Below are positions 1-64,000 of a stretch of DNA of 64,000 nucleotides, in pieces (position 1 is the stretch's first letter; each line of letters begins with the position of its first letter). The position numbers were made by a program, and so were the translations under genes. Origin of the DNA: Muricoccus nepalensis (GTDB taxonomy: Bacteria > Pseudomonadota > Alphaproteobacteria > Acetobacterales > Acetobacteraceae); contig NZ_RCZP01000019.1 of the NCBI RefSeq assembly GCF_006438825.1, positions 1 to 64,000 of the forward strand, written 5' to 3'. The notes under the pieces were generated by a model. The model did no database searches. It saw nothing but the letters and a program-made list of their open reading frames with translations, and was not told where the DNA came from.

Positions 1-476
1 CAGAAGGCAGCAGGGGCGGCCAAAAAGCCGCGACAGCGGCGGAGCGGGACGAGCGTGAGGCGCTTGGCCGTTCTCGTGGCGGCTTCGGCACCAAGGTCTG
101 CGTCATCGCGGACAGCGCAGGCCGCGCTGTCGCCTTCTCACTGGCGCCAGGGCAAGCGCACGAGCTGCCTTATGCCATGCCCCTTCTCGCCACGCTTCCC
201 GGCGCGCCGCTCTGGGTGGTGGGCGACCGAGGCTACTCCAGCCATGCCTTCCGCCAGCACGTCTGGGACCTCGGCGCACGCCCCGCGATACCGCCCAAAA
301 GGAACGAGGCGCCGGTCGCCTGTCGAGACTGGATCTACAACAACCGCAACCACGTCGAACGCCTCTAGGCCAGGCTTAAGGAGCGGCGCGCCGTCGCCAC
401 GCGCTACGAGAAAACCGCCTCCAGCTCTCTCGGCGTCCTACACCTCGCCGCCACACTCGACTGGCTCAAGCGCTAA
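1..476 (+). pseudogene. IS5-family transposase remnant, 5' end outside window, internal stop
   Basis: Reading from base 3, the frame encodes the C-terminal half of an IS5-type DDE transposase. It shows VVGDRGY, which carries the second catalytic Asp, and then the family signature Y-x2-R-x3-E-x6-K (YNNRNHVE...RLK). A TAG at 366-368 falls inside the six-residue gap of that signature, where relatives usually have an aromatic or other residue (TGG to TAG would explain it). The frame stays open after the stop, through RLKERRAVATRYEKTA to TAA at 474-476. The gene is therefore broken just before the last catalytic-region residues and is probably inactive. The start lies left of the window. No terminal inverted repeat could be identified with confidence. 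Confidence 0.85.
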
Positions 477-872
477 CAGGACCTAACTATGCCACGGAGT
501 AAACACGTAAAGAATTTGGTGGTCGTGCTCTTCTTCCAACGCGATCATAAATTTGGGGATGCTATCTCCGCCGCCCACGAACTGGCGGAGTTTAGGCCGG
601 TCAGTGCTTCAAAAATCTCAGGGAGCGGCAACCGGCCATGACGGGAATGATGTACGGAATGATAAGTTATAAGTGACCAAAAAGCATGCGACGCTCTGGA
701 CACTATTGCCGGCTCAAGCCTACGCTTCGGAAGCCTGAATACCGAAGAGAGTTTGGCCCTCATTTGGGATAGTCCAACCAGGGCTCACGCAGCTCCTTCA
801 ACGCGTGCAATGCCGTTTACCATCGTTGCTCACTTGCCCACTGGCATGTGGTCAGCTTAGCCGGAAGCTCGA
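477..872. other. 396-base gap, less GC-rich, no recognised gene
   Basis: This stretch lies between the transposase remnant and the next gene and has a visibly lower GC content than the rest of the window. The only reading frame worth noting is 489-641 (+): ATG, 50 residues, with AGGA about seven bases upstream. It begins MPRSKHVKNLVVVLFFQ and resembles no family I know. It could be a fragment of an older gene. No repeat, tRNA or clear promoter was seen. Confidence 0.4.
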
Positions 873-1178
873 ATGAACGATGTCGGTGGCGTCGATCCGG
901 AAGCAACCCTGGACTCCGAAATGGAGAGGATTAGAGAGGACATCGTTCGGATCGGCGCCCTCTACGACCTGGTCTCACGCTTGGAGACCCCACACGCCGA
1001 AGACCTCGATCGTATCGCTACCATGGCCGCCGAAGCGGCGCGGGCACTTCGATCGGTAGAAGGCGCGGCGGCGAACCGCCGCAGGACGCGGTTCTCCTCG
1101 ATCATGTTGTCTTTTCCTCAGCTGAATCTTCCGGCGATGTTCGATCCGGCGGTGCTGGACGACGACGACCTCGATTAA
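873..1178 (+). CDS. N-terminal piece of the giant NTPase frame (or separate small protein)
   Basis: A 101-residue acidic, helical protein, rich in Glu/Asp/Arg and ending in a D-rich tail (LDDDDLD). The ATG is preceded by GGAAG at 863-867. It has no recognised domain. It lies in the same frame as the large protein that follows: after the TAA at 1176-1178 the frame stays open for 19 codons (starting LDDAAIQVSEAHRRLES) up to the GTG at 1236, and reads like one continuous amphipathic helix. I infer that it was originally the N-terminus of a single protein of about 1778 residues spanning 873-6209, now cut by a stop. The alternative is a genuinely separate small partner protein. A shared operon is certain if the locus is expressed. 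Confidence 0.55.
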   Translation: MNDVGGVDPEATLDSEMERIREDIVRIGALYDLVSRLETPHAEDLDRIATMAAEAARALRSVEGAAANRRRTRFSSIMLSFPQLNLPAMFDPAVLDDDDLD

Positions 1179-1235
1179 CTCGACGATGCAGCGATACAGG
1201 TCAGCGAGGCTCACAGGCGACTCGAGTCAGCGAAG

Positions 1236-4200
1236 GTGCGGCTGAGGGACGCTATTAATCAGGATGAGTTTGAGGAAGTCGCCCACCTCAACTCGGAGGC
1301 GAAGGCCGCGCAAGAGGCTGGGACCGCGGCAAGATCGCAAGCGGCTCAGCGGCTTTCTGCCCGAGTCACCGGCTCGAACGATGTGGGGGGTACGCCGACG
1401 GCCTTGGCCGATCCGGCGCCGAGCCAACTGGAGCGTTCTCCGGCGGAGGCTCCGTCCAAAGAGACAGGGCTGTCCATCCTGGCGGCCGATCTGGCCATCG
1501 GGCAGAAGGCTGAGTTGGTCAGCAACCAGGAAGATGCTTCCTTCGCATCAGACGCCACCACCACGTCGCTGGGACTTTCAGAGGAACTGTCCGACAGACT
1601 GCCCGAAGACAAGGATGACGGCATGGTCGCCGCCACCCCGGCGGAGTTCAAGCCGTTTGAGGCGGCGGTCCTGCCGGTCGACGCGGAGGAGAGCGACGCG
1701 CTGGCGGCCCTCGCCTTGGACGTGCCGTCGTCTGAAGAGGCGGAATGGCAGCCCGAGCCGCTGCCGAACGCTCTGCTGCGGGCGCTCGAGAGTGAGCGCC
1801 TCGGCCTCGCCACCGCGGTTGCCGAGGTGACTGCGGTGGGTGAGGTGCCCGAGTTGCTGAAGGCCGCCCTTCCGCTCGTGGCAATGGCAATGGTAGCCGA
1901 CACCAGTGGCGAATTCGACGATCGCGCACGCGATGCGACGCGTCACGCGCTGGACGCACTGCCGGAAGCTCCTGTGGGCGACACGACCCGTCTCGCCCTT
2001 GTCCTCCTGCTGCCAGCGGCGACCACTCTCGCGCTCCTCGCGCCCGGTTCGGGGCAGGCAAGCCTTCTGGCGGCCATGTTGGGGAATGGGGGGAACGATC
2101 CGGGCCATGCAGACAGCCTGCCCCGGCTACGCGACCTCGCCCAAGAAATGTACCAGGGCCGGCACGTGGCCGGCACGGCGCTGATCTCCGCCTCAGCCCT
2201 CATGGCCGGCCTGGTGACGGAAGAGGCATGGCGCCAGGAGCTCGACGCAGCTTCCAATGACATCGCGGCTTGGGCGCGGCAGCAGTTGGCCCGCAGCATC
2301 CGCTACGCCGCAGCGACGGATGTCTGGCGCGAGATGCTGCGACCTGGGGGCACGTTCTACGCCCACTTGCAGGTCGCGGCACAGGCCGCGACCGGGCGGG
2401 CCGAGGAGGTACGGCGCTTCGTCACCACCATCGATATCGATCGCGAGATTCGGCAGGTCGAGCGCCAGGTACGCGGGCTCAATCCGGCCCGGCGATCCCC
2501 GATCTCGGGACCTGCTTACCGGGAGCTCCACGACGCCGTCGAGGAGGCGGTGCATCACCTGCGGCATTGGCTCTCCATCGTCGAGCGCGCGCCGTCGCGT
2601 GCGGAAAGATCTCGAACCAAGCCTATTGCTGATCTGCGAGCCCGCCTGCTCTCGCGCATCCGCGCTGCGGAAGAGGAGCTGCTCCGGCTCGACGGCCTGC
2701 TGGCCGCCGGTGTGCCGTGCGGCACGGCAGCGCTCCGGCGCCTCATGAGCGTTCTGGAAGGCGCGACACTCCGGCGCGCCGCGCCCTCGCTCGACGCGTT
2801 GCTCGGGCGCGACCTAGTGGGGGTACCGGGCATCGTGTTCGGTGCCGGCTGGAGCCGTCAGCACCCGCCACTAGAGGAAGTTCGAGAGGAGCTGTTCGCC
2901 CTTGCCCAGGCGCCGGCACCGCCTCCGCTTGCCCAGTCTGCCCGCCGGCGCATCGCCGCTGGCGACTACCTTGGCGCGGAGTTGGTCATCGAACTGACCG
3001 GGGACGCCGAGGAACGCCCTGTCCTCCAGCGCGAGTTGCGCAATGCCCTTGAGCGCCGCAAAGCCGACGAGGCGCAGGCGCTCGACGAGAAGCATACGAA
3101 GGTGGAGGAAGCGGAACGCGCCGGGCGGCTGGATGCCGGCTTGGCACATGAGCTGACCGAACGACTCCTCCGTGTACGGGAGCAGGTGGCCGCGGCGGTT
3201 CCGGCGAGCGCGGCGGAACTCTTTGCCGAGGCAAGGCGGCATGTGGCGCTGGCCGACGCAAAGCTGAGCGAGCGCGCCGTCCTGGCACGCGACCGTATCA
3301 CCCTTCGCCTTGACCAGCTGCGCCAGCTACCCGAGCCGAACCGTGACAGGGTGGAAGGGCTACTCGAGGCTGGCCAGTTCGCCCTCGCGGAGGACTTGGT
3401 CGAGCGGCTGGAAGCAGGCGAGCCGCTGGACCCGGATGTGCCGGTGCCGGTGGAGGAAGCCTTCGCCGCTTTCTTCCCGGCGGGCGCCGAGCGGCTGGCC
3501 GGTTGGCTACGCGGCCGGCGCACGGCCATGCGCGACATTGCCGACGGCACCTGCGCCGTCCCGCAGGACCTCTTCGCGCCTGGCCAAGAGCTCACCGCGG
3601 ACCTGCCAACGCTGGCGGAAGCCTGGGCCGACTGTGTGCGGGAGAACTCGCGCAACGCCCTGCAGGACGCGTTGCTGCGCCTTTTCGCCGCCTTCGGCTT
3701 CACCGATCCCGAGCTACCGGGCTTCGCCACCCCTGCGCGGAAGGTCTCCGAAGCGGTGCTGCAACTGCGCGTGCGCGCGCTGCGGGACCGAGACACGGCG
3801 GTGCTGCCCCAGTTCGGCTCGGAGGCGGAGGGGACCTATCGCCTCCTCTGCCTGTGGCACAAGCGCGACGCCGAGGACATCGCGCAGGCGCTGGCGGCGT
3901 TGCCCGTCAGCAGCGCGCCGACGATCGTGCTGTTTTTCGGCCCGCTCGACCACGAGCAGCGACGCCGCCTCGCCGCGCTCGCGCGCGCGGACCGGCTGCG
4001 CTCCACCATCGTTGTGGACGAAGTACTGGCGCTGCATCTCGGACTGCTCCCCCGTGGGCGGCTGATGGCCCTTTTCGCCTGTACTCTGCCCTTCACCGAT
4101 AGCCGGCCATGGGCCGACACCGGGACGCCGGCCCCGGAGATGTTCTTCGGCCGCGCCCGTGAACTGCGCGCCGTCACCGCCCGCAGCGGCGAGTTTACCC

Positions 4201-6053
4201 ATCTTCTCTATGGCGGCCGCCAGCTCGGCAAGACGGCGGTGCTGCGGCAGGTCGAGCGATCCACCGCAGCGGACCCGGACACGGTCGCCCGCTACGTCAG
4301 CATTGCGGAAATAGGCTTGCAGCAGCCGCCGGCCGAGCTGTGGCCGCGCTTGGCCGAGGAGCTGGCCCGTGCCGGCATCGCGGTGCCCCGCGCCAGCGGC
4401 GCGCAAGGCGTGCGCACGGCGGTCCGGGAATGGCTGGACAAGCGGCCCGGACGGCAGATGCTGATGCTGCTGGACGAGGCGGACGCCTTCTTCGAGAAGG
4501 ATCGGCAGGCAGGCTTCACCGTCACCTCGGCCCTGCGCGATCTGACTGTCGACACGGATCGGCGGTTCAAGCCGGTTTTCGCCGGGTTGCGCAACGTCCA
4601 GAAGCTGGCGCGGGACCCGAACAGCCCCATCGCCCATCTCGGCGCGCCCCTGGTGGTTGGCCCGTTGCTGCGCGGCGAGGAGCGGCGGCAGGCGGAGAGC
4701 CTTGTGCGCTGGCCCTTCACGGCGCTCGGCTACCATCTCGACGAGGCCGTCGTCTCGCGGATCCTCGCCTTCGCCAACTACTATCCCAGCCTGATCCAGG
4801 TGGTCTGCCAGCGCCTGCTCCGGTCGCTCCGCCAGCAGAGCGGGAGCGGTGGGCCTCCCTGGATGGTGCGGATGGAGGATGTCGAGCGCGTGCTGGAAAC
4901 GCCGGAGGTGCGCACCGCTGCTTTCGAGCGCTTCCGTATCACCCTCGAGCTGGACCCTCGATACAACCTCCTGACGTTGCTGATGGCCAACTTCAGCATG
5001 GACGAACCAGAGCTGCTTGCCAGCGGCATCGACGGCACCATGCTGCGCGCTCTGGCCGCAGACGCGTGGCCGTCCGGGTTCCCGGCAACGTTCGCCGATG
5101 ATGCCTTCGAGGCGCTGCTTGACGAGATGGTCGGGCTGGGGCTGCTGCGGGGGGTAACGGGCGCGCACTACGCGCTGCGGAGCGCGAACCTTGCGCATCT
5201 CATCGGCAGCCCCGGCGAGATCCGCCGGCAGCTGGAGAGCTTCGCCAGCCGCCCTGCTCCCGCGATCAGCGACCCGCTGGAGATGCGGCGCATGATCGGT
5301 GGGCGCCCCGGGTTGCTGACCGCGCGACAGGAGGGACACTTGCTGGCCCCTGGCAGCGGCGTCGCGATCCTGGCAGGCACAGTGCTTTCGGGAGTCGGAA
5401 ACTGGCGGACCGCGGTGGACACCGCGTGCCGTATCGCGCGCGAGCGTCACGGCCGCGACGTCAACGCCCGCGTGCTGGGCGGCCCGTTCGGCCTTGACCA
5501 CTTCCGCGCTGCGCTGGCCAAGACGCGGTCCACGGGCTCCACCCTGCACCTCGTGCCGCCCGCGGCACCCTGGGATGCGGCCTGGGTGGAGGAGGCGGTG
5601 CGACGGGTTCGCGCCGCTGCAAAGGGTGCTGCCTCGCTACCGGTTCTGTTCCTGGCCGATGCGCAACGTGCCTGGGAATGGGTGGCCGATCCCCGCCGCA
5701 CCGCGGTGCTGGACGAGGGGGATCCCGCCTCCCGGGTGGTGGAGCTCACCGCCGGCCCCTGGAGCCTCGACGACGTCAACCTCTGGGCAAACGACGCTCC
5801 CCTCCGCCTCCCGGGAGACGCCATCATGCGGGTCACGGGCGGTTGGGACCTCCTGATCCGTCAGTTGGAGGCGCTGCCGCCGGCCGGGCGCGCCGCGCCG
5901 GCCGCCGAACTCGCGCGGAGCCTTCTGGACCCTGGATCAAACGGCGATCCGTTGGAGGATCTGCGGGCCCTGCCGGAGGTGGCCGAGACATTGCGGGCGC
6001 TCGGGGACTGCCAGGACGGAAGGCTCGACGGCGAGGTGGTCGAGGCTGCCTAG
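1236..6053 (+). CDS. Giant coiled-coil P-loop NTPase (STAND/AAA-like), interrupted frame
   Basis: 1605 residues from a GTG that has no convincing ribosome site. Residues 1-900 are low-complexity and coiled-coil-rich (many Ala/Glu/Arg helices), with no recognised domain. A nucleotide-binding module follows: FFGRARELRAV is a typical lead-in, the Walker A GGRQLGKTA is near residues 993-1001, and the Walker B MLMLLDEADAF is near 1075-1085. A winged-helix-like stretch (FEALLDEMVGLGLLRG) comes before a C-terminal region of unknown fold. This layout is seen in STAND/AAA-type conflict NTPases, but I cannot name a family. TAG at 6051-6053 ends it, yet the frame continues sensibly to 6209. The frame is likewise open upstream to the TAA at 1176-1178. 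The gene is therefore either decaying, misread or read through. It is followed by a HEPN-motif partner gene. Confidence 0.7.
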   Translation: MRLRDAINQDEFEEVAHLNSEAKAAQEAGTAARSQAAQRLSARVTGSNDVGGTPTALADPAPSQLERSPAEAPSKETGLSILAADLAIGQKAELVSNQEDASFASDATTTSLGLSEELSDRLPEDKDDGMVAATPAEFKPFEAAVLPVDAEESDALAALALDVPSSEEAEWQPEPLPNALLRALESERLGLATAVAEVTAVGEVPELLKAALPLVAMAMVADTSGEFDDRARDATRHALDALPEAPVGDTTRLALVLLLPAATTLALLAPGSGQASLLAAMLGNGGNDPGHADSLPRLRDLAQEMYQGRHVAGTALISASALMAGLVTEEAWRQELDAASNDIAAWARQQLARSIRYAAATDVWREMLRPGGTFYAHLQVAAQAATGRAEEVRRFVTTIDIDREIRQVERQVRGLNPARRSPISGPAYRELHDAVEEAVHHLRHWLSIVERAPSRAERSRTKPIADLRARLLSRIRAAEEELLRLDGLLAAGVPCGTAALRRLMSVLEGATLRRAAPSLDALLGRDLVGVPGIVFGAGWSRQHPPLEEVREELFALAQAPAPPPLAQSARRRIAAGDYLGAELVIELTGDAEERPVLQRELRNALERRKADEAQALDEKHTKVEEAERAGRLDAGLAHELTERLLRVREQVAAAVPASAAELFAEARRHVALADAKLSERAVLARDRITLRLDQLRQLPEPNRDRVEGLLEAGQFALAEDLVERLEAGEPLDPDVPVPVEEAFAAFFPAGAERLAGWLRGRRTAMRDIADGTCAVPQDLFAPGQELTADLPTLAEAWADCVRENSRNALQDALLRLFAAFGFTDPELPGFATPARKVSEAVLQLRVRALRDRDTAVLPQFGSEAEGTYRLLCLWHKRDAEDIAQALAALPVSSAPTIVLFFGPLDHEQRRRLAALARADRLRSTIVVDEVLALHLGLLPRGRLMALFACTLPFTDSRPWADTGTPAPEMFFGRARELRAVTARSGEFTHLLYGGRQLGKTAVLRQVERSTAADPDTVARYVSIAEIGLQQPPAELWPRLAEELARAGIAVPRASGAQGVRTAVREWLDKRPGRQMLMLLDEADAFFEKDRQAGFTVTSALRDLTVDTDRRFKPVFAGLRNVQKLARDPNSPIAHLGAPLVVGPLLRGEERRQAESLVRWPFTALGYHLDEAVVSRILAFANYYPSLIQVVCQRLLRSLRQQSGSGGPPWMVRMEDVERVLETPEVRTAAFERFRITLELDPRYNLLTLLMANFSMDEPELLASGIDGTMLRALAADAWPSGFPATFADDAFEALLDEMVGLGLLRGVTGAHYALRSANLAHLIGSPGEIRRQLESFASRPAPAISDPLEMRRMIGGRPGLLTARQEGHLLAPGSGVAILAGTVLSGVGNWRTAVDTACRIARERHGRDVNARVLGGPFGLDHFRAALAKTRSTGSTLHLVPPAAPWDAAWVEEAVRRVRAAAKGAASLPVLFLADAQRAWEWVADPRRTAVLDEGDPASRVVELTAGPWSLDDVNLWANDAPLRLPGDAIMRVTGGWDLLIRQLEALPPAGRAAPAAELARSLLDPGSNGDPLEDLRALPEVAETLRALGDCQDGRLDGEVVEAA

Positions 6054-6209
6054 GTCGTTGCCTACTCCGAACTTGGGGAGGAGACGGTCGCCCGCGTGCT
6101 GGCCTGGGCAAGTCTGACTGGGCTTGTCGGGCGCGGGGCGGAAGGCTTGGTGCTCGGCAAGGAGCTGCGCCTCGGCCTTGCCCGACCCATGCCAGCCGGC
6201 GCGGCGTGA
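6054..6209 (+). other. In-frame continuation of the giant NTPase after TAG, ending in GTGA overlap
   Basis: After the TAG at 6051-6053 the same frame stays open for 51 codons to TGA at 6207-6209. The translation looks like ordinary protein (VVAYSELGEETVARVLAWAS, then a hydrophobic, Leu/Gly-rich helix-like end). Its TGA overlaps the GTG start of the next gene in the sequence GTGA (6206-6209), the standard arrangement for coupled genes elsewhere in this window. I read this as the original C-terminus, separated by a nonsense change or a sequencing error. Confidence 0.6.
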
Positions 6210-7231
6210 TCGGGGTTTGGTCGCTCCCTGGCCCGTCGGCGCTCGTAGCGCGCGTCGTGGCCGAACTTGCGGATGGCCGGCAGTGCCTGCCTGTTGGCGC
6301 TGCGCCGCCCGGCTTCCGTCGGGCGGTCGAGGACGCGCTGGCGGTTCGGCAAATCCGCCTTCGTTTGGTCTATGACGATCCTGTCCTTGATCCATGGGGG
6401 TTGTTGCGGCGCGAGGCCGAACTGCCGCGCGCCGAGGAGAGGCTGCCGTCGGGCGTTTGGTGGGTGGACGGCGTCGAGGCGGCAAGGGCCGAGGCCTGGA
6501 GCGAGGTTGCTCGCACGCTGGGGGAGGCGATGCGCCACGACGCGCCCCACCGTCGCGCGCTGATGGTCGTACCGCTTCCGCCTGGCGGTTCGCCTGTTAC
6601 TGGGCTCGACCTGGCCTGGCTGCATGCGGAACCGCTCGACCGCGTCGATTTAGAGGTCGCCGCCCGCTACGCGGTAACGGCAGCAGAGTGCCACGGCACC
6701 CTCGCGCGTCTTCGCGTCGAGTTGTCCGTAGAAATGGCAAGTGCGCGACTACCCGCGACCCGCGCGCTCGACACGCTGGACCATTGGATGGGGGCGCCGG
6801 ATGACGCACTATGCGACCCTGTACGCTTCCTGTGCCATGCGCGGGCGGACGGTGCTGAGCCGACCCTCGCCGAGTTCGACCTATGGCGCATTCACCACGC
6901 CGTGCTCCTGGACGCGATTGAGCGCGAGAGGCTCGTGATCGTGCGCGCGAACCGTGGCCGTTGGCGCATTCCCTACGACATCCCGGAGAACGAGGGACGG
7001 CCAGCCAAGCGGGTGCGCGCGGCTGAGCTGCTGGAGTTGAAGCACCTCTGCCTGCAGCTCCGGCAGAGCGGCGAGCCGCTTCACTCGCCGCTCTTGAGCC
7101 GCCTGCAGATGTTGCGAGAGATGCGCAATGCCCTGAGCCACCTGGAGCCCGCGTCGATCGCCGAGGTGTCGGCCCTGCAGGTGGGCACAGCACGGGTTGG
7201 ATCGGCCGCAACGCGGCCTTCAGGCGCGTAG
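6206..7231 (+). CDS. HEPN-motif protein paired with giant NTPase
   Basis: 341 residues starting at a GTG that overlaps the end of the upstream frame by GTGA. The N-terminus (VIGVWSLPGPSALVARVV) resembles a P-loop strand-loop-helix that has lost its Lys/Ser, and VWWVDGVE could match a Walker B-like strand, so a degenerate NTPase fold is possible. The C-terminal 60 residues are helical and contain REMRNALSH. RNALSH at about residues 307-312 fits the R-x4-H active-site motif of HEPN ribonucleases, including the Asn that often follows the Arg. HEPN proteins act as RNases in toxin-antitoxin, CRISPR and abortive-infection systems. An RNase effector controlled by the neighbouring NTPase is my inference; the family was not identified. 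Confidence 0.65.
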   Translation: MIGVWSLPGPSALVARVVAELADGRQCLPVGAAPPGFRRAVEDALAVRQIRLRLVYDDPVLDPWGLLRREAELPRAEERLPSGVWWVDGVEAARAEAWSEVARTLGEAMRHDAPHRRALMVVPLPPGGSPVTGLDLAWLHAEPLDRVDLEVAARYAVTAAECHGTLARLRVELSVEMASARLPATRALDTLDHWMGAPDDALCDPVRFLCHARADGAEPTLAEFDLWRIHHAVLLDAIERERLVIVRANRGRWRIPYDIPENEGRPAKRVRAAELLELKHLCLQLRQSGEPLHSPLLSRLQMLREMRNALSHLEPASIAEVSALQVGTARVGSAATRPSGA

Positions 7232-7254
7232 AAGGAAGACAGGCCTGGCTTTCC

Positions 7255-7662
7255 TCAGTAGTCGCTGAGCGCCACCGCACCCTCGCGGCGCATGAAGATC
7301 CAGCAGCCTCCCCCGGCGGCGGACTGCACGCGCACGCGGAGCGAGCGCTCGGCGTCGCCGAAGTCGCCGGTCCAGCCGAACTCGAGGTCGAGGCCGCCCG
7401 CCGCCATCGCGCGCTCGATCCGGCCGCGGTAGCGCGGGCCGTCCATGCAGGGCGCGACTTCGCGGAAGAAGTGCAGCCCGAGGCGCGGCCGGTCCCCCGA
7501 GCCCGAGAGGCGCCGCTCCGCCCCGCTGTAGACCCGGACCACGCCCTCCGCGTCGAGGCGGATGGCACCGAAGGGCAGGTCGTCCAGGGCCTTGATGGGC
7601 AGCCCCTCCACGGCGCGGGCAAGATCCGGCTGGTCGAAGCTGGGCAGGGGCGGGACGGGCAA
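7255..7662 (-). CDS. pyp: Photoactive yellow protein (PYP) homologue, blue-light sensor
   Basis: 135 residues. The alignment to the Halorhodospira PYP is clear by eye: LDDLPFGAIRLD, HFFREVAPCMDGP, then a C-terminal strand ending CWIFMRR. Cys72 matches the Cys69 that carries the p-coumaroyl chromophore. Tyr45 and Glu49 match Tyr42 and Glu46, which hold its phenolate. Thr50 is Ser and Arg52 is Ser, which could shift the colour. The length fits the family (125 residues). I chose the TTG at 7662 because GAGGAG lies six bases upstream and this start gives the expected N-terminal cap; the frame remains open further upstream, but that part overlaps the kinase. The gene lies 10 bases behind the PAS-rich kinase and is probably its co-transcribed light input or output partner. 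No tyrosine ammonia-lyase or coumaroyl-CoA ligase gene is in this window. Confidence 0.88.
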   Translation of the reverse strand: MPVPPLPSFDQPDLARAVEGLPIKALDDLPFGAIRLDAEGVVRVYSGAERRLSGSGDRPRLGLHFFREVAPCMDGPRYRGRIERAMAAGGLDLEFGWTGDFGDAERSLRVRVQSAAGGGCWIFMRREGAVALSDY

Positions 7663-7672
7663 GGGCGTCTCC

Positions 7673-10600
7673 TCAGGCCGGATCGGAAAAGAAGGCCAGG
7701 CCGACAAGATGGGTCGGCCGGGTGCCCCCGTCATCGGCCAGCGGCAGCAGCAGCCGTTCGAAGTAGAGCGGCTCGCCGCCGTCGCCGAAGCCGAAGCGGG
7801 CGTAGTCGTGGCAGGGCACGCCGAGGCGGGCGCAGCGCCGGTAGGCGTCGTCGAGGCCGCCGAACACCTCGTCGCCGTCGAGCTCGCCCCCGGCCTCCTG
7901 CCCGACCAGCGGCCGGCCCAGGCGCCGCTCCAGCGCGGTGCCGACGCGGACGAAGCGAAGGCGCGGCTCGCCGCCCTCCGCGCGCTCGAGCGCGACCGTG
8001 AAGGCGTGGTCGCCGCCGCCGATGCCCGCCCCGTCGAAGGCGTCGGGCGTGGGCAGGCCCTCGCCGCCGCCCGCCGCGTCGCGGAGGGCGCGCCAGGCCA
8101 GGTAGGTCTGGCGCAGCTCGGGTCTGCTCAGGCGCATGAGCATCCTCTCGTGCAGGGGGGTGGGCAGGCGGCCGAGGGCGGCCAGGACCCGGCGCGACAG
8201 CTCGGCGGGCGTGAAGGGCTTGGCGAGGATCACCTCGCTCGGCGGGCTGGCGGGATCGCCGTAGCCGCTGACGAAGAGGATGGGGATGCCGGGCCGGCTG
8301 GCGCGCAGGCGGAGCGCGAGGTCCGGCCCGCGCCCGCCCGGCATGGTGATGTCCGTCACCACGAGGTCGAGGCTGGCCGCGGCGGAGGCCTGCACCATGG
8401 CCGAGGCGAGTCCGCCGGCCTCGATCACCTCGTAGCCGAGGTCGCGGAGCTGCGTCGCCGTGACCAGACGGACCTGATCGTCGTCGTCCACGACGAGGAC
8501 CGTCGCGGAGCCGTGCAGCGCCGGGTTCGGCTCGACCTCCACCGCGGCCGCCGCCACGGCGGCCTCGCCGGCGGCGCGCGGCAGCCAGATCTCGGCCGTG
8601 GTGCCCTCGCCGGGCGCGCTGCGCAGGCGGAGCACCCCGCCCGACTGCCGGGCGAAGCCGTGCACCATGGCGAGGCCGAGCCCGGTGCCCTGGCCGCGCG
8701 GCTTGGTGGTGAAGAAGGGCTCGGATGCCCGGGCCAGCACCTCCGGCGGCATGCCGGGGCCGCTGTCCTGCACGGAGACGACGACGTAGTCCTGCTTCGG
8801 GTCGAGGCCCTCCGGGCGCGCGGCGCCGGGCGCCGGCGGCGCGTTGCGGGCCTCCACGGCAAGGCTGCCCACGCCTTCCATGGCGTCCCGCGCGTTCACC
8901 GCGAGGTTCAGCAGCGCGATCTCGAGGCGGTGCGGGTCGGTGAGGACGGGCCAGGCGGTCGGGTCGGCGCGGAGCGACAGGGCGATGCCGCTGCCCACGG
9001 AACGCCGGAGCATCTCGTCGACCTCCTCCAGCACGCGGGCGGGCCCGACCACGACGGGGGTCAGGTCCTCGCGCCGGGCGAAGGCCATGAGCTGGCGGAT
9101 GAGCGCCGCCGCCCGCTCCGCCGCCTGCCCGCCGCCCCGCGCGAGGGCGAGGATCCCCTCGTTGCCGTGGGCCCGCCGCTCGATCAGCCTAAGGCTGCCC
9201 ATCACGGCCGCGAGCACGTTGTTGAAGTCGTGCGCGACGCTTCCCGTGAGCTGCCCCAGCGCCTCGAGCTTCTGCGCCTGGGCGAGGGCGAGCTGGGTCT
9301 GCTCGCGGCGCCGCATCTCGGCCTGGAGCTCCTCGGCGGCCTCGCTCAGCGCGCGGGTGCGCTCGGCGACCCGTGCCTCGAGCTCCGCGTTGGCGCGGGC
9401 GAGGGCCGCTTCGGCGTTCTTCCCCTCGGTGACGTCGATGTTGACGCCGATCACGCGCCGCCCGGCGGCGCCGCGGGCCGATCCGGCGCCGCCGCGGGCC
9501 GATCCGGCGCCGCCGCGGGCCGATCCGGCGCCGCCGCGGGCCGGGAGGACGATGCCGCGGCCGACCAGCCAGCGCACCCCGCCGCCCGGCAGCACGACCC
9601 GGTAGTCCGTCCGGAGCTCGCCGCCCTCGCGCAGGACGCGGGCGAGCTCGCCCTCCGCGCGGTCGCGGTCGTCGGGGTGCACCGCCGCGCGCCAGGCCTC
9701 CATGGAGGCGGTGGCGGTCGCCGGGTCGAGGCCGTGGAGGGTAAACTCGCGGTCCGACCAGCGCTGCGCGCCGCTCGCCACGTCCCATTCCCAGATGCCG
9801 ATGGCGGCGGCGTCCTGCGCTAGGCGCAGGCGCTCCTCGCTCTCGCGCAGCCCGAGCTCCGCCGCCCGCCGCTCGGTGACGTCGAGCTCGGCCACGACGC
9901 CGCCGATGACCTGCCCCCCGGCATCGCGGATGGGGGCCGCGTTGTTGAGGTAGAAGCGCCGCTCACCCGAGCCGAAGCGCGCGCACTCGACCATCTCGTC
10001 GCGCACCGTCTCGCCCCGGAGCAGCGCCCGGGCCATCGCCCATTCCTCCGCCCGGATCCGCTCGCCGGTCTCGGGCCACCAGCCCGCCCAGTCGGCATAG
10101 GCTTCCCAGCCAGTGGTCTCCGGCGGGATGCCCCAGAGCTCGCGGTTGGCGAGGTTGTCGCGCAGAATGCGGCCCTTGGCGTCGGCGATGATGACGCCGA
10201 CCGGCAGGGCGTCGAGCACGGCCGAGAGCGTCGCCTCGCTCTCGCGCAGCGCCCGCTCGGCCACGCGCTGGGCCGTGACGTCGACCAGCGCCTCGAGCAC
10301 GAGGGCGGGCGTTCCGTCCGCGTTGCGGCGCAGCGCCTTGTGGGCGGCGACTAGGACCTCCCGGCCGTCCCGCGTGCGGTGCCGCAGGTCGCCGGACCAG
10401 GCGCCGTCGCTCTCCAGCGCCGCCTCGATGGCGGCCAGCGGGACGGGGAAGGCAGTCCCGAGAAGCTCGTGCGAGGAACGGCCCACGGCCTCGGCCGCCG
10501 TCCAGCCGTAGAGGCGCTCGCAGCCGCCGGACCAGTAGCGGATGGTGCCGTCGAGGTCGCGGGCCATGAAGGTGCCGAGGTCGAGGGTCTCGACCAGGTC

Positions 10601-12904
10601 GTCCGGCCGCGCCGCGCGGGGACGCTCGGCCTGCTTGCGCGCGGTGATGTCGAAGGCTACGCCGCGCAGCCGCGCGGGCATGCCGCCCGGACCGGGCCCC
10701 GGATCGCCCTCGCCCATGGACTGTATCCAGCGGGTGCCGCCGCCCGACAGGAGGACGCGAAACTCGGCGACGAAGCGGCCGCCCTCGGCGGCGAGCCGCC
10801 GGTGGTCGACCAGGAAGGCGTCGCGGTCCTCGGGATGCACCCGGTCCAGCACGGTGGCGAAGTCGCAGCGCGCGTCGGGTGGCAGGCCGTAGAGGGCGCG
10901 GAAGCCGGGCGAGACCCGCGCCTCGCCGCCGGTGCCCGGGTCCTCCACCTCGAAGGTTGCGATCCGGCCGGCCTCGGTGATGCGGCGGAGCGCGGCCTTG
11001 CTCTCGGCGAGGGCGAGTTCGGCGCGCTTGCGGTCGGTGATGTCGAAGTCGATGCCGATCATGCGGGTCGGCCGCCCGGTGCCGTCCCGCAGCACCGTGC
11101 CGCGCGTCACCACCCAGCGCTCCCCGCCATCGGCCCGGCGCATGCGGAACTCGATGTCGTAGGGCGCCTCGTCGGCGAGCGCGGCGCGGAGCGCCGCCTC
11201 GACCCGCGGCAGGTCGTCTTCGTGGACGAGCGCGCGGAAATCGTCGACTGTGCCGCCGAAGGAGGCCTCGGACATGCCGAGCGCCGCCTCCAGCCCGCCC
11301 GACCACTGCACGGCGCCGGTGACCACGTTCCAGTCCCAGGAGAAGATCCGCGCCGCCCCCATGGCGAGGTGCATCCGCTCGTGCGCGTGGGCGAGCGCCG
11401 CCTCGGTGGCCTCCCAGCCCGAGAGGTCGACGACGAAGGCCGAGGCGGCGCCGACCGTACGGTTGTGGAAGGCGAAGAACATCAGCACCGGCACGCGCGT
11501 GCCGTCGGGGCGGACGTACTCCTTCTGGTAGGGCGCGCAGGCGCCGTTCCGCGCCGCCTCGGCGATGGCGGCCTCGTCGCGCCCGATCCACTCGGGCGGC
11601 GTCAGGTCGTCCCAGCGGATGCGGCCCGCGGCGAGATCCTCGCGCGTCATGCCGACGATGCAGAGGAAGGCGTCGTTGGCGGCGGTGACGCGCCCGCCCG
11701 CGTCCGACCGCACGACGCCGACGGGGCTCGCGTCGAACAGCGCGCGCGCCTCGGCGGCCGCGGCCTCGCGCGCCTCGGCGCGGCGCGCGAGCAGCGCGCC
11801 GAGCTCGTCGATCTCCCGCACCGCCGCCCCGGCCGGCGCGCCCGCCAGCCCGGGGTCGCCGAGGCGCCGGAGCGAGCGGGTCAGGCGGTCGGCGAAGAGG
11901 ACGCCGAAGACGAGGGTGACCGTGAGCAGGCCCGAGCCGATCAGGAGGGTGGGCAGCAGCGCCTGGCGGAGCGAGGCCTCGAAGGCGACCGCCGGCACGG
12001 TCACCTTCACCCAGTAGCCGGACTGCGGCGCCAGCGCGTAGGCCGCGTGCACCCGCTCGCCCTCTGTCGCGGTGAAGGGCGGGATGGTGCCCGCCGGCGG
12101 CCCGATCGCGGCCAGCACCTCGGCCGGCGGCTTGGTGGCCAGCGTCTCGCGGTCGCGCGCGGTGCGCGCCACGATGGTGAGCTGCCGGTCGAGGGCGGCG
12201 GCCACCGCGCCCGGCGGCATCCGCTGGTCGGTCAGCGTCGAGAGAAGCCGCTCGCGAGGGACGATCAGCCCGAGGACGTGCCGGATCGGCGGGGCCCCCG
12301 CGGGCCCGGGGGCCATGATCGGTACCGCGACGCCCACGGACCACTCGCCCACGCTCGGGCTGACGAAGAGGTTGCCGACGACGCTGCGCCCGGTGGCCAG
12401 CGCCTCGGCCGCCGGTCCGATGGAGAGGACGTCCGGCCGCTCGCCGGGCAGCCAGCTCGTGCTCAGCCGGATGCGCCCGTCGGGTCCGATGAGGTTCACC
12501 GCGCGGGCGCCGTAGGCCAGGCCAGCCGAGCGCATCTCGGACCAGAAGGTCGGAAGGTCCCCGCGCGCGAGGGAGGGCGAGCCCGCCAGGGCCGCCAGCA
12601 GGCGCTCGGCGCCCGCGAACTCACGGTCGAGCAGAAGGGCCATGGCGTGGGCGCGGGCAACGAGGCCCTCTTCCGCCCGCAGCCGCTCCGCGCGGTTCTG
12701 CTGCCAGACGGCGCCGCCCGCCAGCACGAGCAGGGGAAGGGCCGCCCCGAGGGCGAAGACCAGGACGCGGCGGCGAAGGGTCGGGGAGCGCCTCGGCCAT
12801 GCGGGCGCGTGGAAGCCCGACCGGGCGCTGCCGGCGGGGGCCGTCTCGGGGCACGGGCCCGGAGGATCCGCCCGGCGGCGCGCGACGATGTCTTTCAGCA
12901 CCAC
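7673..12904 (-). CDS. Membrane hybrid histidine kinase: dCache-like sensor, six PAS, HisKA, HATPase, REC, PAS_5
   Basis: About 1743 residues from GTG 12904. The frame is open to 13045, but the extra codons do not look coding and the start is uncertain. Order: transmembrane helix (about 41-65), periplasmic Cache-like sensor, second helix (about 313-337), then six PAS domains to about residue 1165, beginning at FDASPVGVV, AARIFSWDW, AGRIATFEV, DLGTFMARD, LDALPVGVI and DAAAIGIWEW. Next are HisKA with SVAHDFNN (His near 1222), HATPase with GTGLGLAMVHG, and a receiver with DDDD and phospho-acceptor LVVTDITMPG (near 1516). The C-terminus after the receiver is a further PAS_5-type domain (DYARFGFGDGG...). 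It is a sensor kinase that phosphorylates its own receiver and passes the phosphate on through an unknown Hpt protein. It sits directly upstream of the PYP gene, suggesting control by light or redox state. Confidence 0.85.
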   Translation of the reverse strand: MVLKDIVARRRADPPGPCPETAPAGSARSGFHAPAWPRRSPTLRRRVLVFALGAALPLLVLAGGAVWQQNRAERLRAEEGLVARAHAMALLLDREFAGAERLLAALAGSPSLARGDLPTFWSEMRSAGLAYGARAVNLIGPDGRIRLSTSWLPGERPDVLSIGPAAEALATGRSVVGNLFVSPSVGEWSVGVAVPIMAPGPAGAPPIRHVLGLIVPRERLLSTLTDQRMPPGAVAAALDRQLTIVARTARDRETLATKPPAEVLAAIGPPAGTIPPFTATEGERVHAAYALAPQSGYWVKVTVPAVAFEASLRQALLPTLLIGSGLLTVTLVFGVLFADRLTRSLRRLGDPGLAGAPAGAAVREIDELGALLARRAEAREAAAAEARALFDASPVGVVRSDAGGRVTAANDAFLCIVGMTREDLAAGRIRWDDLTPPEWIGRDEAAIAEAARNGACAPYQKEYVRPDGTRVPVLMFFAFHNRTVGAASAFVVDLSGWEATEAALAHAHERMHLAMGAARIFSWDWNVVTGAVQWSGGLEAALGMSEASFGGTVDDFRALVHEDDLPRVEAALRAALADEAPYDIEFRMRRADGGERWVVTRGTVLRDGTGRPTRMIGIDFDITDRKRAELALAESKAALRRITEAGRIATFEVEDPGTGGEARVSPGFRALYGLPPDARCDFATVLDRVHPEDRDAFLVDHRRLAAEGGRFVAEFRVLLSGGGTRWIQSMGEGDPGPGPGGMPARLRGVAFDITARKQAERPRAARPDDLVETLDLGTFMARDLDGTIRYWSGGCERLYGWTAAEAVGRSSHELLGTAFPVPLAAIEAALESDGAWSGDLRHRTRDGREVLVAAHKALRRNADGTPALVLEALVDVTAQRVAERALRESEATLSAVLDALPVGVIIADAKGRILRDNLANRELWGIPPETTGWEAYADWAGWWPETGERIRAEEWAMARALLRGETVRDEMVECARFGSGERRFYLNNAAPIRDAGGQVIGGVVAELDVTERRAAELGLRESEERLRLAQDAAAIGIWEWDVASGAQRWSDREFTLHGLDPATATASMEAWRAAVHPDDRDRAEGELARVLREGGELRTDYRVVLPGGGVRWLVGRGIVLPARGGAGSARGGAGSARGGAGSARGAAGRRVIGVNIDVTEGKNAEAALARANAELEARVAERTRALSEAAEELQAEMRRREQTQLALAQAQKLEALGQLTGSVAHDFNNVLAAVMGSLRLIERRAHGNEGILALARGGGQAAERAAALIRQLMAFARREDLTPVVVGPARVLEEVDEMLRRSVGSGIALSLRADPTAWPVLTDPHRLEIALLNLAVNARDAMEGVGSLAVEARNAPPAPGAARPEGLDPKQDYVVVSVQDSGPGMPPEVLARASEPFFTTKPRGQGTGLGLAMVHGFARQSGGVLRLRSAPGEGTTAEIWLPRAAGEAAVAAAAVEVEPNPALHGSATVLVVDDDDQVRLVTATQLRDLGYEVIEAGGLASAMVQASAAASLDLVVTDITMPGGRGPDLALRLRASRPGIPILFVSGYGDPASPPSEVILAKPFTPAELSRRVLAALGRLPTPLHERMLMRLSRPELRQTYLAWRALRDAAGGGEGLPTPDAFDGAGIGGGDHAFTVALERAEGGEPRLRFVRVGTALERRLGRPLVGQEAGGELDGDEVFGGLDDAYRRCARLGVPCHDYARFGFGDGGEPLYFERLLLPLADDGGTRPTHLVGLAFFSDPA
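9461..9547. repeat. 21-bp tandem repeat, about 3.5 copies, in the sixth PAS domain
   Basis: The unit GGCGCCGCCGCGGGCCGATCC is repeated almost perfectly, giving the protein heptad GSARGGA three times and a partial copy. It lies in the loop between the last PAS strands (after GRGIVLPA, before RRVIGVNIDVT). Because the unit is 21 bases, copy-number changes keep the frame. It is an expandable linker inside an otherwise normal PAS fold. Confidence 0.85.
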
Positions 12905-13482
12905 CAAGACCGCCCCCGCCCGAATGCTTCCCCGCAAGCGCCGCTCGCTGGCGCTTGGTAGGGCTTCCGTTGTCGTTGAGCAATCAAGAAGGACTTGGCG
13001 CGGGGCGAGAACCGGAGGGCGGAAGCCGGAAGAAGGGTGTCTCACAACCGGTGGTTGGTTGCTGGCCGGACCCGCCCCTTAACTTGGTGGTGGCGTCGGC
13101 AACTACATCCGTCATCCGCGGCAGAGGCAGGCGTGCTGTTGTTTCATCTACGGAACCAGGAACGTTCCTTTGCGACGCTGCGGGTGGAGCGAAGGCATGC
13201 TGGTGGATGGATTGCACCCGCCATGATTGCGACGGAAAGTCCGGTTTCGACCCGGAGAGTGTCGTAACGGCTAACGCCCTAAGCCAGCGGTGACGTGGCG
13301 ACGCGCGTGCCGGGAGGTTGCCCTGGGACTGGCTGGCGCTTCGAGGGACCTGCGGAGGACGGCCACGGCCCGCGCCGCCGGGCCCGCTTCACGCCTCCTT
13401 AAACGAGGTCGTGTAGGCTCCCGCCAAAGCTCCCGCCTGCGTCGACAGGGGCTTACCCTCACTCAGGCGAGCGTCCGAAGAC
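12905..13482. promoter_or_regulatory. Divergent control region between kinase (-) and chemoreceptor (+)
   Basis: About 580 bases without a convincing gene. The GTG-initiated extension of the kinase frame to 13045 reads like non-coding DNA. The stretch 13060-13270 has lower GC and probably holds the promoters for both directions. I could not assign -10/-35 elements or operators with confidence, and no clear sigma-28 motif was found before the chemoreceptor. Confidence 0.35.
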
Positions 13483-15513
13483 ATGCCCCACCCGCTCCGT
13501 TCCCTGGAGCCGCTTCGCGGCCGCCTGCGTCGCATCGGCATCGTGCCGCGGCTGCTCGTCGCGTCGCTGCTTGCGGTGGCGGTGGCGGTGGTCGCCGTCC
13601 AGGCCTGGACGCTGCGCGTGGCGCGGGAGGCCGGGCTGGAGGCCTCGCAGAAATCGCTCGGGATCAACCTGGCGGTGCTGCACCGTGAGCTCTCCCTCCT
13701 CGGCACCGAGTGGCGACTCACCGGGGACGGCACGCTCACCCTGGGCGGCGTTCCCGTGAATGGGCGCGAGGACCTGGTCGATCAGGTCGGCCGCGTCGCG
13801 GGCGGCGTCGCCACGATCTTCGCCGGGGACACCCGGGTGGCGACGAGCCTGCGCCGCCCCGACGGCGCGCGGGCGGTGGGCACGCAACTGGCGGCGGGGG
13901 CGGCGCGCGACGCCGTGCTTGGCCGCGGCGAAACCTACCAGGGCAGCGCCGAGATCCTGGGCGCGCCCTACCTGACCATCTACGAGCCGATCAAGGACGC
14001 GCGGGGACAACCGATCGGCATTCTCTTCGTCGGCGTGTCGCTCGCCCAGGCGCAGGGCGCGCTGGAGCGGATCGTGCGCGAGGCGCTGCTCGCGGGGTTG
14101 CTCGTCGTCCTCGTGGTGGGCGCCGTGCGCTGGTTCGCCCTGCACCGCTCCATGCGGCCGCTGGGCGAGCTCGCGGCGAGCGTCCGCGCGATCGCCGCCG
14201 GCGATCTCGACCAGCCCGCCCCCTGCGCCGACCGGACCGACCAGCTCGGGCAGATCGGCGGCGCGATCGAGGTCCTGCGGCAGATGGCGATCCGGGCGCG
14301 CGAGGCCGAGAAGGGCCTGCTCGTCGAGCGCGCGGCCAAGGACCGGCGCCAGGAGGCCATGGACCGCCTGACCCGCGACTTCGGCACGACCGTCTCCGGC
14401 GTCCTCGGCAAGCTGACGACCTCCGCCGAGGGCACGCGCGGCGCCGCGGACACCATGGCGCGGGCGGCGGAGGAGACGCGACTCTCCATGGAAGGAGCGG
14501 CCGAGGGCGCGGGCGTGTCGGCGCAGAGCCTCGCCGCCGTCGCCGCGGCCACCGAGGAGCTCACCGCGAGCGTGGGCGAGATCTCGCGCCAGGTGGGCGA
14601 AGCGTCCCAGGCCACCCGTGACGCGGTGGAGCGGGCGCGGGCCACCGACGCGACGGTCGAGGGGCTGCGCGAGGCGGCCGGGCAGATCGGCGAGGTGGTC
14701 CGGCTCATCTCCGACATCGCCGGCCAGACGAACCTGCTGGCGCTGAACGCGACCATCGAGGCGGCGCGCGCGGGCGAGGCGGGGCGGGGCTTCGCCGTGG
14801 TCGCGGCGGAGGTGAAGCAGCTTGCCAGCCAGACGGCGGAGGCGACGGGCCGCATCGGCGCGCAGGTGAGCGCGATCCAGGCGGCGACGGGCGAGGCGGT
14901 AGGCGCCGTGCGCGGCGTGGTCTGCACCATCGACCGGGTGAGCGAGATCGCGGGCGCCATCGCGGCCGCGGTGGAGCAGCAGGGCGTCGCCACGCGCGAG
15001 ATCGCCGTCCAGGTCCAGGGCATCTCCCGGATCACCGACGAGGCCACCCGGGCCATGCGCGAGGTGTGCGGCACGGCCGAGAGATCGGGGGCGATCAGCC
15101 GCGAGGTGCTGGCGGCGGCGGACGGCGTGGCCGGGCAGTCGGACGGGCTGCGCCAGGAGGTGGACCACTTCCTGGCCGCCGTGGGCGCCTTCCGCAGCAG
15201 CGAGGAGCGCCGCCGCTACGAGCGCATCCCGGGAGGCGAGGCGCCCGTCCAGATCCGCGGCGCGACTCACGGCACGGCCGCGCTGCGCGACATCTCGCTC
15301 GGCGGGGCGGCGCTCGTCGGCGGATGGCCCTGCGACGCCGGTGCGGAACTCCTCGTCGGCCTTCCCGGCGGTGGCGACGACCTCGTCTCGGCGCGCGTCG
15401 TCAGCTCGCGCCAGGGCCTCCTCGCCGTCGCCTTCCGCCAGGACGCGGCGACGCTGGAGCGCGTCGGCCGCGCGATGGAGACGCTCGGCTACCGCAGCGA
15501 GCGGGCGGCCTGA
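13483..15513 (+). CDS. Methyl-accepting chemotaxis protein with C-terminal PilZ domain
   Basis: 676 residues. A transmembrane helix (about 20-42) is followed by a periplasmic Cache_3/Cache_2-type sensor (the region with [16 protein letters not shown] and [10 protein letters not shown] is typical), a second helix (about 200-223), HAMP and a long coiled-coil signalling domain. The conserved hairpin tip is present ([20 protein letters not shown], then [11 protein letters not shown]). From about residue 575 it carries a PilZ domain: RRYER supplies the RxxxR motif and DISLGG the D/NxSxxG motif, both needed to bind cyclic di-GMP. The receptor would signal through CheW/CheA and could be tuned by cyclic di-GMP. 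The chemotaxis partner genes are not nearby. Confidence 0.92.
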
Positions 15514-15600
15514 GCCACCCGTGACCTAGCCATCCCCGCGGGCCGGCAGGGCCGCGAAGCTCCGTTGCCCCAGGGGACGGGAAGTGGCACCTCTCGGCGC

Positions 15601-16575
15601 ATGAAGCGCCCCGGCCGCCGGTCCGTCGTGTCCCTTCTCGCCGCCCTGCCGCCCTCGGCCGCGACGGCGCAGCGGGAGGGCTTTGACGCCTTCGTCGAGG
15701 GGGTGCGCGAGGAGGCGCGGCGCGGCGGGATCTCCCCCGCCACCTTGCAGCAGTCCCTGACGGGCCTGCGCCCGCTGGACCGCGTGATCGAGCTCGATCG
15801 CCGCCAGCCCGAGTCGACCCTCGCCTGGGAGACCTACCGCGACCGTGTCCTTGGCCAGGCGCGGATCGATGCCGGGCGCCGGGCCCATGCCGACAACCGC
15901 GCGCTGCTGGAATCGCTGCAGGACCGCTTCCGCGTTCCCGGCCGCGTGCTCGTCGCTATCTGGGGCATGGAGACGAACTACGGGGCCAGCACGGGCGGCT
16001 TTGGCGTGGTCGAGGCGCTGGCGACCCTTGCCTGGGAGGGGCGCCGGGCCGCCTATTTCCGCGGCGAGCTGCTGGCGGCGCTCCGCATCCTCGACGCCGG
16101 CCACGTCGCGCCCGACCGGATGCGCGGGTCCTGGGCCGGCGCGATGGGCCAGCCGCAGTTCATGCCGACCAGCTTCGAGCGCCTCGCGGTGGACGCGGAC
16201 GGCGACGGCCGCAAGGACATCTGGGACAGCCGCGCCGACGCGCTCGGCTCCATCGCGAACTACCTCGCCGTGTCCGGCTGGCAGGACGGCCAGCGCTGGG
16301 GGCGCGAGGCGCGGCTGCCCGACGGCTTCGACCCCGCGGGCGCGGGGCGCGACACCCCGCGGCCGCTGCGCGACTGGGCGGGCATGGGCCTGTCCTACGC
16401 CGACGGCACGGCGATCGCGCCCGGCGACGAGAGCGCGGCGCTTGTCGTCCCCGGCGCCGCCACGGGCAGCCGGCAGGCCTTCCTCGTCGGGGAGAACTTC
16501 CGGGCCATCCGCCGCTACAACCCCTCCGACTTCTACGCGCTGGCGGTCGGCCTCCTGTCCGACCGGGTCGCGTGA
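15601..16575 (+). CDS. mltB: Lytic murein transglycosylase B-like
   Basis: 324 residues, exported (short Arg-containing signal, AATAQ near residue 22). The family core is clear: VAIWGMETNYG with the catalytic Glu at about residue 124, MGQPQFMPTSF, DADGDGRKDIWDS, ADALGSIANYL and a C-terminal RRYNPSDFYALAVG. The enzyme cuts the glycan strands of peptidoglycan between MurNAc and GlcNAc to form 1,6-anhydro ends. The ATG at 15601 has a GGGGACGGGAAG purine run upstream; a TTG at 15565 is in frame but would spoil the signal peptide. It overlaps rlpA by GTGA, so the two cell-wall enzymes are co-translated. Confidence 0.93.
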   Translation: MKRPGRRSVVSLLAALPPSAATAQREGFDAFVEGVREEARRGGISPATLQQSLTGLRPLDRVIELDRRQPESTLAWETYRDRVLGQARIDAGRRAHADNRALLESLQDRFRVPGRVLVAIWGMETNYGASTGGFGVVEALATLAWEGRRAAYFRGELLAALRILDAGHVAPDRMRGSWAGAMGQPQFMPTSFERLAVDADGDGRKDIWDSRADALGSIANYLAVSGWQDGQRWGREARLPDGFDPAGAGRDTPRPLRDWAGMGLSYADGTAIAPGDESAALVVPGAATGSRQAFLVGENFRAIRRYNPSDFYALAVGLLSDRVA

Positions 16576-17480
16576 GGGCCGCCGCCGCGTGCGGGGCGCT
16601 GCTGCTCCCGCTGATGCTCCTGTCGGGCTGCTGGAAGCCGGAGCCGGCCACCCTGTCCGGCGAGCCGCGCTACGTCGTGGGCGAGGCCTACCAGCTGCGG
16701 AACCTCTGGTTCTACCCGCGCGAGGACTTCGCCCTCGTCGAGACCGGCCTCGCGACGCTGGCCGCCGACTCGCGCCCCGGGCGCCGGATCGCGAACGGGG
16801 AGGTGCACGACCCCTCCGCCGCCACCGCTGCCCACCGCACCCTCCAGCTTCCGGCGGTGGTCCGGGTCACGAACCTGGAGAACGGGCGCTCGGTCCTGCT
16901 GCGGGTGAACGACCGGGGTCCGGCCGACCCGGGCCGCGTCCTCGAGCTGTCCCGCCGGGCGGGGGAGCTGCTCGGCGTCGGGGCGGGCCGCCCGGCCCAG
17001 GTCCGGGTCGCGGTCGAGGGGGACGCGTCGCGGGCGCTGGCGGCCGGGCTGCCCCTCCCGGAATCGTCCCGTCCCCGGATCGAGGCGGCGCCCTCGGGCA
17101 GCGTGGAGCGTGAGACGCTGGCGCCGCTGGCCGGCAGCCGCCAGGCGGAGCGGGTGCGGGAGGGACGTCCGACGGCGGTGGCGGTCGCCGGGGGGGAGGC
17201 GTCGCGCCCCGCCCCCGCCGTCCCCTTGCCGGAGCAGGTCGTCCAGGGGCCGTCCACGCCGGGCCGCCTGTTCGTGCAGGGAAGCAGCTTCTCGACCCCG
17301 GCCGCGGCGCAGCGCCAGGCGTCCCGGCTGGGGGGGGCGAGGGTGGAGCCGGCCGGGCCCGCACGCCGGCCGGAGTGGCGCGTGCGCCTCGGTCCCTTCG
17401 CCAACGTGGCGGAGGCCGACAGGGCGCTCGACGAAGCCCTGCGCGGCGGCGTATCGGAGGCGCGGATCGTCGTGGACTAG
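16572..17480 (+). CDS. rlpA: RlpA-type septal lytic transglycosylase lipoprotein with SPOR domain
   Basis: 302 residues. A lipoprotein signal with lipobox LLSGC (Cys19) puts it in a membrane leaflet. The double-psi barrel has the family marks: YVVGEAYQLRNLWFYP replaces the usual YxxxG-xASWYG, and VRVTNLENGRSVLLRVNDRGP is textbook RlpA. After a Pro/Ala-rich linker the C-terminal 75 residues (GRLFVQGSSF... to ARIVVD) form a SPOR domain, which binds denuded glycan at division sites. It starts at a GTG within the GTGA overlap with mltB. The missing SWYG element suggests that catalytic activity is not certain. It precedes a D,D-carboxypeptidase, the usual order in this group of bacteria. Confidence 0.9.
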   Translation: MRAAAACGALLLPLMLLSGCWKPEPATLSGEPRYVVGEAYQLRNLWFYPREDFALVETGLATLAADSRPGRRIANGEVHDPSAATAAHRTLQLPAVVRVTNLENGRSVLLRVNDRGPADPGRVLELSRRAGELLGVGAGRPAQVRVAVEGDASRALAAGLPLPESSRPRIEAAPSGSVERETLAPLAGSRQAERVREGRPTAVAVAGGEASRPAPAVPLPEQVVQGPSTPGRLFVQGSSFSTPAAAQRQASRLGGARVEPAGPARRPEWRVRLGPFANVAEADRALDEALRGGVSEARIVVD

Positions 17481-17530
17481 GGGCCGGGCCGCGTGCCCGG
17501 GTGGCGCGGCGGGAAATGGGGGGCGTGAGC

Positions 17531-18748
17531 ATGCCGAAGCGTCGTGACGTGATCGGGGCGGTGGCCGGCATCGGCCTTTCCGCGGGGCTGCTGGCCGGGG
17601 AGGCGAGGGCGCAGGGAAGGCCGCAACGGCCCTCGCGCGCGCCCGCGCCGCCGCCGCCGGGGAGCCCCGCCAGCACGCCGCTCGGTCCCGTCGACACCGC
17701 CGCGCGCCTCGCCCTCATCATCGACGCGGACACGGGCGCCGTCCTCCTGGAGAAGAACGCGGACGAGCGCATGCCGCCGTCCTCCATGTCCAAGCTGATG
17801 ACGATGTACGTCGTCTTCGACCTGCTCAAGCAGGGCCGCCTGACGATGGACCAGGAGCTTCCCGTCAGCGAGCGTGCCTGGCGCATGGGCGGGAGCAAGA
17901 TGTTCGTCCAGCTCGGCACCACCGTGAAGGTCGGCGACCTGATCCGGGGCGTGATCATCCAGTCCGGCAACGACGCCTGCATCGTGCTCGCCGAGGGTAT
18001 CTCGGGCAGCGAGACCCAGTTCGCGGAAACGCTGAACGAGTACGGCCGGAAGCTCGGCCTCACCGCCAGCAGCTTCCGCAACGCGACGGGCTGGCCGGAC
18101 CCGGAGCACCGGATGACCTGCCGCGACCTCTCGGTCCTCGCCAGGCACCTCATCAACGACTTCCCGGAGTACTTCCGCATCTACTCGGAGCGGAGCTTCG
18201 TCTGGAACAACATCACCCAGGAGAACCGCAACCCCCTGCTCGGGCGCGTCGCCGGCGCGGACGGGCTCAAGACCGGCCACACCGACGAGGCCGGCTACGG
18301 GCTGACGGGCACGGCGAAGCGCGGCGACCGCCGGCTGATCCTCGTGGTGAACGGCCTACCGAGCATGGCCGCCCGCCGCGAGGAGACCGAGCGGCTGATG
18401 GAGTGGGGCTTCCGCGAGTTCGAGAACGTCTCCCTCTTCCGCGCTTCCGAGACCATCGAGGAGGCGCCGGTCTATCTCGGCGACCGGCTGAAGGTGCCGC
18501 TGGTCGGCGCGCGCGACGTCGTGCTGACGCTGCCCCGCCAGTGGCGCCGGAACCTGCAGGTGAAGCTGCGCTACGAGAGCCCGATCCCGGCGCCGGTGGC
18601 CAAGGGGCAGGAGCTCGGCAAGCTCGAGGTCTCGGGGGCCGGCGTGCCGCCGATGAGCGTGCCGCTGCTGGCGGGGGTGGATGTCGCGCGGCTCGGCCTT
18701 CTTCCGCGCATCCCGGCCGTGATCGGACGGCTCGTCAGTGGCGCCTGA
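17531..18748 (+). CDS. D-alanyl-D-alanine carboxypeptidase (PBP5/6 family)
   Basis: 405 residues from ATG 17531 (another in-frame ATG is at 17516). Signal peptide MPKRRDVIGAVAGIGLSAGL with a twin-arginine-like start and cleavage near ARAQ. All three serine-peptidase motifs are present: SMSK (Ser85, Lys88), SGN (in QSGNDA) and KTG (in LKTGHTDEAGYG). The C-terminal beta domain (PVYLGDRLKVPLVGARDVVLTL) is the PBP5_C type. It removes the terminal D-Ala from peptidoglycan stem peptides in the periplasm. It is co-directional with rlpA, and tmk starts inside its last codons. Confidence 0.93.
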   Translation: MPKRRDVIGAVAGIGLSAGLLAGEARAQGRPQRPSRAPAPPPPGSPASTPLGPVDTAARLALIIDADTGAVLLEKNADERMPPSSMSKLMTMYVVFDLLKQGRLTMDQELPVSERAWRMGGSKMFVQLGTTVKVGDLIRGVIIQSGNDACIVLAEGISGSETQFAETLNEYGRKLGLTASSFRNATGWPDPEHRMTCRDLSVLARHLINDFPEYFRIYSERSFVWNNITQENRNPLLGRVAGADGLKTGHTDEAGYGLTGTAKRGDRRLILVVNGLPSMAARREETERLMEWGFREFENVSLFRASETIEEAPVYLGDRLKVPLVGARDVVLTLPRQWRRNLQVKLRYESPIPAPVAKGQELGKLEVSGAGVPPMSVPLLAGVDVARLGLLPRIPAVIGRLVSGA

Positions 18749-19379
18749 CGGCGCCGGCGGGGAGGGGCGCGGCCGGTTCATCACGCTGGAGGGCGGGGAG
18801 GGGGCGGGGAAGACCACGCTCTCCCGGGCGCTCGCGGTCGAGATCGCGCTGGCGGGGCACCCGGTGCTGCGCACGCGCGAGCCGGGCGGGGCGCCCGGCG
18901 CGGAGGCGGTGCGGTCGCTCATCCTCGACCGCGGGCCCTGGGACCCCGTGGCCGAGGCGATGCTGCACTTCGCCGCCCGCCGCGAGCACGTCGCCCGCAC
19001 GATCGTGCCGGCGCTGGAGGCCGGGATCTGGGTTGTCTGCGACCGCTTCGCCGACAGCACCCTGGCCTACCAGGGGGCCGGGCAGGGGCTCCCCCGCGAC
19101 GTCTGGGAGCGGCTCTGCGACCTCGCGCTCGGCGCGCTGCAGCCGGACCTGACGCTCGTGCTCGACCTGACGCCCGCGAGCGGCATGGCGCGCGCCCTCT
19201 CGCGCGGGGACGCGAACCGTTACGAGCGGCAGGAGGAGGGCTTCCACCGCCGCATCCGTGAGGCCTTCCTCGCGATTGCCGCGGCGGAGCCGGGGCGCTG
19301 CGCGGTGATCGACGCCGCCCGCCCGCCGCCCGAGGTGCTCACGGCGGCGCTGGCCGCGGTCGGCGAGCGCCTCGCGTGA
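18738..19379 (+). CDS. tmk: Thymidylate kinase
   Basis: 213 residues, phosphorylating dTMP to dTDP with ATP. P-loop EGGEGAGKTT (residues 18-27), REPGG that binds the substrate phosphate, the DRF motif (VVCDRFADSTLAYQG) and the lid stretch ARALSRGDANRYE are all present. It starts at GTG 18738 inside the end of the carboxypeptidase gene (11-base overlap) and its own stop overlaps holB by GTGA, so tmk-holB form a coupled pair as in many alphaproteobacteria. Confidence 0.95.
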   Translation: MAPDGAGGEGRGRFITLEGGEGAGKTTLSRALAVEIALAGHPVLRTREPGGAPGAEAVRSLILDRGPWDPVAEAMLHFAARREHVARTIVPALEAGIWVVCDRFADSTLAYQGAGQGLPRDVWERLCDLALGALQPDLTLVLDLTPASGMARALSRGDANRYERQEEGFHRRIREAFLAIAAAEPGRCAVIDAARPPPEVLTAALAAVGERLA

Positions 19380-20404
19380 GCCTTCCTCCCGAGCCGCGGG
19401 CGAACCCGTCCCTCTACGGACACGACGCCGCGGCCGCCGCGCTGCGCGACGCCGCCCTCTCGGGCCGCCTGCACCACGGCTGGCTGCTGACCGGCCCGGC
19501 CGGCGTCGGCAAGGCGACGCTCGGCTGGCGCTACGCGCGCTGGATGCTGGCGGGGCTGCCGCGGGGCACCCCGCCCGGCGAGGCGCCTCTCCATGTCCGG
19601 CCGACGGAGCCGATCTTCTCCCGCGTGGCGGCGGGCGCGCACGCGGACCTGCGCGCGCTGGTGCCGGGCACCGGGGAGAAAGGCAAGAAGGTGATCATCC
19701 GCGTGGAGGAGGTGCGCGAGCTCGCGCGCTTCCTCGCCATGACGCCGGCCGAGGGCGGCTGGCGCGTGGTGGTGATCGAGGCGCTGGAGGCGATGAACGA
19801 GCAGGCGCAGAATGCCCTTCTCAAGACGCTGGAGGAGCCGCCGCCGCGCGCCGTGCTGGTCCTGACCTCCGCCGCGCCCGACCGCCTCCTGCCGACCATC
19901 CGCAGCCGCGTCCGCCGGCTGGACCTCTTCCCGCTGGACGAGGGGCTGATGGGCGAGGTTCTCGCGCGCTGGATGCCAGAGTTGGGGGAGGGCGACCGGG
20001 CCGCCCTCGCCCGCCTCTCCGCCGGCAGCCCGGGGCGGGCGCTGTCGCTGGCCGACGGGGAGCGGCTGGCCATGGCGCGGGAGGTCGAGGGCTTCCTCGC
20101 GCGCCTGCCGCGCCCGGCCCCCGCCGAGCTGCACGCGCTGGCGGACCGGCTGGCGGCCAAGCGCGATGGCAGCGCCTTCGTCACCTTCATCGCCCTGCTG
20201 CGGGACAGCCTGGCCACGGCGCTCCGCCAGGCCGGGCGAGGGCAGGGGGCACCGCCCTGGCTGGACACCTCGCCGGGGGGGCGTGGCCTTGCCGACTGGG
20301 CGGGGCTGTGGGACATGCTCGGCCGGCTGGCCGATGAGACCGAGACCCTCAACCTGGACCGCAAGCAGGCCGTGCTGACGGGTCTCTCGCGGCTCTCGAC
20401 CTGA
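19376..20404 (+). CDS. holB: DNA polymerase III delta' subunit (clamp loader)
   Basis: 342 residues. An AAA+ fold with LTGPAGVGKATLGWRYA as P-loop (Lys present but Thr replaced by Ala, as is common in delta'), the helix NEQAQNALLKTLEEPPP and sensor SAAPDRLLPTIRSRVRRL. The Cys-rich zinc module of the Escherichia coli protein is not seen in the sequence after the P-loop, which is also typical for this branch. Delta' is the stator of the clamp loader. GTG start in the GTGA overlap with tmk. Confidence 0.92.
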   Translation: MSLPPEPRANPSLYGHDAAAAALRDAALSGRLHHGWLLTGPAGVGKATLGWRYARWMLAGLPRGTPPGEAPLHVRPTEPIFSRVAAGAHADLRALVPGTGEKGKKVIIRVEEVRELARFLAMTPAEGGWRVVVIEALEAMNEQAQNALLKTLEEPPPRAVLVLTSAAPDRLLPTIRSRVRRLDLFPLDEGLMGEVLARWMPELGEGDRAALARLSAGSPGRALSLADGERLAMAREVEGFLARLPRPAPAELHALADRLAAKRDGSAFVTFIALLRDSLATALRQAGRGQGAPPWLDTSPGGRGLADWAGLWDMLGRLADETETLNLDRKQAVLTGLSRLST

Positions 20405-20436
20405 CGGACCAGCCCCTATCGGCGCGGGGTCTTGGC

Positions 20437-21993
20437 ATGAGCGACAGCAGCACGGCGGGCAACGGGAAGCGCTTCTTCCTGACGACGCCCATCTATTACC
20501 TGAACGGCCAGCCACATATCGGCCACGCCTACACCTCCATCGCGGCCGACGTGCTGGCGCGATGGAAGCGGCTTGGCGGGCACGAGGTCTTCTTCCTCAC
20601 GGGCACGGACGAGCACGGGCAGAAGGTGGAGCGCGCCGCGCTCGACGCCGGCATGACCCCGCAGGCCTTCACCGACCGGCTGGCCGGGGACTTCCGCGCC
20701 ATGGCGGAGCGGATCGGCATCTCCTTCGACGACTTCATCCGCACGACGGAGGAGCGCCACAAGCGATCCTGCACCGCGTTGTGGGAGAAGCTGGCGGCGG
20801 GCGGGCACATCTATCTCGGCCACTACGAGGGCTGGTACGCGGTGCGCGACGAGGCCTTCTACGGGCCGGAGGAGATCGAGGACCGCAACGGCCAGAAGGT
20901 GGCCATCGCCTCCGGCGCGCCGGTGGAGTGGACGCGCGAGCCCTCCTACTTCTTCCGCCTCTCCGCCTGGACGGACCGGCTGCTCGAATTCTACGAGGCC
21001 AATCCCGGCTTCATGGCGCCCGAGGGCACCCGGCGCGAGGTGCTGTCCTTCGTGCGCGCGGGGCTGCAGGACCTCTCGATCTCCCGCGCCTCGTTCAAGT
21101 GGGGCATTCCGGTGCCGGGCGACGCCGAGCACGTCATGTATGTCTGGCTCGACGCGCTGACCAACTACATCACCGCGCTCGGCTATCCCGACACCGCCTC
21201 GGACCGCTGGGGCTTCTGGCCGGCCGACGTGCACCTCGTCGGCAAGGAGATCACGCGCTTCCACTGCGTGCTCTGGCCCGCCTTCCTCATGGCCGCGGAC
21301 CTGCCGCCGCCGCGGCGGGTCTACGCCAACGGCTGGCTGACCATCGAGGGCCAGAAGATGTCGAAGTCCCTCGGCAACGGGCTCGACCCGCTGGTCCTGG
21401 CCGAGGAGTTCGGGCTGGACCCGCTGCGCTACTACCTGCTGCGCGAGGTGCCCTTCGGGAATGACGGCGACTTCTCGCGCCGGGCCGTGATCGGGCGCCT
21501 GAACAGCGAGCTTGCCAACGACCTCGGCAACCTCGCCCAGCGCAGCCTCTCGCTCATCCAGCGGAACTGCGAGGGACGCCTCCCCGCGCTGACGGCGCCG
21601 ACGGAGGCCGACCGGGAGTTGCTCGCGCCGCTCGCGGCCCTGCCGGCCCAGGTGGACGAGGCGATCTCGCGCCAGGCCTACAGCGAGGCGCTGGAGCGGA
21701 TCTGGGTGGTGGTGAGGCTCGGCAACTCCTGGATCGACGCGCAGAAGCCCTGGTCTCTGAAGAAGACCGACCTCCTGCGCATGGAGGCGGTGCTGCGCAA
21801 TCTGCACACGCTGCTGCGGGGGCTGGCCACGATCCTGCAGCCCTTCATGCCCGGCACCATGGCGGCCATGCTCGACCAGCTCGGGGTGGGGCAGGGGGCC
21901 CGCGCCCTGGCCGACCTCGCGGTGCCGATCGCCGACGGCACGGCGCTGCCGCCGCCCGCGCCGCTCTTCCGCAAGATCGACGAGGCCGCCTGA
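20437..21993 (+). CDS. metG: Methionyl-tRNA synthetase
   Basis: 518 residues, the short form without a C-terminal tRNA-binding EMAP-like domain. Class I signatures: GQPHIGHAYTS (HIGH at residues 27-30) and QKMSKSLGN (KMSKS near 307-311). FLTGTDEHGQK and the WLDALTNYITALGYP stretch are typical of MetG. The absence of the usual Cys knuckles in the connective peptide points to the zinc-free subgroup. It charges tRNA-Met. Start ATG 20437; a 32-base gap separates it from holB, and its TGA overlaps the tatD ATG by one base (TGATG). Confidence 0.96.
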   Translation: MSDSSTAGNGKRFFLTTPIYYLNGQPHIGHAYTSIAADVLARWKRLGGHEVFFLTGTDEHGQKVERAALDAGMTPQAFTDRLAGDFRAMAERIGISFDDFIRTTEERHKRSCTALWEKLAAGGHIYLGHYEGWYAVRDEAFYGPEEIEDRNGQKVAIASGAPVEWTREPSYFFRLSAWTDRLLEFYEANPGFMAPEGTRREVLSFVRAGLQDLSISRASFKWGIPVPGDAEHVMYVWLDALTNYITALGYPDTASDRWGFWPADVHLVGKEITRFHCVLWPAFLMAADLPPPRRVYANGWLTIEGQKMSKSLGNGLDPLVLAEEFGLDPLRYYLLREVPFGNDGDFSRRAVIGRLNSELANDLGNLAQRSLSLIQRNCEGRLPALTAPTEADRELLAPLAALPAQVDEAISRQAYSEALERIWVVVRLGNSWIDAQKPWSLKKTDLLRMEAVLRNLHTLLRGLATILQPFMPGTMAAMLDQLGVGQGARALADLAVPIADGTALPPPAPLFRKIDEAA

Positions 21994-22766
21994 TGCTCGT
22001 CGATAGCCACTGCCACCTCGACTACTACGGCGAGGACGAGATCGACGCCGTGGTCGACCGCGCCCGGGCGGCGGGGGTCGGGCGGATGGTGACGATCGGC
22101 GTGCGGGTGGAGCAGGCCGCGGCGGTGAAAGCGCTGGCCGATCGCTTCCCGGAGGTCTGGGGCACGGTGGGCGTCCACCCGCAGAACGTCGGCGAGGCGC
22201 CGATCCCGAGTGTGGGTGAGATCGTCGCCCTGGCGGACCACCCGCGGGTGATCGGGATCGGGGAGTCGGGGCTCGACTACTTCTACGACAAGGCGCCGCG
22301 CGAGGTTCAGCAGGAGAGCTTTCGCCGCCACATCCGCGCGTCCCAGCGGACGGGGCTTCCGCTGGTGATCCACGCGCGGGACGCCGACGACGACATCGCG
22401 GCGATCCTCGCCGAGGAGCGCGCGGCGGGCGGGGACTTCCCGGCGCTGCTGCACTGCTTCTCGTCCACGCGCGCCCTCGCGGAGCGGGTGGTGGCGGACG
22501 GCGGCTACGTCTCGCTCTCCGGCATCCTGACCTTTCCGAAGAGCGAGGAGCTCCGCGCGATCGCGGCGGACCTGCCGGAGGACCGGTTGCTCGTGGAGAC
22601 GGACAGCCCCTACCTGGCGCCGGTCCCGCTGCGCGGGAAGCGCAACGAACCCGCGCTGGTCGCCCACACGGCGGCGGTGCTGGCCCGGGTGCGCGGCAAG
22701 GACGTGGCGAGCACCACGGAACTCACCACCAGCAACTTCCTGCGGCTGTTTAGCCGGTGCCGGTAA
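21993..22766 (+). CDS. TatD-family metal-dependent DNase
   Basis: 257 residues. Metal ligands of the TIM-barrel family are visible: DSHCHLDYY at the start, GESGLDYFYD, LPLVIHARDADDD, LLHCFSS and LLVETDSPYLAPVPLRGKRNEP. TatD proteins are 3'-5' exonucleases that act on DNA and in some cases RNA or D-aminoacyl substrates. The ATG overlaps the metG stop. It is a standard neighbour of metG. Confidence 0.94.
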   Translation: MLVDSHCHLDYYGEDEIDAVVDRARAAGVGRMVTIGVRVEQAAAVKALADRFPEVWGTVGVHPQNVGEAPIPSVGEIVALADHPRVIGIGESGLDYFYDKAPREVQQESFRRHIRASQRTGLPLVIHARDADDDIAAILAEERAAGGDFPALLHCFSSTRALAERVVADGGYVSLSGILTFPKSEELRAIAADLPEDRLLVETDSPYLAPVPLRGKRNEPALVAHTAAVLARVRGKDVASTTELTTSNFLRLFSRCR

Positions 22767-22768
22767 AC
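22748..22768. repeat. Inverted repeat at the tatD stop
   Basis: GTTTA-g-CCGG-tg-CCGG-TAAAC, a nearly perfect hairpin that includes the tatD stop codon, five bases before the next ATG. No T-run follows, so it is not a standard terminator. It could slow read-through or act on RNA stability. Confidence 0.4.
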
Positions 22769-22773
22769 CATTG

Positions 22774-23574
22774 ATGATAAAAGTTACACTCCTTGGCTGC
22801 GGGGGGTCCGGCGGCGTGCCGTTGCTGGGCGGCGAGGACGGGCGAGGGGCCTGGGGCGCCTGCGACCCGCGCGAGGCCCGCAACCGGCGAACCCGGTCGA
22901 GCATCGTCGTCCAAGGGCCAGATGATCAAACAATTCTCGTCGATGCCGGACCTGACCTCCGGGCCCAGCTCCTCGACCACGGGATCGGCCGTGTGGACGC
23001 GGTGCTGCTGACCCACGCTCACGCGGACCACGTCATGGGCCTGGACGAGCTTCGGATCATGAACCGGATCATGGGCAAGGCGCTGCCGGTCTTCGGCACG
23101 GCGCGCACCCTGGCCGACGTGACCGGGCGCTTCGAGTACGCCTTCCGGCCGCCGACGCCGGGCTTCTTCCGGCCAGCGCTGGAGCCGGTGACGGTGGAGG
23201 CCGGGCAGGTCGTCCGGCTGGCCGGGCTGGACGTCCGGCTGTTCTCCCAGGACCACAAGGTGATGGAGACGCTTGGCCTGCGCATCGGCGGCTTCGGCTA
23301 CTCGACCGATGTGGTGGAGATGCCGGAGCCGGCCTTCGAGGCGCTGGCCGGCGTGCGCGACTGGGTGGTCGGTTGCTTCCAGCGCGCGCCGCACCCGGTG
23401 CACGCCCATGTGGAGAAGGCGGTCGACTGGGCACGGCGCCTGCGGCCCGCGCGCACGGTGCTGACTCACATGGGCCCGGATCTCGACTGGTCCTGGATGC
23501 GGGAGTCGCTGCCGCCGGGGATCGAGCCCGGACACGACGGCATGGTCCTGGAGAGCCCCCTTGGTGACGCATAG
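22774..23574 (+). CDS. MBL-fold metallohydrolase (PhnP-like)
   Basis: 266 residues from ATG 22774 (an in-frame TTG precedes it). Metallo-beta-lactamase fold with metal motif LLTHAHADHVMGLDEL, upstream VDAGPDLRAQLL, and later SQDHKVMETLGLRIGGFGYSTDV and VLTHMGPDLDW. The start KVTLLGCGGSGGVP is the typical first strand of the PhnP/YycJ-like group (phosphodiesterases). The cellular substrate is not known. It follows metG-tatD in many Rhodospirillales. Confidence 0.9.
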   Translation: MIKVTLLGCGGSGGVPLLGGEDGRGAWGACDPREARNRRTRSSIVVQGPDDQTILVDAGPDLRAQLLDHGIGRVDAVLLTHAHADHVMGLDELRIMNRIMGKALPVFGTARTLADVTGRFEYAFRPPTPGFFRPALEPVTVEAGQVVRLAGLDVRLFSQDHKVMETLGLRIGGFGYSTDVVEMPEPAFEALAGVRDWVVGCFQRAPHPVHAHVEKAVDWARRLRPARTVLTHMGPDLDWSWMRESLPPGIEPGHDGMVLESPLGDA

Positions 23575-23589
23575 ATTTTACATAATCTA
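23572..23589. repeat. AT-rich palindrome TAGATT-6-AATCTA before mazG
   Basis: A perfect 6-base inverted repeat with a 6-base spacer, starting at the metallohydrolase stop codon. It stands out by base composition in this GC-rich window. It may be an operator or part of a promoter for mazG, which starts 28 bases downstream. Confidence 0.35.
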
Positions 23590-23616
23590 CATTACGCGGT
23601 CGATGGCGACGCCTCG

Positions 23617-24414
23617 GTGAGCCATCCCGAACCCGCCCCCGAGCTCCTCCGCCTGCTCGGCATCATGGCCCGGCTGCGGGCGCCTGACGGCTGCCCCTGG
23701 GACCAGGTGCAGGACTTCGCTTCCATCGCGCCCTACACGGTGGAGGAAGGCCACGAGGTGGCGGACGCGATCGCGCGGCAGGACTGGGCGGGGCTGCAGG
23801 ACGAGCTGGGCGACCTGCTTCTCCAGGTCGTCTACCACGCGCGCATGGCCGAGGAGGCCGGCTGGTTCGGCTTCGGCGACGTCGCGAAATCGGTGAACGA
23901 CAAGATGGTCCGCCGCCATCCTCATGTCTTCGGCGAGGATGCCGCGCGCGACGCCACCACCCAGACCCTCGCCTGGGAAGCCCAGAAGGCCCGCGAGCGT
24001 GCCGCCCGGGCGGAGACGGGAACGCTGGCGGGCGTTGCCGGGAACCTCCCTTCCCTCACCCGCGCCGCCAAGCTCACCCGGCGCGCGGCGCGCGTTGGCT
24101 TCGACTGGCCTGACGTCGGCCAGGTCCTCGACAAGCTCGAGGAGGAAGCGGCCGAGCTGAGGGCGGAACTTTCCGCCGCCGACCCGGCGCGGCTCGCCGA
24201 CGAGGTCGGCGACCTGCTCTTCGTGCTGGCGAACCTCGCCCGGAAGCTGGACCTGGACCCCGAGGCCTGCCTGCGCGGCGCCAACGCGAAGTTCGAGCGC
24301 CGCTTCGGCGCGGTCGAGGCGGCGCTGGCCCGGGAGGGCCGCAGCCCCGCGGAGGCGCGCCTGGCGGAGATGGAGGCGCACTGGGCCGCGGCGAAGGCGG
24401 CCGAGCGCCGCTAG
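23617..24414 (+). CDS. mazG: Nucleoside triphosphate pyrophosphohydrolase
   Basis: 265 residues with two MazG modules: the first has EEGHEVADAI and DELGDLLLQVVYHARMAEE, the second EEEAAELRAEL and DEVGDLLFVLANLARKL. It hydrolyses NTPs to NMPs and diphosphate, lowering (p)ppGpp and removing damaged nucleotides. GTG start; ribosome site weak. The stop overlaps the convergent phosphatase gene end by three bases (CTAG). Confidence 0.94.
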   Translation: MSHPEPAPELLRLLGIMARLRAPDGCPWDQVQDFASIAPYTVEEGHEVADAIARQDWAGLQDELGDLLLQVVYHARMAEEAGWFGFGDVAKSVNDKMVRRHPHVFGEDAARDATTQTLAWEAQKARERAARAETGTLAGVAGNLPSLTRAAKLTRRAARVGFDWPDVGQVLDKLEEEAAELRAELSAADPARLADEVGDLLFVLANLARKLDLDPEACLRGANAKFERRFGAVEAALAREGRSPAEARLAEMEAHWAAAKAAERR

Positions 24415-25247
24415 TCGCCGAGCAGCGCCGCCCAGGCCGCCTCCCAGCTCGCGGCGTCCGGCGCGCAGATGAGGCCCCCTGCCCGGTCCCGCGCGGCGTC
24501 GTAGGGGCTGCCGTCGAAATGGGCGGCGTAGCCCCCGGCCTCCCGGTGGATGAGCCAGCCCGGCGCGTGGTCCCAGGGCATCAGCCGGTTGTAGAGGGAC
24601 AGGTGGGTGTGGCCGGCCGCCAGCAGCCGGTACTCGTGCGCCGCGCAGCCGAGCTGCCAGGTCTTGGCCAGCCGCGGCAGGCGGGCCGCGACGTGGCTCT
24701 TCAGCGGCTCCGTCAGGTAGCCGTAGGAGACGCAGCCGACCATCGCGGAGACCGGCGCCGGCGCGGCGACGCGAAGCGGCGCGCTGCGGCTTCCGTCGGC
24801 GGCGGCGAGCCAGCTCCCCTGGCCGAGGGCCGCCATCAGCGTGTCGTCCCCGGTCGGGTCGTGGATCCAGGCGGCGACCACCTCGCCCCGGAGGAAGGCC
24901 GCGGCCATGCAGCCGAAGAGCGGCATGCCCGCCGCGAAGTTGGCCGTGCCGTCCACCGGGTCCACCACGAAGGCGAGCTCCGCGGTGGCCAGGCGGTCGG
25001 CGAGGGAGGGATCGGCGGAACAACCCTCCTCCCCCACCACCACGCAGCCCGGGAAGGCCTCCGAGAGGGCGGCGGCGATCGCGCGCTCCGCCTGTTCGTC
25101 GGCGTCGGTCACCATGTCGAGGGGACCGGTCTTGGTTCGGACGTCGCCGGCGGCGAGTCGGCGGAAGCGCGGCATGATCTCCTCGCGCGCGGCCTCGCGC
25201 AGGATCGCGTCCACGGCCGCGAGCGCCGCGGCGTCGAGGCCCCTCAC
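24411..25247 (-). CDS. Inositol monophosphatase-family phosphatase
   Basis: 278 residues from GTG 25247, which overlaps the hflX stop (GTGA). Metal-dependent FIG-family motifs: VVGEEG, VDPVDGTANFAAGMP and NRLMPWDHAPGWLIHREAGG. Members hydrolyse inositol-1-phosphate, histidinol phosphate or 3'-phosphoadenosine phosphate; the sequence alone does not settle which. The frame is open far upstream into hflX but that part is a shadow. Confidence 0.88.
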   Translation of the reverse strand: MRGLDAAALAAVDAILREAAREEIMPRFRRLAAGDVRTKTGPLDMVTDADEQAERAIAAALSEAFPGCVVVGEEGCSADPSLADRLATAELAFVVDPVDGTANFAAGMPLFGCMAAAFLRGEVVAAWIHDPTGDDTLMAALGQGSWLAAADGSRSAPLRVAAPAPVSAMVGCVSYGYLTEPLKSHVAARLPRLAKTWQLGCAAHEYRLLAAGHTHLSLYNRLMPWDHAPGWLIHREAGGYAAHFDGSPYDAARDRAGGLICAPDAASWEAAWAALLGD

Positions 25248-26506
25248 GCCGCGCCGCGCTGGGCGAAGCGGGCGAGGTCGGTCGGCGAGAGGCGGACGGA
25301 CAGGCGGATCGCGTCCTCGGAATCGCGGCGGTCGAGGACCTCGCCGTGCTCGTAGAGCCAAGCGAGGGCCGCGCCGTCGTCGGGCGGCAGGCTGAAGGCC
25401 TCGGTGACGTAGCCGGCGCCCACGCGCTCGTCGAGCAGGGCGCGGAGCGCGTCGAGCCCCTCCCCGGTCAGGGCCGAGACGGGGATGGCGGCCGCCGTCG
25501 CGGGCGGCGGGTCCTCCAGCAGGTCGGTCTTGTTCAGAACCTCGACCATCCGGGCTTCCCAACCCTCGTCGAGCGGCGCGTCCGGCCCCTCCGCGAGGTC
25601 GTTCAGGACGCCGACCACGTCGGCGCGCTGCGCGGCGCTGTCGGGATGGGCGATGTCGCGGACGTGGAGGATGACGTCGGCGGCCGCCACCTCCTCCAGC
25701 GTGGCGCGGAAGGCCTCGACGAGCTGCGTCGGCAGCTCCGAGATGAAGCCGACCGTGTCGGAGAGGATGACGGTGCGGCCGGAGGGAAGCCGGATGGCAC
25801 GCATCGTGGGATCGAGCGTCGCGAAAAGCTGGTCCTGCGCGTAGACGCCGGCGCCCGTCAGCGCGTTGAACAGCGTTGACTTGCCGGCGTTCGTGTAGCC
25901 GACCAGCGCGATGATCGGGTAGGGCACCTTGCCGCGCTGCTTGCGGTGCAGCCCGCGGGTGCGGCGGACCTGCTCCAGCTCCTTCTTCAGCTTCACGATC
26001 CGCTCCCCGATCAGGCGGCGGTCGATCTCGATCTGCGACTCACCGGGGCCGCCGAGGAAGCCGAAGCCGCCCCGCTGGCGCTCGAGGTGGGTCCAGGAGC
26101 GCACGAGCCGGGTGCGCTGGTACTCCAGGTGGGCGAGCTCGACCTGCAGCGAGCCCTCCCGCGTGCGGGCGCGCTCGCCGAAGATCTCGAGGATGAGGCC
26201 CGTGCGGTCGATGACCTTGCAGCCCCAGGCGCGCTCGAGGTTGCGCTGCTGCACGGGGGTGAGCGCCGCGTCCACCACGGCCACCTGCACGCCCTGGGCG
26301 GCCATGGCGGCGCGCGCGGCCTCGACTTGGCCCTCGCCCAGTAGGGTGCTCGGGCGGCGGGCGCGGAGGGGAAGGACGGCGGTGTGGACGATGGCCACGC
26401 CGATCGAGGCGGCCAGCCCGACCGCCTCGGCCAGCCGCGCCTCGGCGGCACGGCTGGCGCCTCGTCCATCGGGGGTGCCGTGGGGTCGCTCCCACGGCAG
26501 GATCAC
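25244..26506 (-). CDS. hflX: GTPase HflX, ribosome-associated
   Basis: 420 residues. N-terminal HflX domain ([39 protein letters not shown]), a coiled middle with [21 protein letters not shown], then the G domain: G1 [15 protein letters not shown]3 [13 protein letters not shown]4 NKTD. HflX splits stalled or heat-damaged 70S ribosomes. Encoded just downstream of hfq, as is common; the phosphatase gene is translationally coupled to its end. Confidence 0.95.
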
Positions 26507-26531
26507 GGCGGCGGGGGTCGGCCCCGCGCGG

Positions 26532-26864
26532 TCAGTCGTGGCTTCCGACAGGGCTTGGCTCGCGGGGCGTGAGGGTCATCGTGGTCTCGCGGGCGGGCGC
26601 GCCGCCCTGGGTGGGGGCCTGGGCGCCGGCCGAGGCGGCGTCGAACAGCATGATGGGCGCGCCCGGCATGACCGTGCTGATCGCGTGCTTGTAGACGAGC
26701 TGCGTGTGCCCGTCCCGGCGCAGGAGCACCGAGAAGTTGTCGAACCAGGTGATGATGCCCTGGAGCTTGACGCCGTTCACCAGGAAGACCGTGACCGGGG
26801 TCTTGCTCTTGCGAACGTGGTTCAGGAACACGTCCTGAACGTTCTGGGACTTGTCGGCAGCCAT
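26532..26864 (-). CDS. hfq: RNA chaperone Hfq
   Basis: 110 residues from ATG 26864 (AAGGAC upstream). Sm1 motif with [22 protein letters not shown] and Sm2 motif YKHAISTV identify it. Starts with the usual [15 protein letters not shown]. The Gly/Ala/Pro/Thr-rich C-terminal tail (residues 75-110) is disordered, as in other alphaproteobacteria. It helps small RNAs pair with mRNAs. Co-directional with hflX, 25 bases apart. Confidence 0.97.
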
Positions 26865-27027
26865 GGGCTGAGGTCCTTCTTCACTCCGCCCGGCTTTGCC
26901 GTGGCGGACCAAGGGGGCGGCTTTTCTTCGCGGCCCGTCCCGGTGATCCCCGGGGTGGTCCCCAAGGTGATCGCCGGGCGCGCCGCCTTTCGGGGACGCG
27001 CACCCTCGCCCGCCGAAGCGCCCAACC

Positions 27028-27690
27028 TCAGCCCTGCGGGGGGGCCTTTGCAAGCGCGCATAGCGCATTCGTCATCTGCGCCGCGCTCAGGAAATGGTGC
27101 GCAGGCGCCGAGGCGCCGGGGCCGCCGTCATGCGCGGCGTCGCCGAGCAGCACCGGCACGCAGCCGGCGCGGCGCGCGGCGTCCATGTCGAGGGCGTTGT
27201 CCCCGACATACCAGACGCCCGACCCCGCCGGCACGCCGCAGGCGGCGCAGGCCACGCGCATGGGGCGGGGGTCGGGCTTGTCGCCGGCGCCGTCCCCCGC
27301 GCCGACGAGGGCGCGGAAGCGCGACGCCCAGCCGAGGCTCGCCGCCTCCGCGCGGAGAAGCGGGCCGGACTTGTTCGAGAGCACCGCCAGCGGCGCGACG
27401 CGCGCGGCCTGGGCGAGCAGGTCCCCTGCCCCTTCCATCGGCCGCAGGACCGCGAGGTGCTGGGCGCGCACGGCGGCGTAGAAGAGGTCCCGCGCCCGCT
27501 CCCACCGCGCCCCGAATAGGCCGGGGAAGCTGTCCCTGAGGGAGTGGCGGACGCGGGCGCGCACCTCCTCCAGCGTCCATTCGGGCAGCCCCGCGTCGCG
27601 GAAGGCGGCGTTCAGCCCGGCCTGGATGGCCGGCCAGCCGTCGACGAGGGTGTTGTCCCAGTCCCAGACGATGGCCCGCGGGCGGATCAT
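27028..27690 (-). CDS. HAD-family phosphatase (Gph-like)
   Basis: 220 residues. HAD motif I is [12 protein letters not shown] (Asp10 nucleophile, Asp12 general acid), with motif II VLSNKSG, Lys in GDKPDP and motif [19 protein letters not shown]. Resembles phosphoglycolate phosphatase-like enzymes; substrate unknown. The start ATG overlaps the stop of the aminotransferase gene by four bases (ATGA). Confidence 0.87.
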
Positions 27691-28562
27691 GCGGCCCTGT
27701 TGCGCGGGCCACCCTTCACGTGGCGCGCGAAGAGGTCGAAGAGCCGCCGCGTCACCGGGCCGGGTTGCCCGTCGCCCACCGGCCGCCCGTCCACGGCCAG
27801 AACCGGCTTCACGAAGGAGGTGGCGGAGGTGATGAAGGCCTCCCGCGCCGTGGCCAGGTCGTCGAGGGAGAAGGGGCGCTCCTCCGCCCGCAGGCCGGCG
27901 GCCGCCATCTCGGCGAGCAGCGCCGCCCGGGTGCAGCCCGGCAGGATGGCCTCGCCGAGGGGCGGGATGCGGATTGTGCCCTCGGCGTCGACGATCCAGA
28001 AGCTCGTCGCCGCGCCCTCGGCCACGAGGCGCGTCGCGGGGTCGTAGAGGATCGCCTCCCCCGCCCCGGCCTCGCGCGCCGCCTGGCGGGCGAGGACGTT
28101 GGGCAGGAGGTTGACGCTCTTGATGTCGCGCCGCGCCCAGCGGAAGTCGGGCAGGGTGATGACGCTCATGCTCCAGCCGTCGAGGCTCGCCGGGTAGGGC
28201 GCGATGCGGCGCACGGTGACGACGAGGCTGACAGGCACCGGCACCTTCGGGAAGGCGTGGTCCCGCCGGGCGACGCCGCGCCCGACCTGCATGTAGAGCA
28301 GCCCCTCCGTCACGCGGTTGCGGCGCGCGACCTCGGCCAGGACGAGCCGGAGCGCGGCCAGCGGCATCGGCAGGTCGAGGCGGATCTCGCGCACGGAGCG
28401 CTCGAGCCGCGCGAGGTGGAGGTCCGCGTCCACGAAGCGGCCGTCATAGAGATGGACCACCTCGTAGATGCCGTCGCCGAACTGGTAGCCGCGGTCCTCG
28501 ATGTTCACGCAGGCGTCGCGCTGCGCGACGTAGCGCCCGTTCACGTAGGCAATGCGCGACAT
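27687..28562 (-). CDS. dat: D-amino acid aminotransferase (PLP class IV)
   Basis: 291 residues. Fold type IV motifs: VNIEDRGYQFGDGIYEVV, R near the phosphate, the PLP lysine in ARRDIKSVNLLPNVLA, and the cofactor-binding EGAATSFWIVD and LPGCTRAALL. The GYQFGDGIYEV form with RRDIKS is that of D-alanine aminotransferases rather than branched-chain ones. It interconverts D-amino acids and keto acids, for peptidoglycan precursor balance. Between ntrX and the HAD gene, possibly in the ntr operon. Confidence 0.87.
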   Translation of the reverse strand: MSRIAYVNGRYVAQRDACVNIEDRGYQFGDGIYEVVHLYDGRFVDADLHLARLERSVREIRLDLPMPLAALRLVLAEVARRNRVTEGLLYMQVGRGVARRDHAFPKVPVPVSLVVTVRRIAPYPASLDGWSMSVITLPDFRWARRDIKSVNLLPNVLARQAAREAGAGEAILYDPATRLVAEGAATSFWIVDAEGTIRIPPLGEAILPGCTRAALLAEMAAAGLRAEERPFSLDDLATAREAFITSATSFVKPVLAVDGRPVGDGQPGPVTRRLFDLFARHVKGGPRNRAA

Positions 28563-28589
28563 GGGGGTCTGTCCGTCCGGTGGGCCGCG

Positions 28590-29990
28590 CTAGGAGACCG
28601 GGGCCCGGTCCTCGGCCTGCACGCCGAGGAACTTCAGCTTCCGGTGCAGGGCCGAGCGCTCCATGCCCACGAAGTTCGCGGTGCGGCTGATATTGCCGCC
28701 GAAGCGGAGAAGCTGGGCCTCGAGGTACTGGCGCTCGAAGAGCTCGCGCGCGTCGCGGAGCGGCAGGGTCATGATCTCGCTCGATCGGTCGAGCTTGAGC
28801 ATGGCGGGCGCGGACGACCCCACCTCGGGCGGCAGCATCTCGGGGCGGATCGGGTCGGCGGGGCCGCCCGGCGCCATGATCAGCAGCCAGTCCACGAGGT
28901 TGCGGAGCTGGCGCACGTTGCCGGGCCAGTCATAGGCCTGCATCGCCGCCATGGCGTCCTCGCTGATCTCGCGCGCGGGCACGCCCGAGTTCTCGGCGGA
29001 CTTGGCCATGAAGTGCCGCGCGAGCGCCGGCACGTCCTCGCGCCGCTCGCGAAGGGAGGGCATGCGGATCGGGACGACGGCGAGGCGGTAGAAGAGATCC
29101 TCGCGGAAGCGTCCCGCCGCGATCTCGGCGGCGAGGTCGCGGTTCGTGGTGGCGGTGACGCGCACGTCCACCTTCACCCGCGTCGCGCCGCCGATGCGCT
29201 CGAAGCCCTGCTCCTGCAGGGCGCGGACGATCTTGCCCTGGGTCTCCAGCGGCATGTCCGCGACCTCGTCGAGCAGCAGCGTGCCGCCATGGGCACGCTC
29301 GAGCACGCCTTGGCGCCGCGGCTGGGTCAGCGGGTCCGGCCCGCCCTCGACGCCGAAGAGCTCCTCCTCGAAGCGGGACGGGTTGAGCGTCGCGCAGTTC
29401 AGCGCGACGAAGGGCTCGTCGGCCCGGCGGGAGCGGGCGTGGATGGCGCGCGCCGCCACCTCCTTGCCGGACCCCGCGGGGCCCGTGAGCAGGACGCGCG
29501 AGCCCGTGGGGGCCACCTTCTCGATGGCGTTGCGGATCTGCGCGATGAGGGAGGAGCTGCCGACGAGCTCCGTCTCCGAGCCGCCGCGCAGCTTCAGCTC
29601 GCTGTTCTCCCGCTTGAGGCGGGCGGCCTCGAGCGCGCGGGCGACGATCAGCAGCAGGCGGTCGGACTTGAAGGGCTTCTCGATGAAGTCGTAGGCGCCC
29701 TGCTGGATGGCCTGGACCGCCGTCTCGATCGTGCCGTGGCCGGAGATCATGACCACCGGCACGCGCGGCTCCTCCCGGTGGATGGAATCGAGGATGCCGA
29801 GGCCGTCCAGGCGGGAGTTCTGCAGCCAGATGTCGAGGATGACGAGGCTCGGCCGCTTCTGGCGGAAGGCCGCCAGGGCCTGGTCGCTGTTCGCGGCCTG
29901 CCGCACCTCGTAGCCCTCGTCGGCGAGCACGCCGTCGATCAGGGCCCGGATGTCCGGCTCGTCGTCCACGATCAGGATGTCATGCGCCAT
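28590..29990 (-). CDS. ntrX: Nitrogen response regulator NtrX
   Basis: 466 residues. Receiver with DDEPD and phospho-acceptor ILDIWL, then an AAA+ domain (LLTGPAGSGKEV as Walker A, GTLLLDEVADM as Walker B) and a C-terminal Fis-type HTH (NISRTANFVGMERSALHRKLK). The loop at the GAFTGA position reads FGVEGGPDP, so it lacks the sigma-54 contact motif, as is known for alphaproteobacterial NtrX. It is partner to NtrY; its start overlaps the ntrY end by 11 bases. Confidence 0.95.
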   Translation of the reverse strand: MAHDILIVDDEPDIRALIDGVLADEGYEVRQAANSDQALAAFRQKRPSLVILDIWLQNSRLDGLGILDSIHREEPRVPVVMISGHGTIETAVQAIQQGAYDFIEKPFKSDRLLLIVARALEAARLKRENSELKLRGGSETELVGSSSLIAQIRNAIEKVAPTGSRVLLTGPAGSGKEVAARAIHARSRRADEPFVALNCATLNPSRFEEELFGVEGGPDPLTQPRRQGVLERAHGGTLLLDEVADMPLETQGKIVRALQEQGFERIGGATRVKVDVRVTATTNRDLAAEIAAGRFREDLFYRLAVVPIRMPSLRERREDVPALARHFMAKSAENSGVPAREISEDAMAAMQAYDWPGNVRQLRNLVDWLLIMAPGGPADPIRPEMLPPEVGSSAPAMLKLDRSSEIMTLPLRDARELFERQYLEAQLLRFGGNISRTANFVGMERSALHRKLKFLGVQAEDRAPVS

Positions 29991-32229
29991 GGCGCAGCAT
30001 CTCCGTTCCTTTTTCGTGCAAGCCTTCGAGCTCCGCCAGTCCGTTTTGGGGCAGGGTGAGTGTCGCCCGGGCCCCGCCGTCCGACCCGTCGGCGAGCGTG
30101 AGCCCGCCTCCGTGGTCCTCCATGATCTTCTTCACGATGGCAAGCCCGAGCCCCGTCCCCTTCACCTTATGGGTTACATAAGGTTCCGTGAGCCTGTCCC
30201 TCTCGCCGTCGCCGGGCAAGCCCACGCCGTTGTCCTCGACCGAGATATGCACCCAGGGGCCGGCGACCACCACCTCCAGGATCACCTGGCCGCCCGCTTC
30301 TCCACCGGGGCGCATGGCGATCGCGTCGGACGCGTTCTGCAGGAGGTTGGTCAGGGCCTGGTTCATCAACCGCCGGTCGCAGCGCACCGCGGGCAGCGCG
30401 TCCGGCAGGATGAGGTCGTAGCGGATCACGGGGTGGGCGTCCCGCTGCAGGACGAGGGCCTCGCGGACGAGCTGGGCGGGGCTCTCGGCCCGCATGACGG
30501 GGTGGGGCATGCGGGCGAAGGCCGAGAACTCGTCCACCATCCGCCCGATGTCGCCGACCTGCCGGACGATCGTGTCCGTGCAGGCCCGGAACGTGTCGGG
30601 GTCGTCGGTGATCTGCTTCAGGTAGCGCCGCTTCAGCCGCTCGGCCGAGAGCTGGATGGGCGTCAGCGGGTTCTTGATCTCGTGGGCGATGCGCCGGGCG
30701 ACGTCCGCCCAGGCCGCGGTCCGCTGCGCCGAGAGGAGCGCGGTAATATCGTCGAAGGTGAGGACGTAGCCGGACACCCCGCCGGCGTCGAACTCGGCGC
30801 CGATGCGGGCGAGCAGCGTGCGGCGGCCGGAGGGGCCGGGCACGGGGATCTCCTCCGTCCGCGCGCGCTCGGGCGTCGCCGCGGCGGCGGCGAGGAAGGC
30901 GCGGAACTCCGGCACCACCTCGTCCAGCGGCTCGCCCACGGCGGCCTCGAGGTCGCGACCGAGAAGCTCGCTCGCGGGACGGTTGGGCAGGTTGATCCGC
31001 CCGTCTGCGTCGAGGCCGATCACCCCCGCGGAGACGCCGGCCAGCACGCTTTCGGTGAAGCGGCGGCGGTCGTCGAGCTGGCGGTAGGCCTCGAGCAGCT
31101 CGCTCCGCTGGGCCGCGAGCTGGTTGGTCATGCGGTTGAAGGCGCGGGACAGGCTGCCGACCTCGTCGTCCGCCCGGCCCTCCTCCACCCGAAAGGAGAG
31201 GTCGCCACCCCTCACCCGCTCCGCCGCGTTGATGAGGCGCGAGATCGGGCGGGCGATCTGGTTCGCCATGACGAGGCCGATCAGCACCGCCGCCAGCAGC
31301 ACAAGCAGGGTCGCGATGGCGAAGATGAGGGCGAAGGTGACCTGCAGGCCCGAGCGGTTGCGGTCGAGCTGGTCGTATTCCTGGAAGGCCAGCTCCGTCC
31401 GCTGCATGTGCTCGATGATGGAGGGGTCCATCGGGCGGTCGATCATCAGCATGAGGCCGGGATCGATGTCGAGGGCGACGAGCCCCCTCACCCGCCCCTC
31501 CTCGCCCTCGGAGGCCAGCACCGCGACGTCGCCCTGGCGGGCGATCTCCATGGCCCAGGCCGGCGGCGGGTCGATCACGAGCGCGTTGCCGAGCCCCGCG
31601 CTCGCGATCACCCGGCCGAGCACCGGCTCGAAGACGGTCGCCTCCGTCAGCCCGCGCAGCGCGGTGTGGGTGGTGAGCACCCGGCTGAAGCCGATGGTGT
31701 TGTCGGGCAGCATCGGCGCCGCCCGGTTCAGGTCGGCCGCCATGGCCAGCGCGTCGGCCCGGATGGTGTTGCGGTTCTCGTCGAGATAGGCGCGCGACGC
31801 CACGAGGCTGGCCTCGAGCGTGTCGCGCACCTTGTCGCCGAACCAGGCCTGGATGCCGAGCTCGAAGAAGACGGCCGCGAAGACCGCGACGAGCAGCGCC
31901 GGCACCACCGCGACGACACCGAACAGCATGACGAGGCGGACGTGCAGGCGCGACCCGGCGCTGCCCCGCCGCCGCTCCGCCCAGACCCGGACGAGGCGCC
32001 CCGCGAGGCTCGCCAGCAGCAGCAGCACCACGGCCGCGTTGAAGAAGACGAGGACGGCGGTCTTGGCCGGGCTGGTGGCGCCGAAGGGATTGCCGCCCGA
32101 GAGCACGGCGAAGGAGGCGATGCCGAGCAGCAGCGCCCCCACCGCCAGCGCGAGGGTCATGACGCGGCCGAGCAGCATGTCCGCCAGCCGGCGGGCCAGC
32201 CCCACCGGCTCCGCCCTGTCGCGGGTCAT
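29980..32229 (-). CDS. ntrY: Membrane sensor kinase NtrY
   Basis: 749 residues. Three hydrophobic N-terminal segments (about 26-48, 62-80 and 105-127), a periplasmic region with a further helix near 305-330 before HAMP, then PAS (VLAGVSAGVIGLDADG), HisKA with ARRIAHEIKNPLTPIQLSAERL and HATPase (GTGLGLAIVKKIMEDHGG). NtrY senses nitrogen and redox state and phosphorylates NtrX. Ten bases separate it from ntrC upstream; the ATG 32229 is preceded by an RBS inside the ntrC end. Confidence 0.95.
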   Translation of the reverse strand: MTRDRAEPVGLARRLADMLLGRVMTLALAVGALLLGIASFAVLSGGNPFGATSPAKTAVLVFFNAAVVLLLLASLAGRLVRVWAERRRGSAGSRLHVRLVMLFGVVAVVPALLVAVFAAVFFELGIQAWFGDKVRDTLEASLVASRAYLDENRNTIRADALAMAADLNRAAPMLPDNTIGFSRVLTTHTALRGLTEATVFEPVLGRVIASAGLGNALVIDPPPAWAMEIARQGDVAVLASEGEEGRVRGLVALDIDPGLMLMIDRPMDPSIIEHMQRTELAFQEYDQLDRNRSGLQVTFALIFAIATLLVLLAAVLIGLVMANQIARPISRLINAAERVRGGDLSFRVEEGRADDEVGSLSRAFNRMTNQLAAQRSELLEAYRQLDDRRRFTESVLAGVSAGVIGLDADGRINLPNRPASELLGRDLEAAVGEPLDEVVPEFRAFLAAAAATPERARTEEIPVPGPSGRRTLLARIGAEFDAGGVSGYVLTFDDITALLSAQRTAAWADVARRIAHEIKNPLTPIQLSAERLKRRYLKQITDDPDTFRACTDTIVRQVGDIGRMVDEFSAFARMPHPVMRAESPAQLVREALVLQRDAHPVIRYDLILPDALPAVRCDRRLMNQALTNLLQNASDAIAMRPGGEAGGQVILEVVVAGPWVHISVEDNGVGLPGDGERDRLTEPYVTHKVKGTGLGLAIVKKIMEDHGGGLTLADGSDGGARATLTLPQNGLAELEGLHEKGTEMLRHGA

Positions 32230-32239
32230 GGCGCCCCCG

Positions 32240-33682
<1,443 letters not shown>

Positions 33683-33740
33683 CGGGTTCTTTGATTGGGT
33701 ACGGGGGCTTGGGACGGGCGTAACCCCGCCGGCGCGCTGG

Positions 33741-34877
33741 TCAGGCGGGCTGGCGCAGCCGGGCGGGGGCCGGCGGCGCCCCGCTGGTCGGCGGCATGGC
33801 GAGCGAGAGCCGGAAGGAGGTCCGGCCCGGCCGGCTCTCGCACGCAATCAGCGCGCCATGGTCGGCGACGAGCTTGGCCACGAGCGCGAGGCCGAGCCCC
33901 TGCCCGCCCCGCTTTGTCGTGATGAAGGGCTCGAACAGCGTCGCCCGGACCTCCTCCTCAATGCCGGGCCCGTTGTCGCGGACGCTGACCTCGAGCGGCA
34001 GGTGGACGCGCTCCAGCGAGCCGGGGATGGCCAGGCGCACGCCGTGCCGGTAGGCGGTGGAGAGGACGATCTCGCCGCCGAGCGGGTCGACCGCCTCGGC
34101 CGCGTTCTTCACGAGGTTGAGCAGGATCTGCACGAGCTGGTCGCGGTTGCCCCAGACCGGCGGCAGCGAGGGGTCGTACTCCTCGACGATGCGGATGTGC
34201 GAGGCGAAGCCGGTCCCGGCGATGCGGCGGACGTGGTCCAGCACCTCGTGGATGTTCACGGCCTCCCGCTCCAGCGGGCGCTCGGAGAACATGTCCATGC
34301 GCTCGACGAGGTCGCGGATGCGGTCCACCTCGTCCTGGATGAGGACACAGAGCTCCCGGTCCGCCTCGGGGGCCGACTGCTCGAGGAGCTGGGCCGCGCC
34401 GCGGATGCCGGAGAGGGGGTTCTTCACCTCGTGCGCCAGCATGGCCGCCATCGCGCTCGCGCCGCGCGCGGCGCCGCGGAAGTTGAGCTGCCGGTCGAGC
34501 TTCTGCGCGGTCGACCCGTCCTGCAGCGTCAGCAGGACGGCCCCGGGCATCTCCGGCAGCGGCGTGCCGCGGGCCGCCACGCCGTCCCGGTAGAGGCGGG
34601 GCGACTGGAGGGTCAGGTCGTGGTCCGAGACCGGTGCGTCCGCCGCCCGCACCTGCCGGACGAGGGCCGGGAGGCGGGAATCCTCGGGCAGCAGGTCGGT
34701 GAGGTGCATCTGGGAAAGGCTGGCGGAGGAGAGGCCGAGGAAGAGCTCCGCCGCCGGGTTGGCGAAGCGGAAGCGCTCCTGCGCGTCCAGCAGCACGACC
34801 GGCACGGGAAGGGCCGAGAGAAGATGCGCGCTGCTGGGCAGGGCCTGGAGGCGGAGGCTGTCGTGGCTGTCGGGCAT
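33741..34877 (-). CDS. ntrB: Nitrogen sensor kinase NtrB (NRII)
   Basis: 378 residues from ATG 34877, cytoplasmic. N-terminal PAS ([20 protein letters not shown]), HisKA with [20 protein letters not shown], a kinase domain with [10 protein letters not shown] and a G-rich [16 protein letters not shown]. It phosphorylates NtrC under nitrogen shortage, controlled by PII proteins. Ten bases downstream of dusB, as in the nifR3-ntrBC operons of Rhodobacter and Rhizobium. Confidence 0.96.
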
Positions 34878-34887
34878 GGCGGCCTCC

Positions 34888-36012
34888 TCAGGCGGCCAGG
34901 GCGGCGTGGCCGGCGCCATCCGCCGCCGCGCGGCCGGCGTCGCGGAACAGGTCCCGCACCCCCTCCACCCCGGCGTCGAGAAGCGGGCGGTAGAAGGCCT
35001 CGATCGTGGCCAGCGCCTCCTCCACCGTCTCGGCGGCGTTGACGCGCACGCGGAACTCGGCGCTGCCGGGCAGGCCGCGCGAGTACCAGGCGATGTGCTT
35101 GCGGGCGAGGCGGAGGCCGGGGTTGCTGCCGTGGTGCGACAGCATGGCCGCATAGTGCTCGAGCAGGGTCGCGTGCTGCTCGGCCAGCGGGGGCGCCTCG
35201 GGCATGGTGCCGGTGGCGAGGTACTCGGCGACGAGGCCGGGCAGCCAGGGGCGGCCATAGGCGCCGCGGCCGATCATCACCCCGTCCGCTCCGGACTGGC
35301 GCAGCGCCTCCTCGGCGTCGAGCGGGCCGAGGATGTCGCCGTTGACGATCACCGGGATGGAGACGGACGCCTTCACCTTGGCGACGAAGGCCCAGTCCGC
35401 CGTGCCCGTGTAGAGCATCTGCCGCGTGCGACCGTGGACCGTGACCATGCGGATGCCGCAGGCCTCGGCGATGCGGGCGAGGTTGGGGGCGTTGAGGCTC
35501 GCGTGGTCCCAGCCCATCCGCATCTTCAGCGTGACCGGCACCGGCACGGCGCGCACGGTGGCCTCGAGGATGCGGGCGGCCTTGATCTCGTCCCGCATGA
35601 GGGCGCTGCCGGCCTGCTGGCCGACCGCCACCTTCTTCACGGGGCAGCCGAAGTTGATGTCGACGAGAGCGGCCCCGTGGTCGACGGCCAGACGCGCGGC
35701 CTCGGCCATGACCTCCGGGTCGCAGCCGGCGAGCTGCACGCTGGCCGGGCCGCCGAAGCCGTCGACCTCCACCATCTTCAGGGTCTGGCGGTTCTCGCGG
35801 ACCATCGCCTGGCTCGCGATCATCTCGCTGACCACCATCGGCGTGCCGCGGCCACGGGCCACCTGGCGGAAGGGAAGGTCGGTCACGCCCGACATGGGCG
35901 CGAGGATGACGGGGCGCTCGATGCGGATCCCGCCGAGCACGATCGGACGCAGCGTCGGCCTGCCCTCCGCTTGGGCAGGAACTCCGGGGCTTGGAGGTGT
36001 GGGCATGGGCAA
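34888..36012 (-). CDS. dusB: tRNA-dihydrouridine synthase (NifR3/DusB)
   Basis: 374 residues. FMN-dependent TIM barrel: [26 protein letters not shown] with the catalytic Cys, KMRMGWD, VHGRTR and [26 protein letters not shown]. It reduces uridine to dihydrouridine in the tRNA D-loop. First gene of the dusB-ntrB-ntrC-ntrY-ntrX run. An in-frame ATG at 36006 (MPTPPSPG) could also be the start. Confidence 0.95.
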
Positions 36013-36152
36013 GTGCCTATCAACCGGGCAGGTGGGCGGTCAAGAAGCATTGCGTCCGCGCGGCCACAGGCTTGCTCCGGCGACTGCCCCCGGCCCCTGG
36101 GCGGCGCTGCCCGCGGCGGCTAGGTTCCGGCGCGATCTGAGGGGGACGGCGG
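36013..36152. promoter_or_regulatory. Divergent intergenic region between dusB and ispDF
   Basis: 140 bases carrying the 5' regions of both operons. GGGGGACGGCGG just before 36153 is the ispDF ribosome site. I could not assign -10/-35 boxes with confidence in this GC-rich sequence. Confidence 0.4.
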
Positions 36153-37298
36153 ATGCGGGTGGCGGCGTTGCTGATGGCGGCCGGGCGCGGGGAACGCCTC
36201 GGCGGGGCCGAGCCGAAGCAGTTCCTGCCCCTGCTCGGGCGCCCCGTCCTGCGCCACGCCGCCGAGGCCCTGTTGCGCGACGGCCTCGTCGACCGGGTCC
36301 AGCCGGTTTGCGCGGCGGCCGAGCGGGAGAGGGTGGACGCCGTGCTCGCCGGGCTTCCGGCCCTGCCGGCGGTCACCGGCGGGGCGACTCGCCAGGAGAG
36401 CGTCCGGGCGGGGCTGGAGGCGCTGGAGTCGCACGCCCCGTTCTTCGTCCTCGTCCATGACGCCGCCCGGCCCTACGTTCCCGCGGGAACGGTCGCGGCC
36501 CTTCTCGCGGCGCTGGAGGAGGCGGAGGGCGCCATCCCCGCCCAGCCGGTCGCCGACACGCTGAAGCTGGCCGAGGGCGACGTTGTCCGGCGGACCGTGC
36601 CGCGCGACGGCCTGTTCCGCGCCCAGACGCCGCAGGGCTTCCGCTTCCCCCTCCTCCTCGCGCTCCACCGCGCGGCGCCCGAGGGGGCGACCGACGACGC
36701 CTTCCTGCTGGAGGCGGCGGGGCACGCCGTGCGGCTCGTGCCGGGCTCGGAGGGCAACGTGAAGATCACCCTTCCCGGCGACCTCGAACGAATGGAGGCC
36801 TCGATGACGGCCATGATGCTGCCGCGGGTCGGCACCGGCTTTGACGTCCACCGTCTGGTGGAAGGCCGACCCCTCTTCCTCTGCGGGGTCGAGGTGCCCC
36901 ACGCGCTAGGGCTGGACGGGCACTCGGACGCCGATGTCGGGCTCCACGCCCTCTGCGACGCGATCTACGGCGCCCTCGCCGAGGGCGACATCGGCCGCCA
37001 CTTCCCGCCGAGCCAGGCGCAGTGGAAGGACGCCGACAGCGCGGCCTTCCTGCGCCACGCCGCCGGCCGGATCGCGGCCCGCGGGGCGGTGCTGGCGAAC
37101 GCCGACGTGACGCTCATCTGCGAGCGGCCGAAGATCACTCCCCACGCGCCCGCGATGATCGCGCGGGTGGCCTCCCTGCTTGGCGTGGACGAGGGGCGGA
37201 TTTCCGTGAAGGCGACGACGACGGAGCGCCTGGGCTTCCCGGGCCGCGAGGAGGGGATCGCGGCCCAGGCCGCCGTCAGCCTGCTGGTTCCGGCATAG
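36153..37298 (+). CDS. ispDF: Bifunctional IspD/IspF (MEP isoprenoid pathway)
   Basis: 381 residues. The N-terminal cytidylyltransferase (residues 1-220) has [26 protein letters not shown] and ATDDAFLLE. The C-terminal cyclodiphosphate synthase begins near residue 224 with GTGFDVHRL (Asp and His metal ligands), then [17 protein letters not shown] and [17 protein letters not shown]. It makes CDP-methylerythritol and then the 2,4-cyclodiphosphate. The IspD-IspF fusion is typical of alphaproteobacteria. The 3' end overlaps the convergent deacetylase gene by 23 bases. Confidence 0.97.
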
Positions 37299-38418
37299 CC
37301 GGCGCCGGCAGCCTCTCCAGCACCGACGCGCAAGCGGCCGCGACCTCCTCCCGCAGCGGCCCGGGGCGGGGCGCGTCGACGAGGGTGGTGAACCAGTGCT
37401 CCGGCGGGTTCCGCCCGGCGGCGCGGTGCCAGTCGAGGGCGCGGAGCACCGCCTCGGCCGCTGGGGGCAGCCGCGCGGGCATGGGGCGGCCGTCGAGCGT
37501 GCCCCAGACCGCGGCCCAGCAGCGCGCGACCGTCCAGGGGTTGTAGCCCCCTCCCCCCGTCACGATCAGCCGCGGGGCTTCGGCGGCCAGCGCCCGGGCG
37601 ACGGCCAGGTGCGCGTTGTTCGAGAGGGAGAGCCGCGCGAGCGGGTCCTCCTCCAACGCGTCGGCCCCGCACTGGAGCATCACGGCCTGCGGGCGGAGGT
37701 GCCGCAGGATCGGCAGGATGGCCGCATGCAGGACGTGGTCCATCTCCGTGTCGTTGAAGCCGGGGGGGACGGGGATGTTCCGGGCATGGCCCCCCGCGCG
37801 GTCCTCAAGGCGCCCCGTGAAGGGCCAGCGCCCGGCTTCGTGCACGGAGAGCGTGAAGACCCGCGGGTCGTCCTGGAAGGCGAGTTCCACCCCGTCGCCG
37901 TGGTGGGCGTCGATGTCGACGTAGAGGATGTTGGTCAGGCCGAGGTCCAGCCACTCGAGCAGGCCGAGGACGGGGTCGTTGACATAGCAGAAGCCGCTCG
38001 CGCGGTCGGGCAGAGCGTGGTGGGTGCCGGCGCCGGGGACGTGGACGATGCCACCCACCCGCGTGAGTCGCGCGGCCAGGATCGCCCCGCCGGCGCTTGT
38101 GGCGGGGCGGCGGAAGACCTCCCGGTAGACGGGATTGCCGTGCGCGCCGATGTGGTGCCGCTCCCGCACCGCTGGCGGCACGGACTGGTCCTCCTCCGCC
38201 TGGCGGAGGGCCGCGACGTAGTCGAGCGTGTGGTAGCGCGCGAGCTGCTCGACCGTGGCGCGCGGGCTGTCGAGGTAGCGCGCGGGATCAAGCCAACCCA
38301 GCGCCCGCACGAGGTCCAGCATCGCCGGCACGCGCGGGATGGCCAGCGGGTGCTTCGGCCCGTAGGTGGAGCCGCGGTAGATCTCCGAGCCGATAAGGAG
38401 CGGGCGCCGAGGGGTCAG
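37276..38418 (-). CDS. Histone deacetylase-family (AcuC-like) deacetylase, CTG start proposed
   Basis: 380 residues from CTG 38418. The N-terminal [19 protein letters not shown] is the normal beginning of this family and lies upstream of the first ATG or GTG, so the usual start at GTG 38331 is too short. GAGAGG five bases before the CTG, and the CTGA overlap with the thiolase stop, support it. Zinc and catalytic residues: [29 protein letters not shown], and Tyr in GGGGYNPW. Removes acetyl groups from proteins or small amines. Thiolase-deacetylase coupling suggests shared control of acetyl groups. Confidence 0.88.
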
Positions 38419-39602
38419 CGCAGCCTCTCGAGGATCGAGACGTAGTTCGCGACCGCCGCGCCGCCCATGTTGAAGACGCCGCCGAGCGTCGCGCCGGGGA
38501 CCTGCATTACGCCGGCCTCCCCGGCCAGCTGCATCGCGGCGAGGACATGCATGGAGACGCCGGTGGCGCCGATCGGGTGCCCTTTGGACTTCAGCCCGCC
38601 CGAGGGATTGACCGGCAGCCGCCCCCCCTTCGCGACCGTGCCGTCGAGCACGGCGCGCGCGCCCTGGCCCTCGGGCACGAGGCCCATGGCCTCGTAGTCG
38701 ATCAGCTCCGCGATCGTGAAGCAGTCGTGCACCTCGGCGAAGGACAGGTCGCCGACACCGGTGCCCGACGCGTCGTAGGCGCGGCGCCAGGCCTCCCGCG
38801 CGCCCTCGAAGCGGGTGATGTCGCGCGCCGAGATCGGCATCAGGTCGTTCACCTGCACGGCCGCGCGGAAGTGGACGGCCTTGCTCATGGACGCGGCCGT
38901 CTCGGCGTCGGTCAGCACCATCGCCGCCGCGCCGTCCGAAACCAAGCTGCAGTCGGTGCGCTTGAGGGGGCCGGCGACGACCGGGTTCCGCTCGCTCTCC
39001 GTGCGGCAGAACTCGTAGCCGAGGTCCTTGCGCATCTGGGCGTAGGGGTTGTCGACGCCGTTGCGGTGGTTCTTCGCGGCGATCGCGGCCAGGGCGTCGG
39101 ACTGGTCGCCGTGGCGCTGGAAATAGGCGTCCGCGATGCGGGCGAAGACGCCGGCGAAGCCCGCGGGGATGTCCCCTTCCTCGCGCCGGTAGGCGCAGCC
39201 GAGAAGAACGTCGCCGACCTGGGCACCGGGGATGCCCGTCATCTTCTCGACGCCGATGACGAGGGTGAAGCGGCCGCGCCGGGCGGCCAGGAAGTCCATC
39301 GCGCCGTGGATGGCGGCGGAGCCGGTCGCGCAGGCGTTCTCAAGCCGGGTGGCCGGGCGGAACCGGAGCTCCGGCAGGGACTGCAGCACGAGGGAGGAGG
39401 GAAAGTCCTGCTTCTGGAAGCCGCCGTTGAAGTGGCCGACGTAGATCGCGTCGACCTCCGACGGATCGATCCCCGCGTCCTCGATGGCGGCCCGGGCCAC
39501 GCGGCCGATCAGCGCCTCCGCGTCCGGCGCGTCCTCGAGCTTGCCGAAGGGGCTGTGCGACCAGCCGACGATGCAGGCCCCTTCGATCGCGCGCGCATCC
39601 AT
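38415..39602 (-). CDS. Thiolase-family acyltransferase (SCP2-type)
   Basis: 395 residues. Active-site Cys in RLENACATGSAAIH, and His in KGHPIGATGVSMH. The second Cys of biosynthetic thiolases (CxGxG) is replaced by FNMGGAAVANYVS, as in the SCPx-like group whose substrates are often unknown. A role in acyl-CoA breakdown or condensation is likely. ATG 39602. Its stop overlaps the deacetylase start. Confidence 0.85.
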   Translation of the reverse strand: MDARAIEGACIVGWSHSPFGKLEDAPDAEALIGRVARAAIEDAGIDPSEVDAIYVGHFNGGFQKQDFPSSLVLQSLPELRFRPATRLENACATGSAAIHGAMDFLAARRGRFTLVIGVEKMTGIPGAQVGDVLLGCAYRREEGDIPAGFAGVFARIADAYFQRHGDQSDALAAIAAKNHRNGVDNPYAQMRKDLGYEFCRTESERNPVVAGPLKRTDCSLVSDGAAAMVLTDAETAASMSKAVHFRAAVQVNDLMPISARDITRFEGAREAWRRAYDASGTGVGDLSFAEVHDCFTIAELIDYEAMGLVPEGQGARAVLDGTVAKGGRLPVNPSGGLKSKGHPIGATGVSMHVLAAMQLAGEAGVMQVPGATLGGVFNMGGAAVANYVSILERLR

Positions 39603-39691
39603 TGCCCCGTCCTCCCGTGCTTCGCCGGGAAGATAGGGTGGGGCCGTGCGATCCGGAATAGGGGCCGGCCGCCGCGCCCGGCGCCGGCGCC

Positions 39692-40528
39692 TCAGCCGCG
39701 GAAGAGGCTGAGCAGTCCCTGCGGCGCCTGATTGGCGATGCCGAGCGCCTGCGTGCCCAGCTGCTGCCGGATCTTCAGGGCCTCGAGCTTAGCGCTCTCC
39801 TTGGCCAGGTCGGCGTCGATGAGCGAGCCGAGCCCCGTGTTCAGCGAGTCCAGCTTCTCCTTGTTGTAGTTCATCTGGGCGTCGAGATAGTTCGAGTTCG
39901 AGCCGAAGGTGTTGAGCGCGGTGTTCACGGCCGCCATCTTCGTCACGAAGTCGCCGGTCGAGGCGAGGGCCGCGGCCGCCGCCGTTGCGTCCGTCGGGGC
40001 GGACGCGACCACCAGCGTGGAGGCGCCCTCGACCGCCGTCAGCGTGAAGAGCGTCGCCTGCTCGTTCCGCGTGGTCGCGATGTCGCCGCCGCCCGCGGCG
40101 ACGGTGGTGTTGAGGAGGGTGCGGCCGTTGTAGGTCGCGTCCTCGATGAAGTTGGTGACCTGGGTGCGCAGGGAGTCGTACTGCGACTGGTACTGGGTGC
40201 GCTGGGAGTCGGACAGCGTGCCGTCCGCGAGCTTCACCAGCACGCCGCGGATCTGCGACATGGTGTCGGAGACCTTGTTCAGGCCGGCGAGCGTGGTGTC
40301 CAGGATGCCCTTGACGCTGCCCATCTGCTCGTTGGCCGAGGTCAGGCCCGCGATGTCGGCGCGGACCGACTGCGCGACGGCGAAGGCGGCACCGTCGTCC
40401 TTCGCGTCCGCCACGCGATAGCCGGTCGAGACGCGCTTCTGCGTCATGGCCAACGACTCGTTGGTGCGGTTCAGCGATTGCAGCGCGACCTGCGCGCCGA
40501 TGTTCGTATTGACCGAGTTCGTCGCCAT
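39692..40528 (-). CDS. Flagellin
   Basis: 278 residues. N-terminal MATNSVNTNIGAQVALQSLNRTNESL and C-terminal KIRQQLGTQALGIANQAPQGLLSLFRG are the D0/D1 helices of alphaproteobacterial flagellins; the middle is short (Ala/Thr-rich, residues 140-200), so there is no large D2/D3. AAGGGAAG lies before the ATG. It forms the filament. No other flagellar or flaF/flbT gene is nearby, so this is an isolated copy. Confidence 0.95.
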   Translation of the reverse strand: MATNSVNTNIGAQVALQSLNRTNESLAMTQKRVSTGYRVADAKDDGAAFAVAQSVRADIAGLTSANEQMGSVKGILDTTLAGLNKVSDTMSQIRGVLVKLADGTLSDSQRTQYQSQYDSLRTQVTNFIEDATYNGRTLLNTTVAAGGGDIATTRNEQATLFTLTAVEGASTLVVASAPTDATAAAAALASTGDFVTKMAAVNTALNTFGSNSNYLDAQMNYNKEKLDSLNTGLGSLIDADLAKESAKLEALKIRQQLGTQALGIANQAPQGLLSLFRG

Positions 40529-40718
40529 CGGGGTCTTCCCTTCGCGTCGGCGGGTTTCCCGCCCTCTGCTGGAGAATGGACGCGACCGGTGAAGGAAAGG
40601 CTAACGGCGGCCGGTGCCCGTCACCGAGTGTGAATCACGGCACCGCGATCATGAGGCCGGCACCACCTGCGGAACGCCGCGCGCGGGACGCCGAGGATCG
40701 GAGATGCAGGCCGGAATC
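40529..40718. promoter_or_regulatory. Upstream region of flagellin
   Basis: 190 bases between flagellin and the terminator of the next gene, with low-GC patches such as GTGAATCACGG and CTTTCCTTCACC. The flagellin promoter should lie here; I saw no full sigma-28 or sigma-54 consensus. Confidence 0.3.
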
Positions 40719-40744
40719 AAAAAGCCCCGGCGCAGGGCCGGGGC
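40719..40744 (-). terminator. Intrinsic terminator of the cold-shock gene
   Basis: On the - strand GCCCCGGC-CCTGC-GCCGGGGC followed by TTTTT: a perfect 8-bp GC stem, 5-base loop and U-run, 28 bases after the cold-shock gene stop. It is the clearest rho-independent terminator in the window. Confidence 0.88.
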
Positions 40745-40772
40745 CTTCCGAACGCTTGGGGCGGCGAGTGGA

Positions 40773-41543
40773 TCAGTCGCCCTTGTACTGCACGGCCTGG
40801 CGGCCGCGCTGGCCGTCGCGGACGTCGAGCGCCACCTTCTGGCCCTGCTGCACGTCGGTCACGCCGGCGCGCTGCAGGACGGAGGAGTGCAGGAACACGT
40901 CCTGCCCGCCGTCGTCCGGGGTGACGAAGCCGAAGCCGCGCACCTGGTCGAACCACTTGACCGTGCCATTCACAGCGTAGGTCGGACCGCCTTCATCGCG
41001 GCCGAAGTCGCGGCGCGGCGGCGGACGGTCCCCAAAGTCGCGGCGCGGCGCGCCGAAACCGCCGCCCGCGGGCGCGCCGAAGCCGCCACCACCACCGAAG
41101 TCACGGCGCGGCGGACGGTCCCCGAAGCCGCCGCCACCACCACCGAAGTCACGGCGCGGCGGACGGTCCCCGAAACCGCCGCCACCACCACCGAAGTCAC
41201 GGCGCGGCGGGCGATCGCCGAAGCCGCCGCCGCCACCACCGAAGTCACGACGCGGCGGGCGGTCCCCGAAACCGCCACCCCCGCCGGAGCCGCCCGGGCC
41301 GGGCTTCAGCTCAACGATACGGGTCACGAGGCGGCGGCCCTGGCGGTCCGTGCCGATCTCGCAGACGAGCTTGTCGCCCGTGTCGGCCGACTGGATGCCG
41401 GCCTCTGCCATTGCGGATGCGTGGAAAAAAACGTCCTGCCCATCGGGACCAAGCACAAAGCCAAAGCCCTTGCGGCCGTTGTACCACTTCACCTCAGCCT
41501 CTACGGGCCCGGTGCCACCCTGCGATTCATTCTCGGGGAACAC
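40773..41543 (-). CDS. Double cold-shock-domain RNA-binding protein with Gly/Arg repeat linker
   Basis: 256 residues from GTG 41543. The first cold-shock domain (about 15-78) has VKWYNGRKGFGFV and DVFFHAS. The second (about 190-255) has VKWFDQVRGFGFV and DVFLHSS; these are RNP1 and RNP2. Between them is a 100-residue Gly/Arg/Asp-rich linker with four copies of a 16-residue unit plus degenerate copies, comparable with RGG boxes. It probably binds RNA or single-stranded DNA and may condense it. The gene is monocistronic, with a terminator behind it. Confidence 0.92.
   Translation of the reverse strand: MFPENESQGGTGPVEAEVKWYNGRKGFGFVLGPDGQDVFFHASAMAEAGIQSADTGDKLVCEIGTDRQGRRLVTRIVELKPGPGGSGGGGGFGDRPPRRDFGGGGGGFGDRPPRRDFGGGGGGFGDRPPRRDFGGGGGGFGDRPPRRDFGGGGGFGAPAGGGFGAPRRDFGDRPPPRRDFGRDEGGPTYAVNGTVKWFDQVRGFGFVTPDDGGQDVFLHSSVLQRAGVTDVQQGQKVALDVRDGQRGRQAVQYKGD
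41094..41285. repeat. Four 48-bp tandem repeats coding GGGGGFGDRPPRRDFG
   Basis: Inside the cold-shock gene, with small base differences (GGCGG/GGAC variants, CCACCACCACC tracts). Each unit keeps the frame, so recombination can change the linker length. Residues 87-150 are the regular part; degenerate copies follow to about residue 182. Confidence 0.9.
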
Positions 41544-41625
41544 TGTATCTCTATTTCCGCAAACCAGTCGGCCCGACGGGATGCAGGACCGGTATCGTCA
41601 TGCTCGCACGGTCCTGCAAGGAATG

Positions 41626-42933
41626 CTAGGTGAATCGTCGGGGATTGTAGGGCGCGAGGTCCAGCGGCGGCGGGGTTCCGGCGGCCAGGGCGGCGGCGGC
41701 CTCGCCGCTCCGCGGGCCGCCGACCAGGCCGACATGGCCGTGCCCGAAGGCGAGGACCACGTCGGGCGTCGCGCCGGAGGGGCCGAGGCAGGGCAGGCCG
41801 TCCGGCATCGACGGCCGGTGCCCCATCCAGAAGGAGACCTTCTCCTCGGGAAGGTCGCGCGGGAGCGCGGGGAAGCTCCGCAGCAGGTGGTCCCGCAGGA
41901 TGCCCGCGCGCCGCCAGTCCGGCGCCGCCTCCAGCCCCGCGATCTCCACCTGCCCGGAGACGCGGAGGCCGGCGCGCGTCCCGGTAATGGCCATCTTTCC
42001 GTCCGAGGGCATGACGGGGATGCGGGGACCGGTCCGGGCGTCGAGCACAACCGCGTGATACCCCCGCTCCGTCTCCAACGGCACGCGCGACCCGGCCGCC
42101 GCGGCGAGCGCCTTCGACCGGGCGCCCGCGCAGATGACGGCGCGGTCGGCCGCGATCTCTCCTTCCGCGGTCGCGACCGCGCGCAGCCTTCCGCCCTCGA
42201 TCCGAAAGCCCGTGGCGGCGACGCGGCGGAGCGCCGCCCCCTCGGCGACGGCCTGCGCCACCAGGGCCGCGACATAGGCGCCGGGGTCAGTGCAGTGGCC
42301 GCCCTCCTCGAAGAGGGCGCCAAAGCCGTAGCGGCGGTCGAGTTCCGGCTGGAGCTGCCGCATCTCCTCCGGCCCGACCTCCTTCCAGGCAAGCCCGACG
42401 GCGCGGCGGATGCGCCAGCCCAGGGCTTCCGCCTCGTACTCGGCGCGCGACGGGTAGACGTACATCAGCCCGTCGCGCCGGATCAGCTCCGGCACGCCGG
42501 CGCGGGCGGCGAGCGCCCGGTGAAGCTCCGGGCCGTCCCGAAGGAGCGGCCGCAGGGCTTGGGCCGTCCGGAGGACGCGCGCCTCCGTCGCGCCCGAGCG
42601 GAGGTAGGCGACCAGCCAGGGGAGGACCTTCGGCAGGTAGGACCAGCGGATGGCCAGCGGCCCCAGCGGGTCGCGGAGGAAGCCCGGCACCTTGCGCCAC
42701 AGGCCGGGCACGGAGGGCGGGATGACGGACATGGGCGAGAGCCAGCAGCCGTTCCCGTAGGAGGCCGCCTGCTCCCCGCCGGGTGGCCCGGGGTCGAGGA
42801 GGGTGACGCGCAGCCCCCGGTCGAGGGCGGCGAGGGCGGTGCAGGCGCCGACGATGCCGGCGCCGATCACCACCAGGTGGGCCCCGGCGGAGGGGGAGGT
42901 CTGCGATCCGGCCGCGGCCGGATCAGCCGGCAT
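41626..42933 (-). CDS. FAD-dependent D-amino acid dehydrogenase-like oxidoreductase (DadA family)
   Basis: 435 residues from ATG 42933 (a TTG precedes it). N-terminal Rossmann motif VVIGAGIVGACTALAALDRG, then the DAO-family stretch AASYGNGCWLSP and C-terminal GHGHVGLVGGPRSG. It oxidises D-amino acids or similar amines, passing electrons to the membrane chain. Its start overlaps the end of the molybdenum-enzyme FAD subunit gene by 11 bases, so they are co-translated. The substrate may be what the upstream transporter imports. Confidence 0.87.
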   Translation of the reverse strand: MPADPAAAGSQTSPSAGAHLVVIGAGIVGACTALAALDRGLRVTLLDPGPPGGEQAASYGNGCWLSPMSVIPPSVPGLWRKVPGFLRDPLGPLAIRWSYLPKVLPWLVAYLRSGATEARVLRTAQALRPLLRDGPELHRALAARAGVPELIRRDGLMYVYPSRAEYEAEALGWRIRRAVGLAWKEVGPEEMRQLQPELDRRYGFGALFEEGGHCTDPGAYVAALVAQAVAEGAALRRVAATGFRIEGGRLRAVATAEGEIAADRAVICAGARSKALAAAAGSRVPLETERGYHAVVLDARTGPRIPVMPSDGKMAITGTRAGLRVSGQVEIAGLEAAPDWRRAGILRDHLLRSFPALPRDLPEEKVSFWMGHRPSMPDGLPCLGPSGATPDVVLAFGHGHVGLVGGPRSGEAAAALAAGTPPPLDLAPYNPRRFT

Positions 42934-43714
42934 CAAGGATCGCGCGCTTCGCCATGACGGTGACGAGGTGGGCGCGGTACTCGGCGCTGCCGTGGATGTC
43001 GCCGTTCAGCCCCTCCGCGGACTGGCGGATGCCCGCGACCGCCTCGGGCGACCAGTTGGAGGCGAGCGCCGCCTCCATCTCGGACTGGCGGAACACGCCC
43101 GGCCCCGCCCCGTTCACCACCACCCGCACGCCCGCGGGACCCCGCGCGACGAAGACGCCCGTCATGACGTAGCGGGACGCCGGGTTGCGCATCTTCGCGT
43201 AGCCGGCCTTTTCGGGGATGGGGAACTCGATCGCCGTCAGCAGCTCGCCGGGCTCGAGGGCGGTGGTGAACATGCCCTGGAAGTAGTCGTCGGCCGCGAT
43301 GCGGCGGCGGTCGGTCACGAAGGTGGCGCCGAGGGCGAGGGCCGCGGAGGGGTAGTCGGCCGCGGGGTCGTTGTTCGCGAGCGACCCGCCCATCGTGCCG
43401 CGGTTGCGGACCTGCGTGTCGCCGAGATGGCCCGCCATCCAGGCGAGCGCCGGGATCGCCGCCTTCACCGCCGGGTCGTTCTCGATCTCCTGGTGGCGCG
43501 CCATGGCGCCGATGACGATCTTGCCCCCCTCCCGCCGGATGCCGCGGAGCTCCGCGATACCGGAGAGGTCGACGAGGGCGGAGGGATGGTCGAGCCGGTG
43601 CTTGAGCGCCGGCAGGAGGGTCTGCCCGCCCGAGATCGGGCGCGCCTCCGGGTCGGCGAGAAGCCCCACGGCCTCGGCGATGGTGGAAGGCTTGTGGTAG
43701 GCGAAGTCGTACAT
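42923..43714 (-). CDS. Molybdenum hydroxylase FAD-binding medium subunit (CoxM/XdhB-like)
   Basis: 263 residues. FAD-binding motifs PISGGQTLLPALKHRL and RGTMGGSLANNDPAADYPSA match the medium subunit of CO dehydrogenase/xanthine dehydrogenase-type enzymes. It passes electrons from the iron-sulphur subunit to NAD or the quinone pool. Five bases after the coxS-like gene. The catalytic large subunit is not in the window. Confidence 0.92.
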   Translation of the reverse strand: MYDFAYHKPSTIAEAVGLLADPEARPISGGQTLLPALKHRLDHPSALVDLSGIAELRGIRREGGKIVIGAMARHQEIENDPAVKAAIPALAWMAGHLGDTQVRNRGTMGGSLANNDPAADYPSAALALGATFVTDRRRIAADDYFQGMFTTALEPGELLTAIEFPIPEKAGYAKMRNPASRYVMTGVFVARGPAGVRVVVNGAGPGVFRQSEMEAALASNWSPEAVAGIRQSAEGLNGDIHGSAEYRAHLVTVMAKRAILDAG

Positions 43715-43719
43715 GGCGA

Positions 43720-44223
43720 TCAGACCTCGGCCGGGGCGAGCGCGTCGCGGCGGCCGTGCATGACCTCCTGCGCGGCGGCGATCGCCTTGACGATGTTGTG
43801 GTAGCCCGTGCAGCGGCAGAGGTTGCCCTCCAGACCCTCGCGGATCTCGTGCTCGCTCATCCCGTCCGGGTGCTTCTTCACGAGGTCGATGGCCGACATG
43901 ACCATCCCCGGCGTGCAGAAGCCGCATTGCAGCGCGTGATACTCGCGGAAGGCCTCCTGCATCGGGTGCAGCGTGCCGTCGGGCGCGGCGAGGCCCTCGA
44001 TCGTCGTGACGTCGCTGCCGTCGGCCTGGACGGCGAGGATGGTGCAGGCCTTCACGCTCTCGCCGTCGACGTGCACGACGCAGGCGCCGCACTGGCTCGT
44101 GTCGCACCCGACATGGGTGCCCGTCAGGCGCAGCTTCTCCCGCAGCAGCTCCACCAGGAGGGTCCGCCCCTCCACGTCCACGCTGTGGCGCTGGCCGTTC
44201 ACCGTCAGGCTGACATTCGGCAT
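43720..44223 (-). CDS. Molybdenum hydroxylase 2Fe-2S small subunit (CoxS-like)
   Basis: 167 residues from ATG 44223. Plant-type cluster [11 protein letters not shown] with a further Cys after it, and the second cluster CGFCTPGM...CRCTGYHNI. Starts [19 protein letters not shown], as normal for the family. It transfers electrons from the Mo-cofactor site to the FAD subunit. The frame is open 20 codons upstream, not coding-like. Confidence 0.94.
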
Positions 44224-44322
44224 TTTCGGCTCCCGCTCGGGTCCCCCGGGGGGACCTCCCTTGCGCGGAGGGTCGCCCGGCACCCCGGGGCCGTCAAGCG
44301 AGCCCTCCCCGCTCCTCGCCCC

Positions 44323-46355
<2,033 letters not shown>

Positions 46356-46357
46356 GC

Positions 46358-47299
46358 TCAGACCTTCTTCGCCATGCGGGGATCGAGCCAGTCGCGCAGC
46401 CCGTCGCCAAGCAGGTTCACGGCGAGCACGGTCAGCGAGAGGAAGATGGCCGGGAAGAAGACGATGTAGGGCTTCACCTGCCAGAGCGCCCTCCCCTCCG
46501 CCATGATGTTCCCCCAGGAGGGGATGATCGGCGGCGTGCCCGCGCCGATGAAGGAGAGGATGCTCTCGGCGATCATGGCGCTGGCGCAGATGTAGGTGGC
46601 CTGCACGGTGAGCGGCGCCAGCGTGTTCGGCAGGATGTGGCGGACGATGATGCGGGGCGTGGAGGTGCCCGACGCCACGGCCGCGTCGACATAGGGCTGC
46701 TCGCGGAGCGACAGCACCACGCCGCGGACGAGGCGGGAGACGCGCGGCACCTCGGCGATGGTGATGGCGAGGATGACGTTCCCCACGCTGCCCCTCGTCA
46801 GCGCCATGAGGGCGATCGCGAGCAGGATGGAGGGGATGGACATCAGCCCGTCCATGATCCGCATGATGATGGCGTCCGCCCAGCGGATGAAGCCGGAGGT
46901 GAGCCCGATGGCCAGGCCGATGACGGAGGAGAAGAAGGCGACCGCGAAGCCCACGATGAGCGAGACCCGCGCGCCGTGGAGCACGCGGGAGTAGACGTCC
47001 CGGCCGAGCATGTCGGTGCCGAACCAGTAGAGGGCGGAAGGCTCCCGCGTGCGCCGGGCGGGGGCGAGGGCGGTCGGGTCCACGGTCCAGAGCAGGGGGG
47101 CGAGGACCGCCATGAGGATGATGAGCAGCATCAGGCCGCCCCCGACCGCGATGGTCGGGTTCCGGCGCAGGAATCCGAGGAAGCCGCGCCGGGCCTTCAC
47201 GGGCGGTAGGATGTCGGGCATCGGCGCGGCGGCCGCGACGTCCTCCGCCCGGAGGGCGGCCCGCGGGAGGGCGCCGGGCTGGAAGGTGGAGGTGCTCAA
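46358..47299 (-). CDS. Peptide-type ABC transporter permease (DppC-like)
   Basis: 313 residues from TTG 47299, whose TTGA overlaps the end of the first permease gene. N-terminal membrane helix near residue 44-66, then five more helices and the EAA-type loop ([23 protein letters not shown]). The ORF is open to 48037 but the earlier codons are a shadow of dppB. Forms the channel with the DppB-like protein. Confidence 0.93.
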
Positions 47300-48237
47300 T
47301 ACCGGATCCTCGGATCGAACAGGGTGTAGAGAAGGTCGATGACCAGGTTCACCAGCACATAGGTGAAGGAGAAGAGCAGGATCACGCCCTGGATCACCGG
47401 GTAGTCGCGCCGAAGGATGGCGTCCACCGTGAGGCGCCCCAGCCCCGGGATGGCGAAGACGCTCTCCGTGACGACCGCGCCGCCGATCAGCAGCGCAACG
47501 CCGATGCCGATCACCGTGACGATCGGCACCGCCGCGTTCTTCAGCGCGTGCAGGAAGAGGATGCCGGGCTGGGCCACGCCCTTGGCGCGGGCCGTGCGGA
47601 TGTAGTCCTGCTGCAGCACCTCGAGCATGGTGGCCCGGGTGATGCGGGCGATCAGCGCGATGTAGACGCCGCCCAGCGCCACCGAGGGCAGGATGAGGTT
47701 CTGCAGCCAGGGCCAGAAGCCGCGCTCGAAGGGCGTGTAGCCCTGCACCGGCAGCCAGTCGAGCTCGAGGGCGAAGACATAGGCCAGCAGGTAGCCGACC
47801 ACGAAGACCGGCACGGAGAAGCCGAGCACGGCGAAGCCCATCACCAGCCGGTCGATCCAGGTGCCCTGCTTCCAGGCGGCGACCACGCCCATCGGCACCG
47901 CGATGCAGATCGCGAGGATGAGGGTGATCACCATCAGCGACAGCGTCGGCTGGATGCGCTGCTGGATCATGGTGCTGACCGGCAGGTTGGTGAAGATCGA
48001 GGTGCCGAGGTCGCCCCGCATGATGTTCCAGGCCCATTCGGCGAAGCGCACGAGATAGGGCCGGTCGAGGCCGAGGCTCGCGCGGATGCGCTCGACGTCG
48101 GCGGGCGTCGCCTGGTCGCCCGCGATCACCGCCGCCGGGTCGCCGGGGGAGATGTAGAGAAGGCTGAACACGAAGAGCGCCACCACCGCCATGACGGGGA
48201 TGGTGGCGACGATCCGGCGGAGGGTGTAGGCGAGCAT
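47296..48237 (-). CDS. Peptide-type ABC transporter permease (DppB-like)
   Basis: 313 residues, six predicted membrane helices starting with [20 protein letters not shown], and the EAA loop [23 protein letters not shown]. DppB-type start with PGDPA and the LGLDRP motif. Ten bases downstream of the first binding protein. Confidence 0.95.
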
Positions 48238-48247
48238 CCGGCGCTCC

Positions 48248-49855
48248 TCAGCTCTTCGACACGCCCCAGAAGAAGGGGAGCGGTCCCTTCACCACGCCCG
48301 ACACGTTCCGCCTCCAGGCCTGGTAGGAGAGGAAGAAGCCGGTCGGCGCGTAGAGGGCGAAGTCCATCGCCTCCTTGTTCAGGCGGTCCATGGCGATCTT
48401 CTCCGCGGGGGTATCGGGGGCGGCGAACCACGCGTCGCGCGCGGCCTCCACGCTGTCGCTCTTCGGCCAGCCGAACCAGGCGCCGTCGCCGTTCGCGCGG
48501 ATGGCGGTGTAGGCGGCCGGGTTGATGCAGTCCGCGCCCGCGTGCCAGGTGTGGAAGATGTGCCACCCGCCCTGGGACGGCGACGTCTTCAGGGCGCGGC
48601 GGGAGCCGACCGTGCCCCAGTCCGTCGCCACGAAGTCCACGGTCATGCCCATCCTCTTCAACAGGTCGGCCGAGACGTCGCCGAAGGCCTTCGTGATCGG
48701 CTGGTCCTGGGCAACCACGATGGTGATCGGCTCGCCCTTGTAGCCGGCCTCGGCCAGCATCCGCTTGGCGGCGTCGTAGTCGCGCCGGCCCTTGAGGATG
48801 TCGCCGCCGGCCTCGCTGTAGATCGGCGTGCCCGGGGTGAAGAAGCTCGGCAGCGTCTTCCAGAGGTTGCGGTCCTCCCCCACCAGGGCCTGCATGTAGT
48901 CCTCCTGGCTCAGCGCCTGCAGCACGGCGCGGCGGGCGCGCACGTCGTTGAAGGGCGGGTGGAGGTGGTTCATGCGGAAGGAGCCGATGTTGCCCAGCGG
49001 GTCCGCGATGTCGACCACGATGTTCCGGTTGCGCCGGAGGGTCGGCACGAGGTCGGTGATGGGGTTCTCCCACCAGTCGACCTCGCCGTTCTGCAGCGCG
49101 GCGGAAGCCGTCGCGGGATCGGGCATGATGACCCACTCGATGCGGTCGACCATCGCCCGCTTGCCGCCAGCCAGCCAGGAGGCGGGCTCGTCGCGCGGGA
49201 CGTAGTCCGCGAAGCGCTCGAACACCGCCTTCGCGCCGGGCACCCACTCGTTCCGCACGAAGCGGTAGGGGCCGGAGCCGACATACTCGCCGATCTGCTG
49301 GAAGGGGTCGGTCTTCGCGATCCGCTCGGGCATGACGAAGGAGCAGGGCGCGTTGTTCTTCGCCAGCGCCAGCAGCATCTTCGGGTAGGGCGCCTTGAGC
49401 GACCAGCGGAAGGTCCGGTCGTCCACCGCCACGAGCTCGTTCTGGATGGCTAGGATCATCTGGCCCATGGGGTCGCGCACGGCCCAGCGCTTGAGGCTGG
49501 CCACCGCGTCCTTCGCCAGCACGGGCTCGCCGTCGTGGAACTTCAGGCCGGGGCGGAGGCGGAAGGTCCAGGTCAGGCCGTCGGCGGAGGCCTCCTCGCT
49601 CTCGACCATCTGGCGCTGCGGGCGGATCTGCTCGTCCACGCCGTAGAGCGTGTCCCAGACGAGGGCGGCGGCGTTGCGGACGACGTACTGCGTGCCCCAG
49701 ATCGGGTCGAAGTTGGCGAGGTTCGCCTGCGGCACGAAGCGAAGCGTCCGGGCGTTGGCGCCCTGGGACAGCGCCGGCGCCGGCAGGCCCGCCGCGCCCA
49801 GCCCCAGGGCGGCAAGGCCCGGCCCGGCCTTCAGAAACCCACGACGATCCATCAT
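48248..49855 (-). CDS. ABC transporter periplasmic binding protein 1 (SBP_bac_5)
   Basis: 535 residues from ATG 49855. Signal with a twin-arginine-type start (MMDRRGFLKAG) and cleavage near ALSQG. Family marks: FVPQANLANFDPIWG, LKFHDGEPV, RWAVRDP, LRRNRNIVVD. It captures a peptide- or opine-like solute for the DppBCDF-like complex. The preceding gap of 142 bases suggests its own expression signals. Confidence 0.93.
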   Translation of the reverse strand: MMDRRGFLKAGPGLAALGLGAAGLPAPALSQGANARTLRFVPQANLANFDPIWGTQYVVRNAAALVWDTLYGVDEQIRPQRQMVESEEASADGLTWTFRLRPGLKFHDGEPVLAKDAVASLKRWAVRDPMGQMILAIQNELVAVDDRTFRWSLKAPYPKMLLALAKNNAPCSFVMPERIAKTDPFQQIGEYVGSGPYRFVRNEWVPGAKAVFERFADYVPRDEPASWLAGGKRAMVDRIEWVIMPDPATASAALQNGEVDWWENPITDLVPTLRRNRNIVVDIADPLGNIGSFRMNHLHPPFNDVRARRAVLQALSQEDYMQALVGEDRNLWKTLPSFFTPGTPIYSEAGGDILKGRRDYDAAKRMLAEAGYKGEPITIVVAQDQPITKAFGDVSADLLKRMGMTVDFVATDWGTVGSRRALKTSPSQGGWHIFHTWHAGADCINPAAYTAIRANGDGAWFGWPKSDSVEAARDAWFAAPDTPAEKIAMDRLNKEAMDFALYAPTGFFLSYQAWRRNVSGVVKGPLPFFWGVSKS

Positions 49856-49997
49856 CCCACTCCCATCCGCGCGGGCCTTTGCCCGGCCATCAAAGCCCTG
49901 TCCGGCGCAGCCTGCCGCAGAAAGCGGCACCGCGCCACCGTGCCGAGGCCGGCTTGCACGGCCCGTGCCACCCGTCCCCGACGAAGGCCGCCCGCCC

Positions 49998-51581
49998 TCA
50001 GGCCCGCTTGAGGTTCCAGAAGATCGCGAAGCCCGGCACGCGGTCCCGCAGGTCGCGCCGGATCGCGGTCAGGGACTTGTAGGAACCGACGGGGATGTAG
50101 GGCAGCTCGTCCATCGCGACCCGCTGCATCTCGCGCGCGATCCGCTGCTGCTCGGGCAGGTCGGGGGCCACGAACCAGGCGTCGCGCAGGGTCTCGAGCG
50201 CCGGGATGTCCGGCCAGCCCGGCCAGGCGCTGGTCCCGTTCCCGCGCAGCGGAAAATGCGCCGAGGGGTCCACGAAGTCGAAGGAGGAGAAGGAGGTGAG
50301 GATGATGCTCCAGCCCCCCTTGTCCAGCGGCTCGCGGCTCGTCCGGCGCTGCACCGTCGTGCCCCAGTCCGTCAGCACGATGTCCGCGTTGAAGCCGAGG
50401 CGCCGGACGAGGTCGGCGCAGACCTGCGTCATCGCGGCCGGGGCCAGGATGTCGGTCGGCCCGACGAGGCGCATCGGCTGGTTCGTGTAGCCGGCCTCCC
50501 GCATCAGCGCCTTCGCGCGGTCGAGGCTGCGTGGGCCGGACAGCGCCTCCAGGCCCACCTCGTTCGCGAGCGGCGTGCCCGGCGTGAAGACCCCGGCCCT
50601 CTCCCACAGCCCCGGCTCCGTGCCGACGATGGCCTGCATGAAGTCCGCCTGGTCGATCGCCGGCAGCAGGGCCTGGCGCATCCGCTTGCTGTCGAACGGC
50701 GCGTGCAGGTGGTTGAAGCGGAGGATGCCCGTCAGCGGCAGCGGGTCGATCGCCTCAATCGCCAGTGCCCGGTTACGGCGGAGCAGGGTCTGCAACTCCG
50801 GCGGCGGCTGCTCGAACCAGTCGATCTCGCCGTTCTGGAGCGCGGCCGCGGCCGTGGAGGCGTCGGTGATGATCTGCCACTCGACCCGGTCGAAATGGGC
50901 GCTCTTCGGCCCTGCGGTCAGGCTCGGCACGCCCGCGGTCGTCGGGCTGTAGTCCGGGTTGCGCTCGTAGACCACGAGGCTGCCCGAGTTGAACTCGTCC
51001 CGCTTGAAGCGGAAGGGCCCGCTGCCCGTGCTGTCGCGGATCTGCTGGAAGGCATCGGTCTGCGCGATCCGCTCCGGCATGATGAAGGCCGGGCTGTTGC
51101 TGACCTGGGCCAGGGCGGGCAGCAGGAAGGGGAAGGGCCGCTTGAGGCGGAACTGGAGGCGGCGGTCGTCGAGGGCGGAGAGGTCGTCGACGAACTCCGC
51201 CAGCTTCTGGCCGGAGGGCGAGCGCTTCATCCAGCGCCGCAGGCTCGCCACCGCGTCCGCCGCGCGCACCGGCTCCCCGTCGTGGAACTTCGGGCCGGCG
51301 CGGAGCGTGATGGTCACGCGCCGGCCGTCCTCCTCGACGGCATGCCCCTCAGCGAGCTGCGGCTGCGGGCGGAAGCCCGCGTCCATGCCGTAGAGGTTGT
51401 CGTAGACCATGTACCCGTGGTTGCGGGTGATGTTCGCCGTGGTCCAGATCGGGTCGAGGCTCGTCAGGTTCGCCTGCGGCACCATCCGCAGGACCCGCGA
51501 CCCCGAGGGCTGCGCGAGGGCGGGCATGGCCGGGCCGAGGGCCGCGGCGGCGGCCCCCAGGACGTGACGGCGGCGGATCAT
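49998..51581 (-). CDS. ABC transporter periplasmic binding protein 2 (SBP_bac_5)
   Basis: 527 residues. Signal MIRRRHVLGAAAAALG with cleavage near ALAQP. Clear paralogue of the flanking two: MVPQANLTSLDPIWTT, PKFHDGEPVRAADAVASLRRWM and LLRRNRALAIEAIDPLP. The pocket residues differ from the neighbours, so solute range may differ. Confidence 0.92.
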   Translation of the reverse strand: MIRRRHVLGAAAAALGPAMPALAQPSGSRVLRMVPQANLTSLDPIWTTANITRNHGYMVYDNLYGMDAGFRPQPQLAEGHAVEEDGRRVTITLRAGPKFHDGEPVRAADAVASLRRWMKRSPSGQKLAEFVDDLSALDDRRLQFRLKRPFPFLLPALAQVSNSPAFIMPERIAQTDAFQQIRDSTGSGPFRFKRDEFNSGSLVVYERNPDYSPTTAGVPSLTAGPKSAHFDRVEWQIITDASTAAAALQNGEIDWFEQPPPELQTLLRRNRALAIEAIDPLPLTGILRFNHLHAPFDSKRMRQALLPAIDQADFMQAIVGTEPGLWERAGVFTPGTPLANEVGLEALSGPRSLDRAKALMREAGYTNQPMRLVGPTDILAPAAMTQVCADLVRRLGFNADIVLTDWGTTVQRRTSREPLDKGGWSIILTSFSSFDFVDPSAHFPLRGNGTSAWPGWPDIPALETLRDAWFVAPDLPEQQRIAREMQRVAMDELPYIPVGSYKSLTAIRRDLRDRVPGFAIFWNLKRA

Positions 51582-51616
51582 GGCACCTGCTCCCCTCTCA
51601 ACCCGTGAAAGCCACC

Positions 51617-51648
51617 GGCGCGGGGCGTCCCGGCGGGCGCCCCGCGCC
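51617..51648. other. Perfect 11-bp stem-loop between binding-protein genes
   Basis: GGCGCGGGGCG-10 bases-CGCCCCGCGCC, between the stop of binding protein 3 and the start of binding protein 2. On the - strand it is followed by GGTGGCTTTCAC with only a weak U-run. It is placed to protect or partly terminate the upstream message, as in other transporter operons that overproduce a binding protein. Confidence 0.55.
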
Positions 51649-51653
51649 GCGGG

Positions 51654-53285
51654 TCAGCTCTTCTGCACGCTCCAGAACATCGGGAAGCCCTTCGGCACGC
51701 CCGACAGGCCGCGGCGGTAGGCGGTGGCCTGGAAGTACTGCCCGAGCGGCAGGTAGGGCACCTCCTGGAAGGCCTCTGCCTGCACCTCGCGCGCCACCTT
51801 CTTCTGGCCGTCGAGGTCAGGCGCGTCGAGCCAGGCGTTCCGCAGCTCCTCCATCTTCGGCATCGTCGGCCAGCCGAACCAGGCGTTGGTGCCGGTGCCG
51901 CGCAGCGCCTGGCTGACGCCGGGGTTGAAGACGTCGAGCCCGGCGAAGAAGGTGAAGAACATGCTCCAGCCGCCCCGCTCCGGCGCCTCGCGCGAGGCGC
52001 GGCGCTGCACGACGCTGCCCCAGTCCGTCGAGACGAACTCCACGTTCATCCCGCACTTTGTCAGCATGTCGTTGCCGACCTGGGCGAGGGCGTTGAGCGA
52101 GGGGAAGTCGGAGGCGGCGATGACCACGACCTTCTCGCCCTTGTAGCCGGCGGCGGCGAGGTCGCGCTTGACCTTCTCGTAGTCGCGCGGCGTGCCCAGC
52201 GCCTCGAGCCCGGCGTCGCTCGCCATCGGCGTGCCCGGCGGGAAGAAGCCGATGTTGTCCTTCCAGAGGGATCGGTCGGTGCCGATCACCGCCGTCATGA
52301 AGTCGCCCTGCACGACGGCGCCGAGCAGGGCGCGGCGGATCGCGGGGTTGTTGAAGGGCGGGTGCAGGTGGTTGAAGCGGGCGAGCGCGCAGAGCCCCGT
52401 CGGGTCCGGGATCTCCATCACCACGTTGCGGTTGCGCCGGAGCGTCGGCTGCAGGTCCGCCGTCGGCTGCTCCCACCAGTCCATCTCGCCGTTGGCGAGC
52501 GCGTTGGCGGCGGTGGAGGCGTCGGGGATGACGTTCCACTCCACGCGGTCGAGGTGCACGCGCTTGGGCCCCGCCGTCCAGCTCGGCGTGCCGTCCGCGC
52601 GCGGCGCGTAGTCGGCGAAGCGCTCGTAGACGACCTTCGCCCCGGGCACGCGCTCGTTCGCGACGTAGCGGAAGGGGCCGCTGCCGATCATCTCGCGGAT
52701 GGCGGTGTTCGGGTCGGTCTGCGCGATCCGCTCGGGCATGATGAAGCAGACGGGCGTGCTCGGCTTGCCGAGCGCGGAGAAGAGCAGCGGGAAGGACTGC
52801 TTGAGGCGGAGGACGATCGTGCGGTCGTCCGGCGCCTCCATGGCGTCCGTCCGGGCGAGCAACACCTGCCCGAGCGCGTCGCGCACCGCCCAGCGGCGGA
52901 TGGAGGCGATGGCGTCGCGCGCCCGCACCGGCTCGCCGTCGTGGAACTTGAGGCCCGGCCGCAGGCGGATCGTGACGCGCTTGCCGTCCTCCTCCACCGC
53001 GTGCCCCTCGGCCATCTGCGGCTGCGGGTTGAAGTCCTCGTCGAAGCCGTAGAGCGTGTCCCAGACGAGGTAGCCGTGGTGGCGCGTGACGTAGGCGGTG
53101 GTGATGATCGGGTCGAGCACCGTCACGTCCGACTGCGGGATGAAGCGCAGCACGCGCGAGCCCGCGGCCTGGGCCAGGGCGGGGCGCGACAGGCCGAGGG
53201 GCCCCGCGCCGCCCAGGGCTCCGCCGAGGGCCAGGCCGGCCCCGCCGGCGAGGAAGTGGCGACGATCCGTGGCCATCTGCTGCAT
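51654..53285 (-). CDS. ABC transporter periplasmic binding protein 3 (SBP_bac_5)
   Basis: 543 residues from ATG 53285, chosen because GGAAGG lies just upstream; a second ATG at 53276 has none. Twin-arginine-type signal (TDRRHFLAGG), cleavage near ALAQA. Body as in the other two: FIPQSDVTVLDPIITT, LKFHDGEPVRARDAIASIRRWA, LRRNRNVVMEIPD. First gene of the transporter operon. Confidence 0.93.
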   Translation of the reverse strand: MQQMATDRRHFLAGGAGLALGGALGGAGPLGLSRPALAQAAGSRVLRFIPQSDVTVLDPIITTAYVTRHHGYLVWDTLYGFDEDFNPQPQMAEGHAVEEDGKRVTIRLRPGLKFHDGEPVRARDAIASIRRWAVRDALGQVLLARTDAMEAPDDRTIVLRLKQSFPLLFSALGKPSTPVCFIMPERIAQTDPNTAIREMIGSGPFRYVANERVPGAKVVYERFADYAPRADGTPSWTAGPKRVHLDRVEWNVIPDASTAANALANGEMDWWEQPTADLQPTLRRNRNVVMEIPDPTGLCALARFNHLHPPFNNPAIRRALLGAVVQGDFMTAVIGTDRSLWKDNIGFFPPGTPMASDAGLEALGTPRDYEKVKRDLAAAGYKGEKVVVIAASDFPSLNALAQVGNDMLTKCGMNVEFVSTDWGSVVQRRASREAPERGGWSMFFTFFAGLDVFNPGVSQALRGTGTNAWFGWPTMPKMEELRNAWLDAPDLDGQKKVAREVQAEAFQEVPYLPLGQYFQATAYRRGLSGVPKGFPMFWSVQKS

Positions 53286-53447
53286 CGTTCCTTCCGGGTG
53301 TGTGGCGCGAAGGGGAGCCCAGCCGCGCAGCGGGCGCAAGCCCCGCCGTTCCGGCCGGCGCCCCCTGCCCCGCCCCGGCCTCCCGCCTGGGCGAGCACCC
53401 CATCCGCGCCCTTCACGGGCCGGGTCCCAGCGGGTAGGACGCGGCCG

Positions 53448-53900
53448 ATGCCTCCCTCCACCGCCTGGCACCAGCGCCTGCCCGCGCCGCGCCGCGCCCT
53501 CGCCGCCCAGTTCCTCCGCTTCGGCGCGGTGGGCACGGCGGGCTTCGTCGTGGACACGGCGGTGCTCTACGCGGCCCTCGCCGCGGGCGCCGGGCTCTAC
53601 GGCGGCCGGGTGCTGTCCTACCTCGCGGCGGCGAGCTCGAACTGGGCGCTCAACCGCGCCTGGACCTTCCGCGCGGCCGCGCGCCCCGCAACGGGGCGCC
53701 GGGCGGCGGCGCGCCAGTGGGCGCTGTTCCTGCTGGTGAACCTGCTCGGCTTCGCGCTGAACTACAGCACCTACGCGCTGCTCGTCGCGAACGTCCCGCT
53801 CGTTACCGCGCACCCCGTCATCGGCGTCGCGGCCGGGTCGCTGGCGGGGCTCTCGGGGAACTTCCTCCTGTCGCGCCGCTTCGTCTTCGGGGGCGCATGA
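53448..53900 (+). CDS. GtrA-family membrane protein
   Basis: 150 residues with four hydrophobic helices. FLRFGAVGTAGFVVDTAVLYAAL and the ending GNFLLSRRFVF are typical of GtrA. These proteins help move undecaprenyl-linked sugars or flip lipid-linked glucose across the membrane. Its stop overlaps the glycosyltransferase start by ATGA, a common pairing. Confidence 0.9.
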   Translation: MPPSTAWHQRLPAPRRALAAQFLRFGAVGTAGFVVDTAVLYAALAAGAGLYGGRVLSYLAAASSNWALNRAWTFRAAARPATGRRAAARQWALFLLVNLLGFALNYSTYALLVANVPLVTAHPVIGVAAGSLAGLSGNFLLSRRFVFGGA

Positions 53901-54865
53901 GCGGGCCGCGCGTCGCCGTTCTGGTGCCCTGCCACAACGAGGCGGTGGCGATCGCCGGCGTCGTCGCCGGCTTCCGCGCTGCCCTGCCCGGCGCCACGGT
54001 CTATGTCTACGACAACAACTCCACCGACGGGACGCCCGAGCGGGCCGCCGAGGCCGGCGCGGTCGTGCGCCGGGAGAGCCAGCAGGGCAAGGGCAACGTC
54101 GTCCGCCGCATGTTCGCCGACATCGAGGCGGAGGCCTACCTCCTCGTCGACGGGGACGGCACCTACGACCCGGCCGACGCCCCCGCCATGGTCGCGGCCC
54201 TCTTCGGGGAGCGCCTCGACATGGTCACGGGGGTTCGCGTGACCGAGGCGGCGGCCGCCTACCGCGCCGGCCACCGGCTCGGCAACCGCGTGCTCACGGG
54301 CGTGGTCCGCTACGTCTTCGGAGACCGGGTCACGGACATGCTCTCCGGCTACCGCTGCTTCTCCCGCCGCTTCGTGAAGTCCTTCCCGGGCATCGCCGAG
54401 GGCTTCGAGACCGAGACGGAGTTCACCGTCCACGCCCTGGAGCTCCGCCTGCCGGTCGGCGAGATCCGCACGGCCTACCGGGAGCGGCCGGCGGGCTCGG
54501 CCTCCAAGCTCCGCACCTACTACGACGGCTACCGGATCCTCCGGATGATCCTGGCGCTCGTCCAGCGGGAGCGCCCGCGCCTCTTCTTCGGAAGCGCCGC
54601 CCTGGTGCTCGGCGTGGCGTCCCTTGCGCTTTTCCTGCCGGTCCTGGAAACCTTCCTCGAGACCGGCCTCGTGCCGCGCCTGCCGAGCTTCGTGGCCTCG
54701 GGGATGATGATGAGCCTCGCCCTCGTCTCGGTTGCCTGCGGGCTCGTCCTCGACACCGTCACCCGTGGGCGGATCGAGGCGAAGCGCCTCGCCTACCTCG
54801 CCCTTCCCGGACCTGTTCTTTCTGGGGACAATTCACTACCGTATCATCACAACACGTCCGGTTAA
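53897..54865 (+). CDS. Family 2 glycosyltransferase (DPM1/ArnC-like)
   Basis: 322 residues. GT-A fold: VAVLVPCHNEAVAIAGVV, YVYDNNSTDGT, LLVDGDGTYDP with the metal Asp residues, and VTDMLSGYRCFSRRFVKSFP. Two C-terminal membrane helices (about 227-255 and 258-290). It makes a prenyl-phosphate sugar for envelope glycans, together with GtrA. The last 18 codons (after YLALPGP) are AT-richer and look non-coding, so the natural stop may have been lost. Confidence 0.9.
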   Translation: MSGPRVAVLVPCHNEAVAIAGVVAGFRAALPGATVYVYDNNSTDGTPERAAEAGAVVRRESQQGKGNVVRRMFADIEAEAYLLVDGDGTYDPADAPAMVAALFGERLDMVTGVRVTEAAAAYRAGHRLGNRVLTGVVRYVFGDRVTDMLSGYRCFSRRFVKSFPGIAEGFETETEFTVHALELRLPVGEIRTAYRERPAGSASKLRTYYDGYRILRMILALVQRERPRLFFGSAALVLGVASLALFLPVLETFLETGLVPRLPSFVASGMMMSLALVSVACGLVLDTVTRGRIEAKRLAYLALPGPVLSGDNSLPYHHNTSG

Positions 54866-54945
54866 CTTTTTTGGCTCACCATTTTGTGTAATCACATGCT
54901 ATCCCGAACCGCGGCGACGCCGGGCCCGGGGGCCGGGTGGAGCCG
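54866..54945. promoter_or_regulatory. AT-rich promoter-like region before the type I secretion genes
   Basis: TTTTTTGGCTCACCATTTTG and ACATGCTATCCC stand out against the GC-rich surroundings. A promoter for the secretion ATPase is likely here; spacing of the best -35/-10 match (TTGGCT, TGCTAT) is 20 bases, so it is unproven. Confidence 0.45.
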
Positions 54946-56688
54946 ATGACGGAGAAACGAACGATGGCCCTTCCGGCTCCGCGGGCGGACGTGCTCGCCC
55001 GCGCCCTGGCGACGTGCCGCACCCAGTTTGCGATGGTCGGCGTGTTCAGCCTCGTCGTGAACCTCCTGCAGCTCACCGTGTCCCTCTACATGATGCAGGT
55101 GTTCGACCGGGTGCTCGCCACCCGCAGCATCGACACCCTTCTCTGGCTTACCCTCGTCGCCGTCTCGGCCATCGGGCTGCTCGCCCTGCTGGAGGGGGTG
55201 CGCTCGCAGGTGATGCAGCGCGTGGCGCTGTGGACCGAGAGCCGCGTCGCGCCCGAGGGCTTCGCCCGCGCGCTCGAGGCGACCCTGCGCGGCCGGCCCT
55301 ACCGGATGGAGGCGCTGCGCGACCTCGGCACCTGCCGCGCCTGGCTGTCGGGCGCGGGGGCGCTCACCCTCTACGACGTGCCCTGGGTTCCGATCTACCT
55401 CGGGGTCATCTTCCTCCTGAACCCCCTGCTCGGCTGGATCGCCACCGGCGGGGCCGCCATCCTCTTTGGCCTGGCCCTCCTGACGGAGCTCGCGACCGCC
55501 GCGCCGCTGCGCGAGGCGAACACCGCCGCCATGATCTCCCAGCGCCGGGCGGACGCCATCGCCCGCAACGCGGAGGCGGCGGACGCCATGGGCATGGTCC
55601 CGGCGCTGCTGCGCCTCTGGCAGCAGGGCGTCGCCCAGGCGACTCCCCTCCAGCAGGCCGCCGCCGACCGCGCGGCACTGCTCTCCTCCATCACCAAGTT
55701 CGTCCGCCTCGCGGTGCAGATCGCCGTGCTCGGCGTCGGCGCCTGGCTGACGCTGCGCCAGCAGATGACCTCGGGCGCCGCGATCGCGGGCTCCATCATC
55801 ATGGGCCGCGCCCTGGCCCCGGTGGAGCAGCTCATCGGCGGCTGGAAGGGGCTCGTCCAGGCCCGCCAGTCCATCCGGCGGCTCCGCGCCTTCCTCGCCC
55901 AGCCGCGCCTGCGGCCCGAGGCGGAGCCCCTGCCCGCCCCCGCCGGCCGCCTCTCGGCCGAGCGCCTGAGCTGGGCGCCGCCCGGCCAGGCCACGCCCTT
56001 CATCAAGGGCGTCACCTTCGCGCTCGAGCCCGGGGAGAGCCTCGGGATCATCGGGCCCTCCGGCTCCGGCAAGACGACCCTGCTGCGCCTGCTGGCCGGG
56101 ACCCTCGCGCCGCTGGCCGGGCATTCCCGCCTCGACGGCGCGGACCTCGCGACCTGGCCGCGGGAGGACCTCGGCCGGTACATCGGCTACCTGCCGCAGG
56201 ACGTGGAGCTCTTTGAGGGCACCGTGTTCCGCAACATCGCCCGCCTGCAGCCCGACGCCTCGCCCGAGGTCGTGCACCGCGCGGCGCGCCTCGCCGGCTG
56301 CCACGAGGCCATCCTGCGCCTGCCGCAGGGCTACGAGACCGAGATCGCCGAGACCGCGCTCTCGGGCGGGCAGCGCCAGATGGTGGGCCTCGCCCGCGCC
56401 CTCTACGGCGACCCGCGTCTCGTGATCCTCGACGAGCCCGACAGCAGCCTCGACGGCGACGCCGAGGCGCGGCTGCTCGAGGGCCTGTCCGGCCTGAAGG
56501 CGATCGGGGCGACGGTGGTCCTCGTCAGCCACCGTCCCTCCCTCGTGCAGGGCGTCGACAAGGTGCTGGTGATGCGGGACGGCGCGGCCGAGCTGTTCGG
56601 CCCCCGCGCCGACGTGATGAGCCGCCTCGGCGTCCGCGCCGTGCCCAAGCCCCGCGCCCCCGCCACCCTTCCGGGAGAAGCCGCATGA
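54946..56688 (+). CDS. Type I secretion ABC transporter ATPase/permease (PrtD-like)
   Basis: 580 residues from ATG 54946 (GTG 54937 and ATG 54964 are possible). Membrane domain with about five helices and the DVPWVPIYLGVIFLLNPLLG segment typical of PrtD. ATPase domain with GPSGSGKTTLLRLLAG, QDVELFEGTV, LSGGQRQMVGLARAL and LVILDEPDSSLD. It drives protein export from the cytosol to the outside in one step with HlyD and TolC. Overlaps the next gene by ATGA. Confidence 0.93.
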   Translation: MTEKRTMALPAPRADVLARALATCRTQFAMVGVFSLVVNLLQLTVSLYMMQVFDRVLATRSIDTLLWLTLVAVSAIGLLALLEGVRSQVMQRVALWTESRVAPEGFARALEATLRGRPYRMEALRDLGTCRAWLSGAGALTLYDVPWVPIYLGVIFLLNPLLGWIATGGAAILFGLALLTELATAAPLREANTAAMISQRRADAIARNAEAADAMGMVPALLRLWQQGVAQATPLQQAAADRAALLSSITKFVRLAVQIAVLGVGAWLTLRQQMTSGAAIAGSIIMGRALAPVEQLIGGWKGLVQARQSIRRLRAFLAQPRLRPEAEPLPAPAGRLSAERLSWAPPGQATPFIKGVTFALEPGESLGIIGPSGSGKTTLLRLLAGTLAPLAGHSRLDGADLATWPREDLGRYIGYLPQDVELFEGTVFRNIARLQPDASPEVVHRAARLAGCHEAILRLPQGYETEIAETALSGGQRQMVGLARALYGDPRLVILDEPDSSLDGDAEARLLEGLSGLKAIGATVVLVSHRPSLVQGVDKVLVMRDGAAELFGPRADVMSRLGVRAVPKPRAPATLPGEAA

Positions 56689-58055
56689 GCCTCGCCACCC
56701 TCCAGCCGGCGAATGTCCCCGCGGCCATCCCGGCCGGCTACGCGCCCCGCCCGCCGCTCGTCATCGACATGCCGCGCCCGCAGACCCGGGGCCCCGTCGT
56801 GCTGGGCTTCCTCGCGCTGCTGGCCTTCGGCGGCGGCCTGACGGCCTTCTCCGTGCTCGTCCCCCTCAGCGAGGCCGCCATCGCCCCGGGCACGATCAAG
56901 GCCGAGGGCAGCCGCCGCACGATCGCCCATCTCGAGGGCGGCATCGTGCGCGAGATCCTCGTCCGCGACGGCGACACCGTGCGGGCGGGCCAGCCGCTGC
57001 TCCGCCTCGACGACATCCAGGCCGCGACCGGGCGCGAGGCGCTGCGGGCGCAGCGCTGGGCCCTGCTGGCGCAGGACAGCCGCATCGCGGCCGAGATCGC
57101 CGGCGCGAACGCCATCGCCTTCCCGCCGGAGCTGCTGCAATCGACCGAGCAGCGCGCCCAGGAGGCGATGGACGGCCAGCGCATCCTCTTCGCCTCCCGC
57201 CAGGCGAGCCTGCGGAGCCAGTTCCAGGTGCTGGAGCAGCGTATCCTGCAGTACCAGTCGGCCGGCGTCTCGGCCGAGGCGCAGATCCTGAGCCAGCGCC
57301 GGCAGCTCACGCTCCTCCAGCGCGAGGAGGCGGATGTCCGCGACCTCGTCCGCCAGGGGCTCGAGCGCATCCCGCGCCTGCTCGGCCTGCAGCGCCAGAT
57401 CGCCTCGGGCGACGGCTCCATCGCCGACCTCGTCTCCCAGCTCGACCGCTTCCGCGCCCAGGTGTCGGAGGCCCAGGCCCAGATCCGCCAGACCATGGAC
57501 CAGCGCCTGCAGGAGGTCTCCACCGAGGGCCGCGACGTCCGCGCCCGCCTCAACGACGTCGAGGAGAAGCTCCGCGCCGCCGACGACGTCTCCTCCCGCC
57601 GGGAGATCCTCGCGCCTGAGGACGGCACGGTCCTGAACGCGAAGTTCTTCAACCCCGGCGCCGTCGTCCGCCCCGGCGAGCCCGTGATGGAGCTGGTGCC
57701 CGCGCGCGACCGCTTGATCGCAGAGGTGCGGGTGGCGCCGACCGACATCGACATGGTCCACACCGGCCTGCTCGCCGAGGTCCGCCTGCCCGCCTTCAAG
57801 CAGCGGCTCGTCCCCTTCCTCAACGGCGAGGTGACCGTGGTCGCCGGCGACGTGACGGTCGAGGAGCGCACGATGCAGGAGTACTACAAGGTCCGCGTCT
57901 CCATCGACGAGGACCAGCTTTCCCGCCTGGAGGGCGTCTCCCTCCGCGCGGGCATGCCGGTCGAGGCGCAGATCCAGGTCGGCCAGCGCTCCTTCCTGCG
58001 CTACATGATCCAGCCCGTCCTCGATAGCTTCCACCGCGCCTTCCGCGAGCAGTAG
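56685..58055 (+). CDS. Type I secretion membrane fusion protein (HlyD/PrtE-like)
   Basis: 456 residues. One N-terminal membrane helix (about 42-66), then the barrel-sandwich half AHLEGGIVREILVRDGDTVRAGQPLLRLD, a long coiled coil (about 120-310), the second lipoyl half (REILAPEDGTVLNAKFFNPGAVVRPGEPVMELVP) and a beta barrel. It bridges PrtD to an outer-membrane TolC, which is not encoded here. Confidence 0.93.
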   Translation: MSLATLQPANVPAAIPAGYAPRPPLVIDMPRPQTRGPVVLGFLALLAFGGGLTAFSVLVPLSEAAIAPGTIKAEGSRRTIAHLEGGIVREILVRDGDTVRAGQPLLRLDDIQAATGREALRAQRWALLAQDSRIAAEIAGANAIAFPPELLQSTEQRAQEAMDGQRILFASRQASLRSQFQVLEQRILQYQSAGVSAEAQILSQRRQLTLLQREEADVRDLVRQGLERIPRLLGLQRQIASGDGSIADLVSQLDRFRAQVSEAQAQIRQTMDQRLQEVSTEGRDVRARLNDVEEKLRAADDVSSRREILAPEDGTVLNAKFFNPGAVVRPGEPVMELVPARDRLIAEVRVAPTDIDMVHTGLLAEVRLPAFKQRLVPFLNGEVTVVAGDVTVEERTMQEYYKVRVSIDEDQLSRLEGVSLRAGMPVEAQIQVGQRSFLRYMIQPVLDSFHRAFREQ

Positions 58056-58062
58056 AGCCAAG

Positions 58063-58338
58063 ATGCCCGAGATCCCCACCCTCTTCGCCGACGGCGTTCT
58101 CGAGGCGACGGTGCGCCACGGCGTGGCGCGCCTCACGCTCGCGGTGCAGGACGGCAACGGCAAGCCCTCCGCGACGGGGCTGCTCGTCGTGCCGCTCGCC
58201 CAGCTTCCCGCCATGGCCGGCTCCATCTCCCGCCTCATGCGGGAGGTCGAGGCCAAGGCGCGGGACGTCCAGGCCGCGGCCCAGGCGCCCGAGCCGGCCG
58301 CCCCGGAGGCCCCCGCGGCCTTCCGCTTCGGGGGCTGA
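58063..58338 (+). CDS. Small unknown protein behind secretion genes
   Basis: 91 residues, AT start with an AGAGCCAAG-type site seven bases after hlyD. Central hydrophobic strand pattern (GLLVVPLAQLPAMAG), Ala/Pro-rich tail. No RTX repeats. It overlaps mepA by one base. Family unknown; a conserved secretion-linked accessory is possible. Confidence 0.65.
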   Translation: MPEIPTLFADGVLEATVRHGVARLTLAVQDGNGKPSATGLLVVPLAQLPAMAGSISRLMREVEAKARDVQAAAQAPEPAAPEAPAAFRFGG

Positions 58339-59177
58339 TGCGCCCCCGCCGGCCGCTCGCCGCGGCGCTGCTGCTCCTCGCCGTCCACCATCCCGGAACC
58401 GCCCCGGCGCAGCCGGCCACGGCCTGGGCCGCCGCGCCCGGGCCGGCGCCCGGGCCGGTCCGGATCGTCGGCGGCACCTCGCTCGGCTGCATCCAGGGCG
58501 CCGAGGCCCTGCCGGCGGAGGGCCCGGGCTTCCAGGCCGTGCGGCTCTCGCGCAACCGGAACTGGGGCCATCCCGCGACCCTCCGGGCCGTCCAGGCCCT
58601 CGGCCAGCAGGCGCGCCGGGCCGGGCTGCCGGACCTCTGGATCGGCGACATGGGGCAGCCGCGCGGCGGCCCGCTCCCCTACGGCCACGCGAGCCACCAG
58701 GCCGGGCTCGACGTCGACGTCTGGCTCGACCTCTCGCCGAAGCCCCGCGTGCCCGCCGCGGCGCGCGAGAGCATCCCCGAGGTTTGCCTCGTCCTCCCCG
58801 ACCAGTCCGCCGCGGATCCCCGCCTCTTCACCGAGGCGCACGCGCGGCTCATCCGCCTCGCGGCCGAGCTGCCGGGGGTGGACCGGGTGCTCGTGAACCA
58901 CGGCATCAAGCGCAGCCTCTGCGCCGCCCACGCGGGCGAACCCTGGCTCCGGCTGGTCCGCCCCTGGCGGGGGCATGACAGCCACATGCACGTCCGCCTC
59001 CGTTGCCCCCCGGGCTCGCCGGATTGCCAGGAGTTGCCGCCGCCGCCCGCCGGCGACGGCTGCGACGCGAGCCTTGCCTGGTGGCTCACTCCGGAGGCGC
59101 GGCAGCCGCCGCGAGGGGGCGGGGGCGCCGCGCCGCGGATGCCCGCCGCCTGCGCCGGGATCCTCAACGCGCGCTGA
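58338..59177 (+). CDS. mepA: Penicillin-insensitive murein endopeptidase MepA
   Basis: 279 residues with a signal peptide. LAS-type zinc peptidase marks: NWGHPAT, GDMGQPRGGPLPYGHASHQAGLDVDVWL (His, Asp ligands) and GHDSHMHVRL. Conserved Cys residues in SLGC, CLVL and CDASLAWW. It cleaves D-Ala-meso-DAP crosslinks in peptidoglycan. The coding start shares a base with the previous stop. Confidence 0.94.
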   Translation: MRPRRPLAAALLLLAVHHPGTAPAQPATAWAAAPGPAPGPVRIVGGTSLGCIQGAEALPAEGPGFQAVRLSRNRNWGHPATLRAVQALGQQARRAGLPDLWIGDMGQPRGGPLPYGHASHQAGLDVDVWLDLSPKPRVPAAARESIPEVCLVLPDQSAADPRLFTEAHARLIRLAAELPGVDRVLVNHGIKRSLCAAHAGEPWLRLVRPWRGHDSHMHVRLRCPPGSPDCQELPPPPAGDGCDASLAWWLTPEARQPPRGGGGAAPRMPAACAGILNAR

Positions 59178-59183
59178 GCGGCC

Positions 59184-59561
59184 TCAGGCCCAGAGCCGGA
59201 AGGCGTCCGCGACGCGGCGCATCCCCTCGGGCGCGACCAGGATGACGTCGAAGCGGATGCCGGCGGCGCCGTGCCCGGGATGCGCCGCGAGCCAGGCCTC
59301 GCCCGCCGCGATCAGCCGCGCCTGCTGCCGGCGCGAGACGGAGGCGGCCGCCTCGGCGAGGCTGGCGCGCGCCTTCACCTCCACGAAGGCCAGCAGCCCC
59401 TTCCTCTCCGCCACGAGGTCGAGCTCGCCCAGGCCGGTGCGCACGCGGCGGTCCAGCACCGTCCAGCCGCGCGCCACCAGCGCCGCCGCGGCGCGCTCCT
59501 CGGCGTCGAGGCCGAGCCGCTCGGCCGCGCGGCGGGCGGCCTCCTTGGCAGGCGGGTCCAT
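59184..59561 (-). CDS. yraN: YraN family protein (UPF0102), predicted nuclease fold
   Basis: 125 residues from ATG 59561. Restriction-endonuclease-like core: [27 protein letters not shown] with the E-x-D...E-x-K pattern, and [15 protein letters not shown]. Function is unknown in this family; often near chromosome maintenance genes. Convergent with mepA, divergent from ggt. Confidence 0.93.
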
Positions 59562-59597
59562 GCTGCCAGGATAGCCCGACCCGTCCCGGAGTCGGCC

Positions 59598-61280
59598 ATG
59601 CGCCCGTTCGTCGCCGTGCTTCTCCTGCTGGCCGCCTGGCCCGCCCTCGCGCAGTCGCCCCCGGGCAAGGGCATGGTCGCCGCGGCCCACCCGCTCGCCG
59701 CCGAGGCGGGGCTGGAGGTGCTGCGGCGGGGCGGGGCGGCGGTGGACGCGGCCGTCGCCGTCCAGGCCGTTCTCACCCTCGTCGAGCCGCAGTCGAGCGG
59801 CATCGGCGGGGGCGCGCTCCTCCTGAACTGGGACGCGGCGTCCCGCGCCGCCACCGCCTTCGACGGGCGCGAGACCGCCCCCGCCGCGGCGCGCCCGGAG
59901 CTCTTCCTGCGGCCCGATGGCACGCCGCTGCCCTTCTACGAGGCCGTGCTCTCGGGCCGCAGCGTGGGCGTGCCGGGCGCGGTCGCGATGCTGGAGATGG
60001 CCCATCGCCGCCACGGCCGGCTGCCCTGGGAGGGCCTCTGGGCCCGCGCCATCGCGCTGGCGGAGGAGGGCTTTCCCGTCTCCGAGCGCCTCGCCGAGGC
60101 CATCGCGGGGGACGCGGCGCGGCTGGCCCGGCATCCCTCCGCGCGGGACCTCTTCCTGCGCGGCGGCGACCGCCCGCTCAGGGCCGGGGAGCGGCTGCGG
60201 AACCCGGCCCTGGCGGAGACCTTCCGGCTGATCGCGCGGGACGGGGCCGCGGCGCTCCTCCGCGGCCCCGTCGCCGAGGCCATCGTGGAGGCCGTGCGCG
60301 GCCACGGCGAGGGCGGGGCGATGACGACCGACGACCTCGCCGCCTACGCCGCGAAGGAGCGCGAGCCGGTCTGCCTGCCCTACCGCGCCTTCCGCGTCTG
60401 CGGCTTCCCGCCGCCCTCCTCCGGCGGCGTCGCCGTCGGGCAGATCCTGGGCGTGCTCGAGCACTTCGACCTGCCGCGCCTCGACCCCCGCGGGCCGGAG
60501 GCGGCGCACCTCCTGGCCGAGGCGGGGCGCCTGGCCTTCGCGGACCGCGCGCAGTACCTCGCCGATCCGGACGTCGTGCCCGTGCCGGTGCGCGGGCTGC
60601 TCGACCCCGCCTACCTCACCCTTCGCGCCCAGCTCGTCTCGCCGGGGCAGGCCATCGCGGAACCCCGCGCCGGGAACCCGCGCTGGCGCGAGGCGGGGCC
60701 CGGGGCGCCGATGCCGGAAGCCGTGGAGAACGGCACCAGCCATGTCGCGATCGTCGACGCCGCGGGGAACGCCGTCTCGATGACGACGACGGTGGAGGAC
60801 ACCTTCGGCGCGCGCCTCGTGGCCGGTGGCTTCGTCCTCAACAACGAGCTGACCGACTTCTCCTTCCGCCCTGAGATCGAGGGGCGCCCGGTGGCCAACC
60901 GCGTGGGGCCGGGCAAGCGGCCACGCTCCTCGATGTCGCCCAGCCTCGTCCTCGACGGCGAAGGGCGGCTCGCGGCGGTCGTCGGCTCGCCCGGCGGCGG
61001 GCGGATCATCGGCTACGTCGCGCAGGCGCTCGTCGGGATGCTCGACTGGGGCATGACGCCGCAGGAGGCGGTCTCCCTGCCCCATGTCGGGACGCTCGGC
61101 GGCGCGGTCGAGCTCGAGGCCGATACCCCGGCGGCCGCCCTGGCCCCGGCCCTGGCGGCGCGGGGCCACCGGGTGGAGGTCCGCGCCATGCCCTCGGGCA
61201 TCCAAGCCATCCGCGTGACCCCGCAGGGATTGCTCGGCGGCGCCGACCCGCGGCGCGAGGGCGTTTCGCTAGGCGAGTGA
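59598..61280 (+). CDS. ggt: Gamma-glutamyltransferase
   Basis: 560 residues with a signal peptide (cleavage near ALAQS). Nucleophile Thr380 in [11 protein letters not shown], where the precursor cuts itself into two subunits; [22 protein letters not shown] and [16 protein letters not shown] line the site. It transfers or hydrolyses the gamma-glutamyl group of glutathione in the periplasm. ATG 59598. Confidence 0.94.
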
Positions 61281-61335
61281 CGCGCCCCAACCCGCGCGCC
61301 CTTCGCGCGCTATCGGGCTGAACCGGAGACCCGCC

Positions 61336-61863
61336 ATGCGCCGCCCCGCCCTCGCCCTGCTCGCCGCCGTCGCCCTCGCCGGCCCCGCCCTCGCGGCCGA
61401 CGACACCGCGCAGATCGGCTACGTGAACACCGCGCTCACCAATCTCGGCCTCACGCGGAGCCACCGCATCGTCATCGAGCGCTTCGACGACCCAGAGGTG
61501 CGCAACGTCTCCTGCTACCTCAGCCAGGCCCGCACCGGCGGGATTTCCGGCATGGTGGGCGTGGCGGAGGACCCCGCGCGCTTCTCCATCTCCTGCACGG
61601 CCACGGGGCCGGTGGAGATCTCCCCCGGCGCGGCGCGGGGGGAGCGGGGCGAGATCGTCCACGAGAACTCGACGAGCCTCTTCTTCAAGGAGACCCGCGT
61701 CCACCGCTTCATCGACACGCAGCGCAACGCCGTCGTCTACATGGTCTGGTCGACGAAGCTGGTCGAGGGATCCCCCTTCAGCGCGGTGGCCGTCGTGCCG
61801 GTGGCCGTGACGCCCGTCGCGCCCACGCCGGCCTCCAGCCCGGCCGCCGCCCCGGCGCGCTGA
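61336..61863 (+). CDS. creA: CreA family protein
   Basis: 175 residues, signal peptide (cleavage near ALAAD). IGYVNTALTNLGLTRSHRIVIERFDDPEV, VSCYLSQARTGGISGMVG and TSLFFKETRVHRFID are the conserved blocks. A Pro/Ala/Val-rich tail is added. Function unknown; periplasmic. Confidence 0.92.
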   Translation: MRRPALALLAAVALAGPALAADDTAQIGYVNTALTNLGLTRSHRIVIERFDDPEVRNVSCYLSQARTGGISGMVGVAEDPARFSISCTATGPVEISPGAARGERGEIVHENSTSLFFKETRVHRFIDTQRNAVVYMVWSTKLVEGSPFSAVAVVPVAVTPVAPTPASSPAAAPAR

Positions 61864-61887
61864 GCCGTCCCGGACGGCCCGGCCTGA

Positions 61888-63030
61888 TCAACGAAAGAGG
61901 CGGCGGGCGGCGAGGAGGAGGGCGGCGCCGGCCAGCGCCACGGCCGCCGGCACGCCGAGGAGCGGCAGCGGCCCGCCGGGGGCGAGGGATGCGGCCGCGG
62001 GCGGCGCCAGGCTCGCGCCAAGGAAGAGGGTGCAGGTGTAGACCGCGACGGCCAGGCCCCGCCGCGGCGTCGCGGCCCGGCCCGAGATGGTCATGATCAG
62101 CCCCGTCACGCCGATGCCGACCCCCGCCGTCGCGAGCGCCGCCCCTCCGCCCAGCCCGCCCCACCCGCCCTCGAGGGTGAGCGCGAGCCCTGCCGCCACC
62201 ATCGCGAAGCCGGTGATGGCGGTGCCGGGCGCGCCGATCCGGCCGGCCAGCGGCACCGCGAGGAAGCCCGCGGCGAGCGCCGGGACCGCGAGGAGCCGCA
62301 GCGTCGCCGGCCCGATCGGCAGGGAAGGGCCGAGGATCTGAACGCCCGCCTGGAAGGCGACGAAGGCAAACATGAGCATCGGCGCGCAGACCCAGCAGGC
62401 GACGATGATCGGGTCGCGCGCGGGCGAGGCGGCGCGGGCGCCGCTCACCGGCGCCGGCCGCCCGAGGCCGGCCCGCCCGAGCGTGGCCGCCAGCAGCAGG
62501 GCGGCCGCGAGGAGGAGCGGCGCCGCGCCGAGCATGACCGGCGGCAGCCCGTGCTCGGCGACGTCCGCGACGACGAGCTGCGCGACCGGGGCGGAGGCGA
62601 GGAAGGAGAAGGCCATGGCCGCGATGCCGAAGGGCCGGCGCTCCTCCGGCAGCGTCTCCACCACGAGCGAGACGGCGGCGGGCGGCAGCGTGGCGGCGAA
62701 GACGCCCTGCAGGGCGCGGGCGGCAAGAAGGCTCGGGAAGCCCGGCGCCGGCCCGGCCAGGACGGTGGCCGCCGAGAGCAGCACGAGGCCTGCGAGGATG
62801 ACCCGGCCGCGCCCGAGGCGGTCGGACAGTGGCCCGCAGGCGAGGAAGCTTGCCGCGTAGGTGACGCCGAAGGCGCTTCCCGCCAGCGCCGCCGTCGGCG
62901 CGTCGAGCCCGTAGCGCGCCTCGATCCAGGGCGTGAGCGGGATGGTGGCGTAGAGCTGCCCGACGACGAGCAGCCCGCAGGCCATCATCACCGCGATGAG
63001 GGCGGCCTGCCGGCCCGGCGTGGGGCTCAG
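61888..63030 (-). CDS. MFS transporter, CTG start proposed
   Basis: About 380 residues, twelve hydrophobic segments. MFS signature loop: FLACGPLSDRLGRGRVILAG. Likely drug or metabolite efflux of the Bcr/YbjJ-like type. The ATG start at 62988 would begin inside helix 1. An in-frame CTG at 63030 sits in a CTGA overlap with the upstream ATPase stop and restores the helix (QAALIAVMMACGLLVVGQLY); the ribosome site there is weak, so the start is tentative. Confidence 0.85.
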   Translation of the reverse strand: MSPTPGRQAALIAVMMACGLLVVGQLYATIPLTPWIEARYGLDAPTAALAGSAFGVTYAASFLACGPLSDRLGRGRVILAGLVLLSAATVLAGPAPGFPSLLAARALQGVFAATLPPAAVSLVVETLPEERRPFGIAAMAFSFLASAPVAQLVVADVAEHGLPPVMLGAAPLLLAAALLLAATLGRAGLGRPAPVSGARAASPARDPIIVACWVCAPMLMFAFVAFQAGVQILGPSLPIGPATLRLLAVPALAAGFLAVPLAGRIGAPGTAITGFAMVAAGLALTLEGGWGGLGGGAALATAGVGIGVTGLIMTISGRAATPRRGLAVAVYTCTLFLGASLAPPAAASLAPGGPLPLLGVPAAVALAGAALLLAARRLFR

Positions 63031-64000
63031 GCCGCCGCCCGCGCCTCGAAGCCGTCGCGCCCTTCCTCCACGGCGTGGCAGGCGACGAGGGTCTCCGGCG
63101 TGCCGCGGGCCGCGACCAGGGCCGGGCGCTCGGCGCGGCAGCGGTCGTTGGCGAGGGGGCAGCGCGGGTTGAAGGTGCAGCCGGAGGGCGGGCTGATCGG
63201 GCTCGGCACCTCCCCGCCCACCGGCTGGCGCTCCCGCCCGGCCATCTCCAGGTCCGGGATCGCCTCCATCAGGGCCCGCGTGTAGGGGTGGCGCGGCGCG
63301 GTGAAGAGGGTCTCGGCGGGCGCGGATTCCACAATCCGGCCGAGATACATGACGCCCACGCGGTCGCTCACCTGCCGCACGACGGCCAGGTTGTGGCTGA
63401 TGAACAGGTAGGTCAGCCCGAGCTCGCGCTGCAGGCCCTTCATCAGGTTGAGGATCTGCGCCTGCACCGACACGTCGAGCGCCGAGGTCGGCTCGTCGCA
63501 GACGAGGAACTCGGGGTTGGACGACAGCGCGCGGGCGATGGAGATGCGCTGGCGCTGCCCGCCGGAGAACTCGTGCGGGAAGCGGTTGCCGTCGGCCGGC
63601 GAGAGGCCGACCTGGCGGAGCAGCGCGCCCACCTTCTCGCGCAGCGCGGCGCCGCCCTCGGCGATGCCGAAGGCGCGGATCGGCTCGCCGACGATGTCCG
63701 ACACCCGCCAGCGGGGGTTGAGGCTGGCGTAGGGGTCCTGGAAGATCATCTGCATGCGGCGGCGCTGCGCGACGGACTTCCGCGCCTCCGCCAGCTCCTG
63801 CCCCTCGAAGATGGCCTGGCCGCCGCTCGGCGCGTAGAGGCCGACCGCGAGCCGCGCGACGGTCGATTTGCCGCAGCCGCTCTCGCCGACGAGGGAGAAG
63901 GTGGTGCCGCGCGGGATGGCGAAGGAGACGCCGTCCACCGCGCGCAGCGTCCGCCGCGGCTCGCGCGCGAGGAGGCGCTGCAGGGCCGGCTTCGAGACAT
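63027..64000 (-). CDS. Peptide-type ABC transporter ATPase (DppF/GsiA-like), start beyond window
   Basis: The reading frame runs to the window edge; the visible part is 324 codons, ending at TGA 63027. The edge reads [26 protein letters not shown], the normal N-terminal third. Walker [52 protein letters not shown] and the C-terminal Cys cluster [14 protein letters not shown]. Second peptide transporter operon of the region, related to the one at 44323. Confidence 0.92.

Follow-up and report, generated by a model that had tools for sequence, protein, structure and literature searches.

An interrupted NTPase gene and its HEPN-motif partner in Muricoccus nepalensis, probably a cell-suicide arm of bacterial immunity

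ATPase-controlled HEPN effectors are already a known kind. Among the closest described systems, the BREX-related type 1 systems possess a DUF499 ATPase, Hma, with an N-terminal HEPN domain of the Swt1 type, according to the sections of the two sources drawn on here (PMC12839542, PMC3710099). The relevant passages on the pPIWI-RE island describe three genes, encoding a REase, a DinG helicase, and the guide-binding pPIWI-RE protein (PMC3702460), while those on Druantia type III describe a two-component DruH-DruE system (PMC13316683, PMC13192584). Our literature search found no description of the NTPase-HEPN gene pair considered here, in line with a sequence-only reading of the locus, which had likened its architecture to NTPase-controlled effectors and recognized no known system; that interpretation is supported by our results.

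The pair lies in a 64,000-nucleotide stretch of DNA (the window), the start of which is base 1 of the contig, and both the span at 873-7231 and the RNALSH motif proposed from the sequence were confirmed (Table 1). The giant NTPase gene proposed alongside them is real and has an intact relative, but the interruption of the window copy by two stops had gone unnoticed. The gene occupies a single frame of 1779 codons, its terminating stop counted, which is broken at codon 102 by TAA (1176-1178) and at codon 1727 by TAG (6051-6053). The ORF caller returned it as two pieces, 873-1178 (101 aa) and 1236-6053 (1605 aa), alongside a further frame that runs up to 7231. When the intact relative (P0003) served as query, the window copy aligned over 873-6203 with one TAG and one TAA inside, and the NTPase of Pararoseomonas baculiformis is one uninterrupted open frame of 1781 aa. 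One frame with two stops, set against the open frame in P. baculiformis, therefore identifies the window gene as an interrupted copy, in which the stops may be sequence errors. Stop-codon recoding was ruled out, as the two stop codons differ and the P. baculiformis frame is open. GTG at 1236 is the sole in-frame ATG, GTG, or TTG among the 58 codons inspected past the TAA. The reading frame of gene 2 is open in the window, and its GTG start at 6206 gives an overlap of four bases with the NTPase gene and its final TGA (6207-6209). An identical overlap was found in relatives, and the proposed translational coupling thus fits. Both genes are under purifying selection (dN/dS of 0.17 and 0.11). Defence profiles, run on the genes of the pair, revealed no defence system in the window besides the pair itself.

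Table 1. Positions of features at the NTPase-HEPN locus within the window
Feature	Position	Strand	Basis
Transposase-like remnant (mobile-element remnant)	1..486	+	By eye in translations of frames 1-486 and 3-368
Large NTPase gene, interrupted	873..6209	+	Read-through of frame; intact relative for comparison
Longest still-open NTPase piece, 1605 aa, with ATPase site	1236..6053	+	ORF caller
Match to family profile A2 (AAA+ core and C-terminal part)	3678..6044	+	E 2.8e-269, whole frame
Walker A, GGRQLGKT	4212..4235	+	GGR-x-LGK invariant in 9/9 rows of profile A2
Walker B, MLMLLDEAD (contains LLDE)	4458..4484	+	DE invariant in 9/9 rows of profile A2
Gene 2, AAA+-like domain without P-loop and C-terminal HEPN-motif region, 341 aa	6206..7231	+	
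AAA+-like alpha/beta domain, residues 6-137	6221..6616	+	AlphaFold2 model
C-terminal helical region, candidate HEPN domain, residues 219-336	6860..7213	+	AlphaFold2 model
R-x4-H motif RNALSH, R307 and H312 (residues 307-312)	7124..7141	+	

The P-loop module expected from the sequence was recovered as the Walker A motif, the LLDE of Walker B, and a Pfam AAA_22 match (E 6.5e-6; 26.9 bits vs. a cut-off of 27). Both Walker motifs are invariant across nine diverse NTPase cores in profile A2, which was built with the P. baculiformis relative and with the window sequence left out. As pointers to a possible place among the STAND/ORC-Cdc6 type AAA+ NTPases, the best PDB profile match was CDC6 (E 0.0086), and the NTPase from Thiodictyon matched Pfam NB-ARC (E 0.0094). 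A model of the NTPase core, built from four sequences, was too poor for use (pLDDT 41.5). Pfam scans covering the AAA+ region and more in 4 of 26 loci gave AAA_22 instead of DUF499, which had no match in the four NTPases (the window at E<=1; L009, L011, and L012 at E<=0.05), nor did the minimal nucleotidyltransferase (MNT) match any of the four.

HEPN domains follow the rule R-x4-6H, with a polar residue (mostly N, D, or H) behind the R, and the motif is placed where a helix ends and the next loop follows, as set out in the parts of the source used here (PMC3710099). The reading of RNALSH as this pattern held when conservation was checked: across 16 gene 2 relatives with a median pairwise identity of 22%, four of which had been kept out of the profile, R-x4-H retains its R and H in all 16, beyond chance, and these two are the only invariant columns of the alignment. 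The motif varies around them (RNALSH, RNALAH, RNRIAH, RNRLAH, RNKVAH, RNNLAH, RNILSH, RHKLAH, RDAIAH, and RRGMAH), with N after the R in 13 proteins and H, D, and R once each. An AlphaFold2 model (pLDDT 72.2) gives the C-terminal region helices at residues 219-248, 278-287, 295-311, and 318-336, with R307 inside the third, H312 right behind it, and the fourth helix next, a placement consistent with the one described for HEPN. No housekeeping family was found in Pfam and PADLOC scans; the Swt1-like HEPN family (HEPN_Swt1) was matched by 6 of 12 gene 2 members (best E 6.2e-4), at scores, where given, of 15.8 and 15.0 bits and so below the cut-off of 27.5, and was the sole Pfam family matched by more than one of the 12. 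The window protein had no Pfam HEPN match in that scan, and positions 6110-7228 (gene 2 plus 96 bases of upstream read-through) gave no Pfam or PADLOC match up to E 1. The HEPN assignment of gene 2 holds at the level of sequence, making it a candidate RNase.

The N-terminal domain of gene 2 lacks the Walker A motif that was sought there. Foldseek searches with the gene 2 model retrieved clamp-loader subunits and ORC1 (best E 2.4e-4), and VIA-align gave middling scores (Z <=6.7), its rows lying mainly on residues 6-232 and barely covering the bundle. As the fold-search rows fall mainly on the AAA+-like part, the absence of HEPN chains among them is uninformative. The PDB profile search with gene 2 gave two matches only and was of no use (best E 0.12). 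A C-terminal extension bearing a P-loop pattern is present in six of the 16 gene 2 proteins, and all three of these that were tested matched Pfam AAA_33. The P-loop-less AAA+-like domain in gene 2, the broken NTPase, and the pPIWI-RE fusion in four loci were unforeseen by the sequence-only reading.

The distribution is patchy, at 1 of 14 congeners and 2 of 289 genomes of a class sample, own genome included, and on these counts a housekeeping gene was rejected. In a phylum sample of 398 genomes, the NTPase profile detected seven at E 1e-20, own genome included, and the gene 2 profile detected two, the window's own and G536. We counted 26 NTPase loci, a non-random sample from which four of those seven NTPase matches, all partial (L022-L025, E about 1e-31 to 1e-33), had been dropped; in 16 the HEPN gene adjoins the NTPase, and in 10 no recognizable gene 2 lies beside it. 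On a tree of the NTPases from 22 of the 26 loci, adjacency of gene 2 required 5 changes vs. a shuffle mean of 7.2, and 34 of 500 shuffles needed no more than 5, so that its clustering is little better than chance; either gene 2 has been gained or lost several times or the gene 2 profile misses some members. The four pPIWI-RE fusions do not form a single clade on this tree, and L027 is a long branch. No NTPase match was found in 50,697 phage records, and NTPase scans of a viral collection returned the same two contigs each time. An intact pair is present on a viral-collection contig (L026:5220-11752), as it is in P. baculiformis (L004:3826-10157). Queried against plasmids, P. baculiformis gene 2 had no match, and two more divergent gene 2 queries had 5 and 10 records. 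Of 27 plasmid records with matches, 17 were examined; six others share their organism, fully or nearly, with an examined record (three Bradyrhizobium elkanii, Azospirillum ramasamyi, Methylocystis parvus, and Streptantibioticus), and four were left out (Streptomyces AD2-2 and three Sinorhizobium medicae).

Surveying the neighbourhoods of homologues, as had been suggested, did reveal defence genes. The NTPase is fused in frame to pPIWI-RE in four loci (Azospirillum, Bradyrhizobium, Microvirga, and L027), and in the three named genera the NTPase makes up the C-terminal portion of the pPIWI-RE protein and PprDinG lies upstream; PprRE was sought and found in Azospirillum. Four of the 26 loci have a gene for DruE of Druantia at a distance of at most 5 kb, and three of these four have the HEPN gene. 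Both DruH and DruE adjoin the pair in Methylocystis and in a MAG, the two contigs of which (L005 and L006) we infer from complementary query coverage to be one locus split by assembly; McrB-like and McrC genes follow the pair in this MAG. A split DruE3 is found near the pair in L026, and the DruE and NTPase frames overlap by 13 bases in G729, going by the starts of the ORF caller. The background frequency of DruE3 was 9 of 299 genomes in a phylum sample. Druantia and pPIWI-RE profiles were run on selected neighbours, which among the unannotated loci L037, L038, and L042 comprised one gene each of the first two. The window locus was rejected as a member of either system: the pair has no PADLOC match and the genome no DruE3 at E 1e-60, and positions 873-7228 gave no pPIWI-RE match in Pfam or PADLOC.

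Since the intact relatives either neighbour known antiviral systems or are fused to them, a role of the pair in bacterial immunity, as an arm for cell suicide, is probable. The explanation that we consider likely is an NTPase-controlled HEPN ribonuclease that serves several immune systems as an attached abortive arm, for which both defence and RNase activity are our deductions. Invading nucleic acid would be sensed either by the long N-terminal stretch of the NTPase or by a partner such as pPIWI-RE or Druantia, and the NTPase would oligomerize on binding ATP. Gene 2 may then dock onto this assembly through its P-loop-less AAA+-like domain, which would pair up the HEPN domains; their cleavage of RNA would halt the growth of infected cells. 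On this view, the window holds a recently damaged copy of the module. This explanation draws on the invariant R and H, the Swt1-like HEPN matches, and the position of the motif in the model; on the invariant Walker A and B, the adjacency of gene 2 in 16 of 26 loci, the pPIWI-RE fusions, DruE, and McrB-like/McrC; and on purifying selection on both genes together with their patchy distribution. Counted against it are HEPN matches that stay below cut-off where bits are given and are absent for the window member, a fold search without HEPN confirmation, a PDB search of no use, and a poor NTPase core model, and the 10 loci without a recognizable gene 2, the near-chance clustering on the tree, the lack of a match in phage records, and, with defence profiles run on the two genes, no further defence system in the window.

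Tight coupling of the two genes would also suit a toxin-antitoxin pair in which gene 2 is an RNase toxin restrained by the NTPase, and HEPN proteins are common as toxins beside an antitoxin, as in HEPN/MNT, in the portions of the literature available to us (PMC7641770, PMC11586414). We regard this as quite improbable: a very large NTPase with an intact ATP site, fused to pPIWI-RE in four loci, is unlike an antitoxin, and in the window an open gene 2 that retains its motif stands beside an NTPase gene with two stops, so loss of the partner seems survivable. The survivability argument is itself weak, as the 1605-residue piece may still be produced and sequence errors could account for the stops.

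Defence genes generally cluster in islands, and the pair could be an independent system that travels with Druantia, pPIWI-RE, and McrBC without any functional link. The pairs of the window and P. baculiformis do stand without DruE or pPIWI-RE, as do most of the 26 loci as far as annotations and PADLOC on selected neighbours make visible. However, four in-frame fusions to pPIWI-RE exceed mere neighbourhood, DruE is within 5 kb in 4 of 26 loci (a non-random sample) yet DruE3 in only 9 of 299 genomes, and the frame overlap in G729, at the ORF caller's starts, also speaks for a closer tie, leaving the passenger explanation unlikely. We give still less credence than to either of these to gene 2 being an inactive, HEPN-like RNA-binding or scaffold protein, with the NTPase assembly and other partners as the effector, although RNase activity of gene 2 is a prediction, the 10 loci lacking a recognizable gene 2 have other neighbours instead, and the C-terminal P-loop extension of six gene 2 proteins might hold the activity. 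That R and H, and no other residues, are strictly conserved in 16 divergent proteins is active-site-like, and HEPN domains that have lost the motif are regarded as inactive in the sections of the source drawn on (PMC3710099).

Beyond an NTPase-controlled HEPN ribonuclease as an abortive arm, a wider idea, which we advance tentatively and at somewhat less than even weight, is that of a portable NTPase-HEPN suicide module joined to unrelated nucleic-acid-sensing systems, to pPIWI-RE by in-frame fusion and to Druantia by gene order. If so, pPIWI-RE would serve as a sensor steered by guides and would trigger the abortive arm, in which RNA is cut; the cut ends would be the substrate of the kinase-like domain suggested by the P-loop pattern in 6 of 16 gene 2 proteins. 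The fusion suggests a testable role for this PIWI family, which would trigger an RNase either in place of directing DNA restriction or in addition to it, and the Druantia link suggests a two-layer design in which cell suicide backs up an initial DNA restriction.

Compared with known systems, the pair had no PADLOC match in the members scanned, save weak partial ones in gene 2 of Salinibacter (PD-T4-5, E 0.008; PD-T4-2_B, E 0.018). It resembles HEPN/MNT toxin-antitoxin systems in that two genes form a small unit and one of them has a HEPN RNase motif, but its partner is a giant AAA+ NTPase rather than a nucleotidyltransferase. DruH and DruE of Druantia type III adjoin relatives of the pair, whereas the window pair has neither. 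Of the pPIWI-RE island, fused relatives have pPIWI-RE, with PprDinG in the three named genera and PprRE in Azospirillum; the main text of the 2013 description of that island, in the portions used, includes no HEPN and makes no mention of the NTPase fusion (PMC3702460). BrxB and BrxF of BREX, like the N-terminal part of gene 2, are AAA+ proteins without Walker motifs, a likeness that for BrxB is one of description, the passages on it mentioning no HEPN domain (PMC12839542). BREX-related type 1 systems couple a STAND/ORC-Cdc6 type AAA+ ATPase to an RNase of the Swt1 HEPN group in a defence operon, a design that the pair would share if its candidate assignments hold, but in the accounts drawn on their HEPN domain is in the ATPase chain and is accompanied by a methyltransferase and a helicase, whereas in the pair the HEPN motif is in a separate gene that bears an AAA+-like domain of its own.

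The motif RNALSH, in which the sequence-only reading had seen the active-site pattern of a HEPN ribonuclease, is conserved among relatives of gene 2 in its R-x4-H pattern. Across an alignment of 16 distinct relatives, the M. nepalensis protein included, pairwise identity has a median of only 22% (15-87%), and the R and H of R-x4-H are the sole columns identical in 16/16. A profile of 12 of these (M. nepalensis, Pararoseomonas baculiformis, an Acetobacteraceae MAG, G122, G536, Thiodictyon, Salinibacter, Methylocystis, Azospirillum, Bradyrhizobium elkanii, and two viral-collection contigs) recovered all four proteins kept out of it, from Microvirga, Agrobacterium, Bradyrhizobium sp. 186, and Streptomyces fungicidicus (E 1.8e-110 to 4.9e-15). 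Swt1-like HEPN matched 6 of the 12 (best E 6.2e-4; below the Pfam cut-off where bits were given) and no other Pfam family matched more than one; in the same scan the M. nepalensis protein had no Pfam match. An AlphaFold2 model of gene 2 built from five sequences (pLDDT 72.2, pTM 0.63) has C-terminal helices at residues 219-248, 278-287, 295-311, and 318-336, so that the third helix holds R307 close to its end and H312 follows directly, a predicted position that fits the one given for HEPN motifs in PMC3710099.

Residues 6-137, in the N-terminal part of gene 2, form an alpha/beta domain, on which the fold search bears most, the C-terminal helical part being barely covered. The top-ranked PDB entries in Foldseek (lowest E 2.4e-4, TM-scores near 0.23) were ORC1 and subunits of clamp loaders, and VIA-align returned mainly ATPases of the AAA+ type, for which Z reached 6.7 at most, middling on that tool's scale. 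A Walker A pattern is absent from the shared part of all 16 proteins; given this AAA+-like fold and the HEPN motif, the gene 2 product appears to be an inactive AAA+ subunit bearing a predicted RNase. Six of the 16 carry a Walker A pattern further on, in a C-terminal extension that Pfam names AAA_33, a kinase-type fold, in all three tested. A kinase attached to a HEPN protein could process cut RNA ends.

In the partner NTPase the ATP site is intact: GGR-x-LGK and DE are invariant across nine aligned cores from Pseudomonadota, Rhodothermota, Cyanobacteriota, and Actinomycetota, in which PE-x-F-x-GR and FGS...G...R are also conserved. Because AAA_22 matches only at or near cut-off, the top PDB match of the profile is CDC6 at E 0.0086, and the core model is of low quality (pLDDT 41.5), we class the protein as an AAA+ NTPase and treat membership of the STAND/ORC-Cdc6 group as a possibility.

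Coordinates of the two-gene pair, its relatives, and neighbouring features (L numbers are contigs of relatives)
Feature	Position	Strand	Remarks
Transposase-like remnant	window 1-486		by eye
NTPase gene	window 873-6209	+	one frame with internal TAA 1176 and TAG 6051
Gene 2	window 6206-7231	+	GTG start at 6206, inside last TGA of NTPase gene; 341 residues
Frame resembling multi-PAS sensor kinase	window 7673-13045	-	1790 aa; in-frame repeat of ARGGAGS-type units near 9500; both by eye
Gene 2 with P-loop C-terminal extension	L007:13977-15587, L011:14718-16295, L016:14470-16119, L033:14466-16082, L034:14382-15971, L039:13929-15563		basis: pattern
Defence island, Acetobacteraceae MAG	L005:1-9208, L006:3112-7565
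273-aa frame, then UvrD helicase, P. baculiformis	L008:16981-19867		divergent from pair; frame without Pfam match
DruE-NTPase, then transposase-like frame, G729	L028:6195-13635		by eye
PLD-nuclease/SNF2-helicase protein, Brasilonema	L010:14668-17952
Protein of ~940 aa, Burkholderia arboris	L037:14310-17138
Protein of ~940 aa, Cupriavidus	L038:14433-17246

Gene 2 adjoins the NTPase in 16 of 26 distinct loci and is absent next door in 10, counts that do not describe a random sample because the loci were found by family queries, one (L039) via gene 2 itself. The 4-base overlap of the two genes recurs in P. baculiformis, S. fungicidicus, and contigs L007, L026, and L029; gaps measure 2-3 bases in Thiodictyon, Salinibacter, and Bradyrhizobium and 92 in Azospirillum.

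Surveying these neighbourhoods, with PADLOC applied to selected neighbours, bore out the suggestion of a defence association. A pPIWI-RE protein, the guide-binding component of a known three-gene defence island, carries the NTPase as its C-terminal part in Azospirillum (3256 residues), B. elkanii (3100), contig L027 (3177), and Microvirga (a gene of 10,185 bases). Gene 2 adjoins all four fusions, PprDinG lies upstream in the three named taxa, and PprRE is present at the Azospirillum locus, where it was tested. The Druantia proteins DruH and DruE lie upstream of the pair in the Acetobacteraceae MAG and downstream of gene 2 in Methylocystis, and a split DruE3 followed by a 185-residue frame lies upstream in the viral-collection contig L026. 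In G729 the DruE frame overlaps that of the NTPase by 13 bases, a transposase-like frame follows directly, and no gene 2 was found at this locus. DruE3 itself occurs in 9/299 genomes of a phylum sample and 1/14 control genomes. Downstream of the MAG pair come an McrB-like gene and McrC, and with Druantia III upstream its surroundings make up a dense defence island. The UvrD helicase near the P. baculiformis pair has GajB-like and RTasHel matches in PADLOC. Where gene 2 is lacking, the NTPase has other neighbours, for example, directly after it, a PLD-nuclease/SNF2-helicase protein in Brasilonema, and in B. arboris and Cupriavidus proteins with C-terminal matches to the HEC-07 defence family.

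Distribution is sparse, the NTPase being found in 1/14 congeners searched and 2/289 genomes of a class sample, M. nepalensis itself included. Against P. baculiformis contig L004, window 1-900 had no DNA match, and for window 7101-20000 the match was limited to 88 bases where gene 2 ends. The pair behaves like a mobile cassette.

The window covers the first 64 kb of a 94.6-kb contig, and its NTPase gene is cut into pieces by the ORF caller because of the two internal stops. In the sister species P. baculiformis the frame is continuous (1781 residues), and this protein as query returned the window copy at 873-6203, interrupted by a single TAA and a single TAG. A 1605-residue piece containing the ATPase site remains open from GTG 1236. 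Comparing the two species gives a dN/dS of 0.17 across 1776 codons of the NTPase (0.43 in its less constrained initial 300-codon block) and 0.11 across 329 codons of gene 2, indicating purifying selection on both and therefore recent damage, unless the stops are sequence errors.

We propose that the NTPase senses infection, alone or via pPIWI-RE or Druantia, and would oligomerise with ATP; the AAA+-like domain of gene 2, which lacks a P-loop, would link to this assembly and bring HEPN domains together, which as pairs may cut RNA, with an abortive outcome. The genes could instead, though with lower probability, constitute a toxin-antitoxin pair, against which the retention of an open gene 2 beside a broken NTPase gene argues weakly; the same arrangement fits an effector dependent on its NTPase.

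A search of open-licence papers found no description of the pair. HEPN goes unmentioned in the main texts of the pPIWI-RE paper (PMC3702460) and of a YprA-helicase preprint covering Druantia (PMC12458937). Passages of PMC10853773 describe a fusion of HEPN to DndF as well as other defence operons that contain ORC/CDC6 ATPases, and those of PMC13092281 report four validated HEPN systems. PMC12799240 reports a different two-gene effector that several immune systems have taken up, which offers a precedent for a portable module. The nearest described relatives, going by passages of PMC12839542 and PMC3710099, are the DUF499-HEPN ATPases of BREX-related systems, in which HEPN lies within the ATPase chain, whereas here the motif is carried by a separate gene.
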